Assembly (NCBI GenBank): GCA_025934995.1
Contig: JAICWC010000003.1
Coordinates: forward strand, 1-58,888
Length of the DNA: 58,888 nucleotides
Direction: 5' to 3'
Source of the DNA: Thermoleophilia bacterium
GTDB lineage: Bacteria; Actinomycetota; Thermoleophilia; Gaiellales; Gaiellaceae
The notes below the pieces were generated by a model that saw only the letters and a list, made by a program, of their open reading frames with translations, did not search any database and was not told the origin of the DNA. The position numbers and the translations under genes were made by a program. This document shows positions 1-58,888 of the stretch, piece by piece. How positions within the stretch are numbered: the stretch's first letter is position 1; each line of letters begins with the position of its first letter.

Positions 1-1
1 C

Positions 2-1984
2 GTCGAGGCCATGCTGTTCCAGGCGGGGAAGACGAACCGGCTGGGGACGATCGAGGCGGGCACCACCGCCTCCGACTGGGACGACGACGAGCACAAGCGG
101 CAGATGTCGCTCTCGGGCGCGCTCCTCCATCTCGACTGGCAGGACCGGAAGATCAACCTCGTCGACTGCCCGGGCGACCCGGGCTTCCAGGCGGACACGT
201 TCGCCGCGCTGCGCGTCGTCGAAGGCGCGCTCGTCGTGATGAGCGGCGTCATGGGCGTCGAGGTGACGACGTCGCGCGTGTGGGCGCGCGCAGACGAATA
301 CGAGCTGTCGCGCGTGATCGTCGTCAACATGCTCGACCGCGAGCGCGCCGACTTCTTCCGCGTGCTCGAGGCCGCGCGCACGCAGCTCAGCGACCGCTGC
401 GTGGCGATCCAGCTGCCGATCGGCACCGAGCACGAGCTGACCGGCGTCGTCGACCTCCTGCACATGTGCGCGTACATGGATCCGTCCGGCGCGAAGGAGG
501 GGGGACCAGAGCCGATCCCCGACGACATGCAGGCGCAGGTGCAGGAGTACCGCGAGAAGCTGCTCGACGCGGTCGTCGAGACGAACGAAGACCTGATGGC
601 GCGGTACCTCGAAGGTGAGGAGCTGCCGGCGGAGGACGTCGCACATGCATTGAAGGACGCGGTCACGCGCGACGAGCTGTATCCGGTCGGCTGCGCCGTC
701 GCATCGAAGAACCTCGGCACGCACGCGATCCTCGACCTGCTCGTCGAGGGCGTCCCGTCGCCTGCGAAGAAAGGGACGACGATCGAGTTCGGCGACGCGA
801 AGCAGGCCGTCTTCGTGTTCAAGACGATCGCCGACCCGTTCGCGGGGCGCATCAGCTGCTTTCGGGTGCTCGCCGGTCCAGTCACCGGCGACACGACGCT
901 CGTCGATCCGCGCACGCATGCGAAGGAGCGGCTCGGTCAGATCCTGCTCCTGAACGGCAAGGACAGCGAGCAGGTCGACGCGCTCTGCGTCGGCGACCTC
1001 GGCGCGGTCGCGAAGTTGAAGGACGTCGTCACCGGCGACGTGCTCGTCGACCACGAGGTCCCGGTCGAGCCCCCGCACATCGACTTCCCGGAGCCCGTGA
1101 TGAGCTTCGCGATCACACCGAAGGCAAAGGGCGACGAGGAGAAGATGGGGACCGGCCTCCGACGGCTCAGCGAAGAGGACCCGACGTTGCACATGCACCG
1201 CGACCCCCAGACCGGCGAGCAGCTCCTTTCCGGTCTCACGCAGATGCAGGTGGAGGTCGCGGTCGACCGCCTTCGCAGCCGCTTTCACGTCGACGTCGAG
1301 CTCCATCCGCCGCGTGTCCCGTACAAGGAGACGATCCGCAAGGAGGCGCGCGCGCGTCACCGCTACAAGAAGCAGACGGGCGGCCGCGGCCAGTTCGGCG
1401 ACTGCTCGATCCTGATCGAGCCGCTCGACTCGAGCGACGGCACCGATTACGAGTTCGTCGACAAGATCGTCGGCGGCGTGATCTCGCAGGGCTACCGCCC
1501 CGCGGTCGACAAGGGCGTCCGCGAGGCGATGGCGCACGGCGAGCTCGCGGGCGCGCCCGTGTACGGGATCCGCGTCTCACTCGTCGACGGACAGGAGCAC
1601 GCGGTCGACTCGTCGGAGATGGCGTTCAAGATCGCCGGCTCGATGGCCTTCAAGGAGGCATACCTGCAGGCCGACCCCGTGCTGCTCGAGCCGATCATGG
1701 AGGTCGAGGTGACGTGTCCCGACGACACCGTCGGCGCCGTCAACGGCGACCTGAACTCTCGGCGGGCCCGGCTGCACGGAATGGAGCCGATCGGGGGCAT
1801 GACGACGATCCGCGCCGAGGTGCCGATGGCGGAGATGCTCACGTATTCACAGTCGCTCACGTCCGTCACCGGCGGCCGCGGCGACTACCACATGACCTTC
1901 CTCCGGTACGAGGAAGTGCCGACGCACGTGGCGCAGAAGATCATCGAGCAGACGCAGAAGGAGCGCGAGACCGCCAAGGCGTAG
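2..1984 (+). CDS. Elongation factor G-like GTPase (EF-G2 type), 5' end cut by window
   Basis: Translational GTPase of the EF-G family. The reading frame is open to the window edge and the first visible residues (VEAMLFQAGKTNRLG) are the segment just after the P-loop, so roughly 20-25 N-terminal residues are missing. All later EF-G domains are present: G domain, domain II, and domains III-V with the GGRGQFGD and SVTGGRGDYHM segments. It has the length and sequence style of the EF-G2/FusA2 paralogues of actinobacteria rather than of canonical FusA. Oddities: the G3 motif reads DCPGDPGF instead of DTPGH, so the position of the catalytic His is Asp. The G4 motif reads NMLD instead of NKxD, so the guanine-contacting Lys is lost. 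GTP hydrolysis or binding may therefore differ from true EF-G. The call of family is firm; the cellular role is unknown. Confidence 0.9.
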   Translation, partial: VEAMLFQAGKTNRLGTIEAGTTASDWDDDEHKRQMSLSGALLHLDWQDRKINLVDCPGDPGFQADTFAALRVVEGALVVMSGVMGVEVTTSRVWARADEYELSRVIVVNMLDRERADFFRVLEAARTQLSDRCVAIQLPIGTEHELTGVVDLLHMCAYMDPSGAKEGGPEPIPDDMQAQVQEYREKLLDAVVETNEDLMARYLEGEELPAEDVAHALKDAVTRDELYPVGCAVASKNLGTHAILDLLVEGVPSPAKKGTTIEFGDAKQAVFVFKTIADPFAGRISCFRVLAGPVTGDTTLVDPRTHAKERLGQILLLNGKDSEQVDALCVGDLGAVAKLKDVVTGDVLVDHEVPVEPPHIDFPEPVMSFAITPKAKGDEEKMGTGLRRLSEEDPTLHMHRDPQTGEQLLSGLTQMQVEVAVDRLRSRFHVDVELHPPRVPYKETIRKEARARHRYKKQTGGRGQFGDCSILIEPLDSSDGTDYEFVDKIVGGVISQGYRPAVDKGVREAMAHGELAGAPVYGIRVSLVDGQEHAVDSSEMAFKIAGSMAFKEAYLQADPVLLEPIMEVEVTCPDDTVGAVNGDLNSRRARLHGMEPIGGMTTIRAEVPMAEMLTYSQSLTSVTGGRGDYHMTFLRYEEVPTHVAQKIIEQTQKERETAKA

Positions 1985-2002
1985 TCCCGCGCTCCGTCGC
2001 AG

Positions 2003-2191
2003 TCACTGCTCTCCCTCCGAGCCGCGGTCACGCAGGTGCGCGATCACGTCGGCGATGTCCGCGAGCTCCTGCTCGAGGTCGCGTTGATACGACTCGAGCC
2101 GCTCTAGCAGCTCGTGGCGATTCGGGAACGGGCCGCGGAAGAACACACGCCCGCGCCGATGCCCATGCCCGTGGTGATGGCCGTGGTGCAC
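2003..2191 (-). CDS. Small His-rich protein with helical tail, partner of PadR gene
   Basis: A 62-residue protein with an N-terminal cluster of His and Gly (HHGHHHGHGH) followed by a charged, probably coiled-coil helix rich in Leu, Glu and Arg. I chose the GTG at 2191 because an AGGAGG ribosome-binding site ends five bases before it. A GTG six bases earlier (2197) overlaps the stop of the upstream regulator gene and is the alternative. The gene follows the PadR-type regulator directly and is almost certainly co-transcribed and translationally coupled with it. The His cluster suggests metal binding, but that is only inference. No known family is recognised; similar short His-rich proteins accompany PadR regulators in other bacteria. 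Confidence 0.6.
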   Translation of the reverse strand: MHHGHHHGHGHRRGRVFFRGPFPNRHELLERLESYQRDLEQELADIADVIAHLRDRGSEGEQ

Positions 2192-2193
2192 TG

Positions 2194-2556
2194 TCACCTC
2201 CTCTCCTCGTAACGCTTGATGAAGTCGTTCGTGCGGTCGAGCGCGCGGCGCAGCGCGTCGACCCATTCGTCGAGCAGCCGCAGGCCGCTGTCCGTGATCG
2301 CATACGTGCGCTTTCCGTCCGCCCATTGCGATGCGACGAGGCCTTCCTCTTCGAGCCCGCGCAGCAGGCGGTAGAGATTTCCCATCTCGACGCGCTGCTC
2401 GCCGATCAGCTCCGGCAGCCGTTCGAGGAGGTCGTAGCCGTGCGCGGGCCGCTCCCGCAGGAGCAGCAGGAGCGACGGCTCGGCGAAGCGCTCGACGCGG
2501 GCGTGGACATGCCAACGGCCGCGGTGGTGGTGCCGCGAGCGCGGCCCCCCTCTCAC
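2194..2556 (-). CDS. PadR-family transcriptional regulator
   Basis: Winged-helix regulator of about 120 residues. The core shows typical PadR landmarks: a LLLLLRERPAHGYDLLERL segment (helix 1-2), then LYRLLRGLEEEGLV (recognition helix), then the wing with GKRTYAITDSG, and a C-terminal dimerisation helix. Its length is normal for short PadR proteins. The GTG at 2556 is chosen as start because a longer version from a TTG at 2598 would place coding sequence across a clear inverted repeat (2571-2587) that looks like the operator. Downstream is the small His-rich gene, overlapping the stop codon. Autorepression through the operator is likely. The inducer is unknown. Confidence 0.85.
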   Translation of the reverse strand: MRGGPRSRHHHRGRWHVHARVERFAEPSLLLLLRERPAHGYDLLERLPELIGEQRVEMGNLYRLLRGLEEEGLVASQWADGKRTYAITDSGLRLLDEWVDALRRALDRTNDFIKRYEERR

Positions 2557-2570
2557 CGCCGACGACCGTG

Positions 2571-2587
2571 ATATGTAAAACACATAT
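2571..2587. promoter_or_regulatory. Probable PadR operator: ATATGT-N5-ACATAT inverted repeat
   Basis: A perfect 6-bp inverted repeat (ATATGT, five-base spacer, ACATAT) lies in the divergent region between the padR-like gene and the gene starting at 2624. ATGT...ACAT dyads are the usual type of PadR-family binding site. On the minus strand a TTGTCT (2593-2598) with a 17-bp spacer to CATATC makes a plausible promoter whose -10 lies within the dyad, so binding would repress the regulator operon. Confidence 0.6.
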
Positions 2588-2623
2588 GTAGGAGACAATA
2601 CAGCACAGGGCTATAGTCGAGGC

Positions 2624-3241
2624 GTGCGTGTGACGAAGATCGGCACCCTGCGGGCCTGTGCGATCTGCGAGCGAACGTTGCTCTTGGGCGAGCGGTCCTT
2701 CCGCTACGCGCCGGAAGAGGGCGCGGAGCTCGTCGACGTCTGCCCGCTCTGCCAGGAGATCGCCGTCGAGCACGGCTGGCTGAAAGAAGGCACCCCGTCG
2801 ACGCCGGTCGTCGTCGGCGACCGCCGCCGACGCCGACGCACGCTGCCCGAGCTGCTCGGCCTCAAGCGGTCGCGCGCCGACGACACGATCGTGCCGGCCG
2901 AGCCGATCCTGCGCCGACTGTCGAACGACGAAGTCGCGATCCTCGAAGCCGCCGATCTGTTCAACGGGAGCACCTTCCGCCGCACGGTCGGCGGCATCCA
3001 GAAGAGCCTCGGCGAGGCGAAGGCGAGCCTCATCCCGCTCTCCGGCACGAACGGCGAGCTCGCCGTGACCGTCGCGTGGGATCTCTCCTGGTACCAGTAC
3101 CGCGTCTCGCCCGACTCGGCGCAGCCCGTCCGTCTCGAGCGGCGCGGGCACGAGCTCGAGGAGCTCGAGGATTCTTTCAAGTCCTGGAACGCCCACGTCG
3201 CCGACGAAGGGCGACTCGTTCCGGACATCGCAAAGCTCTAG
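2624..3241 (+). CDS. Conserved hypothetical protein with N-terminal CxxC zinc-knuckle
   Basis: A 205-residue cytoplasmic protein. Residues 11-45 hold two Cys pairs (CAIC and CPLC) spaced like a treble-clef or zinc-ribbon site. A basic Arg stretch follows near residue 70, then an alpha/beta C-terminal half ending with an acidic helix. No enzymatic motif is visible and I do not recognise the family; such proteins occur as uncharacterised genes in high-GC actinobacteria. The GTG start is supported by a TATAGT hexamer (2612-2617) six bases upstream, indicating leaderless transcription. The gene is divergent from the PadR operon, so the PadR dyad could also affect it, and its stop overlaps the tail of the convergent TlyA-type gene by four bases. 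Confidence 0.75.
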   Translation: MRVTKIGTLRACAICERTLLLGERSFRYAPEEGAELVDVCPLCQEIAVEHGWLKEGTPSTPVVVGDRRRRRRTLPELLGLKRSRADDTIVPAEPILRRLSNDEVAILEAADLFNGSTFRRTVGGIQKSLGEAKASLIPLSGTNGELAVTVAWDLSWYQYRVSPDSAQPVRLERRGHELEELEDSFKSWNAHVADEGRLVPDIAKL

Positions 3242-3927
3242 CAACGCGTCGCCCACACCAGGAACTCCGCGGCTTCGGCGGGCGAGCGCATGCACGCGCG
3301 CGGCGTCCACGTCTGGGCCAGCGCCCGACAGGCAAGGCTGACCGCCCGCTCGGGCCGGGGCGGCGGCGACGGTGCGTGCAGCTCGAACATCGGCTTCACG
3401 AGCGCGATCAGCTGGGCGCCGTCGTCGAAGTCGAGTCGTTCGAGTTGCGGCACCGCGTCGGCCACCGCGAGATACGACAGGTCGAGCGTGACGAAGTCGA
3501 TCGGCTCGTCGATCGCGACGACGCCGAGATTGACGCCTTCGAGGTTGACGACCCGCGGATCCGCGCGCAGCGAACCGACGAGCTGCCCGTGGCCCGCGTC
3601 GACGGCGTAGACCCGTCGGGCGCCGGCACCGAGCAGCACCCGCGTGAATCCGCCCGCGGCGGCACCGACGTCGACGGCAACGCCGTGCACGTCGACGTCC
3701 AACGCGGCCAGCGCTGCACCGAGCTTGGCCTCGCCGCGGAGCGGCTTCGCAGGCCGGAGGACGATCGACGCGCCGACGGGAACGAGCGACGCGGGCTTCA
3801 TGACGATGCGGCCGTCGACGCGCACGTCTCCTGCGACGATGGCCGCGATTGGATCGGCGAGATCGGGTCGGACGCGCGCGAGCTCTGCCGCGAGCGGACG
3901 AAGCCGACGCCGGGCTTTCTTGCCCAA
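3238..3927 (-). CDS. tlyA: TlyA-family rRNA 2'-O-methyltransferase (S4 + FtsJ domains)
   Basis: A 229-residue protein with an N-terminal S4 RNA-binding domain (about residues 5-60; GDVRVDGRIVMKPASLV) followed by an FtsJ/RrmJ-type Rossmann methyltransferase. The SAM-binding loop DVGAAAGGFT, the LDLSYLAV strand and ALVKPMFEL are characteristic of TlyA/hemolysin A proteins, which methylate 16S and 23S rRNA at cytidine 2'-OH. It is somewhat shorter than the usual 245-270 residues, mostly at the C-terminus. The start is an unusual TTG at 3927, chosen because AGGAGG sits six bases upstream and no other start fits the S4 domain. Its 3' end overlaps the convergent neighbour by four bases. Confidence 0.85.
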   Translation of the reverse strand: MGKKARRRLRPLAAELARVRPDLADPIAAIVAGDVRVDGRIVMKPASLVPVGASIVLRPAKPLRGEAKLGAALAALDVDVHGVAVDVGAAAGGFTRVLLGAGARRVYAVDAGHGQLVGSLRADPRVVNLEGVNLGVVAIDEPIDFVTLDLSYLAVADAVPQLERLDFDDGAQLIALVKPMFELHAPSPPPRPERAVSLACRALAQTWTPRACMRSPAEAAEFLVWATRC

Positions 3928-4069
3928 GGTGAACCTCCTGATGTCGACGCCTGCGGGGACAGGCGCCGAGGGAGGCCCTCGGGCTCTTGCTCGGTCCTAC
4001 ACCTACGTGAAGCCGGCCATGACGCGGAGGCTAGCGCGTTCCGGTCTTCTCCCTACAATCAGTAAAGCC

Positions 4070-4297
4070 ATGATCTATTGCGTGATCCCGCGTGAGCTCG
4101 AAGCCGAGCTCTACGACAAGATGGTCGACTACTACAAGGACAACCCGAACGTGACGGTGATCATCGACCGCCGCGACGGGCCAGACCGTCGCGCGGGCAA
4201 GGATGCCGGGGAACACAAGGAGAAGCGCCAGACGCGCGACCGCAGGCGGAAGCGTGTGCCGGGCACCTTCCCCGATACGGACGCTCCCGTCGAGTAA
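4070..4297 (+). CDS. Small conserved hypothetical protein
   Basis: A 75-residue soluble protein. The N-terminal half (MIYCVIPRELEAELYDKM...) looks like a compact alpha/beta unit; the segment TVIIDRRDGPDRR is followed by a strongly basic, probably disordered tail rich in Arg and Lys. A TACAAT hexamer lies ten bases before the ATG, so the transcript has a very short leader or none. It ends 14 bases before the aldehyde dehydrogenase gene, which has its own -10 in that gap. I do not recognise a function; the basic tail could bind nucleic acid, which is speculation. Confidence 0.65.
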   Translation: MIYCVIPRELEAELYDKMVDYYKDNPNVTVIIDRRDGPDRRAGKDAGEHKEKRQTRDRRRKRVPGTFPDTDAPVE

Positions 4298-4311
4298 CTA
4301 GATTCAGCGTC

Positions 4312-5745
4312 GTGACCGCGACGCTCGAATCCACCAGCCCTGCGAACGGCGACGTCCTGGGCGTCGTCCCGGAGGCGGACGAGGCCGCGGTCGCGCGCGC
4401 CGTCGAGGCGGCGAAGGCCGCGTACGAGGAATGGCGGCTCGTGCCCGCGCCGAAGCGGGGCGAGATCCTCTACCGCTTTGCGCAGGTGCTCGAGCGCGAG
4501 AAGGCTGCGCTCACCGACCTGATGACGCGCGAGATGGGAAAGGTGAAGGCCGAGGCGGGCGGCGACGTCCAGGAAGCGATCGACATGAGCTACTACATGG
4601 CCGGCGAGGGCCGCCGGCTGTGGGGGCAGACGACACCGTCGGAGCTGCAGAACAAGTTCAACATGTCGGTGCGCGTCCCGGTCGGCGTCGTCGGCGCGAT
4701 CACGCCGTGGAACTTCCCGATCGCCATCCCGTCGTGGAAGCTCGCGCCCGCGCTCGTCTGCGGTAACACGGTCGTGCTGAAGCCGGCGGAGGACACGCCG
4801 CTGCTCGCGCAGCGCTTCGTCGAGCTGCTCGGCGAGGCAGGACTGCCGGACGGCGTCGTCCAGATCGTGCACGGCTACGGCGAGACCGCCGGCGCCGCCC
4901 TCGTGCGTCATCCGGACGTCCCGATCATCACGTTCACCGGCTCGCGCGAGACCGGCATCCTCGTCACGAAGGAAGCGGCCGACAACCTCAAGCACGTGCA
5001 TCTCGAGCTCGGCGGCAAGAACGCGATCATCGTCCTCGAGGACACCGACCTCGAGCTCGCGGTCGAAGGGATCGTCTGGTCCGGGTTCGGTACGTCCGGT
5101 CAGCGCTGCACGGCCGCGTCGCGCGTGATCGCGCACGCCGCCGTGTACGACGAGCTGCAGTCGCGCCTCGTTGCGCGCGCCGAGAAGATGCGCCTCGGAC
5201 CGGGATGGGAAGACGACACCGACATCGGTCCCGTGATCAACCGGACGGCGATCGAGAAGATCCACTCGTACACGAAGATCGGGCGTGACGAGGGTGCGAA
5301 GCTGCTGACCGGCGGCGAGGTCGCGACCGACGGCGACCTCGCGAAGGGTTTCTACTACAGGCCGACCGTGTTCGCCGACGTCGACGCGCGCATGCGCATC
5401 GCGCAGGAAGAGATCTTCGGCCCGACCGTCTCTCTCATCAAGGTCGCCGACTTCGACGAGGCGCTCCGCATCTCGAACGGGATCAAATACGGGCTCTCTT
5501 CGGCGATCTTCACGCAGGACGTCAACAAGGCCTTCCGCGCGATGCGCGACCTCCAGGCCGGGATCACCTACATCAACGCGGGCACGACCGGCGCCGAGGT
5601 GCACCTGCCGTTCGGCGGCACGAAGGACACGGGCAACGGCCACCGTGAAGCCGGCCAGGCCGCGCTCGACGTGTTCACCGAGTGGAAGTCGATCTACGTC
5701 GACTACTCGGGCCGGCTGCAGCGGGCCCAGATCGACAACACGTAG
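4312..5745 (+). CDS. NAD(P)-dependent aldehyde dehydrogenase
   Basis: A 477-residue member of the ALDH superfamily, full length. Landmarks in order: the cofactor-binding segment [13 protein letters not shown], the general-base Glu in ELGGKN (about residue 232), the nucleophile Cys in SGQRCTA (about 266), and EEIFGPTVS. The C-terminal [22 protein letters not shown]-type stretch resembles ALDHs of amino-acid semialdehyde metabolism, but substrate cannot be read from sequence. The GTG start has TAGATT seven bases upstream, fitting leaderless expression. No operon partner suggests a pathway: the gene stands alone between a small hypothetical gene and an envelope gene. Confidence 0.9.
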
Positions 5746-5831
5746 CCGGCAGCGCTTGTATTACTTGTAACTCGTAAAACCCCCCATTCGAGGGACAGGC
5801 ATCCGGCCGACCCGGCTCTACCGTCGGGCAC

Positions 5832-7283
5832 ATGGCCGAGCTCGTCCAGGAAATGGGGCACGACTGCCTGATCTGTCGCGCGAAGCGGGAGGCGCCGCAT
5901 CGCCTCCTGCAAGCCGCCGCGCTGTTCGGGGCGGGCTTGGCCATCACGTCGGGCGTCCTCAACCTTCGGCCGGCGCACCACCGCGCCGCCGCGGCAAAGC
6001 CTGTCGCGCCCGTCGCCGCACCGGCGCCGGCCGTCGTTCGGCGCGGAGCGGCCGCGCATCTCAGCTTCGCCAAGGCACAGGCGTCGCAGGCGGCGCGTGA
6101 CAACGCCGCCGGAACACTCGAGCGGGACGCGGCGATCGGCATGGGTCGGCCGTTCTTCGACGGCGCCGTCTTCACGACCGCCGCGCGTGTCGCGCAATGG
6201 CGGCCCCTCGTCGTGCGCGCCGCGCGGGCCGCCCGCATCGACCCGAACGTGCTCGAGGCGCTCGTCTACGTCGAGAGCTCCGGCCGGGCGGACGTCACGA
6301 ACGGTGTCACCGCCGGCCTGACGCAGCTGAAGCCGGCGGTTGCGCGCCACTTCGGCCTGCACGTCTCCGTTGCGCACGCGAACCTCTTGTCACGACGCAT
6401 CGCGCGCTCGTGGAACGCCGGACACATCCGGCAGCTGAAGCACTGGCGCGCCCGCTACGACGAGCGCTTCGCGCCCGCGAAAGAGTTGCGCGCGAGCGCG
6501 GCATACCTCGCAGCAGCGCGCACGGTGCTCGGGCACGAGGACCTCGCGATCGAGGCGTATCACGTCGGTATTCCCGCACTACCGGACACGCGCGCAACGT
6601 ACGGCGAGCTCTACTTCGGCTCGAACCGCGTCGACGACTACGCACTGAGAGTCGTGGCGGCGAAGCGCATCATGAACATGTGGCGCCATCACCGTGGCGC
6701 ACTCGCATTCGAAGCCGGCCAGCAGGCGCGAAAGAACTCGGCCGAGGAGTACCTGCATCCGCTCGCGTCCACGCACCGCTTCGGCAAACCGGCTGCGATT
6801 CTCCGCGCTGAGCAGCACCACATCCTGAGGATGATCCCCGTCGATACGCGCGAGACGCACGTGGCGATCAGCGGCACGCTCGGCGCCGAGGCGCGCCACC
6901 TCGGCCGTGCGCGCCGGCTGTACCGCGCACTCCGTCCGCAGGCGCTCGACGTCCTCATGTACATCGGGAGGCGTGTGCACGAGCTCTCCGGCGCACGGAA
7001 GCCGCTGATCCTGACGAGCGCCGTGCGTGACGACCGCTACCAGGACGTGCTGCAGCACGTCAACGTCAATGCGGCGCGGTCGTACTCGATGCACACGACG
7101 GGCTACGCGTTCGACATCGCGCGGACGTACGCGAACGCGCGCGAGGGAAGCGCCTTCCAGTACGTGCTCGACCGCCTCCAGGCGGCGAACGCGATCGCAT
7201 ACATCCGCGAGGCCGAAGCGATCCACATCGCAGTCGCCGCGGATGCACCGGCGAAGCTGAAGCTGATCCAGACGCTGAGCTAG
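5832..7283 (+). CDS. Membrane-anchored lytic transglycosylase with C-terminal M15/DUF5715-like domain
   Basis: A 483-residue envelope protein. A short N-terminal cytoplasmic piece with Cys-rich DCLIC leads to a hydrophobic anchor (about residues 27-45) and an Ala/Pro-rich linker. Residues about 130-240 form a soluble lytic transglycosylase (goose-lysozyme-like) domain with the catalytic Glu in ALVYVESSG and the following GLTQLKP motif. The C-terminal part contains SMHTTGYAFDIAR and a late EAIHIAV, which resemble the His/Asp zinc pattern of D,D-carboxypeptidase-like M15 or DUF5715 proteins. The protein would thus carry two peptidoglycan-directed domains on the outside of the membrane. A TACCGT hexamer seven bases before the ATG supports this start. 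Confidence 0.8.
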   Translation: MAELVQEMGHDCLICRAKREAPHRLLQAAALFGAGLAITSGVLNLRPAHHRAAAAKPVAPVAAPAPAVVRRGAAAHLSFAKAQASQAARDNAAGTLERDAAIGMGRPFFDGAVFTTAARVAQWRPLVVRAARAARIDPNVLEALVYVESSGRADVTNGVTAGLTQLKPAVARHFGLHVSVAHANLLSRRIARSWNAGHIRQLKHWRARYDERFAPAKELRASAAYLAAARTVLGHEDLAIEAYHVGIPALPDTRATYGELYFGSNRVDDYALRVVAAKRIMNMWRHHRGALAFEAGQQARKNSAEEYLHPLASTHRFGKPAAILRAEQHHILRMIPVDTRETHVAISGTLGAEARHLGRARRLYRALRPQALDVLMYIGRRVHELSGARKPLILTSAVRDDRYQDVLQHVNVNAARSYSMHTTGYAFDIARTYANAREGSAFQYVLDRLQAANAIAYIREAEAIHIAVAADAPAKLKLIQTLS

Positions 7284-7360
7284 CGTTTGGGACCGCGCCG
7301 CGCCATTCGTAGGCCGTTCAGCCCATTGCGCGGCGTGAGGGCGTGGGTACGCTGAATGGT

Positions 7361-8722
7361 GTGAGGGGGAGGGGCCTGCTCGCCGCCGTAGTTGCGGCAC
7401 TTGCGCTTGGCATCGCGGCGCCCGCGTCGGCCGGCGGCTGGTTGCCGCATCCCGCGGATGCGACGTGGACGTACCAGTGGACCGACAGCGTCTACAACAC
7501 GACGCCGACGAACGAGATCGTCACCGTCGACAAGAAGAGCGCCGGCTCGAGCTTCACCCTCGACTGGGCAACCGCGAACGCGGGCACGCCGGACGGGCTG
7601 CAGAGCTCGGGCAGCGTGTCGTTCCAGGAGACGAACTTCGGCATCGTCAACACCGACTGGACGAGCACGCCGCCGCCCACTGCATTTCCGATTCTCTGTG
7701 CGTCGCTCAGCTCGTGCGGCAACAGCCTTGCGAGCGCGTACTACAACCTCATCTGGGGCGCTCGCGCGCCGACGTTGTTCGAGCCGGTGTTGCAGGGGAC
7801 ATCGTGGAGCTCGACGGGGGGCGCGCAGAACGACGTCACGAGCTCGAACGACTATCTCGGCACCGAGTCGATCACCGTCCCGGCATTTACGCAGCCGGTG
7901 CTGGCCGCGAAGATCCAATCGCAAGTCACCCAGGCAGGGGCGCTCGGCGATCCGTACGGGAGCGGCGTGCGCACCGTGTGGTGGGTGTACGGCGTCGGGC
8001 CGGTGAAGATTCTCTTCCAGCATGCAGGCGGGGCCGGCGCGCCGGTGACGACGGTCGTGCTGCAGTCGACGAATCAGGTGCCGCAGACGCCTCCGGCCGA
8101 CTCCGACTATTTCCCGATGACGGTCGGCCTGCACGGCACGTATCGGTGGACGAACAAGCGGTACTTCAAGAACAAGTCGGAAGTCGAGAAGTTCAACGTC
8201 GACCAGGCATCGAACGGGACATCCGTGCTGAAGGTCTCGAGCGTTTCGGGCCCGATGAAAGTCGCCGGCGCGTATCAGTTCACCACGCGGGTCGACGGTG
8301 TCACATCCGTCGCGAGCGCGGCAAAGGCGGCATCGCTTGCGAAGTTGCCGCCGCTCGGTCCACGCGCGCTGCCCGTAGCGAAGCGCCGCCACTTCTTCAC
8401 GCCCTTCGACCTGATGACGTTCGGCTTCAACCCGGTCATCCCCGCGTATCCAGCGGCGGGCGACACCTGGTCGGCCGACCCGAACGGCCGTGACTTCGCC
8501 GTCTACGGCGTCACCGGCACCTCGCGCGTCGTCGGCATTCAGACGGTGAAAGTGCCGGCCGGGACATTCCAGGCGCTCGTCGTCTCCAGTGACTTGACGC
8601 AGCCGGGATTCAAGTTCGGATCCGGCACACGCGCGATGTGGTTCGTTGCGGGCAAGGGCCTCGTGAAGCTCGTCTTCCGGCACGGCGACGGCAGCACGTC
8701 GACCGTCGAACTCTTGAAATGA
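7361..8722 (+). CDS. Secreted protein with two duplicated beta-rich domains
   Basis: About 453 residues with a clean Sec signal peptide (MRGRGLLAAVVAALALG... cut after APASA). The mature part falls into two halves that resemble each other. Each begins with a strand of the type TWTYQWTDSVYN or TYRWTNKRYFKN and ends with a WWVYGVGPVKILFQH or MWFVAGKGLVKLVFRH motif about 170-200 residues later, so an internal duplication is likely. The fold may be LolA/DUF3108-like, but this is weak. The GTG at 7361 is preferred over one at 7343 because TACGCT lies seven bases upstream of it and it starts the signal peptide. The stop overlaps the next start as ATGA, so both are co-translated. Confidence 0.7.
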   Translation: MRGRGLLAAVVAALALGIAAPASAGGWLPHPADATWTYQWTDSVYNTTPTNEIVTVDKKSAGSSFTLDWATANAGTPDGLQSSGSVSFQETNFGIVNTDWTSTPPPTAFPILCASLSSCGNSLASAYYNLIWGARAPTLFEPVLQGTSWSSTGGAQNDVTSSNDYLGTESITVPAFTQPVLAAKIQSQVTQAGALGDPYGSGVRTVWWVYGVGPVKILFQHAGGAGAPVTTVVLQSTNQVPQTPPADSDYFPMTVGLHGTYRWTNKRYFKNKSEVEKFNVDQASNGTSVLKVSSVSGPMKVAGAYQFTTRVDGVTSVASAAKAASLAKLPPLGPRALPVAKRRHFFTPFDLMTFGFNPVIPAYPAAGDTWSADPNGRDFAVYGVTGTSRVVGIQTVKVPAGTFQALVVSSDLTQPGFKFGSGTRAMWFVAGKGLVKLVFRHGDGSTSTVELLK

Positions 8723-9639
8723 CGCTCGACAAGCGGACCGTCGTCCTCGGTGTCGCCGCGGTGGCAGCCGTGGCGGCGGCGGCCACCGCTACCGCGATCA
8801 ACCACAAATCGAACGGCAGCAAGCAGCGTCGCGAGGTGACCGCCTACATCGATGCGGTCAATGCGATCGAGAACCAGATGCACAAGCCGTTGGCGCGCGT
8901 CATGCTCGCCTACCGGGATTTCGCGGCGGCGCGGTCCGGCAGCCGTCAATCGGTGAGCGAGCTTGCCGCGGCGGCGCCGACACTCGTGAGGCTCGACCGG
9001 CGGCTCGCGGCGCTTCCCGCTCCGCCCGAGGCCAAGAAGCTCCGTGCCGGGCTCGTCCGGCTGGTCGGAGAGCAGGCGGCCGTGACGCGCGAGGTTCAGC
9101 GGCTGGCGGCGTTCGCGCCGCACTACTCGGCAGTTCTGCGCAGCGCGCACGCCGCCAGCGCGCAACTCGGCCTGGCGCTGCATGCCGTGAAGATCCCGAC
9201 GGCGCATGTGCTTCGGGGCACGAAGAGCCAGATCCTCGCTGCGCAGTCGCAGTACACGGCCGAGTCGAACGCTGCAGCGGCCGCGCAGGCAGATGCGATC
9301 GACGCCTACGACCGAACGATCACACTCGTCGTCGGCCGGCTGCGCAAGCTGCAACCGCCGGCGTCCCTCGTACCCACGTATCGCGCGCAGCTACGCAGCT
9401 TGCGAGACGCCGCCGCCGCCGGAACGCGGCTCGCGAACGAGTTGCGGAAGCCCGATCGCGCACGCGTGCCTGCACTCGGCCGGCGGTTCACGATTGCGTC
9501 GCGCGAAGCAGGGACGCTCGTCGTGCAACGCCGGGCGATTGCAGCGATTCGCGCGTACAACGCGCGTGCTCGCGCCATCTCGTCGAGCTCCGCCGACGTC
9601 GAGCGTGAGCTCGCACGCCTGCAAGCGAATCTCCCATAA
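8719..9639 (+). CDS. Membrane-anchored helical protein, hypothetical
   Basis: A 306-residue protein with an N-terminal membrane segment (about residues 8-27, Ala/Val-rich) and an extracytoplasmic, almost entirely helical remainder rich in Ala, Arg, Leu and Gln, probably antiparallel coiled coils. A pattern of two similar helical halves seems present (each has a QPPASL/LPAPPEAKKLR-type turn) but I could not verify it. The ATG overlaps the stop of the upstream secreted-protein gene (ATGA), so the two are coupled. It lies directly before the giant surface-protein gene, separated by a promoter region. No family recognised. Confidence 0.65.
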   Translation: MTLDKRTVVLGVAAVAAVAAAATATAINHKSNGSKQRREVTAYIDAVNAIENQMHKPLARVMLAYRDFAAARSGSRQSVSELAAAAPTLVRLDRRLAALPAPPEAKKLRAGLVRLVGEQAAVTREVQRLAAFAPHYSAVLRSAHAASAQLGLALHAVKIPTAHVLRGTKSQILAAQSQYTAESNAAAAAQADAIDAYDRTITLVVGRLRKLQPPASLVPTYRAQLRSLRDAAAAGTRLANELRKPDRARVPALGRRFTIASREAGTLVVQRRAIAAIRAYNARARAISSSSADVERELARLQANLP

Positions 9640-9651
9640 CCACTGCTCAAT

Positions 9652-9695
9652 TAGGTCCTCGGACCTATTGACAAGCGCGGATAACGATGTAAATG
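9652..9695 (+). promoter_or_regulatory. Promoter and operator of the giant surface-protein gene
   Basis: A perfect 7-bp inverted repeat (TAGGTCC, TC, GGACCTA; 9652-9667) abuts a consensus TTGACA -35 box (9668-9673). A possible -10, TAAATG, follows after 16 bases (9690-9695). Unlike the leaderless promoters elsewhere in the window, this one leaves an untranslated leader of about 40-50 bases and a GAGGGGAG ribosome-binding site before GTG 9746. A dyad abutting the -35 is a typical place for an activator or for a repressor blocking sigma contact. Confidence 0.55.
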
Positions 9696-9745
9696 TCCGA
9701 CGCATCCCGCGGGGGCGGGGTCGTAAGAGGACGAGGGGAGTGGGA

Positions 9746-12700
9746 GTGGGGAACGGATACGCCGCGGTTGCCGCGGCGAATCCATACGGGTTGGTGGCGC
9801 TGCGCTCGCGCGGCGTCAAGTACTACTGGGCCGGTCTCGGTCTGGTGGTGCTCGTGGCGCTGTACGCCGCGCCGATCGCGGCCGTCTTCAAGCAGGCGGC
9901 GATTCCCGCGCCGACGACGGCGCTTCCGAACCTCGCGGTTCCGAACTTCTCCATCCCACTCCTCCGTGTTCCCAAGCTGCACGCAGTCGCGCCGCTTCCT
10001 CCGCTCGCGAAGACGCGAGCGCATACGCCGGCGGCGTCGAGCTTCACGCGCACGAACAAGCCGACCGTCCGCAAGGCGGTCCGGCACAAGGTGCCCGTCG
10101 TCAGCGACACGCACACGCAGGTCGCGAGCAGCAAGACATCTTCCACAAGTCACAAGCCGACCGATCCTTTCGCGTCGGCTCCGGTCGTGAGTGACCAGGT
10201 CGGCACGCCGATCGCTCTCCCTTCGACCACGGCTGCTCCGACGACCGCCGGTACGACGCAGACGACGCCCTCGGACACGACGAACGCGGCAACGACCGCG
10301 GGCGCGACGCCGAGCAGCGACCCGAACGCTGCACAGGCGACCACACCTGCGCCGGCCGCCACACCGACGACGCCGACGACGCCGACCGACCCGACGAACG
10401 CAGGCACGACGGATCCCTATGCGGCACCGACCACGCAGTATCCCGACACGCTGGCCCCGGCCACGACGGCTTCGTCGGCAGCGACGACCGACGCCGCCGT
10501 GACGACGCCGGTTCGCGCCACGCACGCGCTGCAGCTCTTCAGCGTCAGCGACACGTCGTCAGGTTCCGCCGATCAGCCGATCACGAGCAGCGACACGCAG
10601 ACGCAGGCGAGCACCCAGACGCAGACGCAGGCGGGCACCCAGACGCAGACCCAGGCGAGCAGCCAGCCCGACACGCAGAGCCTGACGGAGACACAGACGA
10701 TCGGCTCGAGCGACACCGGGACCGTCGATCCGACCATCACCGAGACGCAGACGCAGACGCAAACGCAGACGGGGACGCAGACGGGCACGACGGGCGACTC
10801 CGGCACGACGACGGTCGCCGGCGCGGACACGAGCAGCAGCGCGACGACGACGACGATCTCCGGCACGACCGGCGACAACACCGGCACCGTCTCCGCTACC
10901 GGCAACGACGACTCGACGTCGGCGACGGCGAGCGGCACCAGTGGGACCGGGACGGAGACAGGCGGCACGGACGGCACGACGACGAGCACGACGTCGACCG
11001 GCACGAGCGCCGATTCCTCGTCCACGACGGCTTCGGCCGGGACGACGGCCACGCCCGATCCGGTCACGGGCACCGCGAGCGGCACGGCGCCGCCGGTCGG
11101 CAGCGCGATCATCGGCTCCGCCGGTGGCAGCGTGATCAGCGCAGACGGCCTCGCGACGATCACGTTTGCGGCCGGCGCGCTCAGCAGCGACGTCACCGTT
11201 TCGATCACACCGTCGGTTGGTCCGCTCGGTACGCAGTACGACCTGAAGGCCGTTGACGCAGCCGGTCAGCTTGTCGAGAGCTTCGCGAGTGCGCCGGTCC
11301 TGACGATCCACTACACGGGCTCCGAGCCCGGGACGATCTACTACGTCGATCCGACCAACGGCCCCGTTGCGGTCCCATCGACGATCGACACGGCCGCGCA
11401 CACGATCAGCGCAGCCCTGCCGCACTTCAGCGACTACGCCGCGGGAGACGCGATCACTCTCGTCTTCACGGCGCCTACGTCGCCGGCGCTCGACACACCG
11501 CTTGCGATCACGCCGGTCGTGACCAATAACGCCGGCGGTGACACTCCGAACGGGGTTGTCGTGAGCCTCGTCAACAATTCCGGATTCGGGCAACTGAATA
11601 CGACAACCTGCACCGTTGACGCGACTGGTAATTGTCCTACGGCCGCTGTGACCTTCACGAGCAGCGAGCCCGGCCACGTCGTGATCGCCGGTACAGCGGG
11701 GCAGACGGTCACCGCGACTGCCACCGACATTTTCGACATCGTCGGCACCTGGACGCTAACCGTCACGAGCTCGGCCGTCGTCACCGCCGATGCGACCAAC
11801 CTGAACGTGACGATCGACGGCGGATCGGTTCAGAGCAAGCCGCTCGCGGACGTGACCGGCCTGACGCTCGATGCATCGGCGGCGACCGGCGCGACGACCT
11901 TCACGCTCTCCGGTATCCGGCCGAACTTCACCAAGGCGATCACGCTGAAGGCGGGATCGGGCGCCGACACGTTCACGCTCGGCGACGGCTTCGGTACCGT
12001 CACGATCACCGGCGGCGCGGCCGACGACTCCGTCGCGATCAAGTCCGCGGGCGCGACCCTCCACTACAACGGCTCGACCTTCACGAACGGGCTCGGTGAC
12101 ACGGCGACGTTCAGCGGCATGAAGCTGGCGGTCACGGGCGATTCGTCGAGCCAGACGCTCGAAGTCGGCGGCTTCTCCGGCGGCAGCACGACGCTGACGG
12201 GCGGCGGCGGCACCGATACCTACAAGCTCGACAACAACTTCGGAACGGTCTCGATCGCCGGCGCCGCCGAGGACACGGTCGATCTCACCTCGAACAGCGG
12301 CACGCTCGGCTTCGACGGGTCGGCGATCACCGACGGGACCACGATGAACGACAAGGCGACGCTCGGGGCGACGGCGCCGTCCCACATCGACGTGACCGTG
12401 CCACCGGTCGCGATCATCAAGAACGTCGTCGACGCGCTCCAGCAGTCGTTCGAGAAGCTGGACAAGGGGATCAACGGACTCAACGTCCCGATCCCGCTGC
12501 TCGACACGAGCGTCTCGCCGAACATCGGCGCGCTCACCTCGATCGACGCCTTCTTCACAGGCCTTCAGACGAAGGTCGACCCGATCGCGCAGGGGTTGAC
12601 TCTCAAGAGCGCGGTGACCGCGTTGGCCGGCGCGATCAGCGGCCTCGACCCGTCGAACCCCTTCCACGCGCTGAAGCTCGACACGGCCTACGCGAGCGGC

Positions 12701-15700
12701 CCGGGCGGCGACCTGCTCGTCTATGTCACCGCGACGCTCGACCCGACGGCGCTGGCCCCGGTCAAGGTTCCGCTCAGCCTCGGCTCGCGCCTTTCCGGCC
12801 TCGGCATCGCGCTCGACGCCGACCCGAACACGCCCGGTGTGCAGGCGCCGACCTTCAGCATCACTCCCACCGTCGGTGCGGACCTTGCCGTCGGCGTCGA
12901 CATGACGACGCTGTCCGCTGCATTCCTGAAGGACGGCGGGCACGTCGACCTCTCCGTCGACGCGACGCTCGATCCGCTGAACGTCGGGGTCTCGCTCGGG
13001 TTGCTCTCGGCGACGGTCTCGAGCACGCAGACGATCGAGCTGAAGGCCTCGTTGAAGCTGAAGCTCGAGGATCCGAATGCCGGCAGCGACGACGGTGTTT
13101 TCAGCTCCGAGGTGCCGAGCGCCCTCAAGGTCGCCGACGTCAGCGGCTCGGTGACCAATCCGATCGAGTTGACGCTCTCGATCGCGCCGAACATCACGAT
13201 CGGCGATTCGACGACGCAGCTCGCGACCGGCACGCTCGACATCTGCTTCGGCCCGGACTGCACGACGACGCCGGTGCTCCTGTTCGGCAGCGACGGCGTC
13301 ACGCCGCCCGAGGTGAACGTGAAGGTGTCGGGCGACAGCGGCGCCGGCGATCTGCTCGACAGCATCCCGGGACAGATCGAGTCGAGCTTCTCCAACGCAG
13401 GTCCGAACGAGATCGTCTCGATGTTGACCCAGGTCGCGAGCTTCTTCACGAGCCTGGCCGGCCAGAGCTTCCTCGCGCAGCAGATTCCGTTCACCAGCAT
13501 CACGCTCGGCCAGGCGCTCGACTACGCGAAGGCGTTCGAGCACACCTACATCGACCCGTTGTTCAAGAGCGGCGACGCGACGAAGCCCGACGCGGACGGC
13601 GACGGAACCATCACCGCCGCCGATTTCAACTTCTCGAGCATTCAAGACCTGCTCGACCGCTTGTCGGCTGCGCTCGGGCTCGGGGCCCATGCGCTGACCG
13701 CGAAGTACTTCCCGGCCGACAGCCAGGGCCCGGCGAAGATCACGTTCCCGTTCTCGTTCGACAAGACGCTCGGTATCGGCACCGACGCCGACATCGCGCC
13801 GACCGGCGGCGTCACGATCACGAGCGCGGCGCTCGGCGGCGGCGGCATCTTCACGCTCGCGGAGATCCATCCGCAGAACGTCGCCGCGGCGGCCGATTCC
13901 TCTGCCGGCTCGCTTGCCGCGGGCACGTACTTCTACGTCGTCTCGGCCGTCACCTCCACCGGTGAGAGCAAGGTCTCGAGCGAGGTCAGCGCGACGACAG
14001 ACACGACGAACAAGGAGATCGTGCTCACGTGGGATCCGGTCCCCGGGGCGAAGAGCTACCGGATCTATCGCGGCACGACCGCCGGCCAGGAGAGCGGGTA
14101 CCTCACGTCCAACACGGCGACCTTCAAGGACGACGGCTCGGCAATGCCGACGGCCGGCGCGCCGGTGCCGACCGCGGGTGTCTACACGATCTCCTATGCG
14201 GGCTCGCTCGCAGGGATCACCGCGACGACGGACGCCGCCGACCTGCACACGAAGCTGAGCTTCCCGACCGGCACCGTCGACTCCTCGGCGGCGTGCACGA
14301 GCGGCGACGCGAGCTGCAAGGGCGGGCCCTTCACGTTGACGCTGGCTGACGGTTCGACGACCTCGATCACCCTCGACCAGGTCGTCTCGGGAGCGCTCGC
14401 GTTCAACGCCGACCTGGCGGATGTGAAGAAGAGCCTCGCCCTGCCGGCCGGGTGGGTCATCACGTGCGCGAGCGGCGCCGCGAGCTGCAAGGGCGGCCCG
14501 TTCGTCGTGACGAAGAAAGACGGTTCCGATTTGCTCGTGACGCCGAACGAGGTCGAGCAGGTCGTGCTCGGTGCGAACGGCGGAACCTTCTCGCTCGGGA
14601 ACGCCACAACGACCGTCGCTTTGATTCCGTCAGGCGTCGACCTCGCGGCCTTCCAGAACGACGTGAAGACGGTGCTCGGCAACGGCGTCGCCGAGGTCGT
14701 CTGCGCGACAGGCGCAAGCGCGTGCAACGGCGGCCCGTTCACGATCGTCTTCGACGGCGCGACCGTCGGCGGCACCGCGCCGGCCCACCTGCTCGCCATC
14801 GACAGCTCGAAGCTGACGAATACGAACAACCTCCTCCAGGTGTTGACGGTGCCCGCGAACACGGGCGACTTCTGGCTCGCGTACCCCGACAACTCCGGCG
14901 CGCTTCAGCTCACCGACGCGTTGAGCGCCGACATGAGTGGGCCCGATCTGAAGGACGCGCTGACGGCGCTCTCGAGCCTGTCCGGCCATGTCGCGACGGT
15001 GACGCGGATCGCCGGCGATTCGGTCGCCTACCTGATCAGTCTCACCGGCCTCTCGCCGGCGAAGACGCTCGCCGTCGCCGGCGGGTTCTCGCTCGCGCTC
15101 GACGAGAACCTCGGCGGACTGGCCGGCGTCAAGACGACCGGCGACGTGATTCCGCTCGCACGGCTCGTCGCCTCGGCCACCTTCGGGATCGACCTCAACC
15201 CGTCGACGACGCTCTCGGCCGGCCCGACGCAGTTCAGCTCCGGCCCGCGCGTCGACGCGACGACGACCCACGACGGCGGCAAGGCGATCTCCCTCGACGT
15301 CATCCGGCCCGGCGTCCAGGGCCTGGCGGGGACCGTGATGATCCTCACCGTCAACGCCGGCGACGGAACGTTCACGATCGGCAGCCATACCCTCGTGGCA
15401 CACGACATCGGCGCGGCCGACCTGAAGACTCTTCTCGGCGCGGAGAGCGTGTCCGCGAACGCGCAGCAGGCCGGGACAATCTACACGATCACATTCGCGA
15501 AGGACGACGCCCCGCACGCTGCGCTCACCGTCGACGGCAGCGCGCTGACGCCGCGCGACGAGGTGCAGGAGATCGACGTCGCCAACAGCGATACCGGCAC
15601 GTTCACCCTGACCTACGGCGGCGCGACGACCGACCCGCTCGCCTGGAACGCGTCGGCCACCGACGTCGCCGCGAAGCTGAACGCCCTCTCGTCCCTGAGC

Positions 15701-18700
15701 AGCGCGGGCTCGGTCTCCGTGACCGGAACGGCAGCCACGGCGACGACCAACGGCGCCTACACGATCACGTTCGGCGGCGGTCTCGCCGGCACGAACGTCG
15801 CCCAGATCGTTGCGGACGCGAGCAAGCTGAAGGGTGCGCTCGACGACGGAAACGTCTCGGGCGCGACCTTCTCGGTCTCGGTGACCGACGATGCGGCGGC
15901 AACCGTCGAGATCTCGCAGGACGGCGCCGCGTCGGCGACGCTCACGACCACGGCCGACGGCGGCGGCAGCCTCGCCGTGGACACGAAGACCGAAGGCGCC
16001 GGTCAAGAGGTGCAGGAGATCACCGTCGGCAGCAGCGGTCAGTTCTCCCTTTCCTACAACAGCTCCCAGCCCGTGACGCTGACCGCGGGCGCGACACCCG
16101 CGCAGGTGGCGACGGCACTCGGCCTGACGGGGAACGTCGAAGTGATCGCGCGCAAGAGCGGCTCCGGCGGGACGATCTACCGCGTGATCTTCCTGGGGTC
16201 GCTCGGCGCCAACGACCTGCCGCAGATCGTTGCCGCCGGCGTCGGCTCCGGCAGCGCCGCCGCAACCGTGAGCGTCTCGACGGTCGCGGAGGGCGGCGCG
16301 ACTGCAGCGAATGAGGTGCAGACGCTGACGATCCGCGGCAAGGGCGGCACCTTCAAGCTCGGCTTCGGCGACGCGACGACGTCCGATCTCCAGTACACGC
16401 CCAGTGACATCACGACGCTCGCGTCGAGCGTCCAGAGCGCGCTCGCCGGCATCGGCTACATCGGGACCGCCACCGGGAACATCTCCGTGACTGCGAAGGA
16501 CGGCACCGGCGGCACGACGCTGACGATCACATTCGGCGGCACGCTCGCCGGCGTCAACCTGCCGCAACTCGTCCCGCTCGTCCCGCTCGCGACGACCACG
16601 ACGCCGGGCGACGCGTCGCACGACGAGGTGCAGGCGATCACGATCCCGTCCGCCGAGTCGCAGATCACGTTCTCGTTCACCAACGCCGGCAAGACCGCAA
16701 GCACCGGCGCGCTCGCGTGGAACGCCGATGCGACCGCGATTCAGTCCGCGCTCGAGAAGCTGAGCACGATCGGCGCCGGGAACGTCGTCGTCGGTGGCTC
16801 GAACGGCAGCTACACCTTCACGTTCCAGGGCGCGCTCGCAGACAAGGACGTCGCGGCGCTCGTCGTCTCGACGATCGTGCCGCGGGACGAGGAGCAGCAG
16901 CTCACGCTGATCGGAGCGGCCGGCGGCAGCTTCACGCTCGCGCTCGACGCCAACGGCGACGGCGACACGAGCGATACCGGCGAAACCGTCACGATCAACT
17001 GGAGCTCGACGGCGCTCAGCGACGCGATCCAGACCGGCCTCCGGACGCTGTCGGCGATCGGGGCCGGGAACGTCACGGTCACGTCGGTCGCCCAGACGGA
17101 CACGACGAAGCAGGTGTTCACGATCGACTTCACGGGTGGGCTCGCCGGGCTGAACGTCAAGCCCGTCGCCGTCTCCGACGTCTCGAAGCTGACCGCGCAG
17201 GACGAGATCCAGAAGATCGCGCTCTTGAATGCGACTGCCGGCAGCTTCACGCTGACGCTCGGCGGCCAGACGGTGACGATCGACTACGGCGCCGCCGGTA
17301 CTGATATTGCGAGCGCCCTCTGGAGCTCGGCGAAGGTCAAGCCCGTCCTGACAGCCGCCGGAATCAGCGGCGTCAGCGGCAGCGGCACGGGGACGCCCGC
17401 GGACCCGTACCTGCTCACCTTCGCCGGCGGCAAGCACATCGATGTTCTCGTTGCCGACGCGGGACTGCTCGAAAGCACGACCGCTCTCGGCGTCTTGACG
17501 GTGACGAGCTTCTCGACGAGCGGGAACACGAACGCCGCGGCGTTGGTTGCAGCCCTGCAGGCACAGCTCGACCAGAAGGCGATCGACGGCGGTCTCACGG
17601 CGGGGTTCCTCAACGGCGTCGTCTCCGCGACCGGGCTCAACACCCCGACGGCGCTCCAGCAGGTCTACGGCGGCAACACCGCGCCGAGCGACCAGGCGTA
17701 CACGATCTACGTGAAGCTCTCGATCGGCGGAGGCGCGACGGAAACCGCGACGTTCACGGTCGATGCGACCAGCGGCAACTTCGCGCTGATGCTCACCTCC
17801 GGCAGCGGGAACAGCAAGAAGAGCGCGACCACGCCGCTCCTGGCCGTCGGCTCGGGTGCGGACGCGGTGCAGTCGGCGCTGCAGACGCTCTTCGGGCCGC
17901 TCGGTGAGACGTCTGCGACCGCGACCGTCACCTTGAGCGGCAAGACCTACACCGTGAAGTTCGCCGGCGGCCCGCTCGCCAGCGACCTCGCGGGGCAGAT
18001 CATCCTCACCGGCACCGCACCGACGGCCGGGGACGACGCAACGGCTTTTGCGAAGGATCTGCAGGCGTCGCTCCAGGCGACGCTCGCCGCCGCCGGCATC
18101 GCGCACAAGCCGACGGTGACGGCGGACGCGACGACGAAGAAGCTCACGATCAAGACCGGCGACGATTCCACGTCCACCTGGACCTTCGGGCTCGTGTTCC
18201 CGTCGCTCGTGGTCGCGACCGCAGGCGGCGGGCGCATCTCCCTCACGGCGCCGCAGGTCCAATACACGTTCGACAAGAACCAGGCGCCGATCACGATCCA
18301 ACGGCGCGTCGACATCGCCGTCGACTACGACAACCCCGCGTTCCAGGAGCTCGGCATCTCCTCGTCGCCGACGAAGCTCACGTACGCGGCTGGGAGCCTC
18401 ACCGGCATCGACCTGAACCTGTTCGTGAACGAGGTGGAGATTCCGGTCTCGATCAGCGACCTCTCGGCCGTGACGTCGATCGACGGGCTGATCGACGCGA
18501 TCCAGTCCGCGATCGACGGCGCGATCCAGGCTGCGTTCGACGGCGGCGCGCTCGATTCCAAGGGCGGCACGCTCACCGTCGACAACTACTACATCAAGGT
18601 CTGCCGGCCGAACCCGAACCCGCAGGCGACCGACAAGTGCGACGACGTCGGGAACCGGATCGAGCTGGACGTCATGGACAAGGATTCGTCGCACAAGAGC

Positions 18701-21700
18701 GCAATCAGCTCGTTCTCCGTCGACGTCGCGCCGACGCTCGCCGACGGGACGCCGAACGGTGCCGTCACCGAGCTCGGCTTCAAGGCTCTGGGCGGCTCGA
18801 CCCAACGCGGCCGCGCCGGCACCTTCTTCCTCGACAACGTCACGCTCACCGCCGAGGTCGAGGTCGCGATCCAGAACGTCAGCCTGACGGCCAACCTCGG
18901 CTTCCTCGCCATCCGGGCGACCGCGGTCGGAACCCAGCCGAACGGCCTGCTCGCCGACCTCACGGCCACGCTCGCGCTCAAGAACCCGCTCGCGCTCTCG
19001 AGCGATACCACCGACGCGAACCGGCTCGACATCGGCGTCCTGATCGCGGCGATCGGAAACGGCACGATCCTGTACGACGCCGCAAAGGCCGGCATCGGCG
19101 GCAGCGCCTCCGCGCCGCCCACCGGGTTCTTCGTGGGCACGCTCAGCGGTGGCTTCGGCCTCGTGCTCACGCTCGCTCCGGCCGGCGTTCTCGAGGGTCT
19201 GACCGACGCGCTCGACCCCGGCAAGCCGTTCGACGCCACCCTGACCCTCTCGGCCGCCTCGAGCGACTGGTTCACCCAGCTTCCGACGCCGCAAGTGCAC
19301 TTCGAAGGGCCGGACTTCGACGCACTGCTCTCGAAGTTCCAGAACCTCGACTTCGACACGATCGTCACGGCGCTCAACCTGATCGTCAACCTCGTCAAGC
19401 AGCTCAACCAGCCGGACACGGCGGTCGGGGAAGTGCTGAGCGCGAAGCTGCCGCTGATCAACCAGAGCCTCTCCGACATCCTCGGGCTCGCGGCCAGCGT
19501 TGCGGACAAGATCCAGGCGGCGATCAAGAACCCGGCCGGCGCGGCTCAGGAGCTGAACTACATCCTGGCCAACGCCCTCGGGCTGCCGGTGCCGGTCGCC
19601 ACCGTGACCGAGCAGACGCAGGGCAACGGCGGGGCCCAGGAAGTGCAGAAGCTGCACATCGAGGCGGACGGCGGCACCTTCACGCTCACCTTCACGCCGA
19701 ACGGCGGGCAGGACGAGACGACCGCGCCGATCAAGTGGTCGGACAGCCTCACGGCCGCGGACGTCGCTGCGTCACTGAACAAGCTGAAGGGCGTGCACGT
19801 CTCGGTCTCCGGCGGCCCGGGCAGCGATTTTGTGATCACGTGGGACAAGGTCGGTCAGCAGCCGCTGCTCAGCGCGTCGGTGACCTCGCTGGCTCGCGGG
19901 CCACCGATCGTCACCTGGGATTCGACGAAGCACGAGCTCGACTTCACGTTCGACATTCAGACGAACGTGCAGATCTCCCGGCCGTTCGACCTCGACCTCA
20001 CGTCGATCACGAGCCAGCTGCCGGGCTTCCTGGCCAACATCGCGAACGCGCTGATCAGCGCGAGCGCGAGCGGCAACCTCACCGTCAACGCGGGCGCCGA
20101 CCTCCACATCGCGTTCGGAATCGACCTCTCGAGCGCCCTCACGGTCGACACCGTGACGAAGGGCACCGACGCGAAGGACACGGACGCGGTCGAGACCGTC
20201 GACGTCAACGCGACCGGCGGCACCTTCACGCTCAGCTACGAGGAGCCGGTCGTGCCGCAGAACGTGAAGGCGACCACCGGCACCGGCGGCGACCTCGACG
20301 CGAGCAGCACGTACTACTACGAGGTGACGACGATCTCCGCGGGTGGCGAGAGCGCGCCGTCGACCGAGGTCAATGCAGTCACGACCTCGACCGACAAGAC
20401 GATCTCGCTCACCTGGGACCGCGTCGCCGGCGCCGTCGGCTACCGGGTCTACCGCGGCACCGCAACGGGCGGCGAGAACGGCTGGTTCAGCGTCGACCAG
20501 CCCGACAGCGGAGCGAGCGTCACCTTCACGGACGACGGCTCCGCGGCAGCCACGGCGAGCGCGAAGCCGTCCTCGACGAAGAAGACGGTCACCGAGACGA
20601 CCGATCCCCTGGCCTGGAACGCGCCTGCCGACAGCGGTGACGGGAATGTCAAGGATGCGCTCGAGAGCCTCGACGGCCTCGCGGGCAAGATCCTGTCGGT
20701 CACGTTCGACGGCGGCACGTACACGATCACCTTCGACAAGTCGCTCGGGAACGTCACCCTCAAGGCCGACGGGGCGAAGCTGACCGGAACGAAGCGCAGC
20801 TTCTTCCTCAAGACCGGCACCGGCGACGACGCGACGCACCTCGACCTGACGGCGAGCGCCTCCGGCTCGAACCTCGACTTCCATGCGAGCGTCGGCCCGT
20901 TCGGCCTCTTCGTGAACGACGGCTCAGCGAGCCTCGGCGGCACGATCAGGCTCCATCTCGACGACGGTCCGCACACCGGCAACGACGCCGACCGGCTGAT
21001 CCTCGTCGGCTTCGGCGACGGCGCCCTCGACAGCGACCTCGGCTCGATCGGGCAGTTCCTCGGCGTCGGCAGCGACACCGGCGTGCTCGACAAGCTCGTC
21101 TGCGTCAATCCGCAGACCGATGCAAGCGGGACCGTCTGCGAGAACTCGAGCTTCGCGATCGCCACTGCGACGCTGCCGCTCTCGGTCGGCACGAGCAGCT
21201 TCCAGATTCCGATCAACGACCCGATCCTCGAGAACCCGCAGGCGTACAGCAACAAGCTGATCGCGAGCATCGTCTTCAACCTCGACGCCATCGCCGGGAC
21301 CGGCAGCATCTTCACGTTCAGCTTCGGCGACGGGAACCCGGCGAATGCGAGCGAGCTGCCCTGGGCCGGGTTCAACCCGCAGCCGCCGAGCCTGTTCGCT
21401 CTGCTCTCCGACCCGTCCGTGGTCGTCGACGGCCTCGACTCGGTGCTGCAGACGATCGAGAACACCCTCGAAGGGCAGATCTTCGGCGTCAAGCTGCCGC
21501 TGCTCGGTGACCTCCTGGCCAATAACCCGGTCAGCGCCGCCATCGGCGACATCCGCACCGAGCTGCTGCAGCCGCTCGCGACCCTGCTCCGGGAAAACAA
21601 CGTCGACCTCGGCTCGCTCGTCTCGCTGATCCAGAACGAGCTCTACAAGGTGCTCGGGCCGCAGGGGATCGACCTGCTCGAGCCCTTCAGTGGTTCCGGC

Positions 21701-24700
21701 TCCGTCTCTCCGGACGACGTCCACGTGATGCTGATGAACAACAACCGCTCGCAGCATTGCGATTTCGGCGCCTCGACCTGCAGCGTCGTCAACATCTTCA
21801 ACGCGCAGGAGATCGAGCTCGACATGCGGCTCGGGAAGACGTTCACGTACACCGCGCCTGCGATCGACCTCGACCTCGGTATCCCCGCGCTCGGTCTCGA
21901 CGCGAGCTTCACGCCGCAGGTGACCCTGTCGTTCGGCTTGAACTTCGGTTTCGGCGTCGACACGAACACGGGCTTCTACTTCGTCACCGACGGCGGCACG
22001 CCCGGCTCGAGCGACGACGCGAAGAAGGACGACACCGAGCTGAGCGTCGGGGCCCTGGTCACGCTCTCGAGCGTCGACTGCCCGAGCGGAACGGTGAACC
22101 GAGCCCAGGCGGACGGGCGGCTCCTCGTTCTCGCACTGCACATCACGGACGGCACCGACCTGAACGGCGACGGCTCCGTCAACGTCGCCTGCTCGAACGG
22201 CGGCGCCGACACGAATGTCGACCCGCAGACGATGGAGATCAGCTCCGTGTACTTCCACGGCAACGTCGACATCGTGACCCCGGGCACCGCGCACCCCGGC
22301 GAGCTGACGCTCGATCAGCTCTTCGGCAGCGGTCTGTCGGAGATCGTGAAGCCCTCGATCACGGGCGGCGCGATGCTCCGCGCGGACGCGGTCGTCGACT
22401 TCAGCACCCTCGGTCCCGACTACGCGAACATCCTGCCGGCGATCTCGACGCGCATCCTCGTCGACTTCGGCCTCTCGTGGGATACCGAGAACGGATTCCA
22501 AATCTCGGCGCCCCAGGTCGTGTTCGGCGACATCACGCTCGACCTCGGCTCGTTCATCTCGAACTTCGCGGGACCGATCCTCAACCAGATCAAGCAGATC
22601 CTCGACCCGCTCGCCTGGCTGATCGGGCCCGACGGCTTCCTCAACAAGCGGATCCCGCTGCTTTCGGACCTCGCGGGTCACACGATCACGGGCGCCGACC
22701 TCGTCACTTTCTTCGATCCCACCGACGGGCCGAAGGTCAAGGCGTTCCTCGACTTCGTGCTGCAGCTCTACAACCTGATCGACCTCGTCCAGCAGACCGC
22801 CGGCGAGGGCGACGCGAAGCTGGACTTCGGCGACATCCTGCTTGCGCAGGGCAGCGGCCCGGCGATCCCGGACGTGGGTGACTGGTCCTTCTTCGACCGG
22901 CCGCTCGACGTCGGCCTCGGGTCAGGCATCGACATCACCCGGATGTCGAGCCTCGGCACGCTGCACATCACCGACCAAAACGTCGCGAACCCGCTTCCGA
23001 ACGGCGCCTTCGGGCCGAACACGAACAAGTTCACGGCTGGAATCACAGGCTCGGCCGCCTTCGAGTTCCCGTTCATCCAGAAGCCGTCGTCGCTGATTCA
23101 GCTCCTGTTCGGCAAGCCGGTGACCTTGGTCGAGATCACGCTGCCCGAGCTCGGCTTCAACTTCACCTACCGGCAGGAGTTCCCGATCATCGGGCCGCTC
23201 GTGGGCACCTTCGAGGGCGGGATCAGCGCCAAGCTGGATCTGCGGCTGGGCTACGACACGACCGGTCTATCCGAGTTCCTCGCGAACAAGAACCCGAGCT
23301 CGCTGCTCGACGGCTTCTTCTTCGACACGAAGGACGCCCAGGGCCATCCGTTGCCCGTGGCGCAGCTCACCGCGCAGATCGCGGTCGGTGCGGCGCTCGA
23401 CCTTGGACTGATCGAGGCCGGCGTCGAGGGCGGAATCCGGGCGAAGATCAATTTCAACTGGGACGATCTCGACGGCGACACCAAGGTTCGCCTCGACGAG
23501 CTGAAGTCGAACATCCTCGCCAACGGCGGCGATCCGCTCGCCGTGTTCGACATCTCCGGCGAGCTCGATCTGTTCCTGGACGCCTACGTGAAGATCAACC
23601 TCGTCCTCACGTCGATCACGCTGACCTACGAGTTCCCGACGATCACGCTGTTCAAGTTCTCCGTGGACTTCACGCGGCCGTCGTTCCTCGGCAATGTCAA
23701 CAGCGGCACGCTGACGCTCGCGATCGGGCCCAGCTCGAAGAACAGGCTGCAGGGCAACATCAACGACATCGCCGAGACGATCCATGTCAAGGGCAGCGGC
23801 GGCGGCGACGTCTTCGTCTGGTCGGATCAGTTCGGCCGCGGCGAGGACAACGCGCAGGAGTTCACGGGCGTCAAGGCAATCGTCGCGGACGGCGGCGCAG
23901 GCGACGACATCATCGACCTGAGCCAGCTCAACGACAGCAGCATCACGGTGATCATCCACGGCGGCGACGGCAACGACACGATCACGGGCCCCGCCAATTC
24001 GGCCTGCACGCAGAACTGCGACGGTCCGGCCTCCGGCAAGGTGTACGCACAGCTCTACGGCGACGGCGGTAACGACACGCTGACGGGATCGAGCGGCAAC
24101 CGCGACCTTCTCCAGGGCGGCGACGGCGACGACACGCTCACGGGCGGCAGCGGGCCGACCGCGTTGCAGGGCGGCGCCGGCAAGGACACGCTCAACCAGG
24201 GCTCGGCGGGCGGCCAGACGCTCGACGGCGGCAGCGGGAACGACACGCTCAACGGGAGCAGCGCCGGCAGCGCCGACTTCATCGGCCTGAACTCGGCGAG
24301 CGTCGTCACGATCTCGGGTAGCGGCCTGGGCGGGACGCTCGACCTGAGCGGGCGGCGTGAGCAGCTCACCTTCTGGTTGACGGCCGGGGAGATCGTGGTG
24401 GGTTGGGGCCAGCAGAGGGACACGAACACACCGACTGGAATCAGCGACATCAAGGGCGTCGCCGTCCAGGGCTACGACCACATGATCATCGTCACCAACC
24501 CGTCCCTGATCGGGAAGATCCTCGGCGGCGACGGAGCCGACACGTTCAACGTCTTCGCGACGACCGTCCACACCCTCCTCGACGGGCAGGGCGGCAACGA
24601 CACCTACGACTTCTTCGGGTTCGGCAGCGGCTCGGCCTCGATCGACGTGCAGGTCAGCGACAGCGGCAATCCGTGGGACTCCGGCGACCAGATCGTCATC

Positions 24701-27700
24701 GACGGTGCCGACGACAGCTCGACGGCGAACGACACGATCGATGTCAAGGCGAAGGACGACACGCACGGCGAGATCACGGGCACCGGCAGCCAGACGGTCG
24801 ACTACGTGGCACCCGGGATCGACAAGAACGTCGTCTCGCTGCTCGTCAACGGCAACGACGGCGCCGACACGATCCAGATCGAGAGCACGAACGCGACCGT
24901 TCCGGTGAAGGTCGACGGCGGTCTCGGCAACGACATCATCACGATCGGCAACGGGCTGCTCGGTGGGATCGAGGGCTTCTCGCGGCCCGGCATGAACAGC
25001 CCGTTCGGCGTCGGCCCGGTCGTCGTCATCGGCGGCGGCGGCGTCGACACCCTCATCGCCGACGACAGCACCGACCCGATGGGGGAGAAGGGGCAGCTCG
25101 AGTCGTGGGTCGAGGCGCGGCAGACGGCGCCCGACGGCACCGAGGTCGGCGCGATCGGCGGCCTCGGGATGGCGCTCTACTCGAAGACGCTCGACGCCGC
25201 CGACAAGGCGGACGGGCGGATCGAGTTCGAGGACGTCGAGGCGGTCACCGTCAAGCTCGGCTCGGGCATCGACCAGTTCACGGTGGGCGGCGACACCCTG
25301 CGCCTCGAGCTGCCTCTGGCACGGCAGGCGCAGGTCTTCAGCTTCGACCAGACGCCGGCCGTGCTGACGACGATCTTCGGGAACGACGGCGCCGACGTCT
25401 TCCCGGTCGTCTCGACGGCCCAGGTCGACCGCGCGGCGTTCGACGCCTCCGATGGCCTGATCTCGGTCGGGACGATCCACAACGGCGTCCAGGGATCGGT
25501 GAGCGAGGTCCAGCACATCGACATCCGCGACGGCGAGGTCGACACCGAGAACTCGTTCACGCTGACGTACATCGACTTGGCGGGGGCGACTCACACCACG
25601 AGCGTGCTGCCCTTCATGACGTCGGCCGCGACGCTGCAGCAGGCGCTGCGCGACGCGACCGGCATCACCGGCCTTGCGGTCACCGGCGGCAGCGGCGTCT
25701 TCACCGTGACGTTCCCGAACTCGCTCGGCGACGTCACGACGCTCGTCGCGACGCATGTCGACAAGCTCGTCTCGAGCCCGCTGACGGCCACGCAGGACGG
25801 CTGCGACGGCTCCTCCACCTGTGGCGGCGTCGTGCGGGACGAGATCCAGCATCTCTCGATCGACTCGACGACGACGAACGGCAACGGCTTCTTCACCGTC
25901 AAGCTCGGCTTCCAGGAGACGGTCGCCCTGCCGCTCGACGTCTGCGCCACCGGGGCCGGCTGCCTCGACCAGGCGATCGAGAACGCGTTCACGGACATCG
26001 ACGCGCTCCACACGCTGCTCAGCGTCACCGCGGTCGCGGGCGGCTTCGACGTCGAGTTCAAGAGCCAGGCCGGCAACATCGGCCGGCTGATCCCCGAGCT
26101 GATCCCGCTGTACGTCGACGGCGGCGCCGGCGGCGACCAGCTGAACGTCCAGTCGGTCTACGAGGACATGTACTTCAACGGCGGCAGCGGCAGTGACAGC
26201 TCGAACGTCAACGTCAACGCGACGACCCTCGCCGGCTTCCACCCGGGCGACGTCGTCGGCCACCTGAACATCGCCGACACGACGCCGGGTGATCCGTCGT
26301 CGCAGCGGGTCTCGTTCGACGACGTCACCGGCGGCACCTTCGAGCTCGGGATCGGAGGCAACTACACGCTGCCGATCGCGTGGGACGCGCCCGCCGTCGG
26401 CGATTGCATCACGACCTCGGACCAGGTGCAGCACTGCAGCGTCCAGGCCGCCCTCGAGGCGCTCTTCCCGGGCCACACGAAGCCCTTCGGCGTGGTGTCG
26501 AACAACGACGGCTCGTACACGATCACCTTCATCGGCGACGTCGCCGCGGCGCCGTTGACCGGAAACCTCGTCGTCACGACGCATGCGCCGGGCGACGGTG
26601 GGCCCAACGAGACGCAGCAGATCGACATCAACAAGCACAACGCGCAGGACACGTCGTTCGACACCTTCAGCCTCGACTACACATTCCCGCTCGTCCCGCT
26701 CGGGCTCGCGCTCGACCCGAACGCCGTCGGCACGCTGCCGGCTGGCACGTACTCCTACGTCGTCACGGCGCTGACGCCGGCCGGCGAGTCGCTGCCGACG
26801 CCGGTGCAGACGACGGCGATCGGGCCGGGTGGCGCGATCAACCTGACGTGGGGCGACGTGCCGAATGCCACGGGCTACCGCGTCTATCGCACCGCCTTCA
26901 CGCCGACCGGCAACTCGACGGTCGTCCCGCTCGGCTACTTCGAGGTGCCGACGGCGAGCTTCTTCGACGACGCCTTGAGCGCGACGCCGAACGACGGCGT
27001 GCCGCCGACGGCGACCACCGCGACGGGGATCGAGACGACGATCCCGATCGCGGTGGGCGCCGCCGCGAGCGTCGTCGAGGCAGCGCTCGTCGCGCTGCCC
27101 GCCATCGGCAAGGACTCGCTCGGCCGCGACAACGTGTCCGTCACGAGCACTGCGAGCGGATACGTCATCGAGTTCGTGAACGACCTTGCCGGAAAGACCA
27201 TCGCGCCGATCGTCGGCAACGTCTCGTCCCTCCGCTCGAACGGCCTGCACGCCATCGCAACGCTCGACGGCGGAGCGGATCCGGATACGTATGACGTGAA
27301 CACCGTGGGCGGTGTCACCAACTCGCTCGTCAACGTCTTCGACAGCGGCGGCGGTGCGGGCGACGCGCTGACCGTGAGCGGCACCGACTTCGCCGACGTC
27401 TTCCTGCTGCGCTCTGCGACCTCCGACAACGGGCTCGCCTTCATCGCGCTGATCAACGGCCCGACGCCGCTCACGCCGAGCGCCGGTGATCCGGTCGAGC
27501 GCATCAACTACAACAGCGCGCTCGAGGCGATCACCGTCAACGGCGGCAACGGCGACGACCAGTTCTACATGGACGACACGCGCGCCTCGATCACGCTGAA
27601 CGGCGACGAGGGGAACGACTTCTTCCAGGTCGGTCAGCTGTACAAGTCGCGGCGCACGCCGGACCTGGCAGGCGTCGCGCCGGAGGATGTCTTCGCGACG

Positions 27701-30700
27701 ATCGAGACCACACAGGGCTGGCTCAGCAACGGCATCTCGAAGCCGATGACGATCAACGGCGGCATCGGCGACGACAACTTCATCGTCTTCCACAACAAGG
27801 ACACGCTCGACCTGAACGGCGATGCCGGAAACGACACGTTCCTCGTGCAGGCGTTCGCGCTGGCGGGCTCGCAGGAAGACCACCGCGCCCTGACCGACCT
27901 CAGCGGTGGCGCCGGCGCCGACCACATCCAGTACGCGGTCAATGCACCGGTCAACATCGACGGCGGCGACGGCTTCGACACCGTCATCGTGATCGGCACG
28001 GAGTTCAACGACGACTTCGTCATCACGCCGACCGGGGTCTTCGGCGCGGGCCTGAATGTGAACTTCGTCGACATCGAGAAGCTCGTTGTCGACGGCGGCG
28101 CCGGCGACGATCGCTTCTTCGTGCTCGGCACCGGTCCGAACTTCACGACCGAGATCGACGGCGGGCTCGGCTCAGACCTCGTCAGCGTCCTGGGCCAGAC
28201 GCCGGTCAACGGCGTGATCAGCAACACGCTGCTCGGCCACAGCGGCATCATCACCAACAGCGTCGAGAGCACCGATTCGAGCTACGACGGGCTATCGGCG
28301 GTCGGGATCTCGGCGAACGTGGCCGACAACGATACGCCTGGCGTCGTCGTCATTCAGACCGACGGCAGCTCGCAGGTCATCCAGTCCAGCAACTGCGACT
28401 CGTCGGACGTCTGCACCTACAGCCTCGACGATCACACCGAGGACTCGTTCTCGGTGGTGCTGACGCGGCCGACCGACCCGGCATCGTCGGTCGTCGTCGA
28501 CATCAACCCGCCGGTGGGCCTCGCGATCCTCGACTCCACGGGCAAGCCGATGCGGACGATCCAGAACGAGACGCAGGTCGTGGCGCTGACGAACGTCAGT
28601 GCGGGCACGTTCACGATCACGTACACGCCGTGGAACGACGCCAATCACAACGGCATCGTCGACACCGGCGAGCTCGGCACGCCGGTGATGACCGACCCGA
28701 TCGACTGGAACGCGCCGGCCACGGGCCCGGGCAGCGTCCAGGCGGCGCTCGAGGCGAAGCTCGGAACGGGCAACGTCGCCGTCTCCCGCACGGGCACGAC
28801 GTACGCGATCACCTTCCAGGGCACGCTCACGCAGACGAACATCGCGCCGCTGACCGCGCAGCTCGACGGCACGGCGACGGCCACGGGCGGGACGATCAGC
28901 GTCCAGACGTCGGTGAACGGCGGCTTCTCGAAGCCGACCGGGATCGCGCTCACCTTCGACTCCACGCACCCGTGGTACGTCCCGCAGACGGTGAGCTTCG
29001 TCGTCGACGATCGCGCAGAGAAGATCGGCTCGAACCTCGACTTCCAGAACGCGATCGACACGACCGTCGCGGACGCGACGCTGACCGGCACCGTCTCCCA
29101 CGCTACGAGCGTCGACATGGATCCGACGACAGTCGGCGACGAGTACGCGACGATCACCGCTGCGCCGGGCACGTTCGCGAGCGACCTGCCGAGCGCGGAC
29201 CTGCAGGAAGGCCTCCGCGGCGAGCACCTCAGCATCACCGGCGGACAGGCGGAGGCCGAAGGGCAGGTCGAGATGATCCTCGGCAGCTACCTGACTCATG
29301 TCGACCTCAGCCACGCGGGCACGACCTTCACGCTCGCGTTCGGCACCGACGCACCGGTGACCCTGAACGTCTCCGACAGCGCGACGACGATCGAGGAAGC
29401 CATCGGCGCGATGAACGGCATCGGCGGCGCGAAGAACGTCCATGTGACACCGACGTCGAACGGCTTCGACATCGAGCTCCTCGGAACGCTCTACCTCTCG
29501 TACTCGCAGTCGTTCACGCTCGACGACGGCTCGTCGCTCGACAAGGCGACGATCGACGATGCGACGCTGAAGCTCGCCAACGCGTGGGCCGTCGAGCCGC
29601 AGTCGACCGCTGTCTTCGAGATCGGCCGCTTCGGCGACGTGCACGTGCCGGACGTCAAGGTTCGCGTCTACTCGGAGCGGACGCCGTCGATCGTCGTCTA
29701 TGAGCCCGGCGGCAGCACGTCGGTCACGGAGGCGGGCCAGAGCCCGACCGCGTCGAATGACGCCCAGATCCGCGTGCGGCTCTCGGCCGACCCGGGCGAG
29801 GGCAATACGGTCACGGTCTCGCTCGGCGACAACGGCGCCGGCCTTATCAGCTACAGCCTCACGGCCGGTGGCCCGGCCATCACCGGCCCGCTGACGTTCA
29901 CCGGCGGCGCGAGCGGCACCTGGCAGACGTTCCAGGACCTCTGGGTCAATGCGACCGACGACGGAGTCGTCCGCGGCTTCCACCGTGCGGACCTGCTCGC
30001 GACCGCAGACGGCTTCAAGTCCTATCTCTCGACCGTCACGATCGGCGACGACCACGCCGCCGGAGTCACGGTCACGGAGAGCGACGGCTCGACGAACGTC
30101 GTCGAATACCAGAGCGGCGACTTCGCCAACGGCAACGCGACCCTGCAGGCGGCAATCGAGGGCAGCCTGCCGATCGAGGACACCTACACGGTCAAGCTGA
30201 CGATGGCGCCGGGAGCCGGCACGGTCGTGACGGTCACCTCGCAGGCGCAGCCGACCCGCACCTCGGAGACCGGCGGCATCGTCTCCTTCTCGCAGCAGCT
30301 CGACGTCTCGCTCGACGGCGTCCACTGGTTCGACCATGTCAACCTCTCCTTCAACGCTGACGGCAACGGGGCGGGGATCACGGGGAACGGCCAAGACGCG
30401 TTGAGCAAGTGGGATACGGCGGTCCTCGTCCATGTTCGCGCGCATTCGAACGACCGCGTCGACGGCGGCGACACGAAGGTGTTCGCGCCCGTGCTGAACC
30501 AGTTGAACGCCGTCCAGGGGCCGCTCTTCGTCAACGGCGGCGAGGGCGCAGACCGCACGGGCCTGCTCGAGCGCGAGCCCGTGATGCTCCCCGGCGAGAC
30601 GAACCTGACGCCGTCCATGGGCAACGTCGTCAGCTCGACCCCGGGGGCGATCGACGGCTCGATCGCCGCCACCGTCACGATCGACCACACGACGCTGCCG

Positions 30701-33700
30701 GTCCTGCCGTACATCAGCGTCGACGCCGAGACCGGGACGACGAACCCGACCTTCGACGTGAAGATCAGCGCCACGAGCGGCACGTTCACGCTGAGCTACG
30801 ACGGGCATCCGACGGGCGCCATCGCCTTCGGCGCGCCGGCCGTGACCGTCGAGAACGCACTGCGGTCGCTCGTCCAGGCCGAGCAGCCCACCTGGGACGT
30901 CACCGTGGCGACGAACGGCGCCGTGTACCAGGTGACGTTCCTCAACACCGACGGCGTGACGCCCGCGGCGCTGGGCGGCGACGCGAGCGGCCTCGGTCCG
31001 CGCACGATGCATCCGGAGGATCTCGTCAACGAGACGATCCTGATCACTCAGGGCCCGGCGAAGAACAAGTCGCGGATCATCACCGGCGCCGTCGCGGACG
31101 CGCAGGGCAACTGGGTCCTGACCCTCGACAAGCCGTGGTTCAGCCCCTTCACCGGCGACGCGTCGACGCCGACGAGCGACAGCAGGTACACGCTGCTGCA
31201 GACCAACCCGAACCTGCTCGTCGACGAGGCCTCGCAGGCGAACCTGCTGTATCTCTACGACACCGACAATCCGGCCTCGTTCACCGATACGGGCAACCCG
31301 GCGACGAACCCGGACGGGCACACGGGCGCGCCGTTCGCCTCCGGTCAGATCATCTACGACACGAGCGCGTTCGGCCCGCGGGACGAGAACGGCGTCATCC
31401 ACGCGCTCGACCAGTTCCGGATCACCGGCTTCGGCATGGGCGCGAACCGCTGCATCGGCGGTCCCGCGACCCCGATCGACGGGACGGACGTCGACGCGAA
31501 CGCCTGCGTCGGCCCGGTCGGCGCCAACGAGCCGGGCGGAATCACGTTCCTCGGGATCACCGACCTCGACATCGAGCTCGGCTCCGGCGCGAACCATGTT
31601 CTCGTCGACACCTTCACCGGTGTGCTCCCCGGGACGCGGGCACCGCAGACGACGATCGACACCGGTGCCGGCGACGACGTCGTCGACGTCAGGGGAATCA
31701 CCGGTCACACGTTCGTCAACCTCGGCGCCGGCAACGACACGCTCAACGTCTCGAACAGCGGCCAGAAGCTGACCGACCTGGCTGCGCTCCTCACCGCGAG
31801 CGGCGACAGCCCGCAGGCGAACGTCGTCAACTACGCGAACGGCTCCGAGCAGCAGGGGACGGCGGTCTCGGGTGTCGACGCGATCCAGACGCTGACGGTC
31901 GACGCGACCGGCGGCACCTTCACGCTGACGTACACACCGTGGACGGACGCCAACGGCAACGGCGTCATCGACGCGCAGGAGCTCGGCGCACCGCTGACGA
32001 CAGACCCGATCGACTGGAACGCGCCTGCCACCGGCACGAACGGCGACAGTGTCCAGGAGAAGCTCGGCGCGATCGTCGGCGGCAGCTCGAACGTCGACGT
32101 CCAGAGGGCCGGCGGCGTCTACCGGATCCACTTCACGGGTGCGCTCGCCGCGCAGCCGGTTGCTCTGCTCGTGGCCGATCCGACGCATCTCCTGAGCGGC
32201 GCCGGCGAGAAGGACGTGCTCAAGATCGACGACTCGGCCAGCAGCGACAACGACTCGGCGATCCTCACCTCGACGTCGTTGACGGGGCTCGACATGCCGA
32301 ACCCGAACAACACGCAGCAGCTGGTCGTCGATGCCACCGACGGCACCTACACGCTGACCTGCCTCTTCCCGGTGACGCCGACGAGCCTGAAGGGCAGCGC
32401 GCTGCCGCTGACGGTGATCGGCTCGCTCGACGCAGGCACGCACTACTACGTCGTGACGGGCGTCGACGCTGCGGGTGACGAGTCCTTCGTCTCGAACGAG
32501 GTGGCGGTCGTGACGGCGAACGGCGGCTCCGTGGAGCTGAAGTGGCTGCCGATGACGGGCGCAGTCTCGTACAACGTGTATTCGGGCACGGGCGAGCACG
32601 AGGAGTCCCTCGTCCAGACCGCCTCCGACCTCACGCTCGACGGCAACGGCTTCGTCACCTTCCGCGACCAGGGCGCCGGAACGACGGCGACCGTCGACCC
32701 GTTCCATACGGCCGGCGTCTACTCGAGCGACACGACCGATCCGCTGCAGTGGAACGCAGATCCCGGGACGATCCAGACTGCGCTCGAGCGCCTGACCGGC
32801 ATCGGCTCCGGAAACGTCGTCGTCTCAGGCAATGACGACACCTACACGATTCGCTTCCAGGGCTCGCTGAGCGGCCATGCGCTGCAGCTCCTGCGCGCCG
32901 ACGGGTCGGGCCTCCTGAAGGCGACCGAGCTCCCCGGCGGCGCGTTCGTCACCCCGACGCCTGTGGGGTCGGCGTCGGTCACGCCCGGCTCGGCCGGAAG
33001 CGCCGACCCGGCGGTCAACCAGATCCAGATCGTCACGATCACGCCGACGAGCGGAGCGGTCGGCGGGACGTACCAGTTGCAGTTCCACGTGAACGGCGTC
33101 GCGTTCACGAGCGACGCGATCGCGTACAACGCGAGCGCCGAGCAGCTGCGGCAGGCGATCCAAAATGGCATCGCGCGCGCCGAGTCCGAGGATCCGAACG
33201 TTCGCCTGTTCCTCGTCGACAAGCTCGACGTCTGGGTCACGCGCTATCCGAGCGCCTACCTCGACCAGGACTACTACGTCGTCCAGTTCCAGGGCGAGCT
33301 GCGCAAGGAGCAGAACGGCCCGGGTGTCGACACGATGTCCGTCGTCGACGCGACCAACACCCTTACCGGCGTCGCCGTCTCCGTGACCACGCGCATGGAC
33401 GGGATCGACTACTACGGCTTCGAGACGGTCAACATCGACACCGGCTCCGGCTCCGATGTCCTCGACGTCCAGGGCACGACGCAGGGCAGCAACGGCTTCG
33501 CGGCGACGCCGGGCTCGACCGCCGTCACGAACGTCGCGCTCCACGCCGGCGACGACCGCGTCTACATGTCCTCGAACGCGAACGTCGACCAGAACAGCTG
33601 GGACGGCTTCGACTTCCTCACGGGCAACCTCGACGACTTCCGCGGCGCGCTCAACCTCGACCTCGGCGCAGGGAGCCATACGCTCTTCATGAGCGACGAG

Positions 33701-36700
33701 GCCTCGACCCACGACGACTTCTGGAACATCACCCACCTCGGCGGGAACGGGATCGCAATCGACCGCACCACCCCGTCGCCGGTGGGTTGGGGCACCACCC
33801 CGATCACGTACACGACCACCGGAGACCTGTACGGAGGCGTCGTCTACTGGACCGGATCCGGCAACGATCACGTCACCATCGACGCGACCGTCCCGAACGG
33901 CGACGACAAGCGGACGACGACGTCGCTCAACACGGGCCTCGGCAACGACAGCGTCAGCGTCTCGCTGCAGAACGGCACCGACGGCTTCTTCGTCCTGAAC
34001 ACCTCCGGCGGCAGTGCGACCGGCGACGCGCGCGTCCACAGCGCCGCGAACAGCGACAACCCGACGGCCACCACGAGCGACAACGACGCCGTCGACGCGA
34101 CGGCCTCGAACCTGCCGCTGGTCATCTTCGGCGGCTTCGGCAGCGACGTCCTCAAGGGTGGCTCGGGCCGCGACATCATCCTGGGCGACCTGGGCCGCGT
34201 GCAGTACGTCGACGCGACGGGCGCGGTCGTCGCGCAGTTCGGCTACGGCGGCCGCGGCGACCTGATCAGCGACCAGGTCATCGACCCGACGTGGGTGTAC
34301 AGCTTCGTGCCGGATCTGACGACCGGCGGCAACGACACGATCTTCGGCAACGCGGAGGAGGACATCCTCATCGGCGGCGCGTACAACGACGCGATCGACG
34401 GCGGTACCGGCGACGACCTGATCTTCGGCGACGCCGTCCAGCTGATGCGCCGGGACATCGACCCGACGACGACCGACGACATCACGAACCCGCGCTTCCA
34501 GGGCACGATCGACGGCGGCGCGATGTACGCAGCGGGCGACGCCGTCGGAGCCCAGCTCGACGGTGGCCTCTACCCGTACCGCGACGAGGACGGGCACGTG
34601 CCCGACTGGGCCGAGTACCGGATCGTCGACCTCTACCACTCGACGGACACGTCGATCGCGCCGATCGGCAGCTACGGCAACGACTACATCGCCGGCGGCC
34701 CGCAGAGCGACGAGATCTTCGGCCAGCTCGGCGACGACGTCATCCAGGGCGACGGCTCCATCCTCTATGCAGCGCCGCAGCTCGCCGGCGACGGCTCGGC
34801 AACGACCACCGCGTGCAGCCGCGTCGGCGCGACGTGGGATCCGTCGACCGGCGCGATCACGATCTGCTCGTCGGCCGACGACATCTCCACGAACGCGACC
34901 GACACTGACACGGCGACGGGCGGCGACGGCAACGACTACATCGAGGGCGGCGGCGGCAACGACGTCGTGTTCGGCAACCAGGGCCAGGACGACGTCATCG
35001 GCGGCAGCTCCGACGTGTTCACGCTGACCGACCCGTCGCAGCGGCCGGACGGAACCGACCTGCTCTTCGGCGGATCCGGCACGAACAGCGGCCGCGACGA
35101 CCTCGGCGCGGCAACGCAGACGGGCGGGGCCAACGGACAGATCACGACGAACGCCGGCGGCGACGCACATGACGCGGACGTTCTCGTCGGGGACAACGGC
35201 GACATCGTCCGGATCGTCACCGCCGGGAACGCGAGCGGCTTCGCGCAGTACAACTACGACGTCAACGGCTATCCCGGCCCGGAGCGGATCATCCCCCGCG
35301 CGGTCGTCCTGCTCGACTACACGCCGGGCGGCTTCGACTACGACGCGACCGACGCCGCGAAGAACATCGGCGCGGCCGACCTGATCCACGGCGAGAGCGG
35401 CGACGACGTGATCTACGGCATGGTCGGCAACGACGCGCTCTACGGCGATGCCCAGAACGACGTCATCGTCGGCGGCTACGGCGCGGACTGGATCTCGGGC
35501 GGTACCGGCGACGACGGCATCCTCGGCGACGACGGGCGCATCTCCGTCGCGCGCAACAGCGCCGCCTACGGCGAGCCGCTGTACGGTGAGATCGCTGTCA
35601 CCGTCGACGGTTCGATCAGCACGCCGGGCAACATGCAGCAGGCGATGACCTACCCGGACGGCGTGCTCCGCTACGACGCAGACCTGACGCCGGACAACCT
35701 CGACCCGCAGTCGGTCGGCTCGACGAGCCCGAACGAGCTGTTCGTACCGAAGTTCGCGAACGACGTCATCTACGGCGGACTCGGCAACGATTCGATCCAC
35801 GGTGGAGCCGGCGACGACGCGATCTCCGGCGCGGAAGCGCCCGAGACCTCCTACACGGCGCTGTACGACGCGAACCTGAACGTCGTCGGCAGCCAGGAGT
35901 CCGATTACGGCCACCCGGTCGACACGGGCAACGTGCTCGGCTACGGCAGCGGCGGGACGACGTACCAGGCGCAGTACGACCCGAACAACCCGTTCCAGGA
36001 GATCATGCTCGACTCGAGCGGCAAGCTCGGCGGGACGAACGACTGGCTGCTCAACTTCACGTCGACCGAGGGCCCGACGGACACGTTCTGGGCAGCCTCG
36101 GGCGGTGTCCCGACCGACGGCGACGACCATCTGTTCGGCGACCTCGGCAACGACTGGCTCGTCGGGGGCACCGGCCGCGACACGCTGTGGGGCGGCTGGG
36201 GCAACGACTACCTCAACGCAGACGACGTCCTGAACACGGGCGGCACCGTCGCCAACACCGGCACCGACCCGAACGCGTCCTATGAAGACATGGCCTTCGG
36301 CGGCGCCGGCCTCGATGTCCTCGTCGCGAACACCGGCGGGGACCGGTTGATCGACTGGTCGGGCGAGTTCAACAGCTTCCTGACGCCGTTCTCGCCGTTC
36401 GGCATGGCGACGGTGAGCCGCACCGTGCAGCCGCAGCTCCCCGAGTACCTCTACGCGCTCTCGAAGAGCGAGGGCGCCGACCAGACGCTGGCCGGCCAGT
36501 ACCAGGCCGATCCGACCCGGAACGGCGAGCCGTTCGGCGAGCTCGGCCTCGTTCTCCAGCAGGACGCTGCGTGGGGCGACCAGAAGGGCGGCCCGCGCGA
36601 CCCGCAGGCCGGCAACGCTCACGGTCCGCGCGACGTGCTGCGGACCTCCGGCACGCAGCCGCTCGACGCGGCGCCGCCTGCCCCGGCCGTGACGGCGCCG

Positions 36701-37813
36701 ATCGCTCCGGCGGCGATCGCCGCCGCGCCGACCGTGACGACGACTTCGTCGCCCGGGAAGTCCAAGAAGACGTTGACGTTCGCCGGCCCCGCGGGCGCGA
36801 CGGCGGCCTACACGGTGACGGACAAGAACGGCGCTTCCGTGACCGGTACGGCGCTGATCGGCGACTCCGGCGTCGCGTCGCTCGACGTCGACGTCACCGC
36901 GCTCGCCGACGGCGTGCTGACCGCGACCGTCGTCGAGACCGATGCGCTCGGCAACAGCGCGCCGGCCGGCTCCATCAGCTGGGTGAAGGACTCGACGCCC
37001 GCCGGCGGCAGCTTCACGGTCAACAACACGCCGCCGGTCAACGGCGTCGTCGCCACGAACAATCGCTTCCTGAGCCTCGCCCTCAACTTCGCCGACGCAG
37101 GCTCCGGTATCTCCCAGGTGGCGTTCTCGGCGGACGGCGGCGCAACGTGGCAGGTCGTCGACGCCGGCAACCCGGCCTTCGAGGCGGTCGCCCTGGCGGC
37201 GGCCGACGGGACATACGCCGTCACGGTCCAGGTGACCGACAACGCCGGGAACGTCGCGACGTTCGTCCAGCAGGTGCGGCTCGACACGACCGGCCCAGCG
37301 ATCGTCGACCCGTACCTCAGCTCGCTCATCTACGACGTCGGCCAGACGATCACCTTCAGCTTCGGCGTCAGCGACCCCGACAACGTCGGCTGGATCTCCT
37401 CGACGATGGACGGCAACTCCGTAACGAGCTCATACGTCTCCAGCCAGATCGTCGTCTCGATCAGCGTCGACGGCCTCGGTGCAGGCACACACGTCCTCGT
37501 CGTGACGGCGCAGGACAACCTCGGCAACACGAGCTCGGTGTCCGTGACGTTCCAGGTGCACGCGACGGCGCAGGGCCTGATCAACGCCTTCAACGACGGC
37601 GTCGCGCAGGGCAAGATCACCGGCAACCAGACGGCGCAGATGAACAAGCTCCAGGCGGCGCAGGCGGCGATGCAGCGCGGCGATCGCACGAGCGCACGGC
37701 AGGCGCTGAATGCCTTCATCAATCAGGTGCAGGCGCAGTCCGGCAAGAGCATCGACGCGGCCTACGCGACGCTGCTCCTCTCCTGGGCGAACGACCTGAT
37801 CTCGCGGATCTAG
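9746..37813 (+). CDS. Giant (about 9355 aa) membrane-anchored surface protein with RTX, FN3, Ig-like and FIMAH domains
   Basis: A 28-kb uninterrupted gene. A short cytoplasmic head is followed by an uncleaved membrane anchor (residues about 26-50, YYWAGLGLVVLVALYAA). Then come a Pro/Ala/Thr/Gln-rich stalk (50-450), a ZU5-like domain (452-568) and a Big-1/Ig-like domain (570-667). The central body alternates three large unassigned blocks (about 885-1370, 2836-3273, 3696-4660) with about twenty copies of a beta repeat: EVQ lead, GTFTLTY strand, PLAWNA, then NVxVTG and YTITFxGxLA. RTX-type GGxGxD repeats are concentrated at 4669-4842, 5836-6152 and 8122-8862. Ig-like domains (9009-9269) and a FIMAH-like helical domain (9272-end) close the protein. 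The GTG at 9746 is chosen for its GAGGGGAG site; GTG 9740 is possible. The likely role is adhesion or surface structure dependent on calcium. Similar multi-repeat giants occur in planctomycetes and other bacteria. No LPXTG motif and no type I secretion genes are nearby. Confidence 0.9.
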   Translation: MGNGYAAVAAANPYGLVALRSRGVKYYWAGLGLVVLVALYAAPIAAVFKQAAIPAPTTALPNLAVPNFSIPLLRVPKLHAVAPLPPLAKTRAHTPAASSFTRTNKPTVRKAVRHKVPVVSDTHTQVASSKTSSTSHKPTDPFASAPVVSDQVGTPIALPSTTAAPTTAGTTQTTPSDTTNAATTAGATPSSDPNAAQATTPAPAATPTTPTTPTDPTNAGTTDPYAAPTTQYPDTLAPATTASSAATTDAAVTTPVRATHALQLFSVSDTSSGSADQPITSSDTQTQASTQTQTQAGTQTQTQASSQPDTQSLTETQTIGSSDTGTVDPTITETQTQTQTQTGTQTGTTGDSGTTTVAGADTSSSATTTTISGTTGDNTGTVSATGNDDSTSATASGTSGTGTETGGTDGTTTSTTSTGTSADSSSTTASAGTTATPDPVTGTASGTAPPVGSAIIGSAGGSVISADGLATITFAAGALSSDVTVSITPSVGPLGTQYDLKAVDAAGQLVESFASAPVLTIHYTGSEPGTIYYVDPTNGPVAVPSTIDTAAHTISAALPHFSDYAAGDAITLVFTAPTSPALDTPLAITPVVTNNAGGDTPNGVVVSLVNNSGFGQLNTTTCTVDATGNCPTAAVTFTSSEPGHVVIAGTAGQTVTATATDIFDIVGTWTLTVTSSAVVTADATNLNVTIDGGSVQSKPLADVTGLTLDASAATGATTFTLSGIRPNFTKAITLKAGSGADTFTLGDGFGTVTITGGAADDSVAIKSAGATLHYNGSTFTNGLGDTATFSGMKLAVTGDSSSQTLEVGGFSGGSTTLTGGGGTDTYKLDNNFGTVSIAGAAEDTVDLTSNSGTLGFDGSAITDGTTMNDKATLGATAPSHIDVTVPPVAIIKNVVDALQQSFEKLDKGINGLNVPIPLLDTSVSPNIGALTSIDAFFTGLQTKVDPIAQGLTLKSAVTALAGAISGLDPSNPFHALKLDTAYASGPGGDLLVYVTATLDPTALAPVKVPLSLGSRLSGLGIALDADPNTPGVQAPTFSITPTVGADLAVGVDMTTLSAAFLKDGGHVDLSVDATLDPLNVGVSLGLLSATVSSTQTIELKASLKLKLEDPNAGSDDGVFSSEVPSALKVADVSGSVTNPIELTLSIAPNITIGDSTTQLATGTLDICFGPDCTTTPVLLFGSDGVTPPEVNVKVSGDSGAGDLLDSIPGQIESSFSNAGPNEIVSMLTQVASFFTSLAGQSFLAQQIPFTSITLGQALDYAKAFEHTYIDPLFKSGDATKPDADGDGTITAADFNFSSIQDLLDRLSAALGLGAHALTAKYFPADSQGPAKITFPFSFDKTLGIGTDADIAPTGGVTITSAALGGGGIFTLAEIHPQNVAAAADSSAGSLAAGTYFYVVSAVTSTGESKVSSEVSATTDTTNKEIVLTWDPVPGAKSYRIYRGTTAGQESGYLTSNTATFKDDGSAMPTAGAPVPTAGVYTISYAGSLAGITATTDAADLHTKLSFPTGTVDSSAACTSGDASCKGGPFTLTLADGSTTSITLDQVVSGALAFNADLADVKKSLALPAGWVITCASGAASCKGGPFVVTKKDGSDLLVTPNEVEQVVLGANGGTFSLGNATTTVALIPSGVDLAAFQNDVKTVLGNGVAEVVCATGASACNGGPFTIVFDGATVGGTAPAHLLAIDSSKLTNTNNLLQVLTVPANTGDFWLAYPDNSGALQLTDALSADMSGPDLKDALTALSSLSGHVATVTRIAGDSVAYLISLTGLSPAKTLAVAGGFSLALDENLGGLAGVKTTGDVIPLARLVASATFGIDLNPSTTLSAGPTQFSSGPRVDATTTHDGGKAISLDVIRPGVQGLAGTVMILTVNAGDGTFTIGSHTLVAHDIGAADLKTLLGAESVSANAQQAGTIYTITFAKDDAPHAALTVDGSALTPRDEVQEIDVANSDTGTFTLTYGGATTDPLAWNASATDVAAKLNALSSLSSAGSVSVTGTAATATTNGAYTITFGGGLAGTNVAQIVADASKLKGALDDGNVSGATFSVSVTDDAAATVEISQDGAASATLTTTADGGGSLAVDTKTEGAGQEVQEITVGSSGQFSLSYNSSQPVTLTAGATPAQVATALGLTGNVEVIARKSGSGGTIYRVIFLGSLGANDLPQIVAAGVGSGSAAATVSVSTVAEGGATAANEVQTLTIRGKGGTFKLGFGDATTSDLQYTPSDITTLASSVQSALAGIGYIGTATGNISVTAKDGTGGTTLTITFGGTLAGVNLPQLVPLVPLATTTTPGDASHDEVQAITIPSAESQITFSFTNAGKTASTGALAWNADATAIQSALEKLSTIGAGNVVVGGSNGSYTFTFQGALADKDVAALVVSTIVPRDEEQQLTLIGAAGGSFTLALDANGDGDTSDTGETVTINWSSTALSDAIQTGLRTLSAIGAGNVTVTSVAQTDTTKQVFTIDFTGGLAGLNVKPVAVSDVSKLTAQDEIQKIALLNATAGSFTLTLGGQTVTIDYGAAGTDIASALWSSAKVKPVLTAAGISGVSGSGTGTPADPYLLTFAGGKHIDVLVADAGLLESTTALGVLTVTSFSTSGNTNAAALVAALQAQLDQKAIDGGLTAGFLNGVVSATGLNTPTALQQVYGGNTAPSDQAYTIYVKLSIGGGATETATFTVDATSGNFALMLTSGSGNSKKSATTPLLAVGSGADAVQSALQTLFGPLGETSATATVTLSGKTYTVKFAGGPLASDLAGQIILTGTAPTAGDDATAFAKDLQASLQATLAAAGIAHKPTVTADATTKKLTIKTGDDSTSTWTFGLVFPSLVVATAGGGRISLTAPQVQYTFDKNQAPITIQRRVDIAVDYDNPAFQELGISSSPTKLTYAAGSLTGIDLNLFVNEVEIPVSISDLSAVTSIDGLIDAIQSAIDGAIQAAFDGGALDSKGGTLTVDNYYIKVCRPNPNPQATDKCDDVGNRIELDVMDKDSSHKSAISSFSVDVAPTLADGTPNGAVTELGFKALGGSTQRGRAGTFFLDNVTLTAEVEVAIQNVSLTANLGFLAIRATAVGTQPNGLLADLTATLALKNPLALSSDTTDANRLDIGVLIAAIGNGTILYDAAKAGIGGSASAPPTGFFVGTLSGGFGLVLTLAPAGVLEGLTDALDPGKPFDATLTLSAASSDWFTQLPTPQVHFEGPDFDALLSKFQNLDFDTIVTALNLIVNLVKQLNQPDTAVGEVLSAKLPLINQSLSDILGLAASVADKIQAAIKNPAGAAQELNYILANALGLPVPVATVTEQTQGNGGAQEVQKLHIEADGGTFTLTFTPNGGQDETTAPIKWSDSLTAADVAASLNKLKGVHVSVSGGPGSDFVITWDKVGQQPLLSASVTSLARGPPIVTWDSTKHELDFTFDIQTNVQISRPFDLDLTSITSQLPGFLANIANALISASASGNLTVNAGADLHIAFGIDLSSALTVDTVTKGTDAKDTDAVETVDVNATGGTFTLSYEEPVVPQNVKATTGTGGDLDASSTYYYEVTTISAGGESAPSTEVNAVTTSTDKTISLTWDRVAGAVGYRVYRGTATGGENGWFSVDQPDSGASVTFTDDGSAAATASAKPSSTKKTVTETTDPLAWNAPADSGDGNVKDALESLDGLAGKILSVTFDGGTYTITFDKSLGNVTLKADGAKLTGTKRSFFLKTGTGDDATHLDLTASASGSNLDFHASVGPFGLFVNDGSASLGGTIRLHLDDGPHTGNDADRLILVGFGDGALDSDLGSIGQFLGVGSDTGVLDKLVCVNPQTDASGTVCENSSFAIATATLPLSVGTSSFQIPINDPILENPQAYSNKLIASIVFNLDAIAGTGSIFTFSFGDGNPANASELPWAGFNPQPPSLFALLSDPSVVVDGLDSVLQTIENTLEGQIFGVKLPLLGDLLANNPVSAAIGDIRTELLQPLATLLRENNVDLGSLVSLIQNELYKVLGPQGIDLLEPFSGSGSVSPDDVHVMLMNNNRSQHCDFGASTCSVVNIFNAQEIELDMRLGKTFTYTAPAIDLDLGIPALGLDASFTPQVTLSFGLNFGFGVDTNTGFYFVTDGGTPGSSDDAKKDDTELSVGALVTLSSVDCPSGTVNRAQADGRLLVLALHITDGTDLNGDGSVNVACSNGGADTNVDPQTMEISSVYFHGNVDIVTPGTAHPGELTLDQLFGSGLSEIVKPSITGGAMLRADAVVDFSTLGPDYANILPAISTRILVDFGLSWDTENGFQISAPQVVFGDITLDLGSFISNFAGPILNQIKQILDPLAWLIGPDGFLNKRIPLLSDLAGHTITGADLVTFFDPTDGPKVKAFLDFVLQLYNLIDLVQQTAGEGDAKLDFGDILLAQGSGPAIPDVGDWSFFDRPLDVGLGSGIDITRMSSLGTLHITDQNVANPLPNGAFGPNTNKFTAGITGSAAFEFPFIQKPSSLIQLLFGKPVTLVEITLPELGFNFTYRQEFPIIGPLVGTFEGGISAKLDLRLGYDTTGLSEFLANKNPSSLLDGFFFDTKDAQGHPLPVAQLTAQIAVGAALDLGLIEAGVEGGIRAKINFNWDDLDGDTKVRLDELKSNILANGGDPLAVFDISGELDLFLDAYVKINLVLTSITLTYEFPTITLFKFSVDFTRPSFLGNVNSGTLTLAIGPSSKNRLQGNINDIAETIHVKGSGGGDVFVWSDQFGRGEDNAQEFTGVKAIVADGGAGDDIIDLSQLNDSSITVIIHGGDGNDTITGPANSACTQNCDGPASGKVYAQLYGDGGNDTLTGSSGNRDLLQGGDGDDTLTGGSGPTALQGGAGKDTLNQGSAGGQTLDGGSGNDTLNGSSAGSADFIGLNSASVVTISGSGLGGTLDLSGRREQLTFWLTAGEIVVGWGQQRDTNTPTGISDIKGVAVQGYDHMIIVTNPSLIGKILGGDGADTFNVFATTVHTLLDGQGGNDTYDFFGFGSGSASIDVQVSDSGNPWDSGDQIVIDGADDSSTANDTIDVKAKDDTHGEITGTGSQTVDYVAPGIDKNVVSLLVNGNDGADTIQIESTNATVPVKVDGGLGNDIITIGNGLLGGIEGFSRPGMNSPFGVGPVVVIGGGGVDTLIADDSTDPMGEKGQLESWVEARQTAPDGTEVGAIGGLGMALYSKTLDAADKADGRIEFEDVEAVTVKLGSGIDQFTVGGDTLRLELPLARQAQVFSFDQTPAVLTTIFGNDGADVFPVVSTAQVDRAAFDASDGLISVGTIHNGVQGSVSEVQHIDIRDGEVDTENSFTLTYIDLAGATHTTSVLPFMTSAATLQQALRDATGITGLAVTGGSGVFTVTFPNSLGDVTTLVATHVDKLVSSPLTATQDGCDGSSTCGGVVRDEIQHLSIDSTTTNGNGFFTVKLGFQETVALPLDVCATGAGCLDQAIENAFTDIDALHTLLSVTAVAGGFDVEFKSQAGNIGRLIPELIPLYVDGGAGGDQLNVQSVYEDMYFNGGSGSDSSNVNVNATTLAGFHPGDVVGHLNIADTTPGDPSSQRVSFDDVTGGTFELGIGGNYTLPIAWDAPAVGDCITTSDQVQHCSVQAALEALFPGHTKPFGVVSNNDGSYTITFIGDVAAAPLTGNLVVTTHAPGDGGPNETQQIDINKHNAQDTSFDTFSLDYTFPLVPLGLALDPNAVGTLPAGTYSYVVTALTPAGESLPTPVQTTAIGPGGAINLTWGDVPNATGYRVYRTAFTPTGNSTVVPLGYFEVPTASFFDDALSATPNDGVPPTATTATGIETTIPIAVGAAASVVEAALVALPAIGKDSLGRDNVSVTSTASGYVIEFVNDLAGKTIAPIVGNVSSLRSNGLHAIATLDGGADPDTYDVNTVGGVTNSLVNVFDSGGGAGDALTVSGTDFADVFLLRSATSDNGLAFIALINGPTPLTPSAGDPVERINYNSALEAITVNGGNGDDQFYMDDTRASITLNGDEGNDFFQVGQLYKSRRTPDLAGVAPEDVFATIETTQGWLSNGISKPMTINGGIGDDNFIVFHNKDTLDLNGDAGNDTFLVQAFALAGSQEDHRALTDLSGGAGADHIQYAVNAPVNIDGGDGFDTVIVIGTEFNDDFVITPTGVFGAGLNVNFVDIEKLVVDGGAGDDRFFVLGTGPNFTTEIDGGLGSDLVSVLGQTPVNGVISNTLLGHSGIITNSVESTDSSYDGLSAVGISANVADNDTPGVVVIQTDGSSQVIQSSNCDSSDVCTYSLDDHTEDSFSVVLTRPTDPASSVVVDINPPVGLAILDSTGKPMRTIQNETQVVALTNVSAGTFTITYTPWNDANHNGIVDTGELGTPVMTDPIDWNAPATGPGSVQAALEAKLGTGNVAVSRTGTTYAITFQGTLTQTNIAPLTAQLDGTATATGGTISVQTSVNGGFSKPTGIALTFDSTHPWYVPQTVSFVVDDRAEKIGSNLDFQNAIDTTVADATLTGTVSHATSVDMDPTTVGDEYATITAAPGTFASDLPSADLQEGLRGEHLSITGGQAEAEGQVEMILGSYLTHVDLSHAGTTFTLAFGTDAPVTLNVSDSATTIEEAIGAMNGIGGAKNVHVTPTSNGFDIELLGTLYLSYSQSFTLDDGSSLDKATIDDATLKLANAWAVEPQSTAVFEIGRFGDVHVPDVKVRVYSERTPSIVVYEPGGSTSVTEAGQSPTASNDAQIRVRLSADPGEGNTVTVSLGDNGAGLISYSLTAGGPAITGPLTFTGGASGTWQTFQDLWVNATDDGVVRGFHRADLLATADGFKSYLSTVTIGDDHAAGVTVTESDGSTNVVEYQSGDFANGNATLQAAIEGSLPIEDTYTVKLTMAPGAGTVVTVTSQAQPTRTSETGGIVSFSQQLDVSLDGVHWFDHVNLSFNADGNGAGITGNGQDALSKWDTAVLVHVRAHSNDRVDGGDTKVFAPVLNQLNAVQGPLFVNGGEGADRTGLLEREPVMLPGETNLTPSMGNVVSSTPGAIDGSIAATVTIDHTTLPVLPYISVDAETGTTNPTFDVKISATSGTFTLSYDGHPTGAIAFGAPAVTVENALRSLVQAEQPTWDVTVATNGAVYQVTFLNTDGVTPAALGGDASGLGPRTMHPEDLVNETILITQGPAKNKSRIITGAVADAQGNWVLTLDKPWFSPFTGDASTPTSDSRYTLLQTNPNLLVDEASQANLLYLYDTDNPASFTDTGNPATNPDGHTGAPFASGQIIYDTSAFGPRDENGVIHALDQFRITGFGMGANRCIGGPATPIDGTDVDANACVGPVGANEPGGITFLGITDLDIELGSGANHVLVDTFTGVLPGTRAPQTTIDTGAGDDVVDVRGITGHTFVNLGAGNDTLNVSNSGQKLTDLAALLTASGDSPQANVVNYANGSEQQGTAVSGVDAIQTLTVDATGGTFTLTYTPWTDANGNGVIDAQELGAPLTTDPIDWNAPATGTNGDSVQEKLGAIVGGSSNVDVQRAGGVYRIHFTGALAAQPVALLVADPTHLLSGAGEKDVLKIDDSASSDNDSAILTSTSLTGLDMPNPNNTQQLVVDATDGTYTLTCLFPVTPTSLKGSALPLTVIGSLDAGTHYYVVTGVDAAGDESFVSNEVAVVTANGGSVELKWLPMTGAVSYNVYSGTGEHEESLVQTASDLTLDGNGFVTFRDQGAGTTATVDPFHTAGVYSSDTTDPLQWNADPGTIQTALERLTGIGSGNVVVSGNDDTYTIRFQGSLSGHALQLLRADGSGLLKATELPGGAFVTPTPVGSASVTPGSAGSADPAVNQIQIVTITPTSGAVGGTYQLQFHVNGVAFTSDAIAYNASAEQLRQAIQNGIARAESEDPNVRLFLVDKLDVWVTRYPSAYLDQDYYVVQFQGELRKEQNGPGVDTMSVVDATNTLTGVAVSVTTRMDGIDYYGFETVNIDTGSGSDVLDVQGTTQGSNGFAATPGSTAVTNVALHAGDDRVYMSSNANVDQNSWDGFDFLTGNLDDFRGALNLDLGAGSHTLFMSDEASTHDDFWNITHLGGNGIAIDRTTPSPVGWGTTPITYTTTGDLYGGVVYWTGSGNDHVTIDATVPNGDDKRTTTSLNTGLGNDSVSVSLQNGTDGFFVLNTSGGSATGDARVHSAANSDNPTATTSDNDAVDATASNLPLVIFGGFGSDVLKGGSGRDIILGDLGRVQYVDATGAVVAQFGYGGRGDLISDQVIDPTWVYSFVPDLTTGGNDTIFGNAEEDILIGGAYNDAIDGGTGDDLIFGDAVQLMRRDIDPTTTDDITNPRFQGTIDGGAMYAAGDAVGAQLDGGLYPYRDEDGHVPDWAEYRIVDLYHSTDTSIAPIGSYGNDYIAGGPQSDEIFGQLGDDVIQGDGSILYAAPQLAGDGSATTTACSRVGATWDPSTGAITICSSADDISTNATDTDTATGGDGNDYIEGGGGNDVVFGNQGQDDVIGGSSDVFTLTDPSQRPDGTDLLFGGSGTNSGRDDLGAATQTGGANGQITTNAGGDAHDADVLVGDNGDIVRIVTAGNASGFAQYNYDVNGYPGPERIIPRAVVLLDYTPGGFDYDATDAAKNIGAADLIHGESGDDVIYGMVGNDALYGDAQNDVIVGGYGADWISGGTGDDGILGDDGRISVARNSAAYGEPLYGEIAVTVDGSISTPGNMQQAMTYPDGVLRYDADLTPDNLDPQSVGSTSPNELFVPKFANDVIYGGLGNDSIHGGAGDDAISGAEAPETSYTALYDANLNVVGSQESDYGHPVDTGNVLGYGSGGTTYQAQYDPNNPFQEIMLDSSGKLGGTNDWLLNFTSTEGPTDTFWAASGGVPTDGDDHLFGDLGNDWLVGGTGRDTLWGGWGNDYLNADDVLNTGGTVANTGTDPNASYEDMAFGGAGLDVLVANTGGDRLIDWSGEFNSFLTPFSPFGMATVSRTVQPQLPEYLYALSKSEGADQTLAGQYQADPTRNGEPFGELGLVLQQDAAWGDQKGGPRDPQAGNAHGPRDVLRTSGTQPLDAAPPAPAVTAPIAPAAIAAAPTVTTTSSPGKSKKTLTFAGPAGATAAYTVTDKNGASVTGTALIGDSGVASLDVDVTALADGVLTATVVETDALGNSAPAGSISWVKDSTPAGGSFTVNNTPPVNGVVATNNRFLSLALNFADAGSGISQVAFSADGGATWQVVDAGNPAFEAVALAAADGTYAVTVQVTDNAGNVATFVQQVRLDTTGPAIVDPYLSSLIYDVGQTITFSFGVSDPDNVGWISSTMDGNSVTSSYVSSQIVVSISVDGLGAGTHVLVVTAQDNLGNTSSVSVTFQVHATAQGLINAFNDGVAQGKITGNQTAQMNKLQAAQAAMQRGDRTSARQALNAFINQVQAQSGKSIDAAYATLLLSWANDLISRI
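9900..11090 (+). repeat. Low-complexity Pro/Ala/Thr/Gln/Ser stalk of the giant protein
   Basis: Coding sequence for about 400 residues of low complexity just outside the membrane anchor. It contains Thr/Pro/Ala runs, then TQTQTQ-type repeats (10588-10665 and 10740-10785) and Thr/Ser/Gly/Asp-rich sequence. Such segments are usually extended and could carry the folded part through the cell wall. The DNA shows short tandem ACGCAG units, a place where length variation between strains is likely. Confidence 0.75.
11101..11745 (+). other. ZU5-like and Big-1/Ig-like domains of the giant protein
   Basis: The first folded part after the stalk. A GGSVISADGLATITFAAGAL segment is the signature start of ZU5-like domains (about residues 452-568). 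It is followed by an invasin-type Ig-like domain (about 570-667) with a disulfide-capable pair in TTTCTVDATGNC. Assignment rests on motif recognition only. Confidence 0.5.
12393..13863 (+). other. Large unassigned block A of the giant protein
   Basis: About 490 residues with long amphipathic helices and strands and repeated phrases such as NVPIPLLDTSV and PLSLGSRLSGLGIALD. Related phrasing (IP or LPL, then DxL, then long helices) returns at 18250-19560 and 20830-23720, so these are probably copies of one large module. An EF-hand-like loop (DADGDGTITAADF) lies near 13590. I recognise no named family. Confidence 0.45.
13868..14150 (+). other. Fibronectin type III domain 1 (inserted in a beta repeat)
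   Basis: Encodes TYFYVVSAVTSTGESKVSSE and LTWDPVPGAKSYRIYRG, the hallmark strands of FN3 domains. It is entered through GIFTLAEIHPQNV, which matches the GTFTLSY strand of the beta repeats, and left through VYTISYAGSLAG, the last strand of such a repeat. The middle of the host repeat is not recognisable here. Confidence 0.65.
15560..17470 (+). repeat. Tandem array of six GTFTLTY-type beta repeats
   Basis: Six consecutive repeat units of about 90-110 residues, each opening with D/NEVQ-type leads (DEVQEIDV, QEVQEITV, NEVQTLTI, DEVQAITI, DEEQQLTL, DEIQKIAL). The order inside a unit is a strand like GTFTLTYGG, then PLAWNAS, a helix, NVxVTG, and a closing YTITFGGGLAG. Copies differ strongly at DNA level, so they are old. 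One unit (about 16940-16990) has an acidic DANGDGDTSDTGE loop after its first strand. Repeats of this kind are common in giant proteins of planctomycetes. Confidence 0.75.
18250..19560 (+). other. Large unassigned block B of the giant protein
   Basis: About 440 residues resembling block A in style: alternating strands and long helices with AKLPLINQSLSDILGL and NLIVNLVKQL phrases. It has one Cys-containing loop near 18600-18645 (VCRPNPNP...DKCDD). Function unknown. Confidence 0.4.
20250..20583 (+). other. Fibronectin type III domain 2, nested in a beta repeat
   Basis: The host repeat starts at about 20190 (VETVDVNATGGTFTLSYEEP), is interrupted here by a complete FN3 domain (STYYYEVTTISAGGESAPS, LTWDRVAGAVGYRVYRG), and resumes at TTDPLAWNAPAD, ending near 20790 with TYTITFDKSLG. 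This is the clearest of four such nested insertions. Confidence 0.8.
20830..23720 (+). other. Large unassigned block C of the giant protein
   Basis: About 960 residues, the longest of the block A/B/C type. Repeated phrases include KLPLLGDLL, KRIPLLSDLAGH and LTSITLTYEFPTITLF, with helices such as VDGLDSVLQTIENTLEGQIFG. EF-hand-like acidic loops occur near 22150 (DLNGDGSVN) and 23465 (DDLDGDTKVRLDE). It leads directly into the first RTX block. I cannot name a family; similar modules appear in giant repeat proteins of other phyla. Confidence 0.4.
23868..24270 (+). repeat. RTX-type calcium-binding nonapeptide repeats, block 1
   Basis: Encodes successive GGxGxDxU units such as GGAGDDIIDL, GGDGNDTITG, GDGGNDTLTG, GGDGDDTLTG, GGAGKDTLNQ and GGSGNDTLNG. 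These form parallel beta rolls that fold on binding calcium. Scattered degenerate copies continue to about 25430. Confidence 0.9.
25500..26600 (+). repeat. Three divergent GTFTLTY-type beta repeats
   Basis: Units beginning VSEVQHIDI, RDEIQHLSI and SQRVSFDDV, each with the first-strand motif (SFTLTY, FFTVKL, GTFELG) and the closing strand (VFTVTF, FDVEF, SYTITF). Between the second and third lies a short RTX-like stretch (GGAGGDQL, GGSGSDSS) near 26120-26200. A further unit, split by FN3 domain 3, follows. Confidence 0.65.
26689..27030 (+). other. Fibronectin type III domain 3, nested in a beta repeat
   Basis: The host repeat starts near 26605 (NETQQIDINKHN ... TFSLDYTF). It is interrupted by an FN3 domain (AGTYSYVVTALTPAGES, LTWGDVPNATGYRVYR) and resumes at IETTIPIAVGAAAS, ending near 27200 with YVIEFVNDLAGK. 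Same insertion point as FN3 domain 2. Confidence 0.75.
27250..28200 (+). repeat. RTX-type repeats, block 2
   Basis: Spaced GGxGxD units (GGNGDDQFYM, NGDEGNDFFQ, GGIGDDNFIV, NGDAGNDTFL, GGAGADHIQY, GGDGFDTVIV, GGAGDDRFFV, GGLGSDLVSV) alternating with longer strand segments. This looser arrangement differs from the tight tandem of blocks 1 and 3. Confidence 0.8.
28290..30600 (+). other. Calx-beta-like segments and beta repeats of the giant protein
   Basis: Encodes VADNDTPGVVVIQTDGS, FSVVLTRPTDPASSVVVDI, GVTVTESDGSTNVVEY and YTVKLTMAPGAGTVVTV, which resemble the strand pattern of Calx-beta domains. A beta repeat at about 28560-28880 carries an EF-hand-like insertion (DANHNGIVDTGE, about 28635-28675). 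A second, degenerate repeat lies near 29290-29510. Calx-beta assignment is tentative. Confidence 0.5.
30740..32260 (+). repeat. Beta repeats with RTX-like stretch and EF-hand-like insertion
   Basis: Two beta repeats, at about 30750-31010 (GTFTLSYDGHPTG) and 31880-32200 (GGTFTLTYTPWTDANGNG). The second contains a DANGNGVIDAQE loop at the same hairpin where other copies hold FN3 domains. Between them is a stretch with spaced GAGDDVVDV and GAGNDTLNV units near 31670-31745. Confidence 0.6.
32368..32715 (+). other. Fibronectin type III domain 4, nested in a beta repeat
   Basis: The host repeat starts near 32310 (TQQLVVDATDGTYTLTCLF). It is interrupted by an FN3 domain (GTHYYVVTGVDAAGDES, LKWLPMTGAVSYNVYSG) and resumes at TTDPLQWNADPG, closing near 32870 with TYTIRFQGSLSG. 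Confidence 0.75.
34110..36330 (+). repeat. RTX-type repeats, block 3
   Basis: The largest RTX block: many GGxGxDxU units (GGFGSDVLKG, GGTGDDLIFG, GGPQSDEIFG, GGDGNDYIEG, GGGGNDVVFG, GGYGADWISG, GGLGNDSIHG, GGAGDDAISG, GGTGRDTLWG) interrupted by acidic loops of 30-80 residues. It is followed by a non-repetitive WSGEFNSFLTPFSPFG segment and an Ala/Pro linker (about 36640-36760). Confidence 0.9.
36770..37813 (+). other. C-terminal Ig-like domains and FIMAH-like helical domain
   Basis: Two or three Ig-like domains (about residues 9009-9269; for example VTVQVTDNAGNVATFVQQVRL) are followed by a terminal helical domain of about 80 residues, with phrases INAFNDGVAQGKITGN, LQAAQAAMQRGDRTSARQAL and FINQVQAQSGK. 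This pattern matches FIMAH domains, found at the C-termini of surface and hydrolytic proteins. It places the protein's end far from the membrane. Confidence 0.65.
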
Positions 37814-37834
37814 CCGATCGCCATACTCAGGGCG

Positions 37835-38167
37835 GTGCCCGCGTCGAAGCTTCACAAACTCGTCTGGTTCGTCCCGCGCGAGGCCCTCGAGCAGACGCGC
37901 GCGGCGGTGTTCGAGGCGGGTGCCGGGCGGATCGGCGACTACACGCGCTGCTCGTGGTACACGGCCGGCACGGGGACCTTTCTCGCGGGCCAGACGACGA
38001 AGCCGACGGTGGGCGAGGTCGGGAGGGAGGAGCGTGTCGCGGAGCTGCGCGTCGAGACGGTCGTCCCGGTCGAGGTCACGGGCGAGGTCGTGCGCGCGTT
38101 GCTGGCGGCGCATCCGTACGAGGAAGTCGCGTACGAGCTCTATCCGCTGGTCGAGATCGAGGCGTGA
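37835..38167 (+). CDS. NIF3-associated / PII-CutA-like small protein
   Basis: A 110-residue protein matching the stand-alone version of the domain inserted in NIF3/YqfO proteins (COG3323-type, ferredoxin-like PII/CutA fold). Key phrases are KLVWFVPREALEQTRAAVFEAGAG, YTRCSWYTAGTGTF and AAHPYEEVAYELYPL, the last being the family's most conserved motif. The biochemical role of the family is not established; metal or ligand sensing has been proposed. The GTG start has CATACT seven bases upstream. It overlaps the next gene as GTGA, so it is coupled with the RNase H-like protein. Confidence 0.8.
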   Translation: MPASKLHKLVWFVPREALEQTRAAVFEAGAGRIGDYTRCSWYTAGTGTFLAGQTTKPTVGEVGREERVAELRVETVVPVEVTGEVVRALLAAHPYEEVAYELYPLVEIEA

Positions 38168-38562
38168 AGGCGAAGTTGTCCACGGACGGCGGCGCGCGCG
38201 GCAACCCCGGGCCGGCGGCGTTCGGATACGTGCTCGAGGCGGAGGACGGGACGGTGCTCGCGGCGCACGGCGAGACGATCGGGATCGCGACGAACAACGT
38301 CGCCGAGTACAGCGCGCTGATCGCCGGGCTCGAGAAGGCACGCGAGCTCGCAGTCGACGAGGTGGAGGTCATCTCGGACTCGGAGCTGATGGTGAAGCAG
38401 ATGACCGGCGAGTACCGCGTGAAGAACGAGGCCCTGCAAGAGCTCTGGTCACGGGCATCCCGAATCGCGCGTGGCTTTCGTGACATCAGCTACACGGCCG
38501 TGCGCCGCGAGCACAACGAGCTGGCCGATCGACTCGTGAACGAGGCCCTCGATTCGGCCTAG
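38164..38562 (+). CDS. rnhA: Ribonuclease HI-family protein
   Basis: A 132-residue RNase H fold protein of the short bacterial type without extra domains. The catalytic carboxylates are visible: Asp in STDGGARGNPGP, Glu in NNVAEYSALI, Asp in SDSELMVKQM, and the final His/Asp in EHNELADRL. It would cleave RNA in RNA/DNA hybrids or act on related substrates. The start GTG overlaps the stop of the upstream NIF3-like gene (GTGA). It ends just before the tRNA-Gly promoter. Confidence 0.88.
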   Translation: MKAKLSTDGGARGNPGPAAFGYVLEAEDGTVLAAHGETIGIATNNVAEYSALIAGLEKARELAVDEVEVISDSELMVKQMTGEYRVKNEALQELWSRASRIARGFRDISYTAVRREHNELADRLVNEALDSA

Positions 38563-38569
38563 GCCGGGC

Positions 38570-38575
38570 TATACT
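38570..38575 (+). promoter_or_regulatory. -10 box (TATACT) of tRNA-Gly
   Basis: TATACT lies ten bases before the first base of the mature tRNA, the expected distance for tRNA transcription. No clear -35 is visible. Confidence 0.55.
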
Positions 38576-38585
38576 TGCCGCGCTC

Positions 38586-38659
38586 GCGGATGTAGCTCAG
38601 TTGGCTAGAGCGTCTGCTTGCCATGCAGAAGGTCGTGGGTTCGAGTCCCATCATCCGCT
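38586..38659 (+). tRNA. tRNA-Gly (anticodon GCC)
   Basis: A full cloverleaf: 7-bp acceptor stem GCGGATG/CATCCGC, D arm with AGCTCAG, anticodon stem TCTGC/GCAGA enclosing TTGCCAT (anticodon GCC), T arm GTGGG-TTCGAGT-CCCAT, discriminator T. CCA is not encoded. The 3' half serves as the attachment site of the small element that follows. Confidence 0.95.
38616..38659 (+). repeat. Attachment-site direct repeat, copy inside tRNA-Gly
   Basis: 44 bp covering the tRNA from within the anticodon stem to the discriminator base, identical to 40794-40837. It forms the element's tRNA-side junction. Confidence 0.85.
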
Positions 38660-38668
38660 CTAGTGAAG

Positions 38669-38690
38669 CCCCCGGTAATCGGGGGTTTTT
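38669..38690 (+). terminator. Rho-independent terminator after tRNA-Gly
   Basis: CCCCCG, loop GTAAT, CGGGGG, then five T. It lies inside the element, so it replaces the original terminator that was displaced to the far side. Confidence 0.85.
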
Positions 38691-38700
38691 CTTTGCTCTA

Positions 38701-39180
38701 GGCCGCTGCCGGAACCTCAGGCGAGAGCGGTAGAGCCTCGTTAGTGCCCATTCGTGCCCATTCGATGGCCGCGTCGAAGGCTTCGCGCTGCGCCTTCGCC
38801 AGCCGATCGCGTCGCTTCGATGCCTGCGCGTAGGCGCGGAGCGTGAAGCGCGGGTCCTCATGGCCGAGCTGGTCGGCCGTGTAGCACATGTCGTCGCCGC
38901 AGACGCAGCGGAGGCTTGCGTACGTCCGGCGGAGCCCGTGGAACGTGAGCGCGTCGATCGGCGCGATCTCTGCCGCCTCGAGCTTCACGTTCGCAGCCTC
39001 AACGGCCTTCGCCAGAACGTCGCGGCGCAGGTTCGAAGGGTTGTGCTTCTTTCCCGTTGATGTGCTGACGACGTAGTCGCCGGCGGCAGCGTGCTTCGTC
39101 TCCATCCGCGCGACGTACACGCAGCTGATCAAGCCCGAGGAGACGGTGTGGCTCGCGGGCGCTCGGGCCGTGCGAGTCAT
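38701..39180 (-). pseudogene. Tyrosine recombinase (integrase), C-terminal remnant
   Basis: Only the last third of a phage-type integrase is present. The catalytic HGLRRTYASL (His-x-x-Arg box), QLGHEDPRFTLRAYAQ (second His box with the Tyr nucleophile) and the TGKKHNPSNLRRDVLAKAV stretch before them are intact. The N-terminal arm-binding and core-binding domains and the first catalytic Arg are missing. Recognisable homology begins around 39100. Upstream of that the frame stays open to a stop at 39241-39243 but no longer looks like integrase, so a deletion joint probably lies near 39100-39240. The ATG at 39180 is nominal. The orientation, with its end next to the tRNA, fits the element. Confidence 0.8.
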
Positions 39181-39801
39181 CGACGTCGTCGAGACGCCGG
39201 AGACGGAACGGTACGCGGGGTTGCTTCGCGTCGAAACGACCTAGCTCCGCATTCAGTGGCGCCGCTTTTGAGGGCGTGCGGATGGATGGAACCAGCCCCA
39301 TTCCTCGGCGAGTAGCCGCCATCGTAGGCCCTCGGCAAAGGCGCTCCGTAGCGCGGCCCCGAACGCATTTAGCGCATTCACGCATCCTGTCGCCGCCTTG
39401 AAGATGCCCGTCGCAGTTGTAAGCGCGGCTGCCACGACCGACGGCCAGCCGAACGGACCAAGCGTGTGGACCAGCCAGAAGACGGTCGCGCCAAGAATCA
39501 GCGTCATGCATCGCTTATCGGACTCGGGCTACGCGCGGCAGGACTACCCGATTGAGGGATCCTGCTTCCGGAGATGTATCGGTACCTCGGGCGGGTGACC
39601 TTGAGGGGATTCCGATCCCTCGAATGGGGATTCTTCCGACTCGGCCGCTAGTCCGTTTGAGCCATCTAGCGTGCCTCGAGTCCCCTGCGTAGCGTTCATC
39701 GGTGCCGGCCCGGAGTGTCAGCGCCCGGCGTTGGGATCACCTCGGGCCGGCCGTGGGCTCGACAGGAAGATCAGCCGCCCCCGCTGCTAACAATCGGCAG
39801 C
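39181..39801. other. Low-coding interior of the tRNA element
   Basis: A 620-base stretch with only one possible small gene (39253-39507, minus). Base composition is more AT-rich and codon-position bias is weak, unlike the rest of the window. Short inverted elements occur (GAGGGATC at about 39554 and GATCCCTC about 60 bases on). I see no RNA gene or insertion sequence here; it looks like decayed element DNA. Confidence 0.5.
39253..39507 (-). CDS. Possible small membrane protein of the element
   Basis: An 84-residue frame starting at ATG 39507. One or two hydrophobic segments fill the first half (MTLILGATVFWLVHTLGPFG and a following Ala-rich helix) and the tail is basic. The layout recalls small phage holin-like or accessory membrane proteins, but there is no specific match and no clear ribosome-binding site. 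It may be a chance frame in decayed DNA. Confidence 0.35.
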   Translation of the reverse strand: MTLILGATVFWLVHTLGPFGWPSVVAAALTTATGIFKAATGCVNALNAFGAALRSAFAEGLRWRLLAEEWGWFHPSARPQKRRH

Positions 39802-40134
39802 ATGTCGATGCCGTTTCTTGTCCAGTACGACGCCGATGCCGTGCAAGAACTGGCGGCCCTCACCTCTAAGGAGGAGAAGAGAGCGTTATTCAACGCGGTC
39901 GACAAGCTAAGGATGCTTGGCCCGCGCCTCGTCCCGCCGCACGTCAAGACGCTCAAGGGCGAGGCCGGGATCATGGAACTCCGTCCAAAGCAAGGTCGAA
40001 CACACGTCAGAGCCTTCTTTCGAAGAACCGGAAACGACTACGTCGTCCTTTCGCTCTGCATCAAGCCGGACAAGGCCGATGCCGAGGCGGCGATCGCGGC
40101 TGCCCAAGAACGAGTCTCCCGCTACGATGCTTGA
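39802..40134 (+). CDS. higB: HigB/RelE-superfamily toxin (phage-derived Gp49-like)
   Basis: A 110-residue protein of the RelE/ParE superfamily, in the HigB (Gp49-like) branch. It begins PFLVQYDADAVQEL, continues with ALTSKEEKRALFNAVDKLRMLGPRL, then PPHVKTLKGEAGIMELRPKQGRTHVRAFF, the conserved core in which basic residues contact mRNA at the ribosome, and ends with a helix of the type DKADAEAAIAAAQERVSRY. Toxins of this branch are ribosome-dependent mRNA endonucleases. ATG 39802 is chosen because the family starts at this point; ATG 39808 is possible. It is followed after 90 bases by the antitoxin gene, the toxin-first order typical of HigBA modules. Confidence 0.8.
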   Translation: MSMPFLVQYDADAVQELAALTSKEEKRALFNAVDKLRMLGPRLVPPHVKTLKGEAGIMELRPKQGRTHVRAFFRRTGNDYVVLSLCIKPDKADAEAAIAAAQERVSRYDA

Positions 40135-40138
40135 TAAC

Positions 40139-40184
40139 TCAAGGGTTATGATTACCCTTGACGGGGGATAACCGCAGGGTTATC
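40139..40184. promoter_or_regulatory. Two operator dyads and promoter between toxin and antitoxin genes
   Basis: Dyad 1: TCAAGGGT, seven bases, ACCCTTGA (40139-40161). Dyad 2: GATAACC, four bases, GGTTATC (40167-40184). Both contain the word GGGTTAT. A TTGACG (40158-40163) followed after 17 bases by TATCGT (40181-40186) forms a promoter that both dyads overlap. This suggests the antitoxin has its own autoregulated promoter. Confidence 0.6.
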
Positions 40185-40224
40185 GTCTGAGCCAACCGCT
40201 AGTTCAGGAAGGAGCTCGCGCCAA

Positions 40225-40629
40225 ATGTCCCCACGCCTCAAGAGCCACGGCACCATCGTTGCCGAGGAGATCAACAGCGATCCCGGCTTTCGCGAGGAAT
40301 GGGATAAGACTGCCCTGGGACGTCTGGTCGCGGCCGAACTGATCGGTTACCGAGCCGACCACAAGCTTTCTCAGCGCGCGTTGGGCGAGCGCTTGGGATG
40401 CAGCCAGCCGTACGTCGCCAAACTTGAGTCGGGCGAGCACAATCCTGACATCGAAACGCTAGTGGGTATCTCGAGGGCGCTCGGCATCGAGTTCATGATC
40501 GACATTGCGCCGGCCGCGGCTCGTCCCCGGCTGGTCACCAAGGCGGTGGCTGCGCGACACCAGAGACATCAGCGCGACGGTGTCTCGGTCGTGATGGGCG
40601 CCACCGCTCGGGCAAGACGCGCCGCCTAG
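40225..40629 (+). CDS. higA: HigA-like antitoxin, XRE-family helix-turn-helix
   Basis: A 134-residue DNA-binding protein. Residues about 38-90 form a lambda-Cro/XRE helix-turn-helix (LVAAELIGYRADHKLSQRAL, LGCSQPYVAKLESGEHNPDIETL), preceded by an N-terminal helix region usual for antitoxins that bind their toxin with a flexible end. The C-terminal tail is basic and probably disordered. A GGAAGGAG ribosome-binding site lies nine bases before the ATG. It pairs with the HigB-like toxin upstream; the two inverted repeats in between are its probable operators. Confidence 0.82.
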   Translation: MSPRLKSHGTIVAEEINSDPGFREEWDKTALGRLVAAELIGYRADHKLSQRALGERLGCSQPYVAKLESGEHNPDIETLVGISRALGIEFMIDIAPAAARPRLVTKAVAARHQRHQRDGVSVVMGATARARRAA

Positions 40630-40710
40630 ACCCTCCCCCTTCTGCTTTGGGCACAAGTGTCGGCTAGTGCCCAAACCGGATGGAATCGCCTGCAAACGTG
40701 CTGTATCCGC

Positions 40711-40730
40711 GAGACGTGTCGACACGTCTC
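40711..40730. repeat. 20-bp perfect palindrome inside the element
   Basis: GAGACGTGTC followed directly by its reverse complement GACACGTCTC, with no spacer. It lies 80 bases after the antitoxin gene and 64 bases before the far attachment repeat. It could be a protein-binding site for recombination or regulation; function unknown. Confidence 0.6.
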
Positions 40731-40793
40731 AAGTCCGGCGATACGTAGCGTTTTAGTTGGCGTAGCGGACTACCGGACTCGTACCCACGACCC

Positions 40794-40837
40794 GCTTGCC
40801 ATGCAGAAGGTCGTGGGTTCGAGTCCCATCATCCGCT
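40794..40837 (+). repeat. Attachment-site direct repeat, distal copy
   Basis: Identical over 44 bp to the 3' half of tRNA-Gly at 38616-38659. Being followed by its own terminator hairpin, it is most likely the original tRNA 3' end displaced by integration. Confidence 0.85.
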
Positions 40838-40843
40838 TCACCA

Positions 40844-40869
40844 AAAGGACCTGCTAACGCGGGTCTTTT
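40844..40869 (+). terminator. Displaced tRNA-Gly terminator
   Basis: AAAGGACC, ten-base loop, GGTCTTTT: an 8-bp stem with one G-U pair ending in a T run. It lies right after the distal attachment repeat, where it has no gene to terminate; it presumably belonged to the tRNA before integration. Confidence 0.6.
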
Positions 40870-40899
40870 GCTTTCACGGGGGCACTGCGACGTCTACAA

Positions 40900-40939
40900 C
40901 CGGGCCTCCTGAGGCAGCTCCAGCCTCGAGGAGGCCCGG
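40900..40939 (-). terminator. Strong GC-rich hairpin downstream of secreted-protein gene
   Basis: An outer 11-bp perfect stem (CCGGGCCTCCT/AGGAGGCCCGG) continues into an inner GAGGC/GCCTC stem with a single bulged G. It lies 14 bases beyond the stop of the minus-strand gene ending at 40954. No T run follows, so it is a terminator of the GC-only type seen in actinobacteria, or an mRNA 3' stabiliser. Confidence 0.55.
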
Positions 40940-40953
40940 ATGACGGGATCTAT

Positions 40954-41391
40954 CTACGGGGCAACGGTGGTCTGTGAGAACCCTGGCGGCAAGAAGACCA
41001 GTGTCGGGAAGTCCGACTGGAGCGTTCCGGCGTAGTGACCGGTCTGCCATGGGACGGTCACGGGCACCGGCAGTCCGCCGAATCCGTTGAAGACGACGCC
41101 GTTGATGTGAATGGTCGTCCCATCGGTCCACCAGCTGACATCACCCTTGTCGGAGACTGCACCGCCGCGGCCGCAGTCTGCGCCCGCATAGGTGCCTGTC
41201 CCGCTCGTTCCCGGACCGCTCAGCTCGATCCATAGCCACGCTCCGCCGCCCTGGTTGCCGGGCACGTTGGCTGAGATCTCGATTTGGCGAACAGCGGTGT
41301 TTCCGTAGTCCGCCGCTGCTGCACCCGCCCACACAACCGCAGTCGCCATGACCGCGGCCGTTGCTGCTGCGAACCTTCCGACCTTGTGCAC
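40954..41391 (-). CDS. Small secreted protein, hypothetical
   Basis: A 145-residue precursor with a Sec signal peptide (VHKVGRFAAATAAVMATAVV..., cut probably after AAAA before DYGNTAV). The mature part of about 115 residues is rich in Gly, Trp and Thr with two Cys pairs' worth of potential only partly seen (ADCGRGG), suggesting a compact beta structure. The GTG at 41391 is chosen because GGAGGAGG lies six bases upstream and the signal peptide begins there. I recognise no family. It is divergent from the nucleotidyltransferase gene across a palindrome-rich spacer. Confidence 0.65.
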   Translation of the reverse strand: MHKVGRFAAATAAVMATAVVWAGAAAADYGNTAVRQIEISANVPGNQGGGAWLWIELSGPGTSGTGTYAGADCGRGGAVSDKGDVSWWTDGTTIHINGVVFNGFGGLPVPVTVPWQTGHYAGTLQSDFPTLVFLPPGFSQTTVAP

Positions 41392-41456
41392 GTGAGTCCT
41401 CCTCCGCGAGGGGCCTGCCGGATCCGACGATCGTCGTAAGCGTCGCGCCGTCTGGC

Positions 41457-41496
41457 AATGGGCCGCTCGGCCCATTCCGCGTTCACGGTCGTGAAC
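41457..41496. promoter_or_regulatory. Two perfect inverted repeats in a divergent spacer
   Basis: AATGGGCCG-CT-CGGCCCATT (41457-41476, 9-bp arms) and GTTCACG-GT-CGTGAAC (41481-41496, 7-bp arms) lie four bases apart between the divergent starts at 41391 and 41528. A third palindrome, GACGATCGTC, is at 41426-41435. They are likely binding sites for dimeric regulators. Confidence 0.5.
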
Positions 41497-41527
41497 CGTT
41501 AGCGGATCCTGATGCGAGACTCGGGTC

Positions 41528-42142
41528 GTGACGCGGGCGGGAGAACCCGAGGTCGTCGCCGCGGTCAGGACGGCCCTCGAAGCCTGCAGCGCGGTCACGT
41601 CCGTGACCCTCGGCGGATCACGCGGGCGCGGCCGGCCGACCGGGCTCTCGGACTGGGACTTCTACCTCGTCGGCGATCCCGACGCGATGATGGCCGAGGT
41701 ACCGGGCGTCATCGCTTCCTTCCGGCCGCTGGCCGCATTCTGGGAGCCGCTCGCCGAGGAGGCCGGCTACATGGTCGTGCTGGACGGCCCGACCAAAGTG
41801 GACGTCTTCCCGCAGGGCGGCAGGAGGCGGATCCAACCGCCGTGGGTGCTGAGCGCCGAGACGCTCGATCGGATCGACGGCCACTTCTGGGACTGGTGTC
41901 TCTGGCTCGGTGGCAAGACGTTGCGGGGTGAGGGCGAGCTCGTCGCCGACGAGCTCGTGAAGATGCACGACTTCTTGTTGGGCCCAATCGGCGTCGATGC
42001 CGCCCCTACGAGCCTCGGCGAGGCGATCGCCGTCTACCTGCGCGCACGCGCATCCGCGATGGACGCACTCGGAGTGTCCGTCGATCCGGAGCTTGGAAGG
42101 CAGGTCTCCGACGCGCTCCGGCGCCACCGCGTGGTCGCGTAA
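41528..42142 (+). CDS. Nucleotidyltransferase-fold protein
   Basis: A 204-residue protein with the pol-beta-type nucleotidyltransferase signature: LGGSRGRGRPTGLSDWDFYLV near residues 28-48 (the GS...DxD motif that binds metal and NTP). A third acidic residue is probably the Asp in TKVDVF. The rest is helical. Proteins of this size include aminoglycoside nucleotidyltransferases and MNT-type antitoxins; no HEPN partner gene is adjacent, so neither assignment is supported. The GTG start is the first in frame and has no clear ribosome-binding site. The next gene begins 25 bases after its stop but has its own -10. Confidence 0.65.
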   Translation: MTRAGEPEVVAAVRTALEACSAVTSVTLGGSRGRGRPTGLSDWDFYLVGDPDAMMAEVPGVIASFRPLAAFWEPLAEEAGYMVVLDGPTKVDVFPQGGRRRIQPPWVLSAETLDRIDGHFWDWCLWLGGKTLRGEGELVADELVKMHDFLLGPIGVDAAPTSLGEAIAVYLRARASAMDALGVSVDPELGRQVSDALRRHRVVA

Positions 42143-42167
42143 GACCGCGCACGGTACGGTGGGCGAC

Positions 42168-42683
42168 GTGCTCGCCGTCGCTGCAGCCCCCGTTGCCTGC
42201 CGCGCGGCTGAAGTTCGCGTGCACGACGAGGCGGTCTTCGGTCATTTCGCGACGCGCGCGGGCGCGATCTCGTTCGCGCGCAACCCGCGGCAGCTTGGCT
42301 TCCGGGGCCTGAAGGTCGAGGACGAGGGCTGCGGCGACTTCGAGCTCGAGATCGACGGCGCCGACACCCAGCAGCAGCGGACGAGCTTCGCGGCCGAAGC
42401 TGCGAAGGCGGGCTACCAGGTCACGTTCGAGCAGCGTGAAGAGCCGCTGCAACCGGGCAAGAACGAGGTCGTCGGCGTCCTCGGCTCGAAGACGACGGTC
42501 ACGGCCGCGAATGCCCTCGCGTGGAAGCTCGCGCGCGCCGGCTTCCGCTACATCGACGTCGTCCCGTCCGGCCGGCGCTGGCTCGTCGTCATGCCGCAGG
42601 TCCCGGTCCGCAACGCGCTCTCGATCGCGAAGGAAGTCGCGCAAACCGGCTTCCACATCCAGTTCCGACACGGCTCCGGATAG
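42168..42683 (+). CDS. SPOR-like domain protein, hypothetical
   Basis: A 171-residue protein without signal peptide. Two repeated alpha/beta units are visible: FGHFATRAGAISFARNPRQL with the following GFRGLKVE, and SKTTVTAANALAWKLARAGF with RYIDVVPSG, then a further half unit at the end (NALSIAKEVAQTGFHIQF). Each has the helix-strand order and residue pattern of SPOR-type domains that bind denuded glycans. Without an export signal a cell-wall role is uncertain. The GTG start has TACGGT seven bases upstream (leaderless). A hairpin follows the stop. Confidence 0.55.
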   Translation: MLAVAAAPVACRAAEVRVHDEAVFGHFATRAGAISFARNPRQLGFRGLKVEDEGCGDFELEIDGADTQQQRTSFAAEAAKAGYQVTFEQREEPLQPGKNEVVGVLGSKTTVTAANALAWKLARAGFRYIDVVPSGRRWLVVMPQVPVRNALSIAKEVAQTGFHIQFRHGSG

Positions 42684-42688
42684 ACGAA

Positions 42689-42710
42689 CGGCCCGCTCTC
42701 CGACGGGCCG
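42689..42710 (+). terminator. Hairpin terminator after the SPOR-like gene
   Basis: CGGCCCG, eight-base loop, CGGGCCG, starting five bases after the stop; no strong T run. It may serve both this gene and the convergent PBP2 gene. Confidence 0.55.
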
Positions 42711-42782
42711 CTCGCTGTCAATTCCCCGATGTGATCGGAGTCCGTTGTAAGGGGATGATCGGCGCCCCCGGCATGCGGGGCG

Positions 42783-44696
42783 TCACCCCGTCGGGGGATC
42801 CTTGACGTGGAAGTACGCGTCGTAGATCTCGCGCACCGCGGGGGCGGCCGCCTCGGCACCGAACCCGCCGTGCTCGATCATCGCCACCACGACGATCTTC
42901 GGATGCCCGAACGGCGCGAAGGAGGCGTACCAGGAATGGTCGTCGCGGCCCGGGCCGGTCTCCGCCGTGCCCGTCTTGCCGGCGACCGGAATCGGATAGG
43001 TCGAGAAGACGGCCGCCGAGGTGCCGGTGTGCGCCGCGTCGTAGAGCCCCTGCTTGATCGCCCACGTGTCGACGAGATGGAGATGGCGCTCGGGCTTGTA
43101 GTGCAGGGGCTTGACGACCGCGCCGTCGACGATCGCTCCGCCGACGTGCGGCCGGACGATCGTGCCGCCGTTGACGATCGCCGAGTACGCGACCGCGAGC
43201 TGGAGCGGGCTGACGAGCAGCTCGCCCTGGCCGATCGAGAGGTTGATCGTCTGGCCCTCCGTCCACGGGAAGCCGTTCGACTTCAGGAATGCCTTCCCGG
43301 GTGTCGGGAGGAGGCCCGCGTTGTCGCCCGTGAGGTCGATGCCGGTCGGCGAGCCGAGACCGAACTTCCTCGCCCACTGCTGGATGAGCTTCCCCTGCTG
43401 CGCGGGCGCGTGGTTCCAGATCAGGTCGCCGAGCCGGTAGAACCACGTGTCGCACGACTGCGAGAGCGCCGTCGGGAGCGACATGCTCTCGAACACGCCG
43501 GCTTCGACGTTGTGGAAGACCGTCCCGCCGAGCGAGAAGGAGCCGCTGCAGAGCAGCGATGTCGACGGGCTGATGATGCCGCTCGCGAGCGCCGCCTCCG
43601 CGATGATCGGCTTGAAGGTCGAGCCCGTCGGATACACGCCGCCGATCGCACGGTTGAGAAGCAGCTTGCGCGGATCGGTGTAGAGGCGCGCGTTGTACTT
43701 CGAGTTCTGTGTCGCTTCGACCTGGTTGTAGGTCGGATAGCTCGCCAGCGCGAGGATGGCGCCGGTCCACGGGTCGATCGCGATCGCCGAGCCGCCCGTT
43801 GGATGGTGGCCGGCCCGGATCGCGTCGGCGATCCCGTCGCGGACAGCCTTTTCCGCAGCTCTCTGGAGCCGCGCATCGATCGTCAGCTGGAGCGTCGGCA
43901 GGCTCTTCGTTCGGCCGCGCTCGAGGGGGCCGACGACGCGGCCCATCGAGTCGACGCGCACGCGCGCCCGGTCGAATCCGCCGTTGAGCAGGCTGTCGTA
44001 GTACGCCTCGACGCCCGAGACGCCGACGATCTCGCCTGCCTTCGCGTGCGCGTACCGCGGCTCGCCGAGCATCGTGCTGTCGACCTCGCCGAGCAGACCG
44101 AGGAACTCGCTGCCGAACGCACCCTGTGGATAGCTGCGCGCTGGGATGGCGGTTGCGCTGAAGCCCGGATACTCGGGCGCGCGTTCCGCGAGGTACGACC
44201 AGAGCGGCCCGGCAGGATGCGCGAGCACGACCGCAGGCGCGAACGGCGAGCGAACCGTCGAGCGCTCGATGCGCGCGACGAGTGTCCGCACCGGAACGTG
44301 TGCGAGCCTCGAGAACCTGTGGAGAGCCCTCAGCCCGGTCGGGGACGCATGCCAGCCCGTGCGGTCGAATGAGCCGAGTGCCGCGACGTCTGCGGTGACG
44401 ACGACGCTCCCCGACGTCGTTGCGAGCTTGCGGCCGCGCGAGTCGACGATTGCGCCGCGGGGGCCGATCAGATCGACCGTCCGGTAGGCCTGACTCGTCG
44501 CGACGGCGGAGTACTGGTGGCCGTGCAGGACCTGCACCGACCACGCACGCAGAGCCAGGAGGCCGAGCGCGAGCAGGACGGCCGCGCCGAGCCCGCCGAC
44601 GCGGATGAAGAAGCCGGGGCTCCGGAAGTACGGTGCGTCGGCGCGCGAGTACGGCTCCGGCCCGCGGCGGGACGGCAGCGAGCGCGGGAGGGTCAC
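42783..44696 (-). CDS. mrdA: Penicillin-binding protein 2 (peptidoglycan transpeptidase)
   Basis: A 637-residue class B PBP. A short cytoplasmic head and one membrane segment (about residues 30-52) are followed by the dimerisation domain (ATSQAYRTVDLIGPRGAIVD) and the transpeptidase domain. Active-site motifs are SxxK with Ser 359 in PTGSTFKP, SCD at about 414 in LSQSCDTWFY (the PBP2 version of SxN), and KTG at about 574 in VAGKTGTAE. This enzyme cross-links peptidoglycan during elongation, normally with RodA. No rodA or mreBCD genes are adjacent, which is unusual for a PBP2. The GTG start is the first reasonable one. It lies 99 bases after a helical hypothetical gene and may be the end of the minus-strand cluster or have its own promoter. 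Confidence 0.9.
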   Translation of the reverse strand: MTLPRSLPSRRGPEPYSRADAPYFRSPGFFIRVGGLGAAVLLALGLLALRAWSVQVLHGHQYSAVATSQAYRTVDLIGPRGAIVDSRGRKLATTSGSVVVTADVAALGSFDRTGWHASPTGLRALHRFSRLAHVPVRTLVARIERSTVRSPFAPAVVLAHPAGPLWSYLAERAPEYPGFSATAIPARSYPQGAFGSEFLGLLGEVDSTMLGEPRYAHAKAGEIVGVSGVEAYYDSLLNGGFDRARVRVDSMGRVVGPLERGRTKSLPTLQLTIDARLQRAAEKAVRDGIADAIRAGHHPTGGSAIAIDPWTGAILALASYPTYNQVEATQNSKYNARLYTDPRKLLLNRAIGGVYPTGSTFKPIIAEAALASGIISPSTSLLCSGSFSLGGTVFHNVEAGVFESMSLPTALSQSCDTWFYRLGDLIWNHAPAQQGKLIQQWARKFGLGSPTGIDLTGDNAGLLPTPGKAFLKSNGFPWTEGQTINLSIGQGELLVSPLQLAVAYSAIVNGGTIVRPHVGGAIVDGAVVKPLHYKPERHLHLVDTWAIKQGLYDAAHTGTSAAVFSTYPIPVAGKTGTAETGPGRDDHSWYASFAPFGHPKIVVVAMIEHGGFGAEAAAPAVREIYDAYFHVKDPPTG

Positions 44697-44795
44697 GCGC
44701 AGGCCGGAAGCACCGCCGGGGCGGGTGGGAAAGAGCGATCGCCTACGGCGGCGGCGGCGGGGATCGGGCGTCGAGATCGCTACAGCGCTTCCAGG

Positions 44796-45167
44796 TTACT
44801 CGGCAATTTCGTCGGCCAGAAGAGCGAGAGCGAGCGTCCGCCAGGCCCTGTCCGGATCGCCGCGCAGGGTATCCACGGCTTCGCTCACCCGCGGGAGCCC
44901 GTTCGTGTCGAGTGCCGCAAGCGCGGCCGCGAGCGCCCGGCGCCGCTGGGGGGAATCGAGCTCGTCCGCGAGCCGCTCGGCGGCGACGCTGTCGAGGGTG
45001 AGGTCGCGATGGGGGTCGCCGCCCGCGGCGAGCACCAACATCGCACGCCGGCGGGCGCCGTTCAGCTCGTCCTCGTCGAGCTCGACGTCGTCCTTGACGA
45101 GCCAGGCGACGGCCACGTCGACCGCGAGGTCGGATGCCTCTAGGTGTTCGAGGGCGTCTCGCGACAC
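44796..45167 (-). CDS. Small helical protein, hypothetical
   Basis: A 123-residue, almost wholly helical acidic protein with segments such as ALEHLEASDLAVDVAVAWLV, GARRRAMLVLAAGGDP and DRAWRTLALALLADEIAE. No family recognised. The GTG at 45167 lies inside the zinc-ribbon gene upstream (28-base overlap in another frame), so the two are probably translated in sequence; starting further upstream would run across that gene. Confidence 0.6.
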   Translation of the reverse strand: MSRDALEHLEASDLAVDVAVAWLVKDDVELDEDELNGARRRAMLVLAAGGDPHRDLTLDSVAAERLADELDSPQRRRALAAALAALDTNGLPRVSEAVDTLRGDPDRAWRTLALALLADEIAE

Positions 45168-45280
45168 TCGGCCGTCTCGCCTTCGCAGCAGCCGAGCTTC
45201 AGGCGGCATTTGGGGCACTGAAAGCTGCCGTGGCGCCACTCCATGTCGGCGTTACAGCGCGGGCACGGCTCCTGGCTCAT
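45140..45280 (-). CDS. 46-residue zinc-ribbon protein
   Basis: A very small protein with CPRC at residues 6-9 and CPKC at 22-25, the spacing of a complete rubredoxin-like zinc ribbon, and further Cys at 31, 32 and 39. Its ATG overlaps the stop of the GNAT gene (ATGA) and its 3' end overlaps the helical gene downstream, so it sits in a tightly coupled run. Short zinc ribbons of this kind often act as adaptors in nucleic-acid or protein binding; here the function is unknown. Confidence 0.65.
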   Translation of the reverse strand: MSQEPCPRCNADMEWRHGSFQCPKCRLKLGCCEGETAECRETPSNT

Positions 45281-45990
45281 GTGTCAGAGCGTACGGACTC
45301 GACCCGACGGAGCTCGAGCACCTGCTCGAAACCGAGCCGCTCGAGGATGGGTCGGGACATCGGCCCGGCGCCGACTGCGAGCGCCGGTGTTCCGCGCGCG
45401 ACGACGGCGTCCCAGCGCGCCCGCACGACTGCGCGGTACGCACCACGGCCGCGCGCCCATTCGGCGGTCGCGCCGCCGATCAGGAACCCTCCGACGCGCG
45501 TCAGGACCACGCTTCCGACCGATGCCATGCGACCGTCGATCCAGGCGGCGAACGACGGATCGATCCGCCGCGTCCATTCGCGGGCCAGCTCCTCGCGCGG
45601 CTGCTCCGGCTCGGGGTTGCCGAAGGCGGCGCGCGTGATCCTGCGCGCCTCGACGTACTCCTCGAACGTCGCCACCTCGCGCACCTCGACCTCGTCGACG
45701 CGCGGCGGCTCCGACGTCAGCAGCATCGCCGCGTGCAGGTAGTCGTCGTCGTACCGTTTCAGGCCGCACGCGAGCAGCTGCTCTTCGAGGTCGTCCGGCG
45801 TCGAGCGCTCGCTCAGCCACCAGCTGCACTTCTGGACCTGTGCGTCGCGCACGAGGCCGTCGACTTGGGCGACGGCGACCTCGACGTCCCCGAGGCGGAT
45901 CCCCTCGACGGCTGCCCATGTGCGCCCGATGTCCCCGGCGAACGCAAAGCCGTCGGTGACACGCAGCAGCCGGCCCGGCGCTGGCTCCAT
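45277..45990 (-). CDS. GNAT-family N-acetyltransferase
   Basis: A protein of about 237 residues. The C-terminal half has the GNAT fold signs: a strand with GSVVLTRVGGFLIGGATAEWARGRG leading into the acetyl-CoA-binding loop and helix (ARGRGAYRAVVRARWDAVVARG), then ALAVGAGPMSRPILERLGFEQV, the usual closing motif. The N-terminal half may be a second, degenerate GNAT unit. The start is uncertain: the ATG at 45990 avoids overlap with the aminotransferase gene, whose stop is at 46025. Substrate unknown. It ends in an ATGA overlap with the zinc-ribbon gene. Confidence 0.75.
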   Translation of the reverse strand: MEPAPGRLLRVTDGFAFAGDIGRTWAAVEGIRLGDVEVAVAQVDGLVRDAQVQKCSWWLSERSTPDDLEEQLLACGLKRYDDDYLHAAMLLTSEPPRVDEVEVREVATFEEYVEARRITRAAFGNPEPEQPREELAREWTRRIDPSFAAWIDGRMASVGSVVLTRVGGFLIGGATAEWARGRGAYRAVVRARWDAVVARGTPALAVGAGPMSRPILERLGFEQVLELRRVESVRSDT

Positions 45991-46024
45991 GAACCAGCTC
46001 GGCGCCTCCGCGAAGTCGACGAGG

Positions 46025-47380
46025 TCAGCCCGTGTAGTACTCGTCGGCGATCGAGAGGACGTCGTCGAGGATCGCGATCCCTTCGTCGAGCTCATCGCGC
46101 GTGATCGTCAGCGGCGGGCACACCATGATCACGTTCCAGTGCGTCATCAGATAGAGCCCGCGCTCGAGCGCGGCCTTGGCCATCCGCCCGACCGGCTGCA
46201 TCTGCTCCGCGTTCGCGTTGAACGGGACGAGCAGCTCGCGCGTCTCGCGGTTCCGCACCAGCTCGAGGCCCCAGAAGCAGCCGAGGCCGCGCACCTCGCC
46301 GATCGACGGGTGCTTGTCGGCGAGACCTTCGAGCGCGTCGCGGAAGACGTCGTTCATCTCCGCCGCATGCTCGACGATGCCCTCCTCGCGGAACGCCTCG
46401 ATCGAGGCGACGCCGACCGCGCACGCGAGCGGGTGACCGCTGTACGTGAGGCCGCCGGCGAACGGGCGCGAGCGGATCCACTCCGCGATCGGCTCGCGAA
46501 TCGCCATCGCGCCGAGTGGGATGTACCCGGAGTTGATCCCCTTCGCCATCGTGATGATGTCGGGCACGACGTTCCAGTGGTCGACGGCGAACCACCGGCC
46601 GGTGCGGCCGAAGCCGGCCATCACCTCGTCGGCGATCAGGAGGATCCCGTGGCGGTCGCAGACCTCGCGGATCGACTGCAGGTAGCCGTCGGGCGGGACG
46701 ATGATCCCGTTCGTCCCGGTCACCGTCTCGAGGATGACCGCAGCCACGGTGTTCGGGCCCTCGTACTGCAGGATCTCCTCCAGGTGCGGCGCGCCGGTGC
46801 ACACCGGGCAGGGGTCCGGATGGCCGGCGGGGCACCGATAGGTGTACGGATCGAACATCCGCACGACGCCGCTGATGCCGGGCTCGGCCGGCCAGCGGCG
46901 CGGATCGCCCGTGAGCGAGATCGCGCCTGCGGTTGCGCCGTGGTAGCTGCGGTAGCGCGCGACGATCTTGTGCCGGCCGGTGTACCAGCGTGCGAGCTTG
47001 ATCGCGTTCTCGTTGGCCTCGGCGCCGCCGTTCGTGAAGAACGCCATGGAGATGTCGCCGGGCGTGACCTCGCTGATCAGTCGCGCGAGCGTCGAGCGCG
47101 GCTCGGTCGCCATCGGCGGGCCGATCGTGCACAGCTTGTCGGCCTGCTCCTTGATCGCGGCGACGAGCTTCGGATGCTGGTGACCGATCGAGACGTTGAC
47201 GAGCTGCGACGCAAAGTCGAGGTAGCGCTTGCCCTCGTAGTCCCAGAAGTGCCGGCCTTCCGCACCTGCAACGGCAATTGGATTGAGGGCGTCCTGCACC
47301 GACCAGGAGTGGAGGACGTATTGCTTCGCGTCCGCGACGACCTGCGCGCCGAGCTGGGGATTCGTCTCGATCGTGGCCAT
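46025..47380 (-). CDS. Class III PLP-dependent aminotransferase (omega-amino acid:pyruvate type)
   Basis: A 451-residue fold-type I aminotransferase of the omega-aminotransferase group, full length. Visible are the FFTNGGAEANENAIKLAR phosphate-binding region, SYHGATAGAISLTG, the PLP-contact Asp in LLIADEVMAGFGRTG, and the Schiff-base Lys at about 280 in MAKGINSGYIPLG. It most resembles taurine:pyruvate and beta-alanine:pyruvate aminotransferases. With the semialdehyde dehydrogenase across the divergent promoter and pyrimidine-type genes nearby, beta-alanine to malonate semialdehyde is the most coherent reaction. With the adjoining sulfite oxidase, taurine is the alternative. It begins two bases after the sulfite oxidase stop, so both are one operon. 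Confidence 0.85.
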   Translation of the reverse strand: MATIETNPQLGAQVVADAKQYVLHSWSVQDALNPIAVAGAEGRHFWDYEGKRYLDFASQLVNVSIGHQHPKLVAAIKEQADKLCTIGPPMATEPRSTLARLISEVTPGDISMAFFTNGGAEANENAIKLARWYTGRHKIVARYRSYHGATAGAISLTGDPRRWPAEPGISGVVRMFDPYTYRCPAGHPDPCPVCTGAPHLEEILQYEGPNTVAAVILETVTGTNGIIVPPDGYLQSIREVCDRHGILLIADEVMAGFGRTGRWFAVDHWNVVPDIITMAKGINSGYIPLGAMAIREPIAEWIRSRPFAGGLTYSGHPLACAVGVASIEAFREEGIVEHAAEMNDVFRDALEGLADKHPSIGEVRGLGCFWGLELVRNRETRELLVPFNANAEQMQPVGRMAKAALERGLYLMTHWNVIMVCPPLTITRDELDEGIAILDDVLSIADEYYTG

Positions 47381-47382
47381 GC

Positions 47383-48396
47383 TCAGACCTTAACGCGGAC
47401 CCACTGGACTGCGTTGTTGCAGTAACCGCCGTGGTTCCAGGTCGCGGTCAGCGGCTGCACGTTGCCGGCGGAATCGCCGGCGCGGCAGCAGAGCTCGTGC
47501 TCGCCCGCGGTCGCGTCCCAGGCGAACCGCCACCCGCGCCACGCGAACTCTCCGAGCGGTGCGTCGAGCTCTGCGTCCGCCCACGTCGCACCTCCGTCGT
47601 CGCTCACCTCGACGCGCGTGATCTCGCCCTGCCCCGACCACGCACGCCCGGTGATCGTCTGGCGCCCGGAGTCGGCGAAGCGCTCGCGCGTCAGGAAATC
47701 CGGGATGCCGGGCGGCACGAGCAGCGAACGCGGCAGCATGCGCTGCACCGGCACGTCGTCGATCAGATACGCCTCCGTCTGCTGCCAGCCCGTGAACGGC
47801 TCGGGGACGGCCTCGATCCGCTGCAGCCACTTGACGTGCGTCATCCCGTACCAGCCCGGCACGACGAGCCGGAGCGGGAAGCCGTGCTGCGCCGGTAGCG
47901 GCTCGCCGTTCATCTCGTACGCGAGCAGGACCTCGTCCCGCAGCGCATCCTCGAGCGAGAGCGAGCGCTGGTACACGTGCTCGACTCCACCTTGGACGCC
48001 GTGGTCGGCGCCGGTGAAGACGATCTCCGCGGCGCCGTCGACGAGCCCCGTCTCGCGCAGCAGGGGCGCGAGCGGCGTACCGGTCCACTCGGCCGTCCCG
48101 ACGGCCTCGATCAGCCATGGCTGGCTCTCGGCGCGCTCGCCCTCGAGGAGCGCCCGCCCGTTGCCGGCGCACTCGAGCGTCACCGGCAGGGTCACGCGCT
48201 TGCGTGCCTGCAACTCCGCCAGTGTGAACGCCGAGCCGCCGACCTGCAGCCGCCACGTCGCCGCGTCGATCGCCGGGATGTCGAAGTGGATGAGGAGGTA
48301 GTGGAGCCCGGTCGGCGTCAGCGGCTCGCGCAGCATCTCCAGGGGAAAGCCGTGGTTCCGGGCGGCGAGGCCGAGCTCGTCCATGCTGATCGCCAC
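47383..48396 (-). CDS. Sulfite oxidase-family molybdopterin enzyme
   Basis: A 337-residue protein with the oxidoreductase molybdopterin-binding domain (SUOX fold), then the Mo-co dimerisation domain (about residues 225-337; ITRVEVSDDGGATW). The molybdenum-ligand Cys is in LECAGNGR (about residue 76); GADHGVQGG and HGFPLRLVVPGWYGMTHVKWL line the cofactor site. No Tat or Sec signal is seen, so it is probably cytoplasmic, like plant sulfite oxidase and unlike many bacterial SorA/SorT. No heme domain. The GTG at 48396 has a TAGCGT six bases upstream and is preferred; ATG 48384 is possible. It heads the minus-strand operon. Confidence 0.85.
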   Translation of the reverse strand: MAISMDELGLAARNHGFPLEMLREPLTPTGLHYLLIHFDIPAIDAATWRLQVGGSAFTLAELQARKRVTLPVTLECAGNGRALLEGERAESQPWLIEAVGTAEWTGTPLAPLLRETGLVDGAAEIVFTGADHGVQGGVEHVYQRSLSLEDALRDEVLLAYEMNGEPLPAQHGFPLRLVVPGWYGMTHVKWLQRIEAVPEPFTGWQQTEAYLIDDVPVQRMLPRSLLVPPGIPDFLTRERFADSGRQTITGRAWSGQGEITRVEVSDDGGATWADAELDAPLGEFAWRGWRFAWDATAGEHELCCRAGDSAGNVQPLTATWNHGGYCNNAVQWVRVKV

Positions 48397-48401
48397 GCCG
48401 T

Positions 48402-48408
48402 TACGCTA
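48402..48408. promoter_or_regulatory. Overlapping divergent -10 elements (symmetrical promoter)
   Basis: The 17-base gap between two divergent start codons contains TTACGCTAA. Read on the plus strand it gives TACGCT (48402-48407) six bases before ATG 48414. Read on the minus strand it gives TAGCGT (48403-48408) six bases before GTG 48396. One near-palindromic hexamer thus seems to serve both leaderless genes. Confidence 0.65.
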
Positions 48409-48413
48409 ACCCA

Positions 48414-49928
48414 ATGACAGAGACTCTCGAAGCGCCAGCGCAGCTCAAGCAGATCGACCACTGGATCGGCGGCCGGGCCGTCGCCGGCACGTCCGGCCGC
48501 AGCGGCGCCGTCTACAACCCCGCGACGGGCCGGCAGACGGGGGAGGTCGACTTCGCGACGGAAGCGGAGGTCGATGCCGCCGTCCAGGCCGCGAAGCAGG
48601 CGTTCGTCGAATGGCGCACCATGTCGCTCGCAAAGCGCGCCGACCTCTTCTTCCGGATCCGCGAGCTCATCAACGAGCGCAAGGAAGAGGTCGCCCGCCT
48701 GCTCGTCGCCGAGCACGGAAAGGTGCTGTCGGACGCGCTGGGCGAGGTGACGCGCGGGCTCGAGGTGATCGAGTACTGCTGCGGCCTGCCGACGCTGCTC
48801 AAGTCCGAGTACTCGGAGCAAGTCTCGACCGGGATCGACGTCTACTCGATCCGGCAGCCGCTCGGCGTCGTCGCCGGGATCACGCCGTTCAACTTCCCGG
48901 CGATGGTGCCGATGTGGATGTGGGCGCCTGCGATCGCCTGCGGCAACACGTTCGTGCTCAAGCCGTCGGAGAAGGATCCGTCCGCGTCGGTATGGACGGC
49001 CGAGCTGCTGAAGGAAGCCGGCCTTCCAGACGGCGTGTTCAACGTCGTGCACGGCGACAAGGTCGCCGTCGACGCGGTGCTGGACCATCCCGACATCGCC
49101 GCCGTCTCGTTCGTCGGTTCGACGCCGATCGCGAAGTACGTCTACGAGACGGCGACTGCGAAGGGGAAGCGCTGCCAGGCGCTCGGCGGCGCGAAGAACC
49201 ACATGATCGTCCTGCCGGACGCGGATGTCGACATGGCCGCGGATGCGGCCGTCTCGGCCGCGTACGGCTCGGCGGGCGAGCGCTGCATGGCGATCTCGCA
49301 AGTCGTGGCAGTCGGTCACGTCGCAGACGAGCTGATCGACGCGATCAAGGCGCGCATCCCGAAGGTGAAGGTCGGCGACGGCCTCGATCCGTCGTCGGAG
49401 ATGGGCCCGCTCGTGACGAAGGAACATCGCGACCGCGTCGCCTCCTACGTGGAGAACGCGCCGGGCGAAGGCGCGAAGGTCCTCGTCGACGGTCGTGAAG
49501 GCGCGCCCGGCGAGGGTTTCTTCCTCAAGCCGTCGCTGCTCGACGACGTCAAGCCGGGAATGAAGGCGTACGAGGACGAGATCTTCGGTCCGGTGCTCGG
49601 CGTCACGCGCGTCGACACCTACGACGAGGCTGTGCGGCTGATCAACGAGAACCCGTACGGGAACGGCACCGCGATCTTCACCCGCGACGGCGGCGTCGCT
49701 CGTCAGTTCCAGTTCGACGTCCAGGCCGGAATGGTCGGCATCAACGTGCCGATCCCGGTGCCCGTCGCGTATTACTCGTTCGGCGGCTGGAAGGCGTCGC
49801 TCTTCGGCGACCGACACGTCTACGGCCCGGAGGGGATCGAGTTCTACACGCGCGGCAAGGTCGTCACATCGCGGTGGCCGGATCCGGCCACGTCGAAGGT
49901 CGACCTCGGGTTTCCGCAGACGCGGTAG
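48414..49928 (+). CDS. mmsA: CoA-acylating methylmalonate/malonate-semialdehyde dehydrogenase
   Basis: A 504-residue ALDH of the MMSDH type. Diagnostic features are the entry LKQIDHWIGGRAV, GITPFNFPAMVPMWMWAPA, the nucleophile Cys at about 291 in GERCMAIS and PVAYYSFGGWKASLFGD; the usual general-base Glu in the ELGGKN box is replaced (QALGGAKNHM), as in known MMSDHs. The enzyme converts (methyl)malonate semialdehyde and CoA to propionyl-CoA or acetyl-CoA with CO2 release, ending valine, inositol or beta-alanine breakdown. Its stop overlaps the GTG of the M24 gene by one base, so it heads a three-gene operon. Leaderless start as described for the shared promoter. Confidence 0.92.
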   Translation: MTETLEAPAQLKQIDHWIGGRAVAGTSGRSGAVYNPATGRQTGEVDFATEAEVDAAVQAAKQAFVEWRTMSLAKRADLFFRIRELINERKEEVARLLVAEHGKVLSDALGEVTRGLEVIEYCCGLPTLLKSEYSEQVSTGIDVYSIRQPLGVVAGITPFNFPAMVPMWMWAPAIACGNTFVLKPSEKDPSASVWTAELLKEAGLPDGVFNVVHGDKVAVDAVLDHPDIAAVSFVGSTPIAKYVYETATAKGKRCQALGGAKNHMIVLPDADVDMAADAAVSAAYGSAGERCMAISQVVAVGHVADELIDAIKARIPKVKVGDGLDPSSEMGPLVTKEHRDRVASYVENAPGEGAKVLVDGREGAPGEGFFLKPSLLDDVKPGMKAYEDEIFGPVLGVTRVDTYDEAVRLINENPYGNGTAIFTRDGGVARQFQFDVQAGMVGINVPIPVPVAYYSFGGWKASLFGDRHVYGPEGIEFYTRGKVVTSRWPDPATSKVDLGFPQTR

Positions 49929-51082
49929 TGCAGCGCATATCGGCAAGCGAGCTCGCGCAGCGCCGCGACCGTCTGCGCGAGCACGCGCCCGAGGGCTTCG
50001 TCCTCTTCACGCCGGATGCGATCCGCTACTTCACCGACTTCTGGTTCCTCTCGAACGAGCGTCCGATCGCGTACGTCGAGCTCGACGGCGACGAGCCGTT
50101 CGTGTTCGTGCCGGGGTTCGAGGTCGAACGGACACAAGCGGAGACCTCGTTCGCGCGCATCGAGTCGTACCCCGAGTATCCCGGCATCGAGCACCCGATG
50201 CACGTGCTCGCGAGGCTCGTCGGGAAGCGCGAGCGGATCGGCGTCGACAACGACGGCTACCCGGGCATCCTCGGCTACGCCGGGCCGTCGCTGAGCGAGG
50301 TCAGCGGCGCGACGGTGGCGCTGCTCGGCGATGCGATCGAGTCGCTCCTTCGCATCAAGAGCCCTGCCGAGATCGAGCTGATCCGAGAGAGCGGGAGGTG
50401 GTGCGCACACGCGCACCGCTTGCTGCAGGAGTTCACGCGCGTCGGCGTGACGGAAGCCGAAGCGAGCCTCCGCGCATCGTCGGAGTCGACGCTCGCGATG
50501 CTCGAGTCGGGCGAGTACGGGCAGCTCGGCTCGGCCGACGGCGTCAAGGCCGGATACCGAGGACAGATCGGCGTGCGCAGCGCCTGGGCGCACGCGATCG
50601 GCCACGACATCGAGTTCGCCGCCGGCGACCTGCTCGTCAGCGAGACCGGGGCGCCGGTGTGGGGCTACAACGCCGAGCTGGAGCGGGGGATGGTGATCGG
50701 CGAGCCGAGCGACCGCGTCAAGTGGATGTTCGAGCATGTCGTCGCCGCGCAGCAGGTCGCGTTCGACGCGTTCGGGCCCGGCATCACGTGCGCGGACGTC
50801 GACGGGGCGGTCATGCGCTACTTCGAGCAGCACGACCTGCTGCCGTACTGGCGCCAGCACACGGGGCACGGCGTCGGCCTCCGCAACCACGAGGCGCCGT
50901 TCCTCGACGTCGGCGACCACACGCTGGTCGAGCCCGGCATGGTCTTCACGATCGAGCCCGGCGTCTACGACTCACAGGTCGGCGGGCTTCGCCACTCGGA
51001 CACGGTCGTCGTCACCGAGGACGGGGTCGAGATCCTGACGGACTACCCGCGGAACCTCGAGAGCCTTACGATCCCGGTCTGA
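49928..51082 (+). CDS. M24-family hydrolase, creatinase type (not a metallopeptidase pattern)
   Basis: A 384-residue protein with a creatinase-N domain (about 1-135) and a pita-bread M24 domain (about 140-384). The metal ligands of aminopeptidase P are altered. The two Asp positions read Glu in SETGAPVWGYNAELERG, and the last Glu is Ser in RHSDT; only His (HTGHGVGL) and Glu (FTIEPGVY) remain. The GY...LER pattern is like that of creatinase, a metal-free C-N hydrolase, and of ectoine hydrolase. Hydrolysis of a small guanidino, amide or N-acyl compound is therefore more likely than peptidase activity. It overlaps mmsA by one base upstream and the AhpD-like gene by one base downstream (TGATG). 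Confidence 0.75.
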   Translation: MQRISASELAQRRDRLREHAPEGFVLFTPDAIRYFTDFWFLSNERPIAYVELDGDEPFVFVPGFEVERTQAETSFARIESYPEYPGIEHPMHVLARLVGKRERIGVDNDGYPGILGYAGPSLSEVSGATVALLGDAIESLLRIKSPAEIELIRESGRWCAHAHRLLQEFTRVGVTEAEASLRASSESTLAMLESGEYGQLGSADGVKAGYRGQIGVRSAWAHAIGHDIEFAAGDLLVSETGAPVWGYNAELERGMVIGEPSDRVKWMFEHVVAAQQVAFDAFGPGITCADVDGAVMRYFEQHDLLPYWRQHTGHGVGLRNHEAPFLDVGDHTLVEPGMVFTIEPGVYDSQVGGLRHSDTVVVTEDGVEILTDYPRNLESLTIPV

Positions 51083-51597
51083 TGTTCATCGACGTTCCCG
51101 AGAGCAACGAGCCGAACATGGTGCGCGCCTTCGCACTTCGTCCGGACGTGCTGCGCGCGTGGCAGGAGTTGAACGGTGCCATCAAGGAGGCCGCGGACCT
51201 CCGCCGTTACGAGCTGGCGACGCTCGCCGCCGCGCGCACGTTGCGGTCGAGCTACTGCTGCCTCGCGCACGGCAAGGTGCTCGCCGAGCAGTTCTACGAT
51301 GCCGAGACGGTGGTGCAGCTGCCGGGCGGGCTCGACGACGCGGATCGCGCCGTGATGGCATTCGCCGAGAAGGTCGTGGTCGACGCAACGTCGATCGCGC
51401 AGGCCGATGTCGACGAGCTTCGCGGCCACGGGCTCACCGACGCGCAGATTGCCGACGTCGTCTTGGCAGCCGCCGCGCGCTGTTTCTTCAGCAAGACGCT
51501 CGACGCCCTGGGCGCGCAGCCGGACGCGTCGTACAACGAGTTGCCTGCGACGCTCCGCGACGCCATGGTCGTCGGACGCCCGATCGCTACGGACTGA
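51082..51597 (+). CDS. Carboxymuconolactone decarboxylase/AhpD-like protein
   Basis: A 171-residue helical protein of the AhpD/peroxidase-related family. The core reads RRYELATLAAARTLRSSYCCLAHGKVL, i.e. a conserved Glu followed by SxxCxxxH; the first Cys of the redox pair of AhpD is Ser, with an extra Cys beside the second. Peroxidase activity with a CxxC mechanism is thus doubtful, and a single-Cys version is possible. It is the last gene of the mmsA operon (TGATG overlap). Its 3' end overlaps the convergent deaminase gene by 11 bases. Confidence 0.8.
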   Translation: MFIDVPESNEPNMVRAFALRPDVLRAWQELNGAIKEAADLRRYELATLAAARTLRSSYCCLAHGKVLAEQFYDAETVVQLPGGLDDADRAVMAFAEKVVVDATSIAQADVDELRGHGLTDAQIADVVLAAAARCFFSKTLDALGAQPDASYNELPATLRDAMVVGRPIATD

Positions 51598-52843
51598 AGG
51601 TTACCGGCTCGCCGAGGAGCGTCGTGCGCGCGGGGGTCGTCTCGGCGACGACCCGGCCGCGTCGGATGACCCAGCGTCGCGGCGGGTGCAGCCGCAGCAC
51701 CTCGAGCGCGTTCGGCGCGTCGTAGACCACCAGGTCGGCCGGCTTGCCCTCCTCGAGCCCGTACTCGTCCTCGACGCCGAGCGTGCGCGCGCCGCGCTCG
51801 GTTGCGCAGCGCAGCATCTCCGGGATCTCCTCGCGTCCGCTCATGTACGTGAAGTGCAATGCGAGCGACGCCGCCTCGACCATGTCGGCGCGTCCGAGCG
51901 AATACCACGGGTCCATGACCACGTCGTTGCCGAGCGAGACGTTGACGCCGGCGGCGAGCAGCTCCTTCAGCTGCGCGAAGCCGCGGCGCTTCGGATAGGC
52001 GTCGAGACGTCCCTGGATCAGCGAGTTCGCGAACGGGTTGACGACGACGTTGATCCCGCTGCGGCGAAGGAAGCCGTGCAGCTTGGACGAGTAGTACGGC
52101 TCGTACGATCCCATCGCGGTGCAGTGCGAAGCGGTGACGCGGCCGGCCATCGCGTGCTTGACGGTGTCGTCGGCCATCACTTCGAGGAAGCGTGAATTCG
52201 GATCGTCGGTCTCGTCGCAGTGCACGTCGATCCGCCGTGAGTACTGCTTCGCGAGATCGAAGACGCGGTGCACCTCGAGCAGTCCGAGCTCGGACGTCGG
52301 CTCGTAGTGAGGGATGCCGCCGACGCAGTCGACGCCGAGCCTGATCGCGTGCTCGAGCCGCTGCTCGTCGCCGTCGCGCTGGAAGATGCCGTCCTGCGGA
52401 AACGCCGTCACCTGGACCGTGCAAAGCTCTGCGACGTCGTCACGTAGACGGAGCAGTCCGCGCACCATTGCATCGTTCTCGCCTGAGACGTCCGCGTGGG
52501 CGCGGATGAAGAGGGTTCCCTGCGCGACCGACCAGCGCACGATCTCCCGCGCGCGCTCGTAGACGTCCTGCTCGGTGAGGGACGGCTTGAGCTCGCCCCA
52601 GACGTCGATGCCCTCGAGCAGGGTTCCGGATTCGTTCCAGCGCGGTTTGCCTGCCGTCAGGGACGCGTCGAGGTGAAGGTGGCAGTCGACGAGCGGCGCC
52701 GTCGCGAGCCGGCCCTCGGCATCGATCTCCGTCGCGCCGTCCGCTGCGAGGTCTGTGCCGATGCGCGTCCAGCGGTGGTCGTCGGCGAGGAGGTCGACGA
52801 GGCTGCCGTCGAGCAGCCTCGCGTTCCGTATGAGGAGGCTCAT
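51587..52843 (-). CDS. codA: Cytosine deaminase-like amidohydrolase
   Basis: A 418-residue metal-dependent amidohydrolase closest to CodA. Key sites in order are the metal pair HLHLD, ESGTLLEGIDVWGE, the HCDETDDPNSRFLE box (metal His and the proton-shuttling Glu), the TASHCTAMG His, and GNDVVMDPWYSLG with the catalytic Asp. CodA has His before this Asp-rich turn (GHDD), here Asn. CodA-type enzymes deaminate cytosine, isoguanine or creatinine; which applies cannot be read here. The ATG overlaps the stop of the upstream GH25 lysozyme gene (ATGA), an odd but clear coupling. Convergent with the AhpD-like gene. Confidence 0.85.
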   Translation of the reverse strand: MSLLIRNARLLDGSLVDLLADDHRWTRIGTDLAADGATEIDAEGRLATAPLVDCHLHLDASLTAGKPRWNESGTLLEGIDVWGELKPSLTEQDVYERAREIVRWSVAQGTLFIRAHADVSGENDAMVRGLLRLRDDVAELCTVQVTAFPQDGIFQRDGDEQRLEHAIRLGVDCVGGIPHYEPTSELGLLEVHRVFDLAKQYSRRIDVHCDETDDPNSRFLEVMADDTVKHAMAGRVTASHCTAMGSYEPYYSSKLHGFLRRSGINVVVNPFANSLIQGRLDAYPKRRGFAQLKELLAAGVNVSLGNDVVMDPWYSLGRADMVEAASLALHFTYMSGREEIPEMLRCATERGARTLGVEDEYGLEEGKPADLVVYDAPNALEVLRLHPPRRWVIRRGRVVAETTPARTTLLGEPVTFSP

Positions 52844-54798
52844 CTGAAGGAGAGCGTAAACCCGCCGCGGCGCCCGTACGGATCGACCGCGACGAGGTGC
52901 ACGACGTGTGTCCCCCGGCGCACGCGAATCTTCACGGGGAACGTGCCGGGGGCGAGAATGCGCCTCCGCCCCGGCTGGAAGAAGATCTGCGACGGAGTCG
53001 ACATCCGCGTCGACACGATCCGCGCCCCGCTCCGGAGCGTCGTCACCCTGATCGGCGCGACCCGGCGGAGGCGGGGCGCGAAGCGCGACACCTTGCGCGG
53101 GTCGCCCCATGCGTTCGGGACGAAGAGCCTGTAGAAGCCCGGCTTGCGCGTCAGGACTTGGCCCTGATAGACGCCGGCGAGCAGGCCGCTGGGCAGGGCG
53201 CCCGCGGTGAGCGGCGCCACCGCCGACCAGACACGGCCGTCCGTCGAGAAGCCGACGACCTGCGTGTCGGGCGGCGTCGCATAGGCGATGTCGAGGGGCC
53301 AGGCCAGCGTCTTGATCTGGGGCGACAGCGTCAGCGCGAGCTGCGCACCGGAGGTCGCGAGCCCGACGGCAGTCCCGGCCGGCACGGCCCCGGGCTGCCA
53401 GGTGACCGTGGCGGAGCCGTCGGCGGTGACGACCGCGCCCGCCTGGCCCAGTTGCGCCGTCGCCGACTCGGGAGTCGGCGCGGGCACCGGCGCAGCGAGC
53501 ACGACGCCCGTGGGCGACGAGGTCGCCGTCTGGGCCCCGACGCTGTTCGTCGCGTTCACGAAGAGCTCGATCGTCGCGCCGATGTCCCCCGGCGTGAGGA
53601 GGTACGTCGCCGCCGTTGCGCCCTCGATCGGTGCGCACGCACCGGCGCTCGCGTCGCAGCGCTGCCACTGGAACGAATACGACGTGGGCGAGCCGCTCCA
53701 CGTGCCCGTCGTCGCGGTCAGCGTGGAGCCGACGACGGCGGTGCCCGAGATCTGTGGCGGCGCAGTCACGGCCGGCACCGTCGCGCCGCTCGCTGCTGCG
53801 ACCGGAGTCGTCGGCGCCGAGGATGCTGTTGCGGCGAGGGACTTCGACGTCGCGGTCACGGTCACGACGATCGTGTGGCCGACGTCGTTGACCGACGGCG
53901 TGTACGACTCGAGCGTCGCGCCGGAGATCGGCACGCAGTTCGCGCCGACTCCGTCGCACGCCTCCCATTGATACGTGAACGTGACCGGCTTGCCGCCGTT
54001 CCACGTTCCGGGCACCGCAGCGAGCTTCGCGCCGGCGCGCGGCGTGCCGACCAGCGTCGGCGGCGTTGCGGACGACGGCGCGCCAGAGGGCAGCGCCGCG
54101 AGCGCGAAGCCGCCCGGATCCGGACCGTTGACGCGGTCGCCGTCGACGCACTTCGTCGAGATGCCCGGAACGGAGAGACAGTCCGACCACTGCCAGAACG
54201 ACCAGCCGAGACCGCCCCAGTTCGACGCGGGGACGAGCGGCGCGCCTGCACTCGTCCAGTGCGCGACCCAGAGATGATGGCTGCCGGTCGCGAACGACGT
54301 CGTGTCGCCCAGGTACGTCTTCCAGAAGCTCGGGGACGTGTAGATCATCGCGCTGACTCCGGTGCGTGCTGTGACCTCGTCGAGCCACGCCTGCGTCCAC
54401 TTGACGAGCGCCGGCTGCTTGAGCCCGTTCACCGTCTCGAGGTCGAGCACCGGCGGGAGATCGCCTCCGCGGGGCTGCGCGACGTCCACGAAATGGTCGG
54501 CCTGCGCGATCGCGCTCGCCGTGATCGTCGCATCGCTCGTGCCCGCCGGCTGCGCGAAGTGGTATGCGCCGAAGTACAGGCCCGCAGCCTTCGTCCCCGT
54601 GCGGTTGATCGCGTACGTGGCGTCCGTGAACGTCGTCCCCTCGCTCGCCTTCGCAAACGCGAACGTGTAGCCGGCGCCCGCGACCTGCAGCCAATCGATC
54701 GACGATCCCTGGTGGTTCGAGACGTCGACGCCCTTCGGATACGTGGCGGCGCTGCAGACGAGGACGAACGCCAGAAGCGCGAGAGCTCTCGACCCCAC
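52840..54798 (-). CDS. Secreted GH25 lysozyme with Ig-like repeats
   Basis: A 652-residue exported protein. A signal peptide (GSRALALLAFVLVCSAATYP) precedes a GH25 muramidase domain (about 22-230): KGVDVSNHQG, YTFAFAKASEG and PPVLDLETV hold the catalytic Asp and Glu. Two Ig-like repeats of about 90 residues follow (each with a TWNGGKPVTFTYQWEACDG or TWSGSPTSYSFQWQRCD core and a Cys pair). A beta-rich C-terminal region ends with a strand like GTHVVHLVAVDPYG. It would cut cell-wall glycan outside the cell. The GTG at 54798 has TACCCT six bases upstream, a leaderless start. Its stop overlaps the deaminase start, so the two are transcribed together. Confidence 0.88.
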   Translation of the reverse strand: MGSRALALLAFVLVCSAATYPKGVDVSNHQGSSIDWLQVAGAGYTFAFAKASEGTTFTDATYAINRTGTKAAGLYFGAYHFAQPAGTSDATITASAIAQADHFVDVAQPRGGDLPPVLDLETVNGLKQPALVKWTQAWLDEVTARTGVSAMIYTSPSFWKTYLGDTTSFATGSHHLWVAHWTSAGAPLVPASNWGGLGWSFWQWSDCLSVPGISTKCVDGDRVNGPDPGGFALAALPSGAPSSATPPTLVGTPRAGAKLAAVPGTWNGGKPVTFTYQWEACDGVGANCVPISGATLESYTPSVNDVGHTIVVTVTATSKSLAATASSAPTTPVAAASGATVPAVTAPPQISGTAVVGSTLTATTGTWSGSPTSYSFQWQRCDASAGACAPIEGATAATYLLTPGDIGATIELFVNATNSVGAQTATSSPTGVVLAAPVPAPTPESATAQLGQAGAVVTADGSATVTWQPGAVPAGTAVGLATSGAQLALTLSPQIKTLAWPLDIAYATPPDTQVVGFSTDGRVWSAVAPLTAGALPSGLLAGVYQGQVLTRKPGFYRLFVPNAWGDPRKVSRFAPRLRRVAPIRVTTLRSGARIVSTRMSTPSQIFFQPGRRRILAPGTFPVKIRVRRGTHVVHLVAVDPYGRRGGFTLSFR

Positions 54799-54804
54799 GC
54801 GACG

Positions 54805-54828
54805 AGGGTAGCCAGAGCGCGTTAGGCT
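54805..54828. promoter_or_regulatory. Divergent -10 boxes of lysozyme and agmatinase-family genes
   Basis: On the minus strand TACCCT (plus positions 54805-54810) lies six bases before GTG 54798. On the plus strand TAGGCT (54823-54828) lies seven bases before ATG 54836. The whole divergent spacer is 37 bases. Confidence 0.55.
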
Positions 54829-54835
54829 CGCAGCA

Positions 54836-55786
54836 ATGTCACAAGGTCCTTACAAACCGCTCGACGCGCAGGTGATCCCGCGCTTTGCCGGGATCCGCAC
54901 CTTCATGCGTGCACCGCACGTAACAGACCTCACGGGCGTCGACGTCGCGGTGTACGGCATTCCGTTCGACACTGCGACGAGCTATCGCACCGGGCCGCGC
55001 TTCGGGCCCGAGGCAATCCGCAGCGCGTCCGCGCTTCTGCGGCCCTACAACCCCGCACTCGCCGTGAACCTCGTCGACGCGCTGTCGATCGTCGACTACG
55101 GCGACGTCCCCGTTTCACCGGGCGACACGGAGCGCACGTATGCGCAGGTCGAGGAAGCGCTCGCGCCGATCGTCGAGGCCGGTGTCTTTCCTGCGGCGCT
55201 CGGCGGCGACCACGCGATCACGCTCGCGGAGCTGCGCGCGCTTGCCAAGAAGCACGGCCCGCTCGCGCTCGTGCAGCTCGACTCGCACGGCGACGTGTGG
55301 GAGTCGTACTTCGGCCAGCGCTACTTCCACGGGACGACGTTCAAGCGTGCGCTCGAAGAGGATTTGCTCGACCCGACCGCATCCGTGCAGGCCGGCATGC
55401 GCGGCTCGCTCTACGGGCCGGACGACATCCAGATCGCGAAGGACTTCGGGTTCACGGTGCTCACGACCGACGAGCTGCGCGAGCTCGGTCCGCAGCGCTA
55501 CGGCGAGCTCGTGCGCGAGAAGACCGGCGACCGTCCGGTCTTCGTGTCGTTCGACATCGATTTCCTCGACCCGGCGTTCGCACCGGGCACCGGCACGCCG
55601 GAGGCGGGCGGCTTCTCGACTGCAGAGGCGCTCGCGTTCGTGCGCAACTTGAAGGGAATCCGTCTCGAAGGTTGCGACGTCGTCGAGGTGTCGCCGCCGT
55701 ACGACAACGCCGGCGCCGTCACCGCGCTAGCAGCTGCAACCGTCATGTACGAGCTCCTATCCCTCCGCGCGTGCTTGCCTGCCTGA
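54836..55786 (+). CDS. Agmatinase-family ureohydrolase (guanidino-compound amidinohydrolase)
   Basis: A 316-residue member of the arginase/agmatinase superfamily, full length. Manganese-binding motifs: GGDHAIT, DSHGDVWE (the more usual form is DAHxD) and SFDIDFLDPAFAPGTGTPE. The enzyme would remove urea from a guanidino compound. Agmatine, guanidinobutyrate and guanidinopropionate hydrolases look alike at this level. It starts an operon with the deacetylase (16-base overlap) and the NCS1 permease, which argues for a ureide or guanidino substrate imported from outside rather than polyamine synthesis. Confidence 0.85.
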   Translation: MSQGPYKPLDAQVIPRFAGIRTFMRAPHVTDLTGVDVAVYGIPFDTATSYRTGPRFGPEAIRSASALLRPYNPALAVNLVDALSIVDYGDVPVSPGDTERTYAQVEEALAPIVEAGVFPAALGGDHAITLAELRALAKKHGPLALVQLDSHGDVWESYFGQRYFHGTTFKRALEEDLLDPTASVQAGMRGSLYGPDDIQIAKDFGFTVLTTDELRELGPQRYGELVREKTGDRPVFVSFDIDFLDPAFAPGTGTPEAGGFSTAEALAFVRNLKGIRLEGCDVVEVSPPYDNAGAVTALAAATVMYELLSLRACLPA

Positions 55787-56601
55787 CGTTCGACGTCGAC
55801 GCCGAGGCGCCGATCCTCGTCGAGAGCGGCTTGTACGCGCGCAACCTCGGCGTCATGTCGCACCAGGCGTACGGCCCGCTCGTCGGCGTCCCGCGCATCC
55901 TCGAGCTGCTGCGCGAGTACTCCCTCCCGGCGACGTTCTTCGTCCCGGGCTGGACGGCCGACCGCTATCCGCAGACCGTCGAGGCGATTCTCGCGGCCGG
56001 CCACGAGGTCGGGCACCATTCGTACGCGCACTTCTCCCCGTTCGCGCAGACGGAGGACGAGGAACGCGTGGACTTCGAGCGCGCGCTCGCCTCGCTGCGT
56101 GCGGTCGGCGCGGATCCCGTCGGCTTCCGCTGCCCGAGCTGGGAGCCCGGTTGGCGGACGCCGGCGCTCGTCGCCGAGCACGGACTGCAGTACGACTCGT
56201 CGCTGATGGACTCCGACAAGCCGTACGTCCTCGACACGGGCGCGGGGGAGATCGTCGAGCTGCCGGTGCACTGGGCGCTCGACGACTGGGAGCAGTACGC
56301 ATACATCCCCGATCCGCCCTTCCGCTCGGCGATCGAGTCGCCGCAGAAGGTGCTCGACCTCTGGCTGAGCGAGCTCGACGCGATGCGGCGCTACGACTGC
56401 CTCTTCGTCCTGACGTGCCATCCGTTCCTCAGCGGCCGACCGCACCGCGTCGAGGTGCTGCGGAGGCTCATCGAGCACGCGCTGGAGGGCGGCGACGTCC
56501 AATTCCATGCCTGCCGCGAGGTCGCTGCGATGGAGTGGCCCGATCGACGCGCCCTCCGGCCTGTCGAGGTCGACCCGCTGGTCTATCCGGACCGAACCTG
56601 A
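55771..56601 (+). CDS. Polysaccharide deacetylase-fold hydrolase, PuuE-like
   Basis: A 276-residue cytoplasmic NodB-fold protein without signal peptide. Metal-site motifs: TFDVDAEAP (catalytic and metal Asp) and GHEVGHHSYAH (His pair), followed by GFRCPSWEPGW. Its resemblance is to the PuuE allantoinase and peptidoglycan-deacetylase-like subgroup with the HH motif, which includes enzymes acting on cyclic ureides. The GTG at 55771 lies within the last codons of the agmatinase-family gene and gives the family's typical beginning. It sits between that gene and an NCS1 permease, which favours a ureide or amide substrate over chitin-type sugars. Confidence 0.78.
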   Translation: MLACLTFDVDAEAPILVESGLYARNLGVMSHQAYGPLVGVPRILELLREYSLPATFFVPGWTADRYPQTVEAILAAGHEVGHHSYAHFSPFAQTEDEERVDFERALASLRAVGADPVGFRCPSWEPGWRTPALVAEHGLQYDSSLMDSDKPYVLDTGAGEIVELPVHWALDDWEQYAYIPDPPFRSAIESPQKVLDLWLSELDAMRRYDCLFVLTCHPFLSGRPHRVEVLRRLIEHALEGGDVQFHACREVAAMEWPDRRALRPVEVDPLVYPDRT

Positions 56602-56607
56602 GAATCT

Positions 56608-56628
56608 CTCCCTAACTCGTCAGGGAGG
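56608..56628 (+). promoter_or_regulatory. Hairpin covering the permease ribosome-binding site
   Basis: CTCCCT (56608-56613), an eight-base loop, then AGGGAG (56622-56627). The second arm is most of the GGGAGG Shine-Dalgarno site (56623-56628), four bases before the ATG at 56633. The stem could keep the site closed. Confidence 0.4.
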
Positions 56629-56632
56629 CGAC

Positions 56633-58054
56633 ATGGAGCAACAAGGCGAGCTGGCCGCAGCGGTCACGCTCGACGAGCACGGCATCGCGCCGGTCCGCCC
56701 CGAGGACCGGACGTCGACGCCGTGGCGGCAGTTCTGGATCTGGGCCGGCGCGAACATCGCGCCGATCAACTGGATCCTCGGCGCGCTCGGGATCATCCTC
56801 GGGCTCAGCCTCGTGGAGACGCTCGTCGTCCTCGTCATCGGCAACGTCGTCGGGTGCGCGTTCTTCGGCCTGTTCTGCGTGATGGGCCATCGCACCGGCG
56901 TCAATCAGATGGTGCTCTCGCGCGCGGCATTCGGCCGGCGCGGCGCCTATCTCCCGGCGGTCGCACAGCTGCTGATGACGATGGGCTGGCTCGGCGTCAA
57001 CACCTGGGTCGTGCTCGATCTCGTGCTCGGGATCTTCAAGCACATGGGCTACGACCATCCCGGGACGGGCACGAAGTACGCGGTCGGCATCGGGATCATG
57101 GCGGTGCAGGTCGTGATCGCGATCGTCGGCTTCTACCTGATCCAGGCGTTCGAGAAGTACACGGTGCCCGTCGCCGGCCTGATCGTGATCGTCATGAGCA
57201 TCCTCGCCTGGACGAAGGTGAACGTCGTCTGGACCCATTCGACCGCGCATGGGGCGGACAAGCTGACGGCGGTGACACAGCTGCTGACGGCGATCGGCGT
57301 CGGTTGGGGCATCACCTGGCTGACGTGGTCGTCCGACTACACGCGGTTCATCAAGCCGAGCGTCCCGGACCGCAAGGTCTTCTGGACGACCTGGTCGGCG
57401 ATTCTCATCCCGACTGTGTGGCTCGGCTTCCTCGGCGCGTCGATCGCGAGCGGCGGCGTGCAGAACGACCCCGCCGACTTCGTGACGGCGGCGTTCGGCG
57501 GCTTCTCGATCCCGATCTTGTTCCTCGTCATGCATGGGCCGGTGGCGACGAACATCCTCAATCTCTACTCGGCGACGCTCGCCGCCCTCTCGATCGACAT
57601 CAAGGCGGCGCGCTGGAAGGTCAGTGTGGTCGTGTCGATCGTCGGCACAGGCGCGCTCATCTGGTTCATCCAGGACTCGAACTGGGCGAACAAGTTCGAC
57701 GAGTGGCTCGCGTCGGTCGTGCTGTGGATCTCGGCGTGGGCCGGCGTCATGTGCGTCGACTACCTCGTGTTCCGGCGCGGGAAGATCGACATCCCGGCGC
57801 TGTATGCGTCGCCGAGCGAGTCGATCTACGGCGACGTCAACTGGGCTGCGGTGATCGGCATGCTCGCCGGCGTCGTGGCCGGCTGGGCGTGGGGCTACGG
57901 TCTCGTCGGCTTCCTGCAGGGGCCGATCGCGAAAGCGACGCACAACGTCGACCTCTCGTGGCTCACCGGGTTCGGCGTCGCCGCGATCCTCTACTACGTT
58001 CTGCGGCCCTTCCTCGCGAAGGAAGCGCAGGGGGCGGCGGTCACGACGCCGTAG
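56633..58054 (+). CDS. NCS1-family permease (cytosine/purine/allantoin/hydantoin type)
   Basis: A 473-residue integral membrane protein with about twelve hydrophobic segments, full length for the NCS1 family. Characteristic phrases are WIWAGANIAPINWILGALG in the first segment, GHRTGVNQMVLSRAAFGRRG, TWLTWSSDYTRFIKP (the SDYTR motif of segment 8) and NILNLYSATLAALS. It imports a nucleobase, hydantoin or related ring with a cation. It is the third gene after the ureohydrolase and the deacetylase, 31 bases downstream, and precedes (on the other strand) a dihydropyrimidinase/hydantoinase, which fits uptake of their substrates. Confidence 0.9.
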   Translation: MEQQGELAAAVTLDEHGIAPVRPEDRTSTPWRQFWIWAGANIAPINWILGALGIILGLSLVETLVVLVIGNVVGCAFFGLFCVMGHRTGVNQMVLSRAAFGRRGAYLPAVAQLLMTMGWLGVNTWVVLDLVLGIFKHMGYDHPGTGTKYAVGIGIMAVQVVIAIVGFYLIQAFEKYTVPVAGLIVIVMSILAWTKVNVVWTHSTAHGADKLTAVTQLLTAIGVGWGITWLTWSSDYTRFIKPSVPDRKVFWTTWSAILIPTVWLGFLGASIASGGVQNDPADFVTAAFGGFSIPILFLVMHGPVATNILNLYSATLAALSIDIKAARWKVSVVVSIVGTGALIWFIQDSNWANKFDEWLASVVLWISAWAGVMCVDYLVFRRGKIDIPALYASPSESIYGDVNWAAVIGMLAGVVAGWAWGYGLVGFLQGPIAKATHNVDLSWLTGFGVAAILYYVLRPFLAKEAQGAAVTTP

Positions 58055-58077
58055 CGCTCGCTTCTCGGGAACCGTGT

Positions 58078-58101
58078 GGCGCCCGCGTTCGCGCGGGCGC
58101 C
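58078..58101 (+). terminator. GC-rich terminator with TTCG tetraloop
   Basis: A perfect 10-bp stem GGCGCCCGCG/CGCGGGCGCC closed by TTCG, starting 24 bases after the permease stop. It lacks a T run but the stem is very stable. It separates the permease from the convergent small gene. Confidence 0.75.
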
Positions 58102-58114
58102 CCCGTTGCCGCGG

Positions 58115-58228
58115 CTAGTAGCCACCGCCACCGCCGCCGCCGCAGCCGCTGAGCAGCACGACGAGGGCGATGACGAGCAATGCGAGAGCGGTCGGAAGGA
58201 TGAGCCGGGCATACCGCATGTAAGGCAT
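58115..58228 (-). CDS. 37-residue lipoprotein-like membrane peptide
   Basis: A tiny gene: ATG 58228, a basic start (MPYMRYARL), one hydrophobic segment (ILPTALALLVIALVVL), then LSGC, a perfect lipobox, followed only by seven Gly and a final Tyr. If processed, the mature part would be a lipid-modified Cys with eight residues. Ten residues shorter starts (ATG 58219) are possible. It lies between the convergent permease gene and the dihydropyrimidinase gene upstream on the same strand, 36 bases away. Family unknown. Confidence 0.5.
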   Translation of the reverse strand: MPYMRYARLILPTALALLVIALVVLLSGCGGGGGGGY

Positions 58229-58264
58229 ACGCCCCGACGTTCGACGCGGATTGCCCGGACCCTT

Positions 58265-58888
58265 CTACGCGACTGCAGTGCGGGCCGGCGCGAGCTCCTC
58301 GCCGAACCGCGCGCGCTTCACGAACTGCCCGATGCCGGGCGAGGCGACGAGCTCGTCGTTCTCGACGAGGACGTTCCCACGCAGCAGCACGACGTCGGGA
58401 GCGCCGGTGACGACCGTTCCCTCGTACAGCGAGTAGTCCGCCTTCGAGTGGTGCGTCGACGCGGAGATCGTCACCTGCTTCTTCGGGTCGAAGACGACGA
58501 GATCGGCGTCGGAGCCGACGGCGACCGTGCCCTTGCGCGGGTAGAGGCCGAACAGCTTCGCCGGGTTCGTCGCGAGTAGCTCGACCATCCGGTTGAGCGT
58601 GATCCGTCCCTCGTTGACGCCGAAGTGGTGGATCATCTTCAGGCGGTCCTCGAGCCCCGGCCCCCCGTTCGGGATCTTCGAGAAGTCGTCCTTGCCGAGG
58701 GTCTTCTGACCGTCCCAGAGGAACGCGCAGTGATCGGTCGAGATCGCCGACAGGGCGTCGGTGCGCACTGCGTTCCAGAGGTAGTCGTGGTTCGAGGCAT
58801 CGCGCACCGGCGGCGAGTACACGTATTTCGCGCCTTCGAAGTTCGGCTTCGCGATGTCGTCGAGCGACTTGAAGAAATACTGCGTGCA
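58265..58888 (-). CDS. Dihydropyrimidinase/hydantoinase, C-terminal part (5' end outside window)
   Basis: The frame runs open to the last base of the window. The 207 residues seen are the C-terminal third to half of a cyclic amidohydrolase (full length about 460). STDHCAF contains the conserved Asp-His of the metal centre; NEGRITLNRMVELLATNPAKLFGLYPRKGTVAVGSDADLVVFDP is the classic end of the barrel before the terminal beta domain. Such enzymes open dihydrouracil, hydantoin or related rings. Position next to an NCS1 permease and close to CodA-like and semialdehyde dehydrogenase genes supports a pyrimidine or hydantoin catabolic role. No N-carbamoyl amino acid hydrolase is visible. Confidence 0.9.
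   Translation of the reverse strand, partial: CTQYFFKSLDDIAKPNFEGAKYVYSPPVRDASNHDYLWNAVRTDALSAISTDHCAFLWDGQKTLGKDDFSKIPNGGPGLEDRLKMIHHFGVNEGRITLNRMVELLATNPAKLFGLYPRKGTVAVGSDADLVVFDPKKQVTISASTHHSKADYSLYEGTVVTGAPDVVLLRGNVLVENDELVASPGIGQFVKRARFGEELAPARTAVA

Follow-up and report, generated by a model that had tools for sequence, protein, structure and literature searches.

A 2.2-kb segment located behind a tRNA-Gly(GCC) gene of a soil actinobacterium is very probably a CIME-like remnant, still bounded by attL and attR, of a larger phage- or satellite-type element that integrated at this gene and was then internally deleted. The window, by which we mean the whole stretch of 58,888 nucleotides analysed here, lies on contig C33 of genome G000, a draft of 2.85 Mb in 200 contigs that is 88% complete. 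ARAGORN placed the tRNA-Gly gene at 38586–38660 on the forward strand, and an identical copy of this 75-bp gene is present in most of the same-family genomes examined. The preliminary description reported an exact duplication of the tRNA 3′ half 2.2 kb away, and this was confirmed: the proximal copy (38616–38659) and the distal copy (40794–40837), both on the forward strand and thus in direct orientation, are identical over 44 bp with zero mismatches at a spacing of 2178 bp. These two are the only exact copies of the tRNA-Gly 3′ half in G000, where the next-best tRNA-like match to it reaches 84%. The 44-bp exact match, in register with the tRNA, is not a chance event. Joining the flanks with the segment removed gives an intact tRNA-Gly, and the G+C content of the segment is 63%, versus 69% in the flanks. 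After the tRNA, the segment contains, in this order, an integrase remnant, a 49-codon fragment, a stretch with no recognizable genes, and the genes for a toxin and an antitoxin. No relaxase or phage gene family was matched by the segment ORFs tested in a Pfam-type profile search. A candidate 84-aa ORF (39253–39507, reverse strand) has neither a family match nor a relative in the fetched loci.

Elsewhere in the window, a single forward-strand ORF of 9535 codons (9206–37813) occupies nearly half of the total length. Its product, judged by eye, resembles a giant, repeat-rich secreted protein, parts of which are RTX-like and others Calx-beta-like. ARAGORN also called two tRNAs on the reverse strand inside this ORF, one of undefined identity (tRNA-???, 10306–10396) and a tRNA-Trp (22177–22270), both of which are probably false positives.

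The integrase is encoded by a 160-aa ORF on the reverse strand (38698–39180), reading toward the tRNA. Alignment with the full-length integrases of genomes G078, G080, and G018, together with a partial match to PF00589, identifies it as a tyrosine integrase remnant that retains the C-terminal approximately 140 aa. The match to PF00589 begins only at profile position 88 (E 1e-4, under the gathering score), and the identity with the last approximately 140 aa of the full-length relatives is 54–57%. The homology stops near 39105–39135. The HxxR, second His, and Tyr motifs are present in the remnant, and the alignment shows that the GLRxGE block carrying the first catalytic Arg is absent. The earlier statement that the integrase is cut down to its catalytic end is thus right, with the qualification that this end lacks the block containing the first catalytic Arg. 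Given the known mechanism of tyrosine recombinases, the loss of this region means that excision by the remnant is not expected. Tail-to-tail with the integrase remnant lies a putative 49-codon gene fragment (39095–39244, forward strand), which would mark the deletion junction and gave no Pfam or PHROG match. Searches for integrase homologs among viral contigs and phage records returned none, and a search of G000 for a helper integrase, using the remnant as the query, found only the remnant.

Another remnant of the same integrase subfamily lies at the same tRNA-Gly in genome G091 (locus L138, 9571–10053), where it is fused to a different ORF. The remnants of G091 and the window come from two different genera; truncated at almost the same codon, they have different partners, and no shared junction sequence was seen between them. 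The G091 fusion partner gave no PHROG match, and its assignment as a terminase was unsupported. Integrase relatives of the same subfamily in three further genomes (G029, G025, and G018; loci L010, L008, and L009) adjoin tRNA-Val in two cases and tRNA-Gln in one, and two of the three are fragmented.

The tRNA-Gly(GCC) gene is an integration hot spot that has been used repeatedly in related bacteria. When 61 genomes were searched at the nucleotide level, nearly every member of the same genus and the same family had the junction between an RNase H-like gene and tRNA-Gly, and the flank order of a 110-aa conserved ORF, the RNase H-like gene, and tRNA-Gly is common to nearly all relatives. A second copy of the 3′ half shares the contig of the tRNA in G015 (42 bp, 1.9 kb away), G021 (43 bp, 3.4 kb away), G005 (44 bp, 11.5 kb away), and G080 (10.5 kb away). 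Additional copies on separate contigs were found in G078, G109, G112, and G001, and displaced halves in G026 and G086; most other genomes contain a single copy. Neither an integrase nor a recognizable toxin-antitoxin (TA) pair was found in the remnants of G015 and G021. In G001 (locus L052, contig C130), two tRNA-Gly 3′ halves with similar left flanks occur at 2889 and 4216, 1.3 kb apart, which suggests tandem remnants of related elements. In G015 (locus L049, 3096–3133), a fragment resembling a different tRNA, TTGCAGGAGGTCGCAGGTTC, lies to the left of the distal tRNA-Gly half.

A complete element is present in G080 (PKYN01000006.1, an Actinomycetota MAG; locus L099): it extends over 10.5 kb from att to att, and its integrase is intact and belongs to the same subfamily as that of the window. 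The element encodes a D5 primase and a match to the large terminase; its matches to an excisionase and to a small terminase are weak. In G078, an intact integrase, 54–57% identical over the remnant, lies beside the same tRNA. The 11.5-kb element of G005 encodes a MobF relaxase and an integrase different from the subfamily of the window; therefore, unrelated elements use the one tRNA-Gly site. In this element (locus L050, contig C26, 893–12487), the relaxase comprises 1008 aa, the unrelated integrase is intact, and a 1693-aa protein appears RHS-repeat-like by eye. Derivation of the window element from the MobF element was rejected, as the integrases are too different (41% identity over 61 aa, E 3e-4).

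Synteny points to the empty site. In the window, a penicillin-binding protein gene follows the tRNA at a distance of 4.1 kb; in G006, G007, and G010, whose tRNA is single-copy, it is found 2.9–5.8 kb downstream. The genomes compared are all of different species and include no two strains of which one has the segment and the other lacks it. A nucleotide search with the downstream flank in 61 relatives, intended as proof of the empty site, gave trivial matches only, so that the empty site is suggested by gene order only. Two comparisons proposed in the preliminary description, for related genomes whose tRNA-Gly has no second copy and for complete elements at the same tRNA, were both fruitful, the latter through G080 with its intact integrase of the same subfamily. 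The two outcomes named there as contrary, namely the same arrangement in relatives without a duplication and a tRNA fragment unrelated to the integrase, were not encountered.

The architecture of the att sites is in line with integration at the anticodon loop. The repeat blocks shared in G015, G005, and G021 start at tRNA position 32–33, which is in the anticodon loop, and strand exchange would have occurred in the loop TTGCCAT (38618–38624). On the element side of the distal site, the follow-up added an arm that the preliminary description lacked: at 40757–40792 (no strand assigned), the tRNA 3′ half recurs imperfectly in inverted orientation, with 81% identity over 36 nt, a match equaled in none of 500 shuffles. 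Among 14 distal or orphan copies tested, the arm was significant only in G000 and G078 (0/500 shuffles also in the latter), and the idea that it is a general trait of distal sites was discarded. The distal half with the same inverted arm is on a contig of G078 other than that of its tRNA-linked integrase, and this genome thus carries both the arm and a related intact integrase. The arm is probably a core-type integrase site on the element side.

A terminator-like hairpin with a T run is present 3′ of both 44-bp copies, at 38665–38689 (z −3.8) and at approximately 40844–40869 (z −4.4), both on the forward strand. From the topology, the hairpin after the regenerated tRNA would be an intrinsic terminator that arrived with the element, and the hairpin behind the distal copy would be the old terminator of the host tRNA. 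An intrinsic terminator follows 9 of 11 tRNA-Gly genes in genomes having a second half, versus 17 of 40 single-copy ones, a weak statistical difference (Fisher p 0.04) among genomes that are not independent. The displaced host terminator and the new terminator of the preliminary description are supported by the topology, with these weak statistics; the ancestry of the distal hairpin itself could not be traced, since no close nucleotide match to the downstream DNA was found in relatives.

These observations can be accommodated by the following course of events, whose order we infer, as we do the action of the integrase on these att sites. The larger parent element would have been integrative, most probably a prophage or a phage-satellite-like island, with its own tyrosine integrase and an attP consisting of the tRNA-Gly(GCC) 3′ half and a terminator. 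Recombination in the anticodon loop would have joined the host 5′ half to the 3′ half and terminator of the element, such that the regenerated tRNA stayed functional, and would have pushed the original 3′ half and terminator of the host to the far end. An internal deletion would then have removed most of the element and fused the 3′ end of the integrase with an unrelated fragment. What remained would be a 2.2-kb remnant of the cis-mobilizable type that has retained its two att repeats and, near the distal att, an intact TA pair. A phage- or satellite-type parent is likely from the integrase subfamily held in common with G080; no phage genes are left within the window element, and the phage origin is drawn from the relatives. 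The elements of the relatives and the truncated integrase support the earlier view that the segment is what is left of a larger island at tRNA-Gly.

The TA pair adjoining the distal att is intact in both genes, and its persistence agrees with the preliminary description. The toxin gene (39802–40134, forward strand, 110 aa) encodes a Gp49/HigB-like protein that matches PF05973 (Gp49; DUF891) with 43.7 bits (cut-off 23.9), and the antitoxin gene (40225–40629, forward strand, 134 aa) encodes an HTH_3 protein that matches PF01381 with 49.5 bits (cut-off 23); both pass the gathering scores. The order of toxin first and antitoxin second is conserved in the homologs. On the forward strand of the spacer (40134–40183) are two operator-like dyads, ATAACnnnnGGGTTAT (40134–40149 and 40168–40183), for which 0 are expected in shuffles of the window, and they overlap a promoter-like TTGACG-17-TATCGT (40158–40186). 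The homologous spacers carry the same dyad, and this recurrence suggests that the pair may be autoregulated. Toxin homologs were found in 20 of 399 sampled genomes of the class, G000 included, and an antitoxin search of 396 genomes of the phylum gave matches solely in members of this class; against viral contigs and plasmids, the antitoxin gave only weak matches (30–39% identity). The closest pair, in G005 (contig C107), shows 70–72% identity. The dN/dS values against it are low, approximately 0.14 for the toxin and 0.10 for the antitoxin, rough figures that cover both lineages at a dS near saturation. The pair is presumed to be active and under selection.

The same TA family repeatedly adjoins tRNA genes or displaced 3′ halves, almost always in the same orientation. 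Six of 35 loci of the family have a same-strand tRNA T-arm within 1 kb downstream of the antitoxin, with none on the opposite strand; within 4 kb upstream, the T-arm is on the same strand in seven loci and on the opposite strand in one. The sample behind these counts is small, includes some close relatives that are not independent, and contains several loci cut by contig ends. The clearest parallel to the window locus is G344 (locus L195), in which the TA pair lies between tRNA-His (5434–5507) and a 45-bp stretch that repeats the tRNA-His 3′ half exactly (8856–8900), and no integrase was found in the segment. This 3.4-kb segment (5434–8900) also has PRiA4_ORF3 and DUF6398 genes. In G320, the pair has tRNA-Gly upstream and a 29-bp tRNA-Pro 3′ half downstream; in G325, tRNA-Pro and its terminator are followed by the pair and then by a C-terminal integrase fragment; and in G226, the pair adjoins an intact integrase and a tRNA-Pro half. 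A tRNA half also lies beside the pair of G005 on contig C107, and no copy of the matching full tRNA was found in that draft. The association between this TA family and tRNA genes, which the preliminary description lacks, is the sole part of the present results that goes somewhat beyond what is known. One could extend it to the idea that this lineage-specific Gp49/HTH pair travels specifically with tRNA-targeted elements, keeps a fixed orientation beside an att end whichever integrase and tRNA are used, and survives as a minimal att-bounded cassette still movable by related integrases; we regard this extension as improbable.

Why the pair outlived the rest of the element allows several explanations. 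The segment may persist because the TA kills or stalls cells that lose it, an explanation that we consider possible but doubtful. It is compatible with the intact, conserved genes and the autoregulation-like dyads, and with the presence of the same family in the tRNA-linked remnants of G344 (tRNA-His, no integrase found) and G325 (tRNA-Pro, integrase fragment); TA-based maintenance is, moreover, shown for the SXT ICE (PMC2654960). However, the remnants of G015 and G021 persist at the same tRNA with no integrase found and no TA recognized, and in proposing that the island is kept by addiction the preliminary description goes further than this comparison allows. Addiction would also scarcely be needed, because a dead integrase makes loss of the segment by excision unlikely, and the TA may persist for phage defense, for another benefit, or since this end of the element escaped deletion.

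The pair and its att sites might instead constitute a functional cassette, mobilizable in cis and still moved in trans by related integrases. The identity of both 44-bp repeats, the intact integrases of the same subfamily in related species, and the recurrence of the TA bounded by or beside tRNA halves at tRNA-Gly, tRNA-His, and tRNA-Pro are in its favor, but G000 yielded no helper integrase, the sole match to the remnant being the remnant itself, and an identical copy at two sites or in two species was not found. We accordingly think this rather unlikely. Far less credible still is that the distal repeat has nothing to do with the integrase and is a stray piece of tRNA arising from duplication or an assembly artifact. 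In its favor are the small size of the repeat (44 bp), the frequent occurrence of tRNA fragments at hot spots, and the draft state of the assembly, and a short repeat could in principle favor misassembly. Against this, the orientation and 3′ position are correct, the crossover is in the anticodon loop, which also holds for G005 and G080, the inverted arm is shared with the integrase-carrying G078, and conserved neighbors are found on both sides on one contig. We thus favor the reading of the segment as a decayed, att-bounded island.

As such, the window locus belongs to a well-known class of decayed tRNA islands and is ordinary on its own. Islander defines an island as lying between an intact tDNA and a displaced same-orientation 3′ fragment, with the anticodon-loop crossover (class A) as one of its two main classes (PMC4383910). 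The window shares the intact tRNA, the displaced 3′ fragment bounding the segment, and the crossover; however, Islander also asks for an intact tyrosine integrase, and the approximately 140 C-terminal aa left in the window make it a remnant, not a putatively active island. CIMEs have lost the integration and transfer genes and kept both att sites, and decay with accretion at tRNA genes has been described (IME review, PMC5704250). The window likewise keeps attL and attR (44 bp, identical), has a truncated integrase and, among the ORFs tested, no relaxase match, and occupies a hot spot with other elements, but its parent looks phage- or satellite-like and not conjugative; we call it CIME-like from its sequence alone. 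Grounded or cryptic prophages keep a tRNA att repeat, such as 47 bp of argU in DLP12 (PMC6379469). The window shares with them the broken integrase, the eroded content, and the kept repeat, and differs in that only 2.2 kb is left, with no recognizable phage structural gene; the phage genes expected of a prophage or satellite remnant are absent. The TA pair resembles HigBA-type type II systems in that a predicted toxin of the RelE/HigB superfamily precedes the HTH antitoxin and operator-like dyads lie at the putative antitoxin promoter, but the toxin matches Gp49 (DUF891) and, in the sampled genomes, occurs only in this class of Actinomycetota. SXT is a complete, excisable ICE of 100 kb for which the effect of MosAT was measured (PMC2654960); the window likewise has a predicted TA on an integrated element.

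The hot spot at tRNA-Gly(GCC) presents complete, eroded, and single-copy states within one family of little-studied Actinomycetota, in public genomes. Such a series makes it possible to study how integrated elements decay and which of their parts survive. As one TA family occurs with tRNA-bounded remnants at varied tRNAs and with varied integrases, why a TA outlives the elements that carry it can be tested by comparison.

Follow-up and report, generated by a model that had tools for sequence, protein, structure and literature searches.

The window, a 58,888-bp stretch of Thermoleophilia DNA, carries on its forward strand genes for a ureohydrolase (URE), a PuuE-fold hydrolase (PUUE) and an NCS1-family permease; together with a cytosine-deaminase-like amidohydrolase (CDA), these may constitute a catabolic module that converts a cyclic acylguanidine, or a closely related ring, to urea and an omega- or beta-amino acid, a tentative reading to which we give somewhat less than an even chance. 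The ring would resemble creatinine, glycocyamidine or dihydroisocytosine. Observed directly were the order and conservation of the genes, the folds and residue signatures of their products, and the lack of a PreA match above cut-off and of any urease match; from these we infer every reaction and substrate. The enzyme types are all known, and their combination recurs in other bacteria.

Gene organization and proposed pathway

The predicted guanidino-acid hydrolase URE (54836-55786, + strand, 316 aa) belongs to the arginase family (PF00491, E 9.9e-90) and matches NCBIfam agmatinase models. It is followed by PUUE (55771-56601, + strand, 276 aa), which according to PF01522 and its structure model is predicted to be a metal-dependent, ring-opening cyclic-amide hydrolase; its reading frame runs from a GTG at 55771 to a stop at 56601 and overlaps the end of URE by 16 bp. 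The NCS1-family permease (56633-58054, + strand; PF02133, E 3.2e-51) is predicted to carry a ring-shaped nitrogen compound. Its first ATG, at 56507, would give a 95-bp overlap with PUUE; a ribosome-binding-site-like GGGAGG directly 5′ of the ATG at 56633, together with homology, places the start at the latter position, so that PUUE and the permease gene are separated by 31 bp. The overlap of the two hydrolase genes in the original prediction thus stands, and PUUE and the permease gene do not overlap; the single operon that it postulated fits the tight spacing of the three genes on one strand. A promoter and terminator scan of positions 51000-58888 says little: it gave no sigma-70-like promoter, with 0.4 expected by chance, and a single terminator-like site, within the URE gene, with 2.5 expected. 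Between CDA (51587-52843, - strand) and URE lies a gene for a GH25 lysozyme-like protein (52840-54798, - strand; PF01183), whose stop and the CDA start share 4 bp; similar proteins occur in the loci L036-L038, and the protein is probably not part of the pathway.

In the proposed pathway, the NCS1 permease would import the ring, PUUE would open it by hydrolysis of its amide, giving a linear guanidino acid, and URE would release urea from this acid, leaving an omega- or beta-amino acid, which in this lineage could be converted to an acyl-CoA by a class III aminotransferase and an mmsA-like dehydrogenase of the surrounding island. For CDA we propose deamination of this ring, or of a related one, to a ureide, the presumed substrate of the island's dihydropyrimidinase and, in relatives, of a carbamoylase. 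A more elaborate version, which we regard as doubtful, is an island with two routes for cyclic acylguanidines, which would be counterparts of the two known creatinine routes built from other protein families, one route leading from CDA via dihydropyrimidinase to an M20 carbamoylase and the other from PUUE to URE, both ending in one omega-amino acid; PUUE would then be a new cyclic-acylguanidine hydrolase, acting on a ring of the 2-imino-4-oxo kind, for example dihydroisocytosine or creatinine. The original prediction had suggested a ureide whose opening releases a guanidino or carbamoyl group; release of a guanidino acid fits the URE residues, but since the opening of a ureide to a carbamoyl acid needs no ureohydrolase, a cyclic guanidine fits better as the starting compound.

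The PuuE-like hydrolase

PUUE falls within the polysaccharide deacetylase superfamily (PF01522, E 2.9e-17; 63.2 bits, cut-off 23.1) and remains below the cut-off of the NCBIfam PuuE allantoinase model TIGR03212 (60.3 bits, cut-off 424.6). Its closest solved relative is 3rxz (E 2.9e-82), deposited as a "polysaccharide deacetylase". The AlphaFold model of PUUE (pLDDT 90.9) has VIA Z scores of 37.6 to 3rxz, 32.8 to HP0310 (3qbu) and 29.6 to PuuE (3cl6); the scores with ArnD and CE4 enzymes (at most 23.3) lie below the range of 29.6-37.6 for the PuuE/HP0310 fold group, and no cyclic imidase is among the listed fold matches to the model. The Asp/His/His set D10, H83 and H87 is invariant in 25 sequences.

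PuuE opens a hydantoin ring. The fold that PUUE shares with it would also suit a different sequence of reactions, in which deamination by CDA comes first, the hydantoin, imide or dihydropyrimidine so formed is opened by PUUE to yield a carbamoyl acid, and URE has shifted its activity to this acid or to a side product; the gene order NCS1-CDA-PUUE-URE, found at nine loci, agrees with this sequence, as do two loci (L092 and L093) that have NCS1, CDA and PUUE but no URE, the latter with an M20 carbamoylase-like protein recognized nearby by eye. We consider this deamination-first sequence unlikely, since URE retains the His/Asp metal set of the arginase family together with a carboxylate Arg, and since dihydropyrimidinase and carbamoylase would already handle ureides in the island of this lineage; moreover, no case of ureido hydrolysis is known within the arginase-family superfamily.

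Recurrence of the cassette and the wider island

Neighborhood conservation, the check suggested with the original prediction, speaks for the pairing of the two hydrolases: URE homologs (at least 40% identity) occur within 6.5 kb of PUUE at 29 of 76 named PUUE loci, and in 21 cases the two genes are adjacent on the same strand. NCS1, CDA and URE are all present at 18 of the 76 loci (on one strand at 13); named species with the cassette include Pseudonocardia acaciae, Pseudonocardia eucalypti, Microbispora corallina and Actinacidiphila oryziradicis. In a class sample, URE was located on the same contig within approximately 8 kb for at least 13 of the 24 strongest PUUE matches (E up to 1e-78); in a phylum sample, URE at 40% identity or more was found at just 4 of the 16 PUUE loci retrieved. 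The largest PUUE group (34 of 76 loci) has no URE at any locus, its companions being an Old-Yellow-Enzyme-family reductase and DUF1989, which implies that PUUE need not produce a guanidino acid. An amino acid permease homolog near PUUE at five of the 29 URE loci (L080, L082, L090, L100 and L101) suggests that the import step may vary among loci. Homologs of an L077 gene assigned to the creatininase family (PF02633) occur near PUUE at 7 of the 76 loci, four of them with URE.

Close relatives share with the window the proximity of the trio and CDA to genes for a CoA-acylating semialdehyde dehydrogenase, an aminotransferase and a dihydropyrimidinase; CDA and this wider island had been overlooked in the original gene set. 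The class III aminotransferase (46025-47380, - strand) exceeds the cut-off of NF004718, a model named hypothetical protein (623.2 bits, cut-off 472), and matches many aminotransferase models below their cut-offs; it recurs in the island and probably acts on an omega-amino acid. The mmsA-like, CoA-acylating (methyl)malonate-semialdehyde dehydrogenase (48414-49928, + strand; TIGR01722, 723.4 bits, cut-off 448.5) is likewise recurrent. The dihydropyrimidinase (58265-58888, - strand) is a C-terminal part truncated by the contig end, and this partial protein scores 248.4 bits against TIGR02033, below the cut-off of 393.25 that a full-length relative in L037 exceeds with 617.6 bits. Creatinase is a member of the M24 family; an M24 protein at 49874-51082 was rejected as a creatinase, its nearest solved relatives being proline dipeptidases (E 3.6e-35; creatinase 1chm just 3e-17), and it has no match in L036-L040.

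CDA matches NF005748 over 51590-52780 (461.7 bits, cut-off 438) and E. coli cytosine deaminase structures (best E 3.4e-108). The NCS1 permease exceeds the gathering score of PF02133 (175 bits against 23.5) and stays under the cut-off of NCBIfam TIGR00800 (171.4 bits against 353.1), with weak matches to the Mhp1 hydantoin permease and to cytosine permease. At the position of CodA Asp314, which according to PMC6186785 governs the use of 5-methylcytosine, the CDAs of the window and of L036-L040 (all six) have Val, and the 17 other CDAs have Asp. The Val is compatible with a loose nitrogen-salvage island, in which NCS1 and CDA would serve cytosine or 5-methylcytosine, the dihydropyrimidinase dihydropyrimidines, URE imported linear guanidino acids and PUUE an unrelated cyclic imide, with shared regulation and no shared pathway. 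Such an assemblage would also account for URE accompanied by dihydropyrimidinase and mmsA without PUUE, CDA and NCS1 (L140, L141, L142 and L147). Among the 18 loci of family f1 (URE at 65% identity or more), dihydropyrimidinase occurs at 12, mmsA at 11, CDA and NCS1 at the same 8, and PUUE at 6, all of which also have CDA and NCS1; PUUE was unseen at 12 of the 18 on the available sequence, in which several contigs are short. The adjacency of PUUE and URE at 21 of 76 loci and the same-strand set of NCS1, CDA, PUUE and URE at 13 argue against unconnected functions, and this explanation is improbable as well.

The ureohydrolase and its active site

URE exceeds the cut-offs of two NCBIfam agmatinase models, TIGR01230 (233.7 bits, cut-off 174.3) and NF002564 (307.8 bits, cut-off 302); its top PDB matches are the guanidinobutyrase GbuA (3nio, E 1.1e-83) and the guanidinopropionase GpuA (3nip, E 1.1e-82). 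URE R69 corresponds to the carboxylate-capping R72 of GbuA and is invariant in 20 sequences, and URE Y158 corresponds to the loop Tyr Y157 of GpuA; the roles of the GbuA and GpuA residues are those described in PMC9772407 and PMC10833137. All 26 UREs with at least 47% identity carry the R69/Y158 pair; the eight controls at 39-43% all lack both residues. At Trp155, URE agrees with BtAGM (4dz4). The stretch around SpeB Trp68, a residue with which the neighboring subunit stacks on the agmatine amine, reads NLAWEHN in SpeB and LLRPYN in URE, in a local alignment that is off by one. With R69 and Y158, the active site suggests a guanidino acid as the predicted substrate. In the URE tree, the PUUE-linked UREs are split over two clades, and the PUUE-URE link is therefore not one inherited block; E. 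coli and Burkholderia agmatinases stand beside one of these clades with support of 93/88, below the tree's own mark, and SpeB and BtAGM fall inside the same large clade.

That URE is an ordinary agmatinase amid unrelated nitrogen-scavenging genes, as the two agmatinase models and the tree position of SpeB and BtAGM would allow, is quite improbable in view of its repeated pairing with PUUE, CDA and NCS1, its guanidino-acid cap Arg, and the human AGMAT, for which the same misnaming is documented (PMC9772407). The original prediction had set the operon apart from standard agmatine or polyamine operons, which is supported by the recurrent PUUE-URE pairing, the guanidino-acid residues and the ring-cleavage and omega-amino-acid surroundings; the context does not resemble that of an agmatine operon, yet by NCBIfam cut-offs URE itself still passes as an agmatinase.

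Functions searched for and not found

A PreA-type dihydropyrimidine dehydrogenase (NF006183) exceeded the cut-off in none of nine genomes (76-94% complete) and in 2 of 14 control genomes; a complete uracil pathway in the genome was rejected on this account. Urease was not found in any of the nine genomes, and the urea is therefore probably waste. Neither a guanidine riboswitch nor any other Rfam family matched at gathering score in window positions 40000-58888 and 10 related loci. Nickel chaperone genes, which according to PMC11399263 occur in operons of Ni-dependent guanidine or metformin hydrolases, were represented by neither HypA nor HypB among the called genes inspected by eye.

Comparison with known systems

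Judged on titles and abstracts, none of the open-licence PMC papers listed in our searches reports the cassette, or a PuuE-type ring opener combined with a ureohydrolase on cyclic guanidines. If the proposed pathway is correct, it would identify genes with which bacteria use cyclic guanidines through this combination, and for the cassette the NCBIfam agmatinase name of URE and the "polysaccharide deacetylase" label of the PUUE relative 3rxz would be misleading.

URE shares the carboxylate Arg with GbuA and GpuA of P. aeruginosa, and the loop Tyr with GpuA; both enzymes differ in having Asn at the position of URE Trp155, and URE differs in its neighbors NCS1, CDA and PUUE. The guanidine hydrolase GdmH and metformin hydrolase belong to the same arginase superfamily but are more distant (E 3.2e-52 for URE against 7esr/7oi1, which we take to be GdmH, and about 1e-20 against metformin hydrolase A); URE has a single subunit gene and no guanidine riboswitch match. 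PUUE has its fold in common with the PuuE allantoinase and the H. pylori deacetylase HP0310; both His residues of the HxxxH motif are present in PUUE, HP0310 and 3rxz, whereas PuuE has Trp at the second. With reductive pyrimidine catabolism the island shares dihydropyrimidinase, carbamoylase (in relatives), aminotransferase and mmsA-like dehydrogenase; it differs in the lack of PreA above cut-off in all nine genomes and in the additional URE. In creatinine degradation, urea is released after ring opening, or hydantoin is hydrolyzed after deamination. Bacteria have a creatininase route and a creatinine deaminase route for this degradation (PMC10215027). The pathway proposed here would follow the same logic on a predicted substrate, with a PuuE-like enzyme in place of creatininase and an arginase-family enzyme in place of creatinase.

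Composition and Predicted Functions of the Gene Trio

The three plus-strand genes of the original prediction were confirmed as described, with one start corrected: a ureohydrolase (URE, 54836-55786; Pfam Arginase, E 9.9e-90), a PuuE/HP0310-fold hydrolase (PUUE, 55771-56601; Pfam Polysacc_deac_1, E 2.9e-17), and an NCS1 permease (56633-58054; Pfam Transp_cyt_pur, E 3.2e-51). The GTG start of PUUE lies within the final URE codons (16-bp overlap); a 31-bp gap precedes NCS1, with GGGAGG just 5' of its start. The source genome, of which the window forms one contig, is a 2.85-Mb draft (88% complete), and the closest named relatives of the window (L036-L040) are metagenome-assembled genomes (MAGs) filed under Actinomycetes, Thermoleophilia, Actinomycetota or Actinobacteria.

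The closest solved enzymes to URE are the guanidinobutyrase 3nio (GbuA), the guanidinopropionase 3nip (GpuA), and the proclavaminate amidino hydrolase 1gq6, ahead of any agmatinase. According to passages in the literature, GbuA R72 could touch the substrate carboxylate, the human "agmatinase" acts on guanidino acids and not on agmatine (PMC9772407), and M161 in GbuA and Y157 in GpuA are substrate-recognition residues (PMC10833137). URE Arg69 and Tyr158 occupy the positions of GbuA R72 and GpuA Y157; the pair is found in 33 of 35 ureohydrolases from PUUE loci and the window (the two exceptions are paralogues) and in 26/26 class-sample ureohydrolases of at least 47% identity (window and named duplicates counted), and is absent from all eight controls at 39-43% identity and from a 31% paralogue. 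Trp155, invariant in the URE group, is Asn in GbuA and GpuA, Tyr in the E. coli agmatinase SpeB, and Trp in the Burkholderia agmatinase BtAGM (4dz4); since Trp replaces Asn, the exact substrate of URE may differ from those of GbuA and GpuA. Counting against a guanidino-acid substrate, URE passes the NCBIfam agmatinase cut-offs, and in the tree SpeB and BtAGM branch beside one PUUE-linked clade (support 93/88), so that the tree fails to separate agmatinase and guanidino-acid activities. PUUE-linked ureohydrolases split between two clades, both with good support (99/97 and 99/94). The window's genome carries a second ureohydrolase-like gene (G000:C148:460-1323, locus L002; 33% identity to URE).

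The closest solved structure to PUUE, M. smegmatis 3rxz (E 2.9e-82), was deposited as a putative polysaccharide deacetylase. The PUUE model (pLDDT 90.9) matched 3rxz at Z 37.6, followed by HP0310 (32.8), 3s6o (30.3), 1z7a (29.7), and PuuE (29.6); ArnD and CE4 enzymes reached at most 23.3, and the PuuE equivalog cut-off was widely missed (60.3 vs. 424.6). Across 25 sequences D10, H83, and H87 never vary, and D8 is almost invariant; in alignments both histidines, which we take to be metal ligands, are present in HP0310 and 3rxz, and PuuE has Trp at the second position. The most economical reading of PUUE is a metal-dependent cyclic-amide hydrolase.

Genomic Neighborhood and Conservation

Upstream of the trio lies a cytosine-deaminase-like amidohydrolase (CDA, 51587-52843, minus strand), and further upstream are an mmsA-like dehydrogenase, which scores far above the TIGR01722 cut-off, and a class III aminotransferase; a dihydropyrimidinase follows downstream, truncated by the contig end. 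CDA, URE, PUUE, and dihydropyrimidinase are all kept in L036-L040, together with an NCS1 permease that belongs to one or the other of two types. ABC transporter genes are additionally present in L037 and L038, and at its edge L038 has an M20 protein that scores above the cut-off of TIGR01879, a hydantoinase/carbamoylase model. CDA and URE are separated by a GH25 lysozyme-like protein with Ig-like repeats (52840-54798, minus strand), odd company in a catabolic island; a similar protein occupies the same place in L036 and L038, and lies between NCS1 and dihydropyrimidinase in L037. A molybdopterin sulfite-oxidase-type oxidoreductase (PF00174; 47383-48396, minus strand) is flanked by the aminotransferase and mmsA-like genes; none was present at the equivalent place among the called genes of L037 and L038.

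The phylum sample contained PUUE (E ≤1e-40) in 14/396 genomes; URE at ≥40% identity occurred in four (L020, L021, L024, L025) of 16 loci fetched around PUUE matches outside the window's genome. Across the class sample, 56/389 genomes held PUUE (E ≤1e-30) and 175/389 URE; at least 13 of 24 PUUE matches (E ≤1e-78) share a contig with URE, within about 8 kb, where chance would give well below one of the 24 by a rough estimate that assumes at most about one URE in a 3-Mb genome and a 16-kb target. The reverse test covered 18 of 20 family-f1 genomes with URE of ≥65% identity among the matches listed, the window included and the partial matches G577 and G579 left out. Within the limits set by contig ends, these 18 loci contained dihydropyrimidinase (12), mmsA (11), CDA (8), NCS1 (8), and PUUE (6), and URE is thus frequent in the dihydropyrimidinase/mmsA island. 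CDA and NCS1 occur in the identical eight loci, which include all six with PUUE; NCS1 and CDA, and after them PUUE, have the look of an added module for importing and opening a ring. In genome G502, a 4.5-kb contig has PUUE beside dihydropyrimidinase and M20, without URE.

One scan of named genomes yielded 76 PUUE loci, some near-duplicates, a set biased to relatives of the window protein since the search patterns were derived from it. Within 6.5 kb of PUUE, URE (≥40% identity) was found in 29/76 loci, NCS1 in 48, CDA in 22, and all three jointly in 18. URE adjoins PUUE on the same strand in 21 of the 29 (alignment distances 9-263 bp) and lies 3.0-4.2 kb away in the other eight, two on the opposite strand. 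Five of the 18 are L036-L040, with CDA on the opposite strand; the other 13 carry the four genes on a single strand (nine NCS1-CDA-PUUE-URE, four NCS1-PUUE-URE-CDA) and belong to two Pseudonocardia, a Microbispora, two Actinacidiphila, a Microtetraspora, and seven MAGs. L092, L093, and L105 have CDA without URE, and in five URE-bearing loci (L080, L082, L090, L100, L101) a homologue of an amino acid permease lies close to PUUE.

Evidence against one common role of PUUE comes from 34/76 loci (L041-L074 minus L050 and L072, plus L086 and L097) of mycobacteria, Nocardia, Kribbella, Actinomadura and others, which combine an OYE-family oxidoreductase with DUF1989, have related NCS1 in 25/34, and URE in 0/34; this second PUUE cassette may first reduce a related ring and then open it. 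A creatininase-family gene (a PF02633 member in L077, homologues in the other six) lies near PUUE in 7/76 loci described as mycobacterial (L077, L078, L079, L080, L083, L085, L087), four of them with URE; L077 further encodes an amino acid permease, an epimerase, and a short-chain dehydrogenase. By eye, NCS1, CDA, and PUUE in L092 and L093 adjoin xanthine dehydrogenase subunit-like and adenosine deaminase-like genes and further amidohydrolases, with an M20 carbamoylase nearby in L093, perhaps a purine-type variant.

Other Features of the Window

A single coding-like open frame (9206-37813, plus strand; about 9535 codons, 28.6 kb; GC3 0.93) gave no Pfam family match in its first 3000 residues; two antisense tRNA predictions within it (10306-10396, 22177-22270) are probably spurious. 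In the region 38586-40629, tRNA-Gly precedes a fragment resembling an integrase (under the Pfam cut-off) and a pair formed by a Gp49-type toxin and an HTH antitoxin-like protein, an arrangement that looks like an old integration site.

Candidate Substrates and Pathway

The CDA active-site loop reads Asn-Asp-Val in the window and L036-L040 vs. His-Asp-Asp in CodA; the remaining 17 CDAs keep the second Asp. According to passages in PMC6186785, this residue (numbered 315) governs 5-methylcytosine vs. cytosine use, and isocytosine is also deaminated by E. coli cytosine deaminase and 8-oxoguanine deaminases; since the second Asp is replaced, the window CDA, judged by its sequence, probably has another ring, or a substituted one, as its substrate.

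In nine genomes, drafts of 76-94% completeness, no PreA-type dihydropyrimidine dehydrogenase scored above cut-off (2/14 controls did), so that imported saturated rings are the probable substrates of the dihydropyrimidinase; no urease alpha subunit was found in these genomes, so that urea is likely excreted or otherwise handled. Judging from the aminotransferase and the mmsA-like enzyme, the product may be beta-alanine or beta-aminoisobutyrate; the guanidino acid would then be 3-guanidinopropionate or the methyl homologue of it, derived from a ring of the dihydroisocytosine type. Ureohydrolases require free guanidinium, and PuuE-type enzymes cleave ring amides; a 2-imino-4-oxo ring, with its amide nitrogen within the guanidine, would yield free guanidinium upon opening. 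The originally predicted ureide route is supported in part: ring opening to a guanidino compound would stand, with a cyclic guanidine in place of the ureide. Creatinine or glycocyamidine would be an alternative ring substrate. Bacterial creatinine breakdown, according to a passage in PMC10215027, follows one deaminase route and one creatininase route; by analogy, the island could run equivalents of both side by side.
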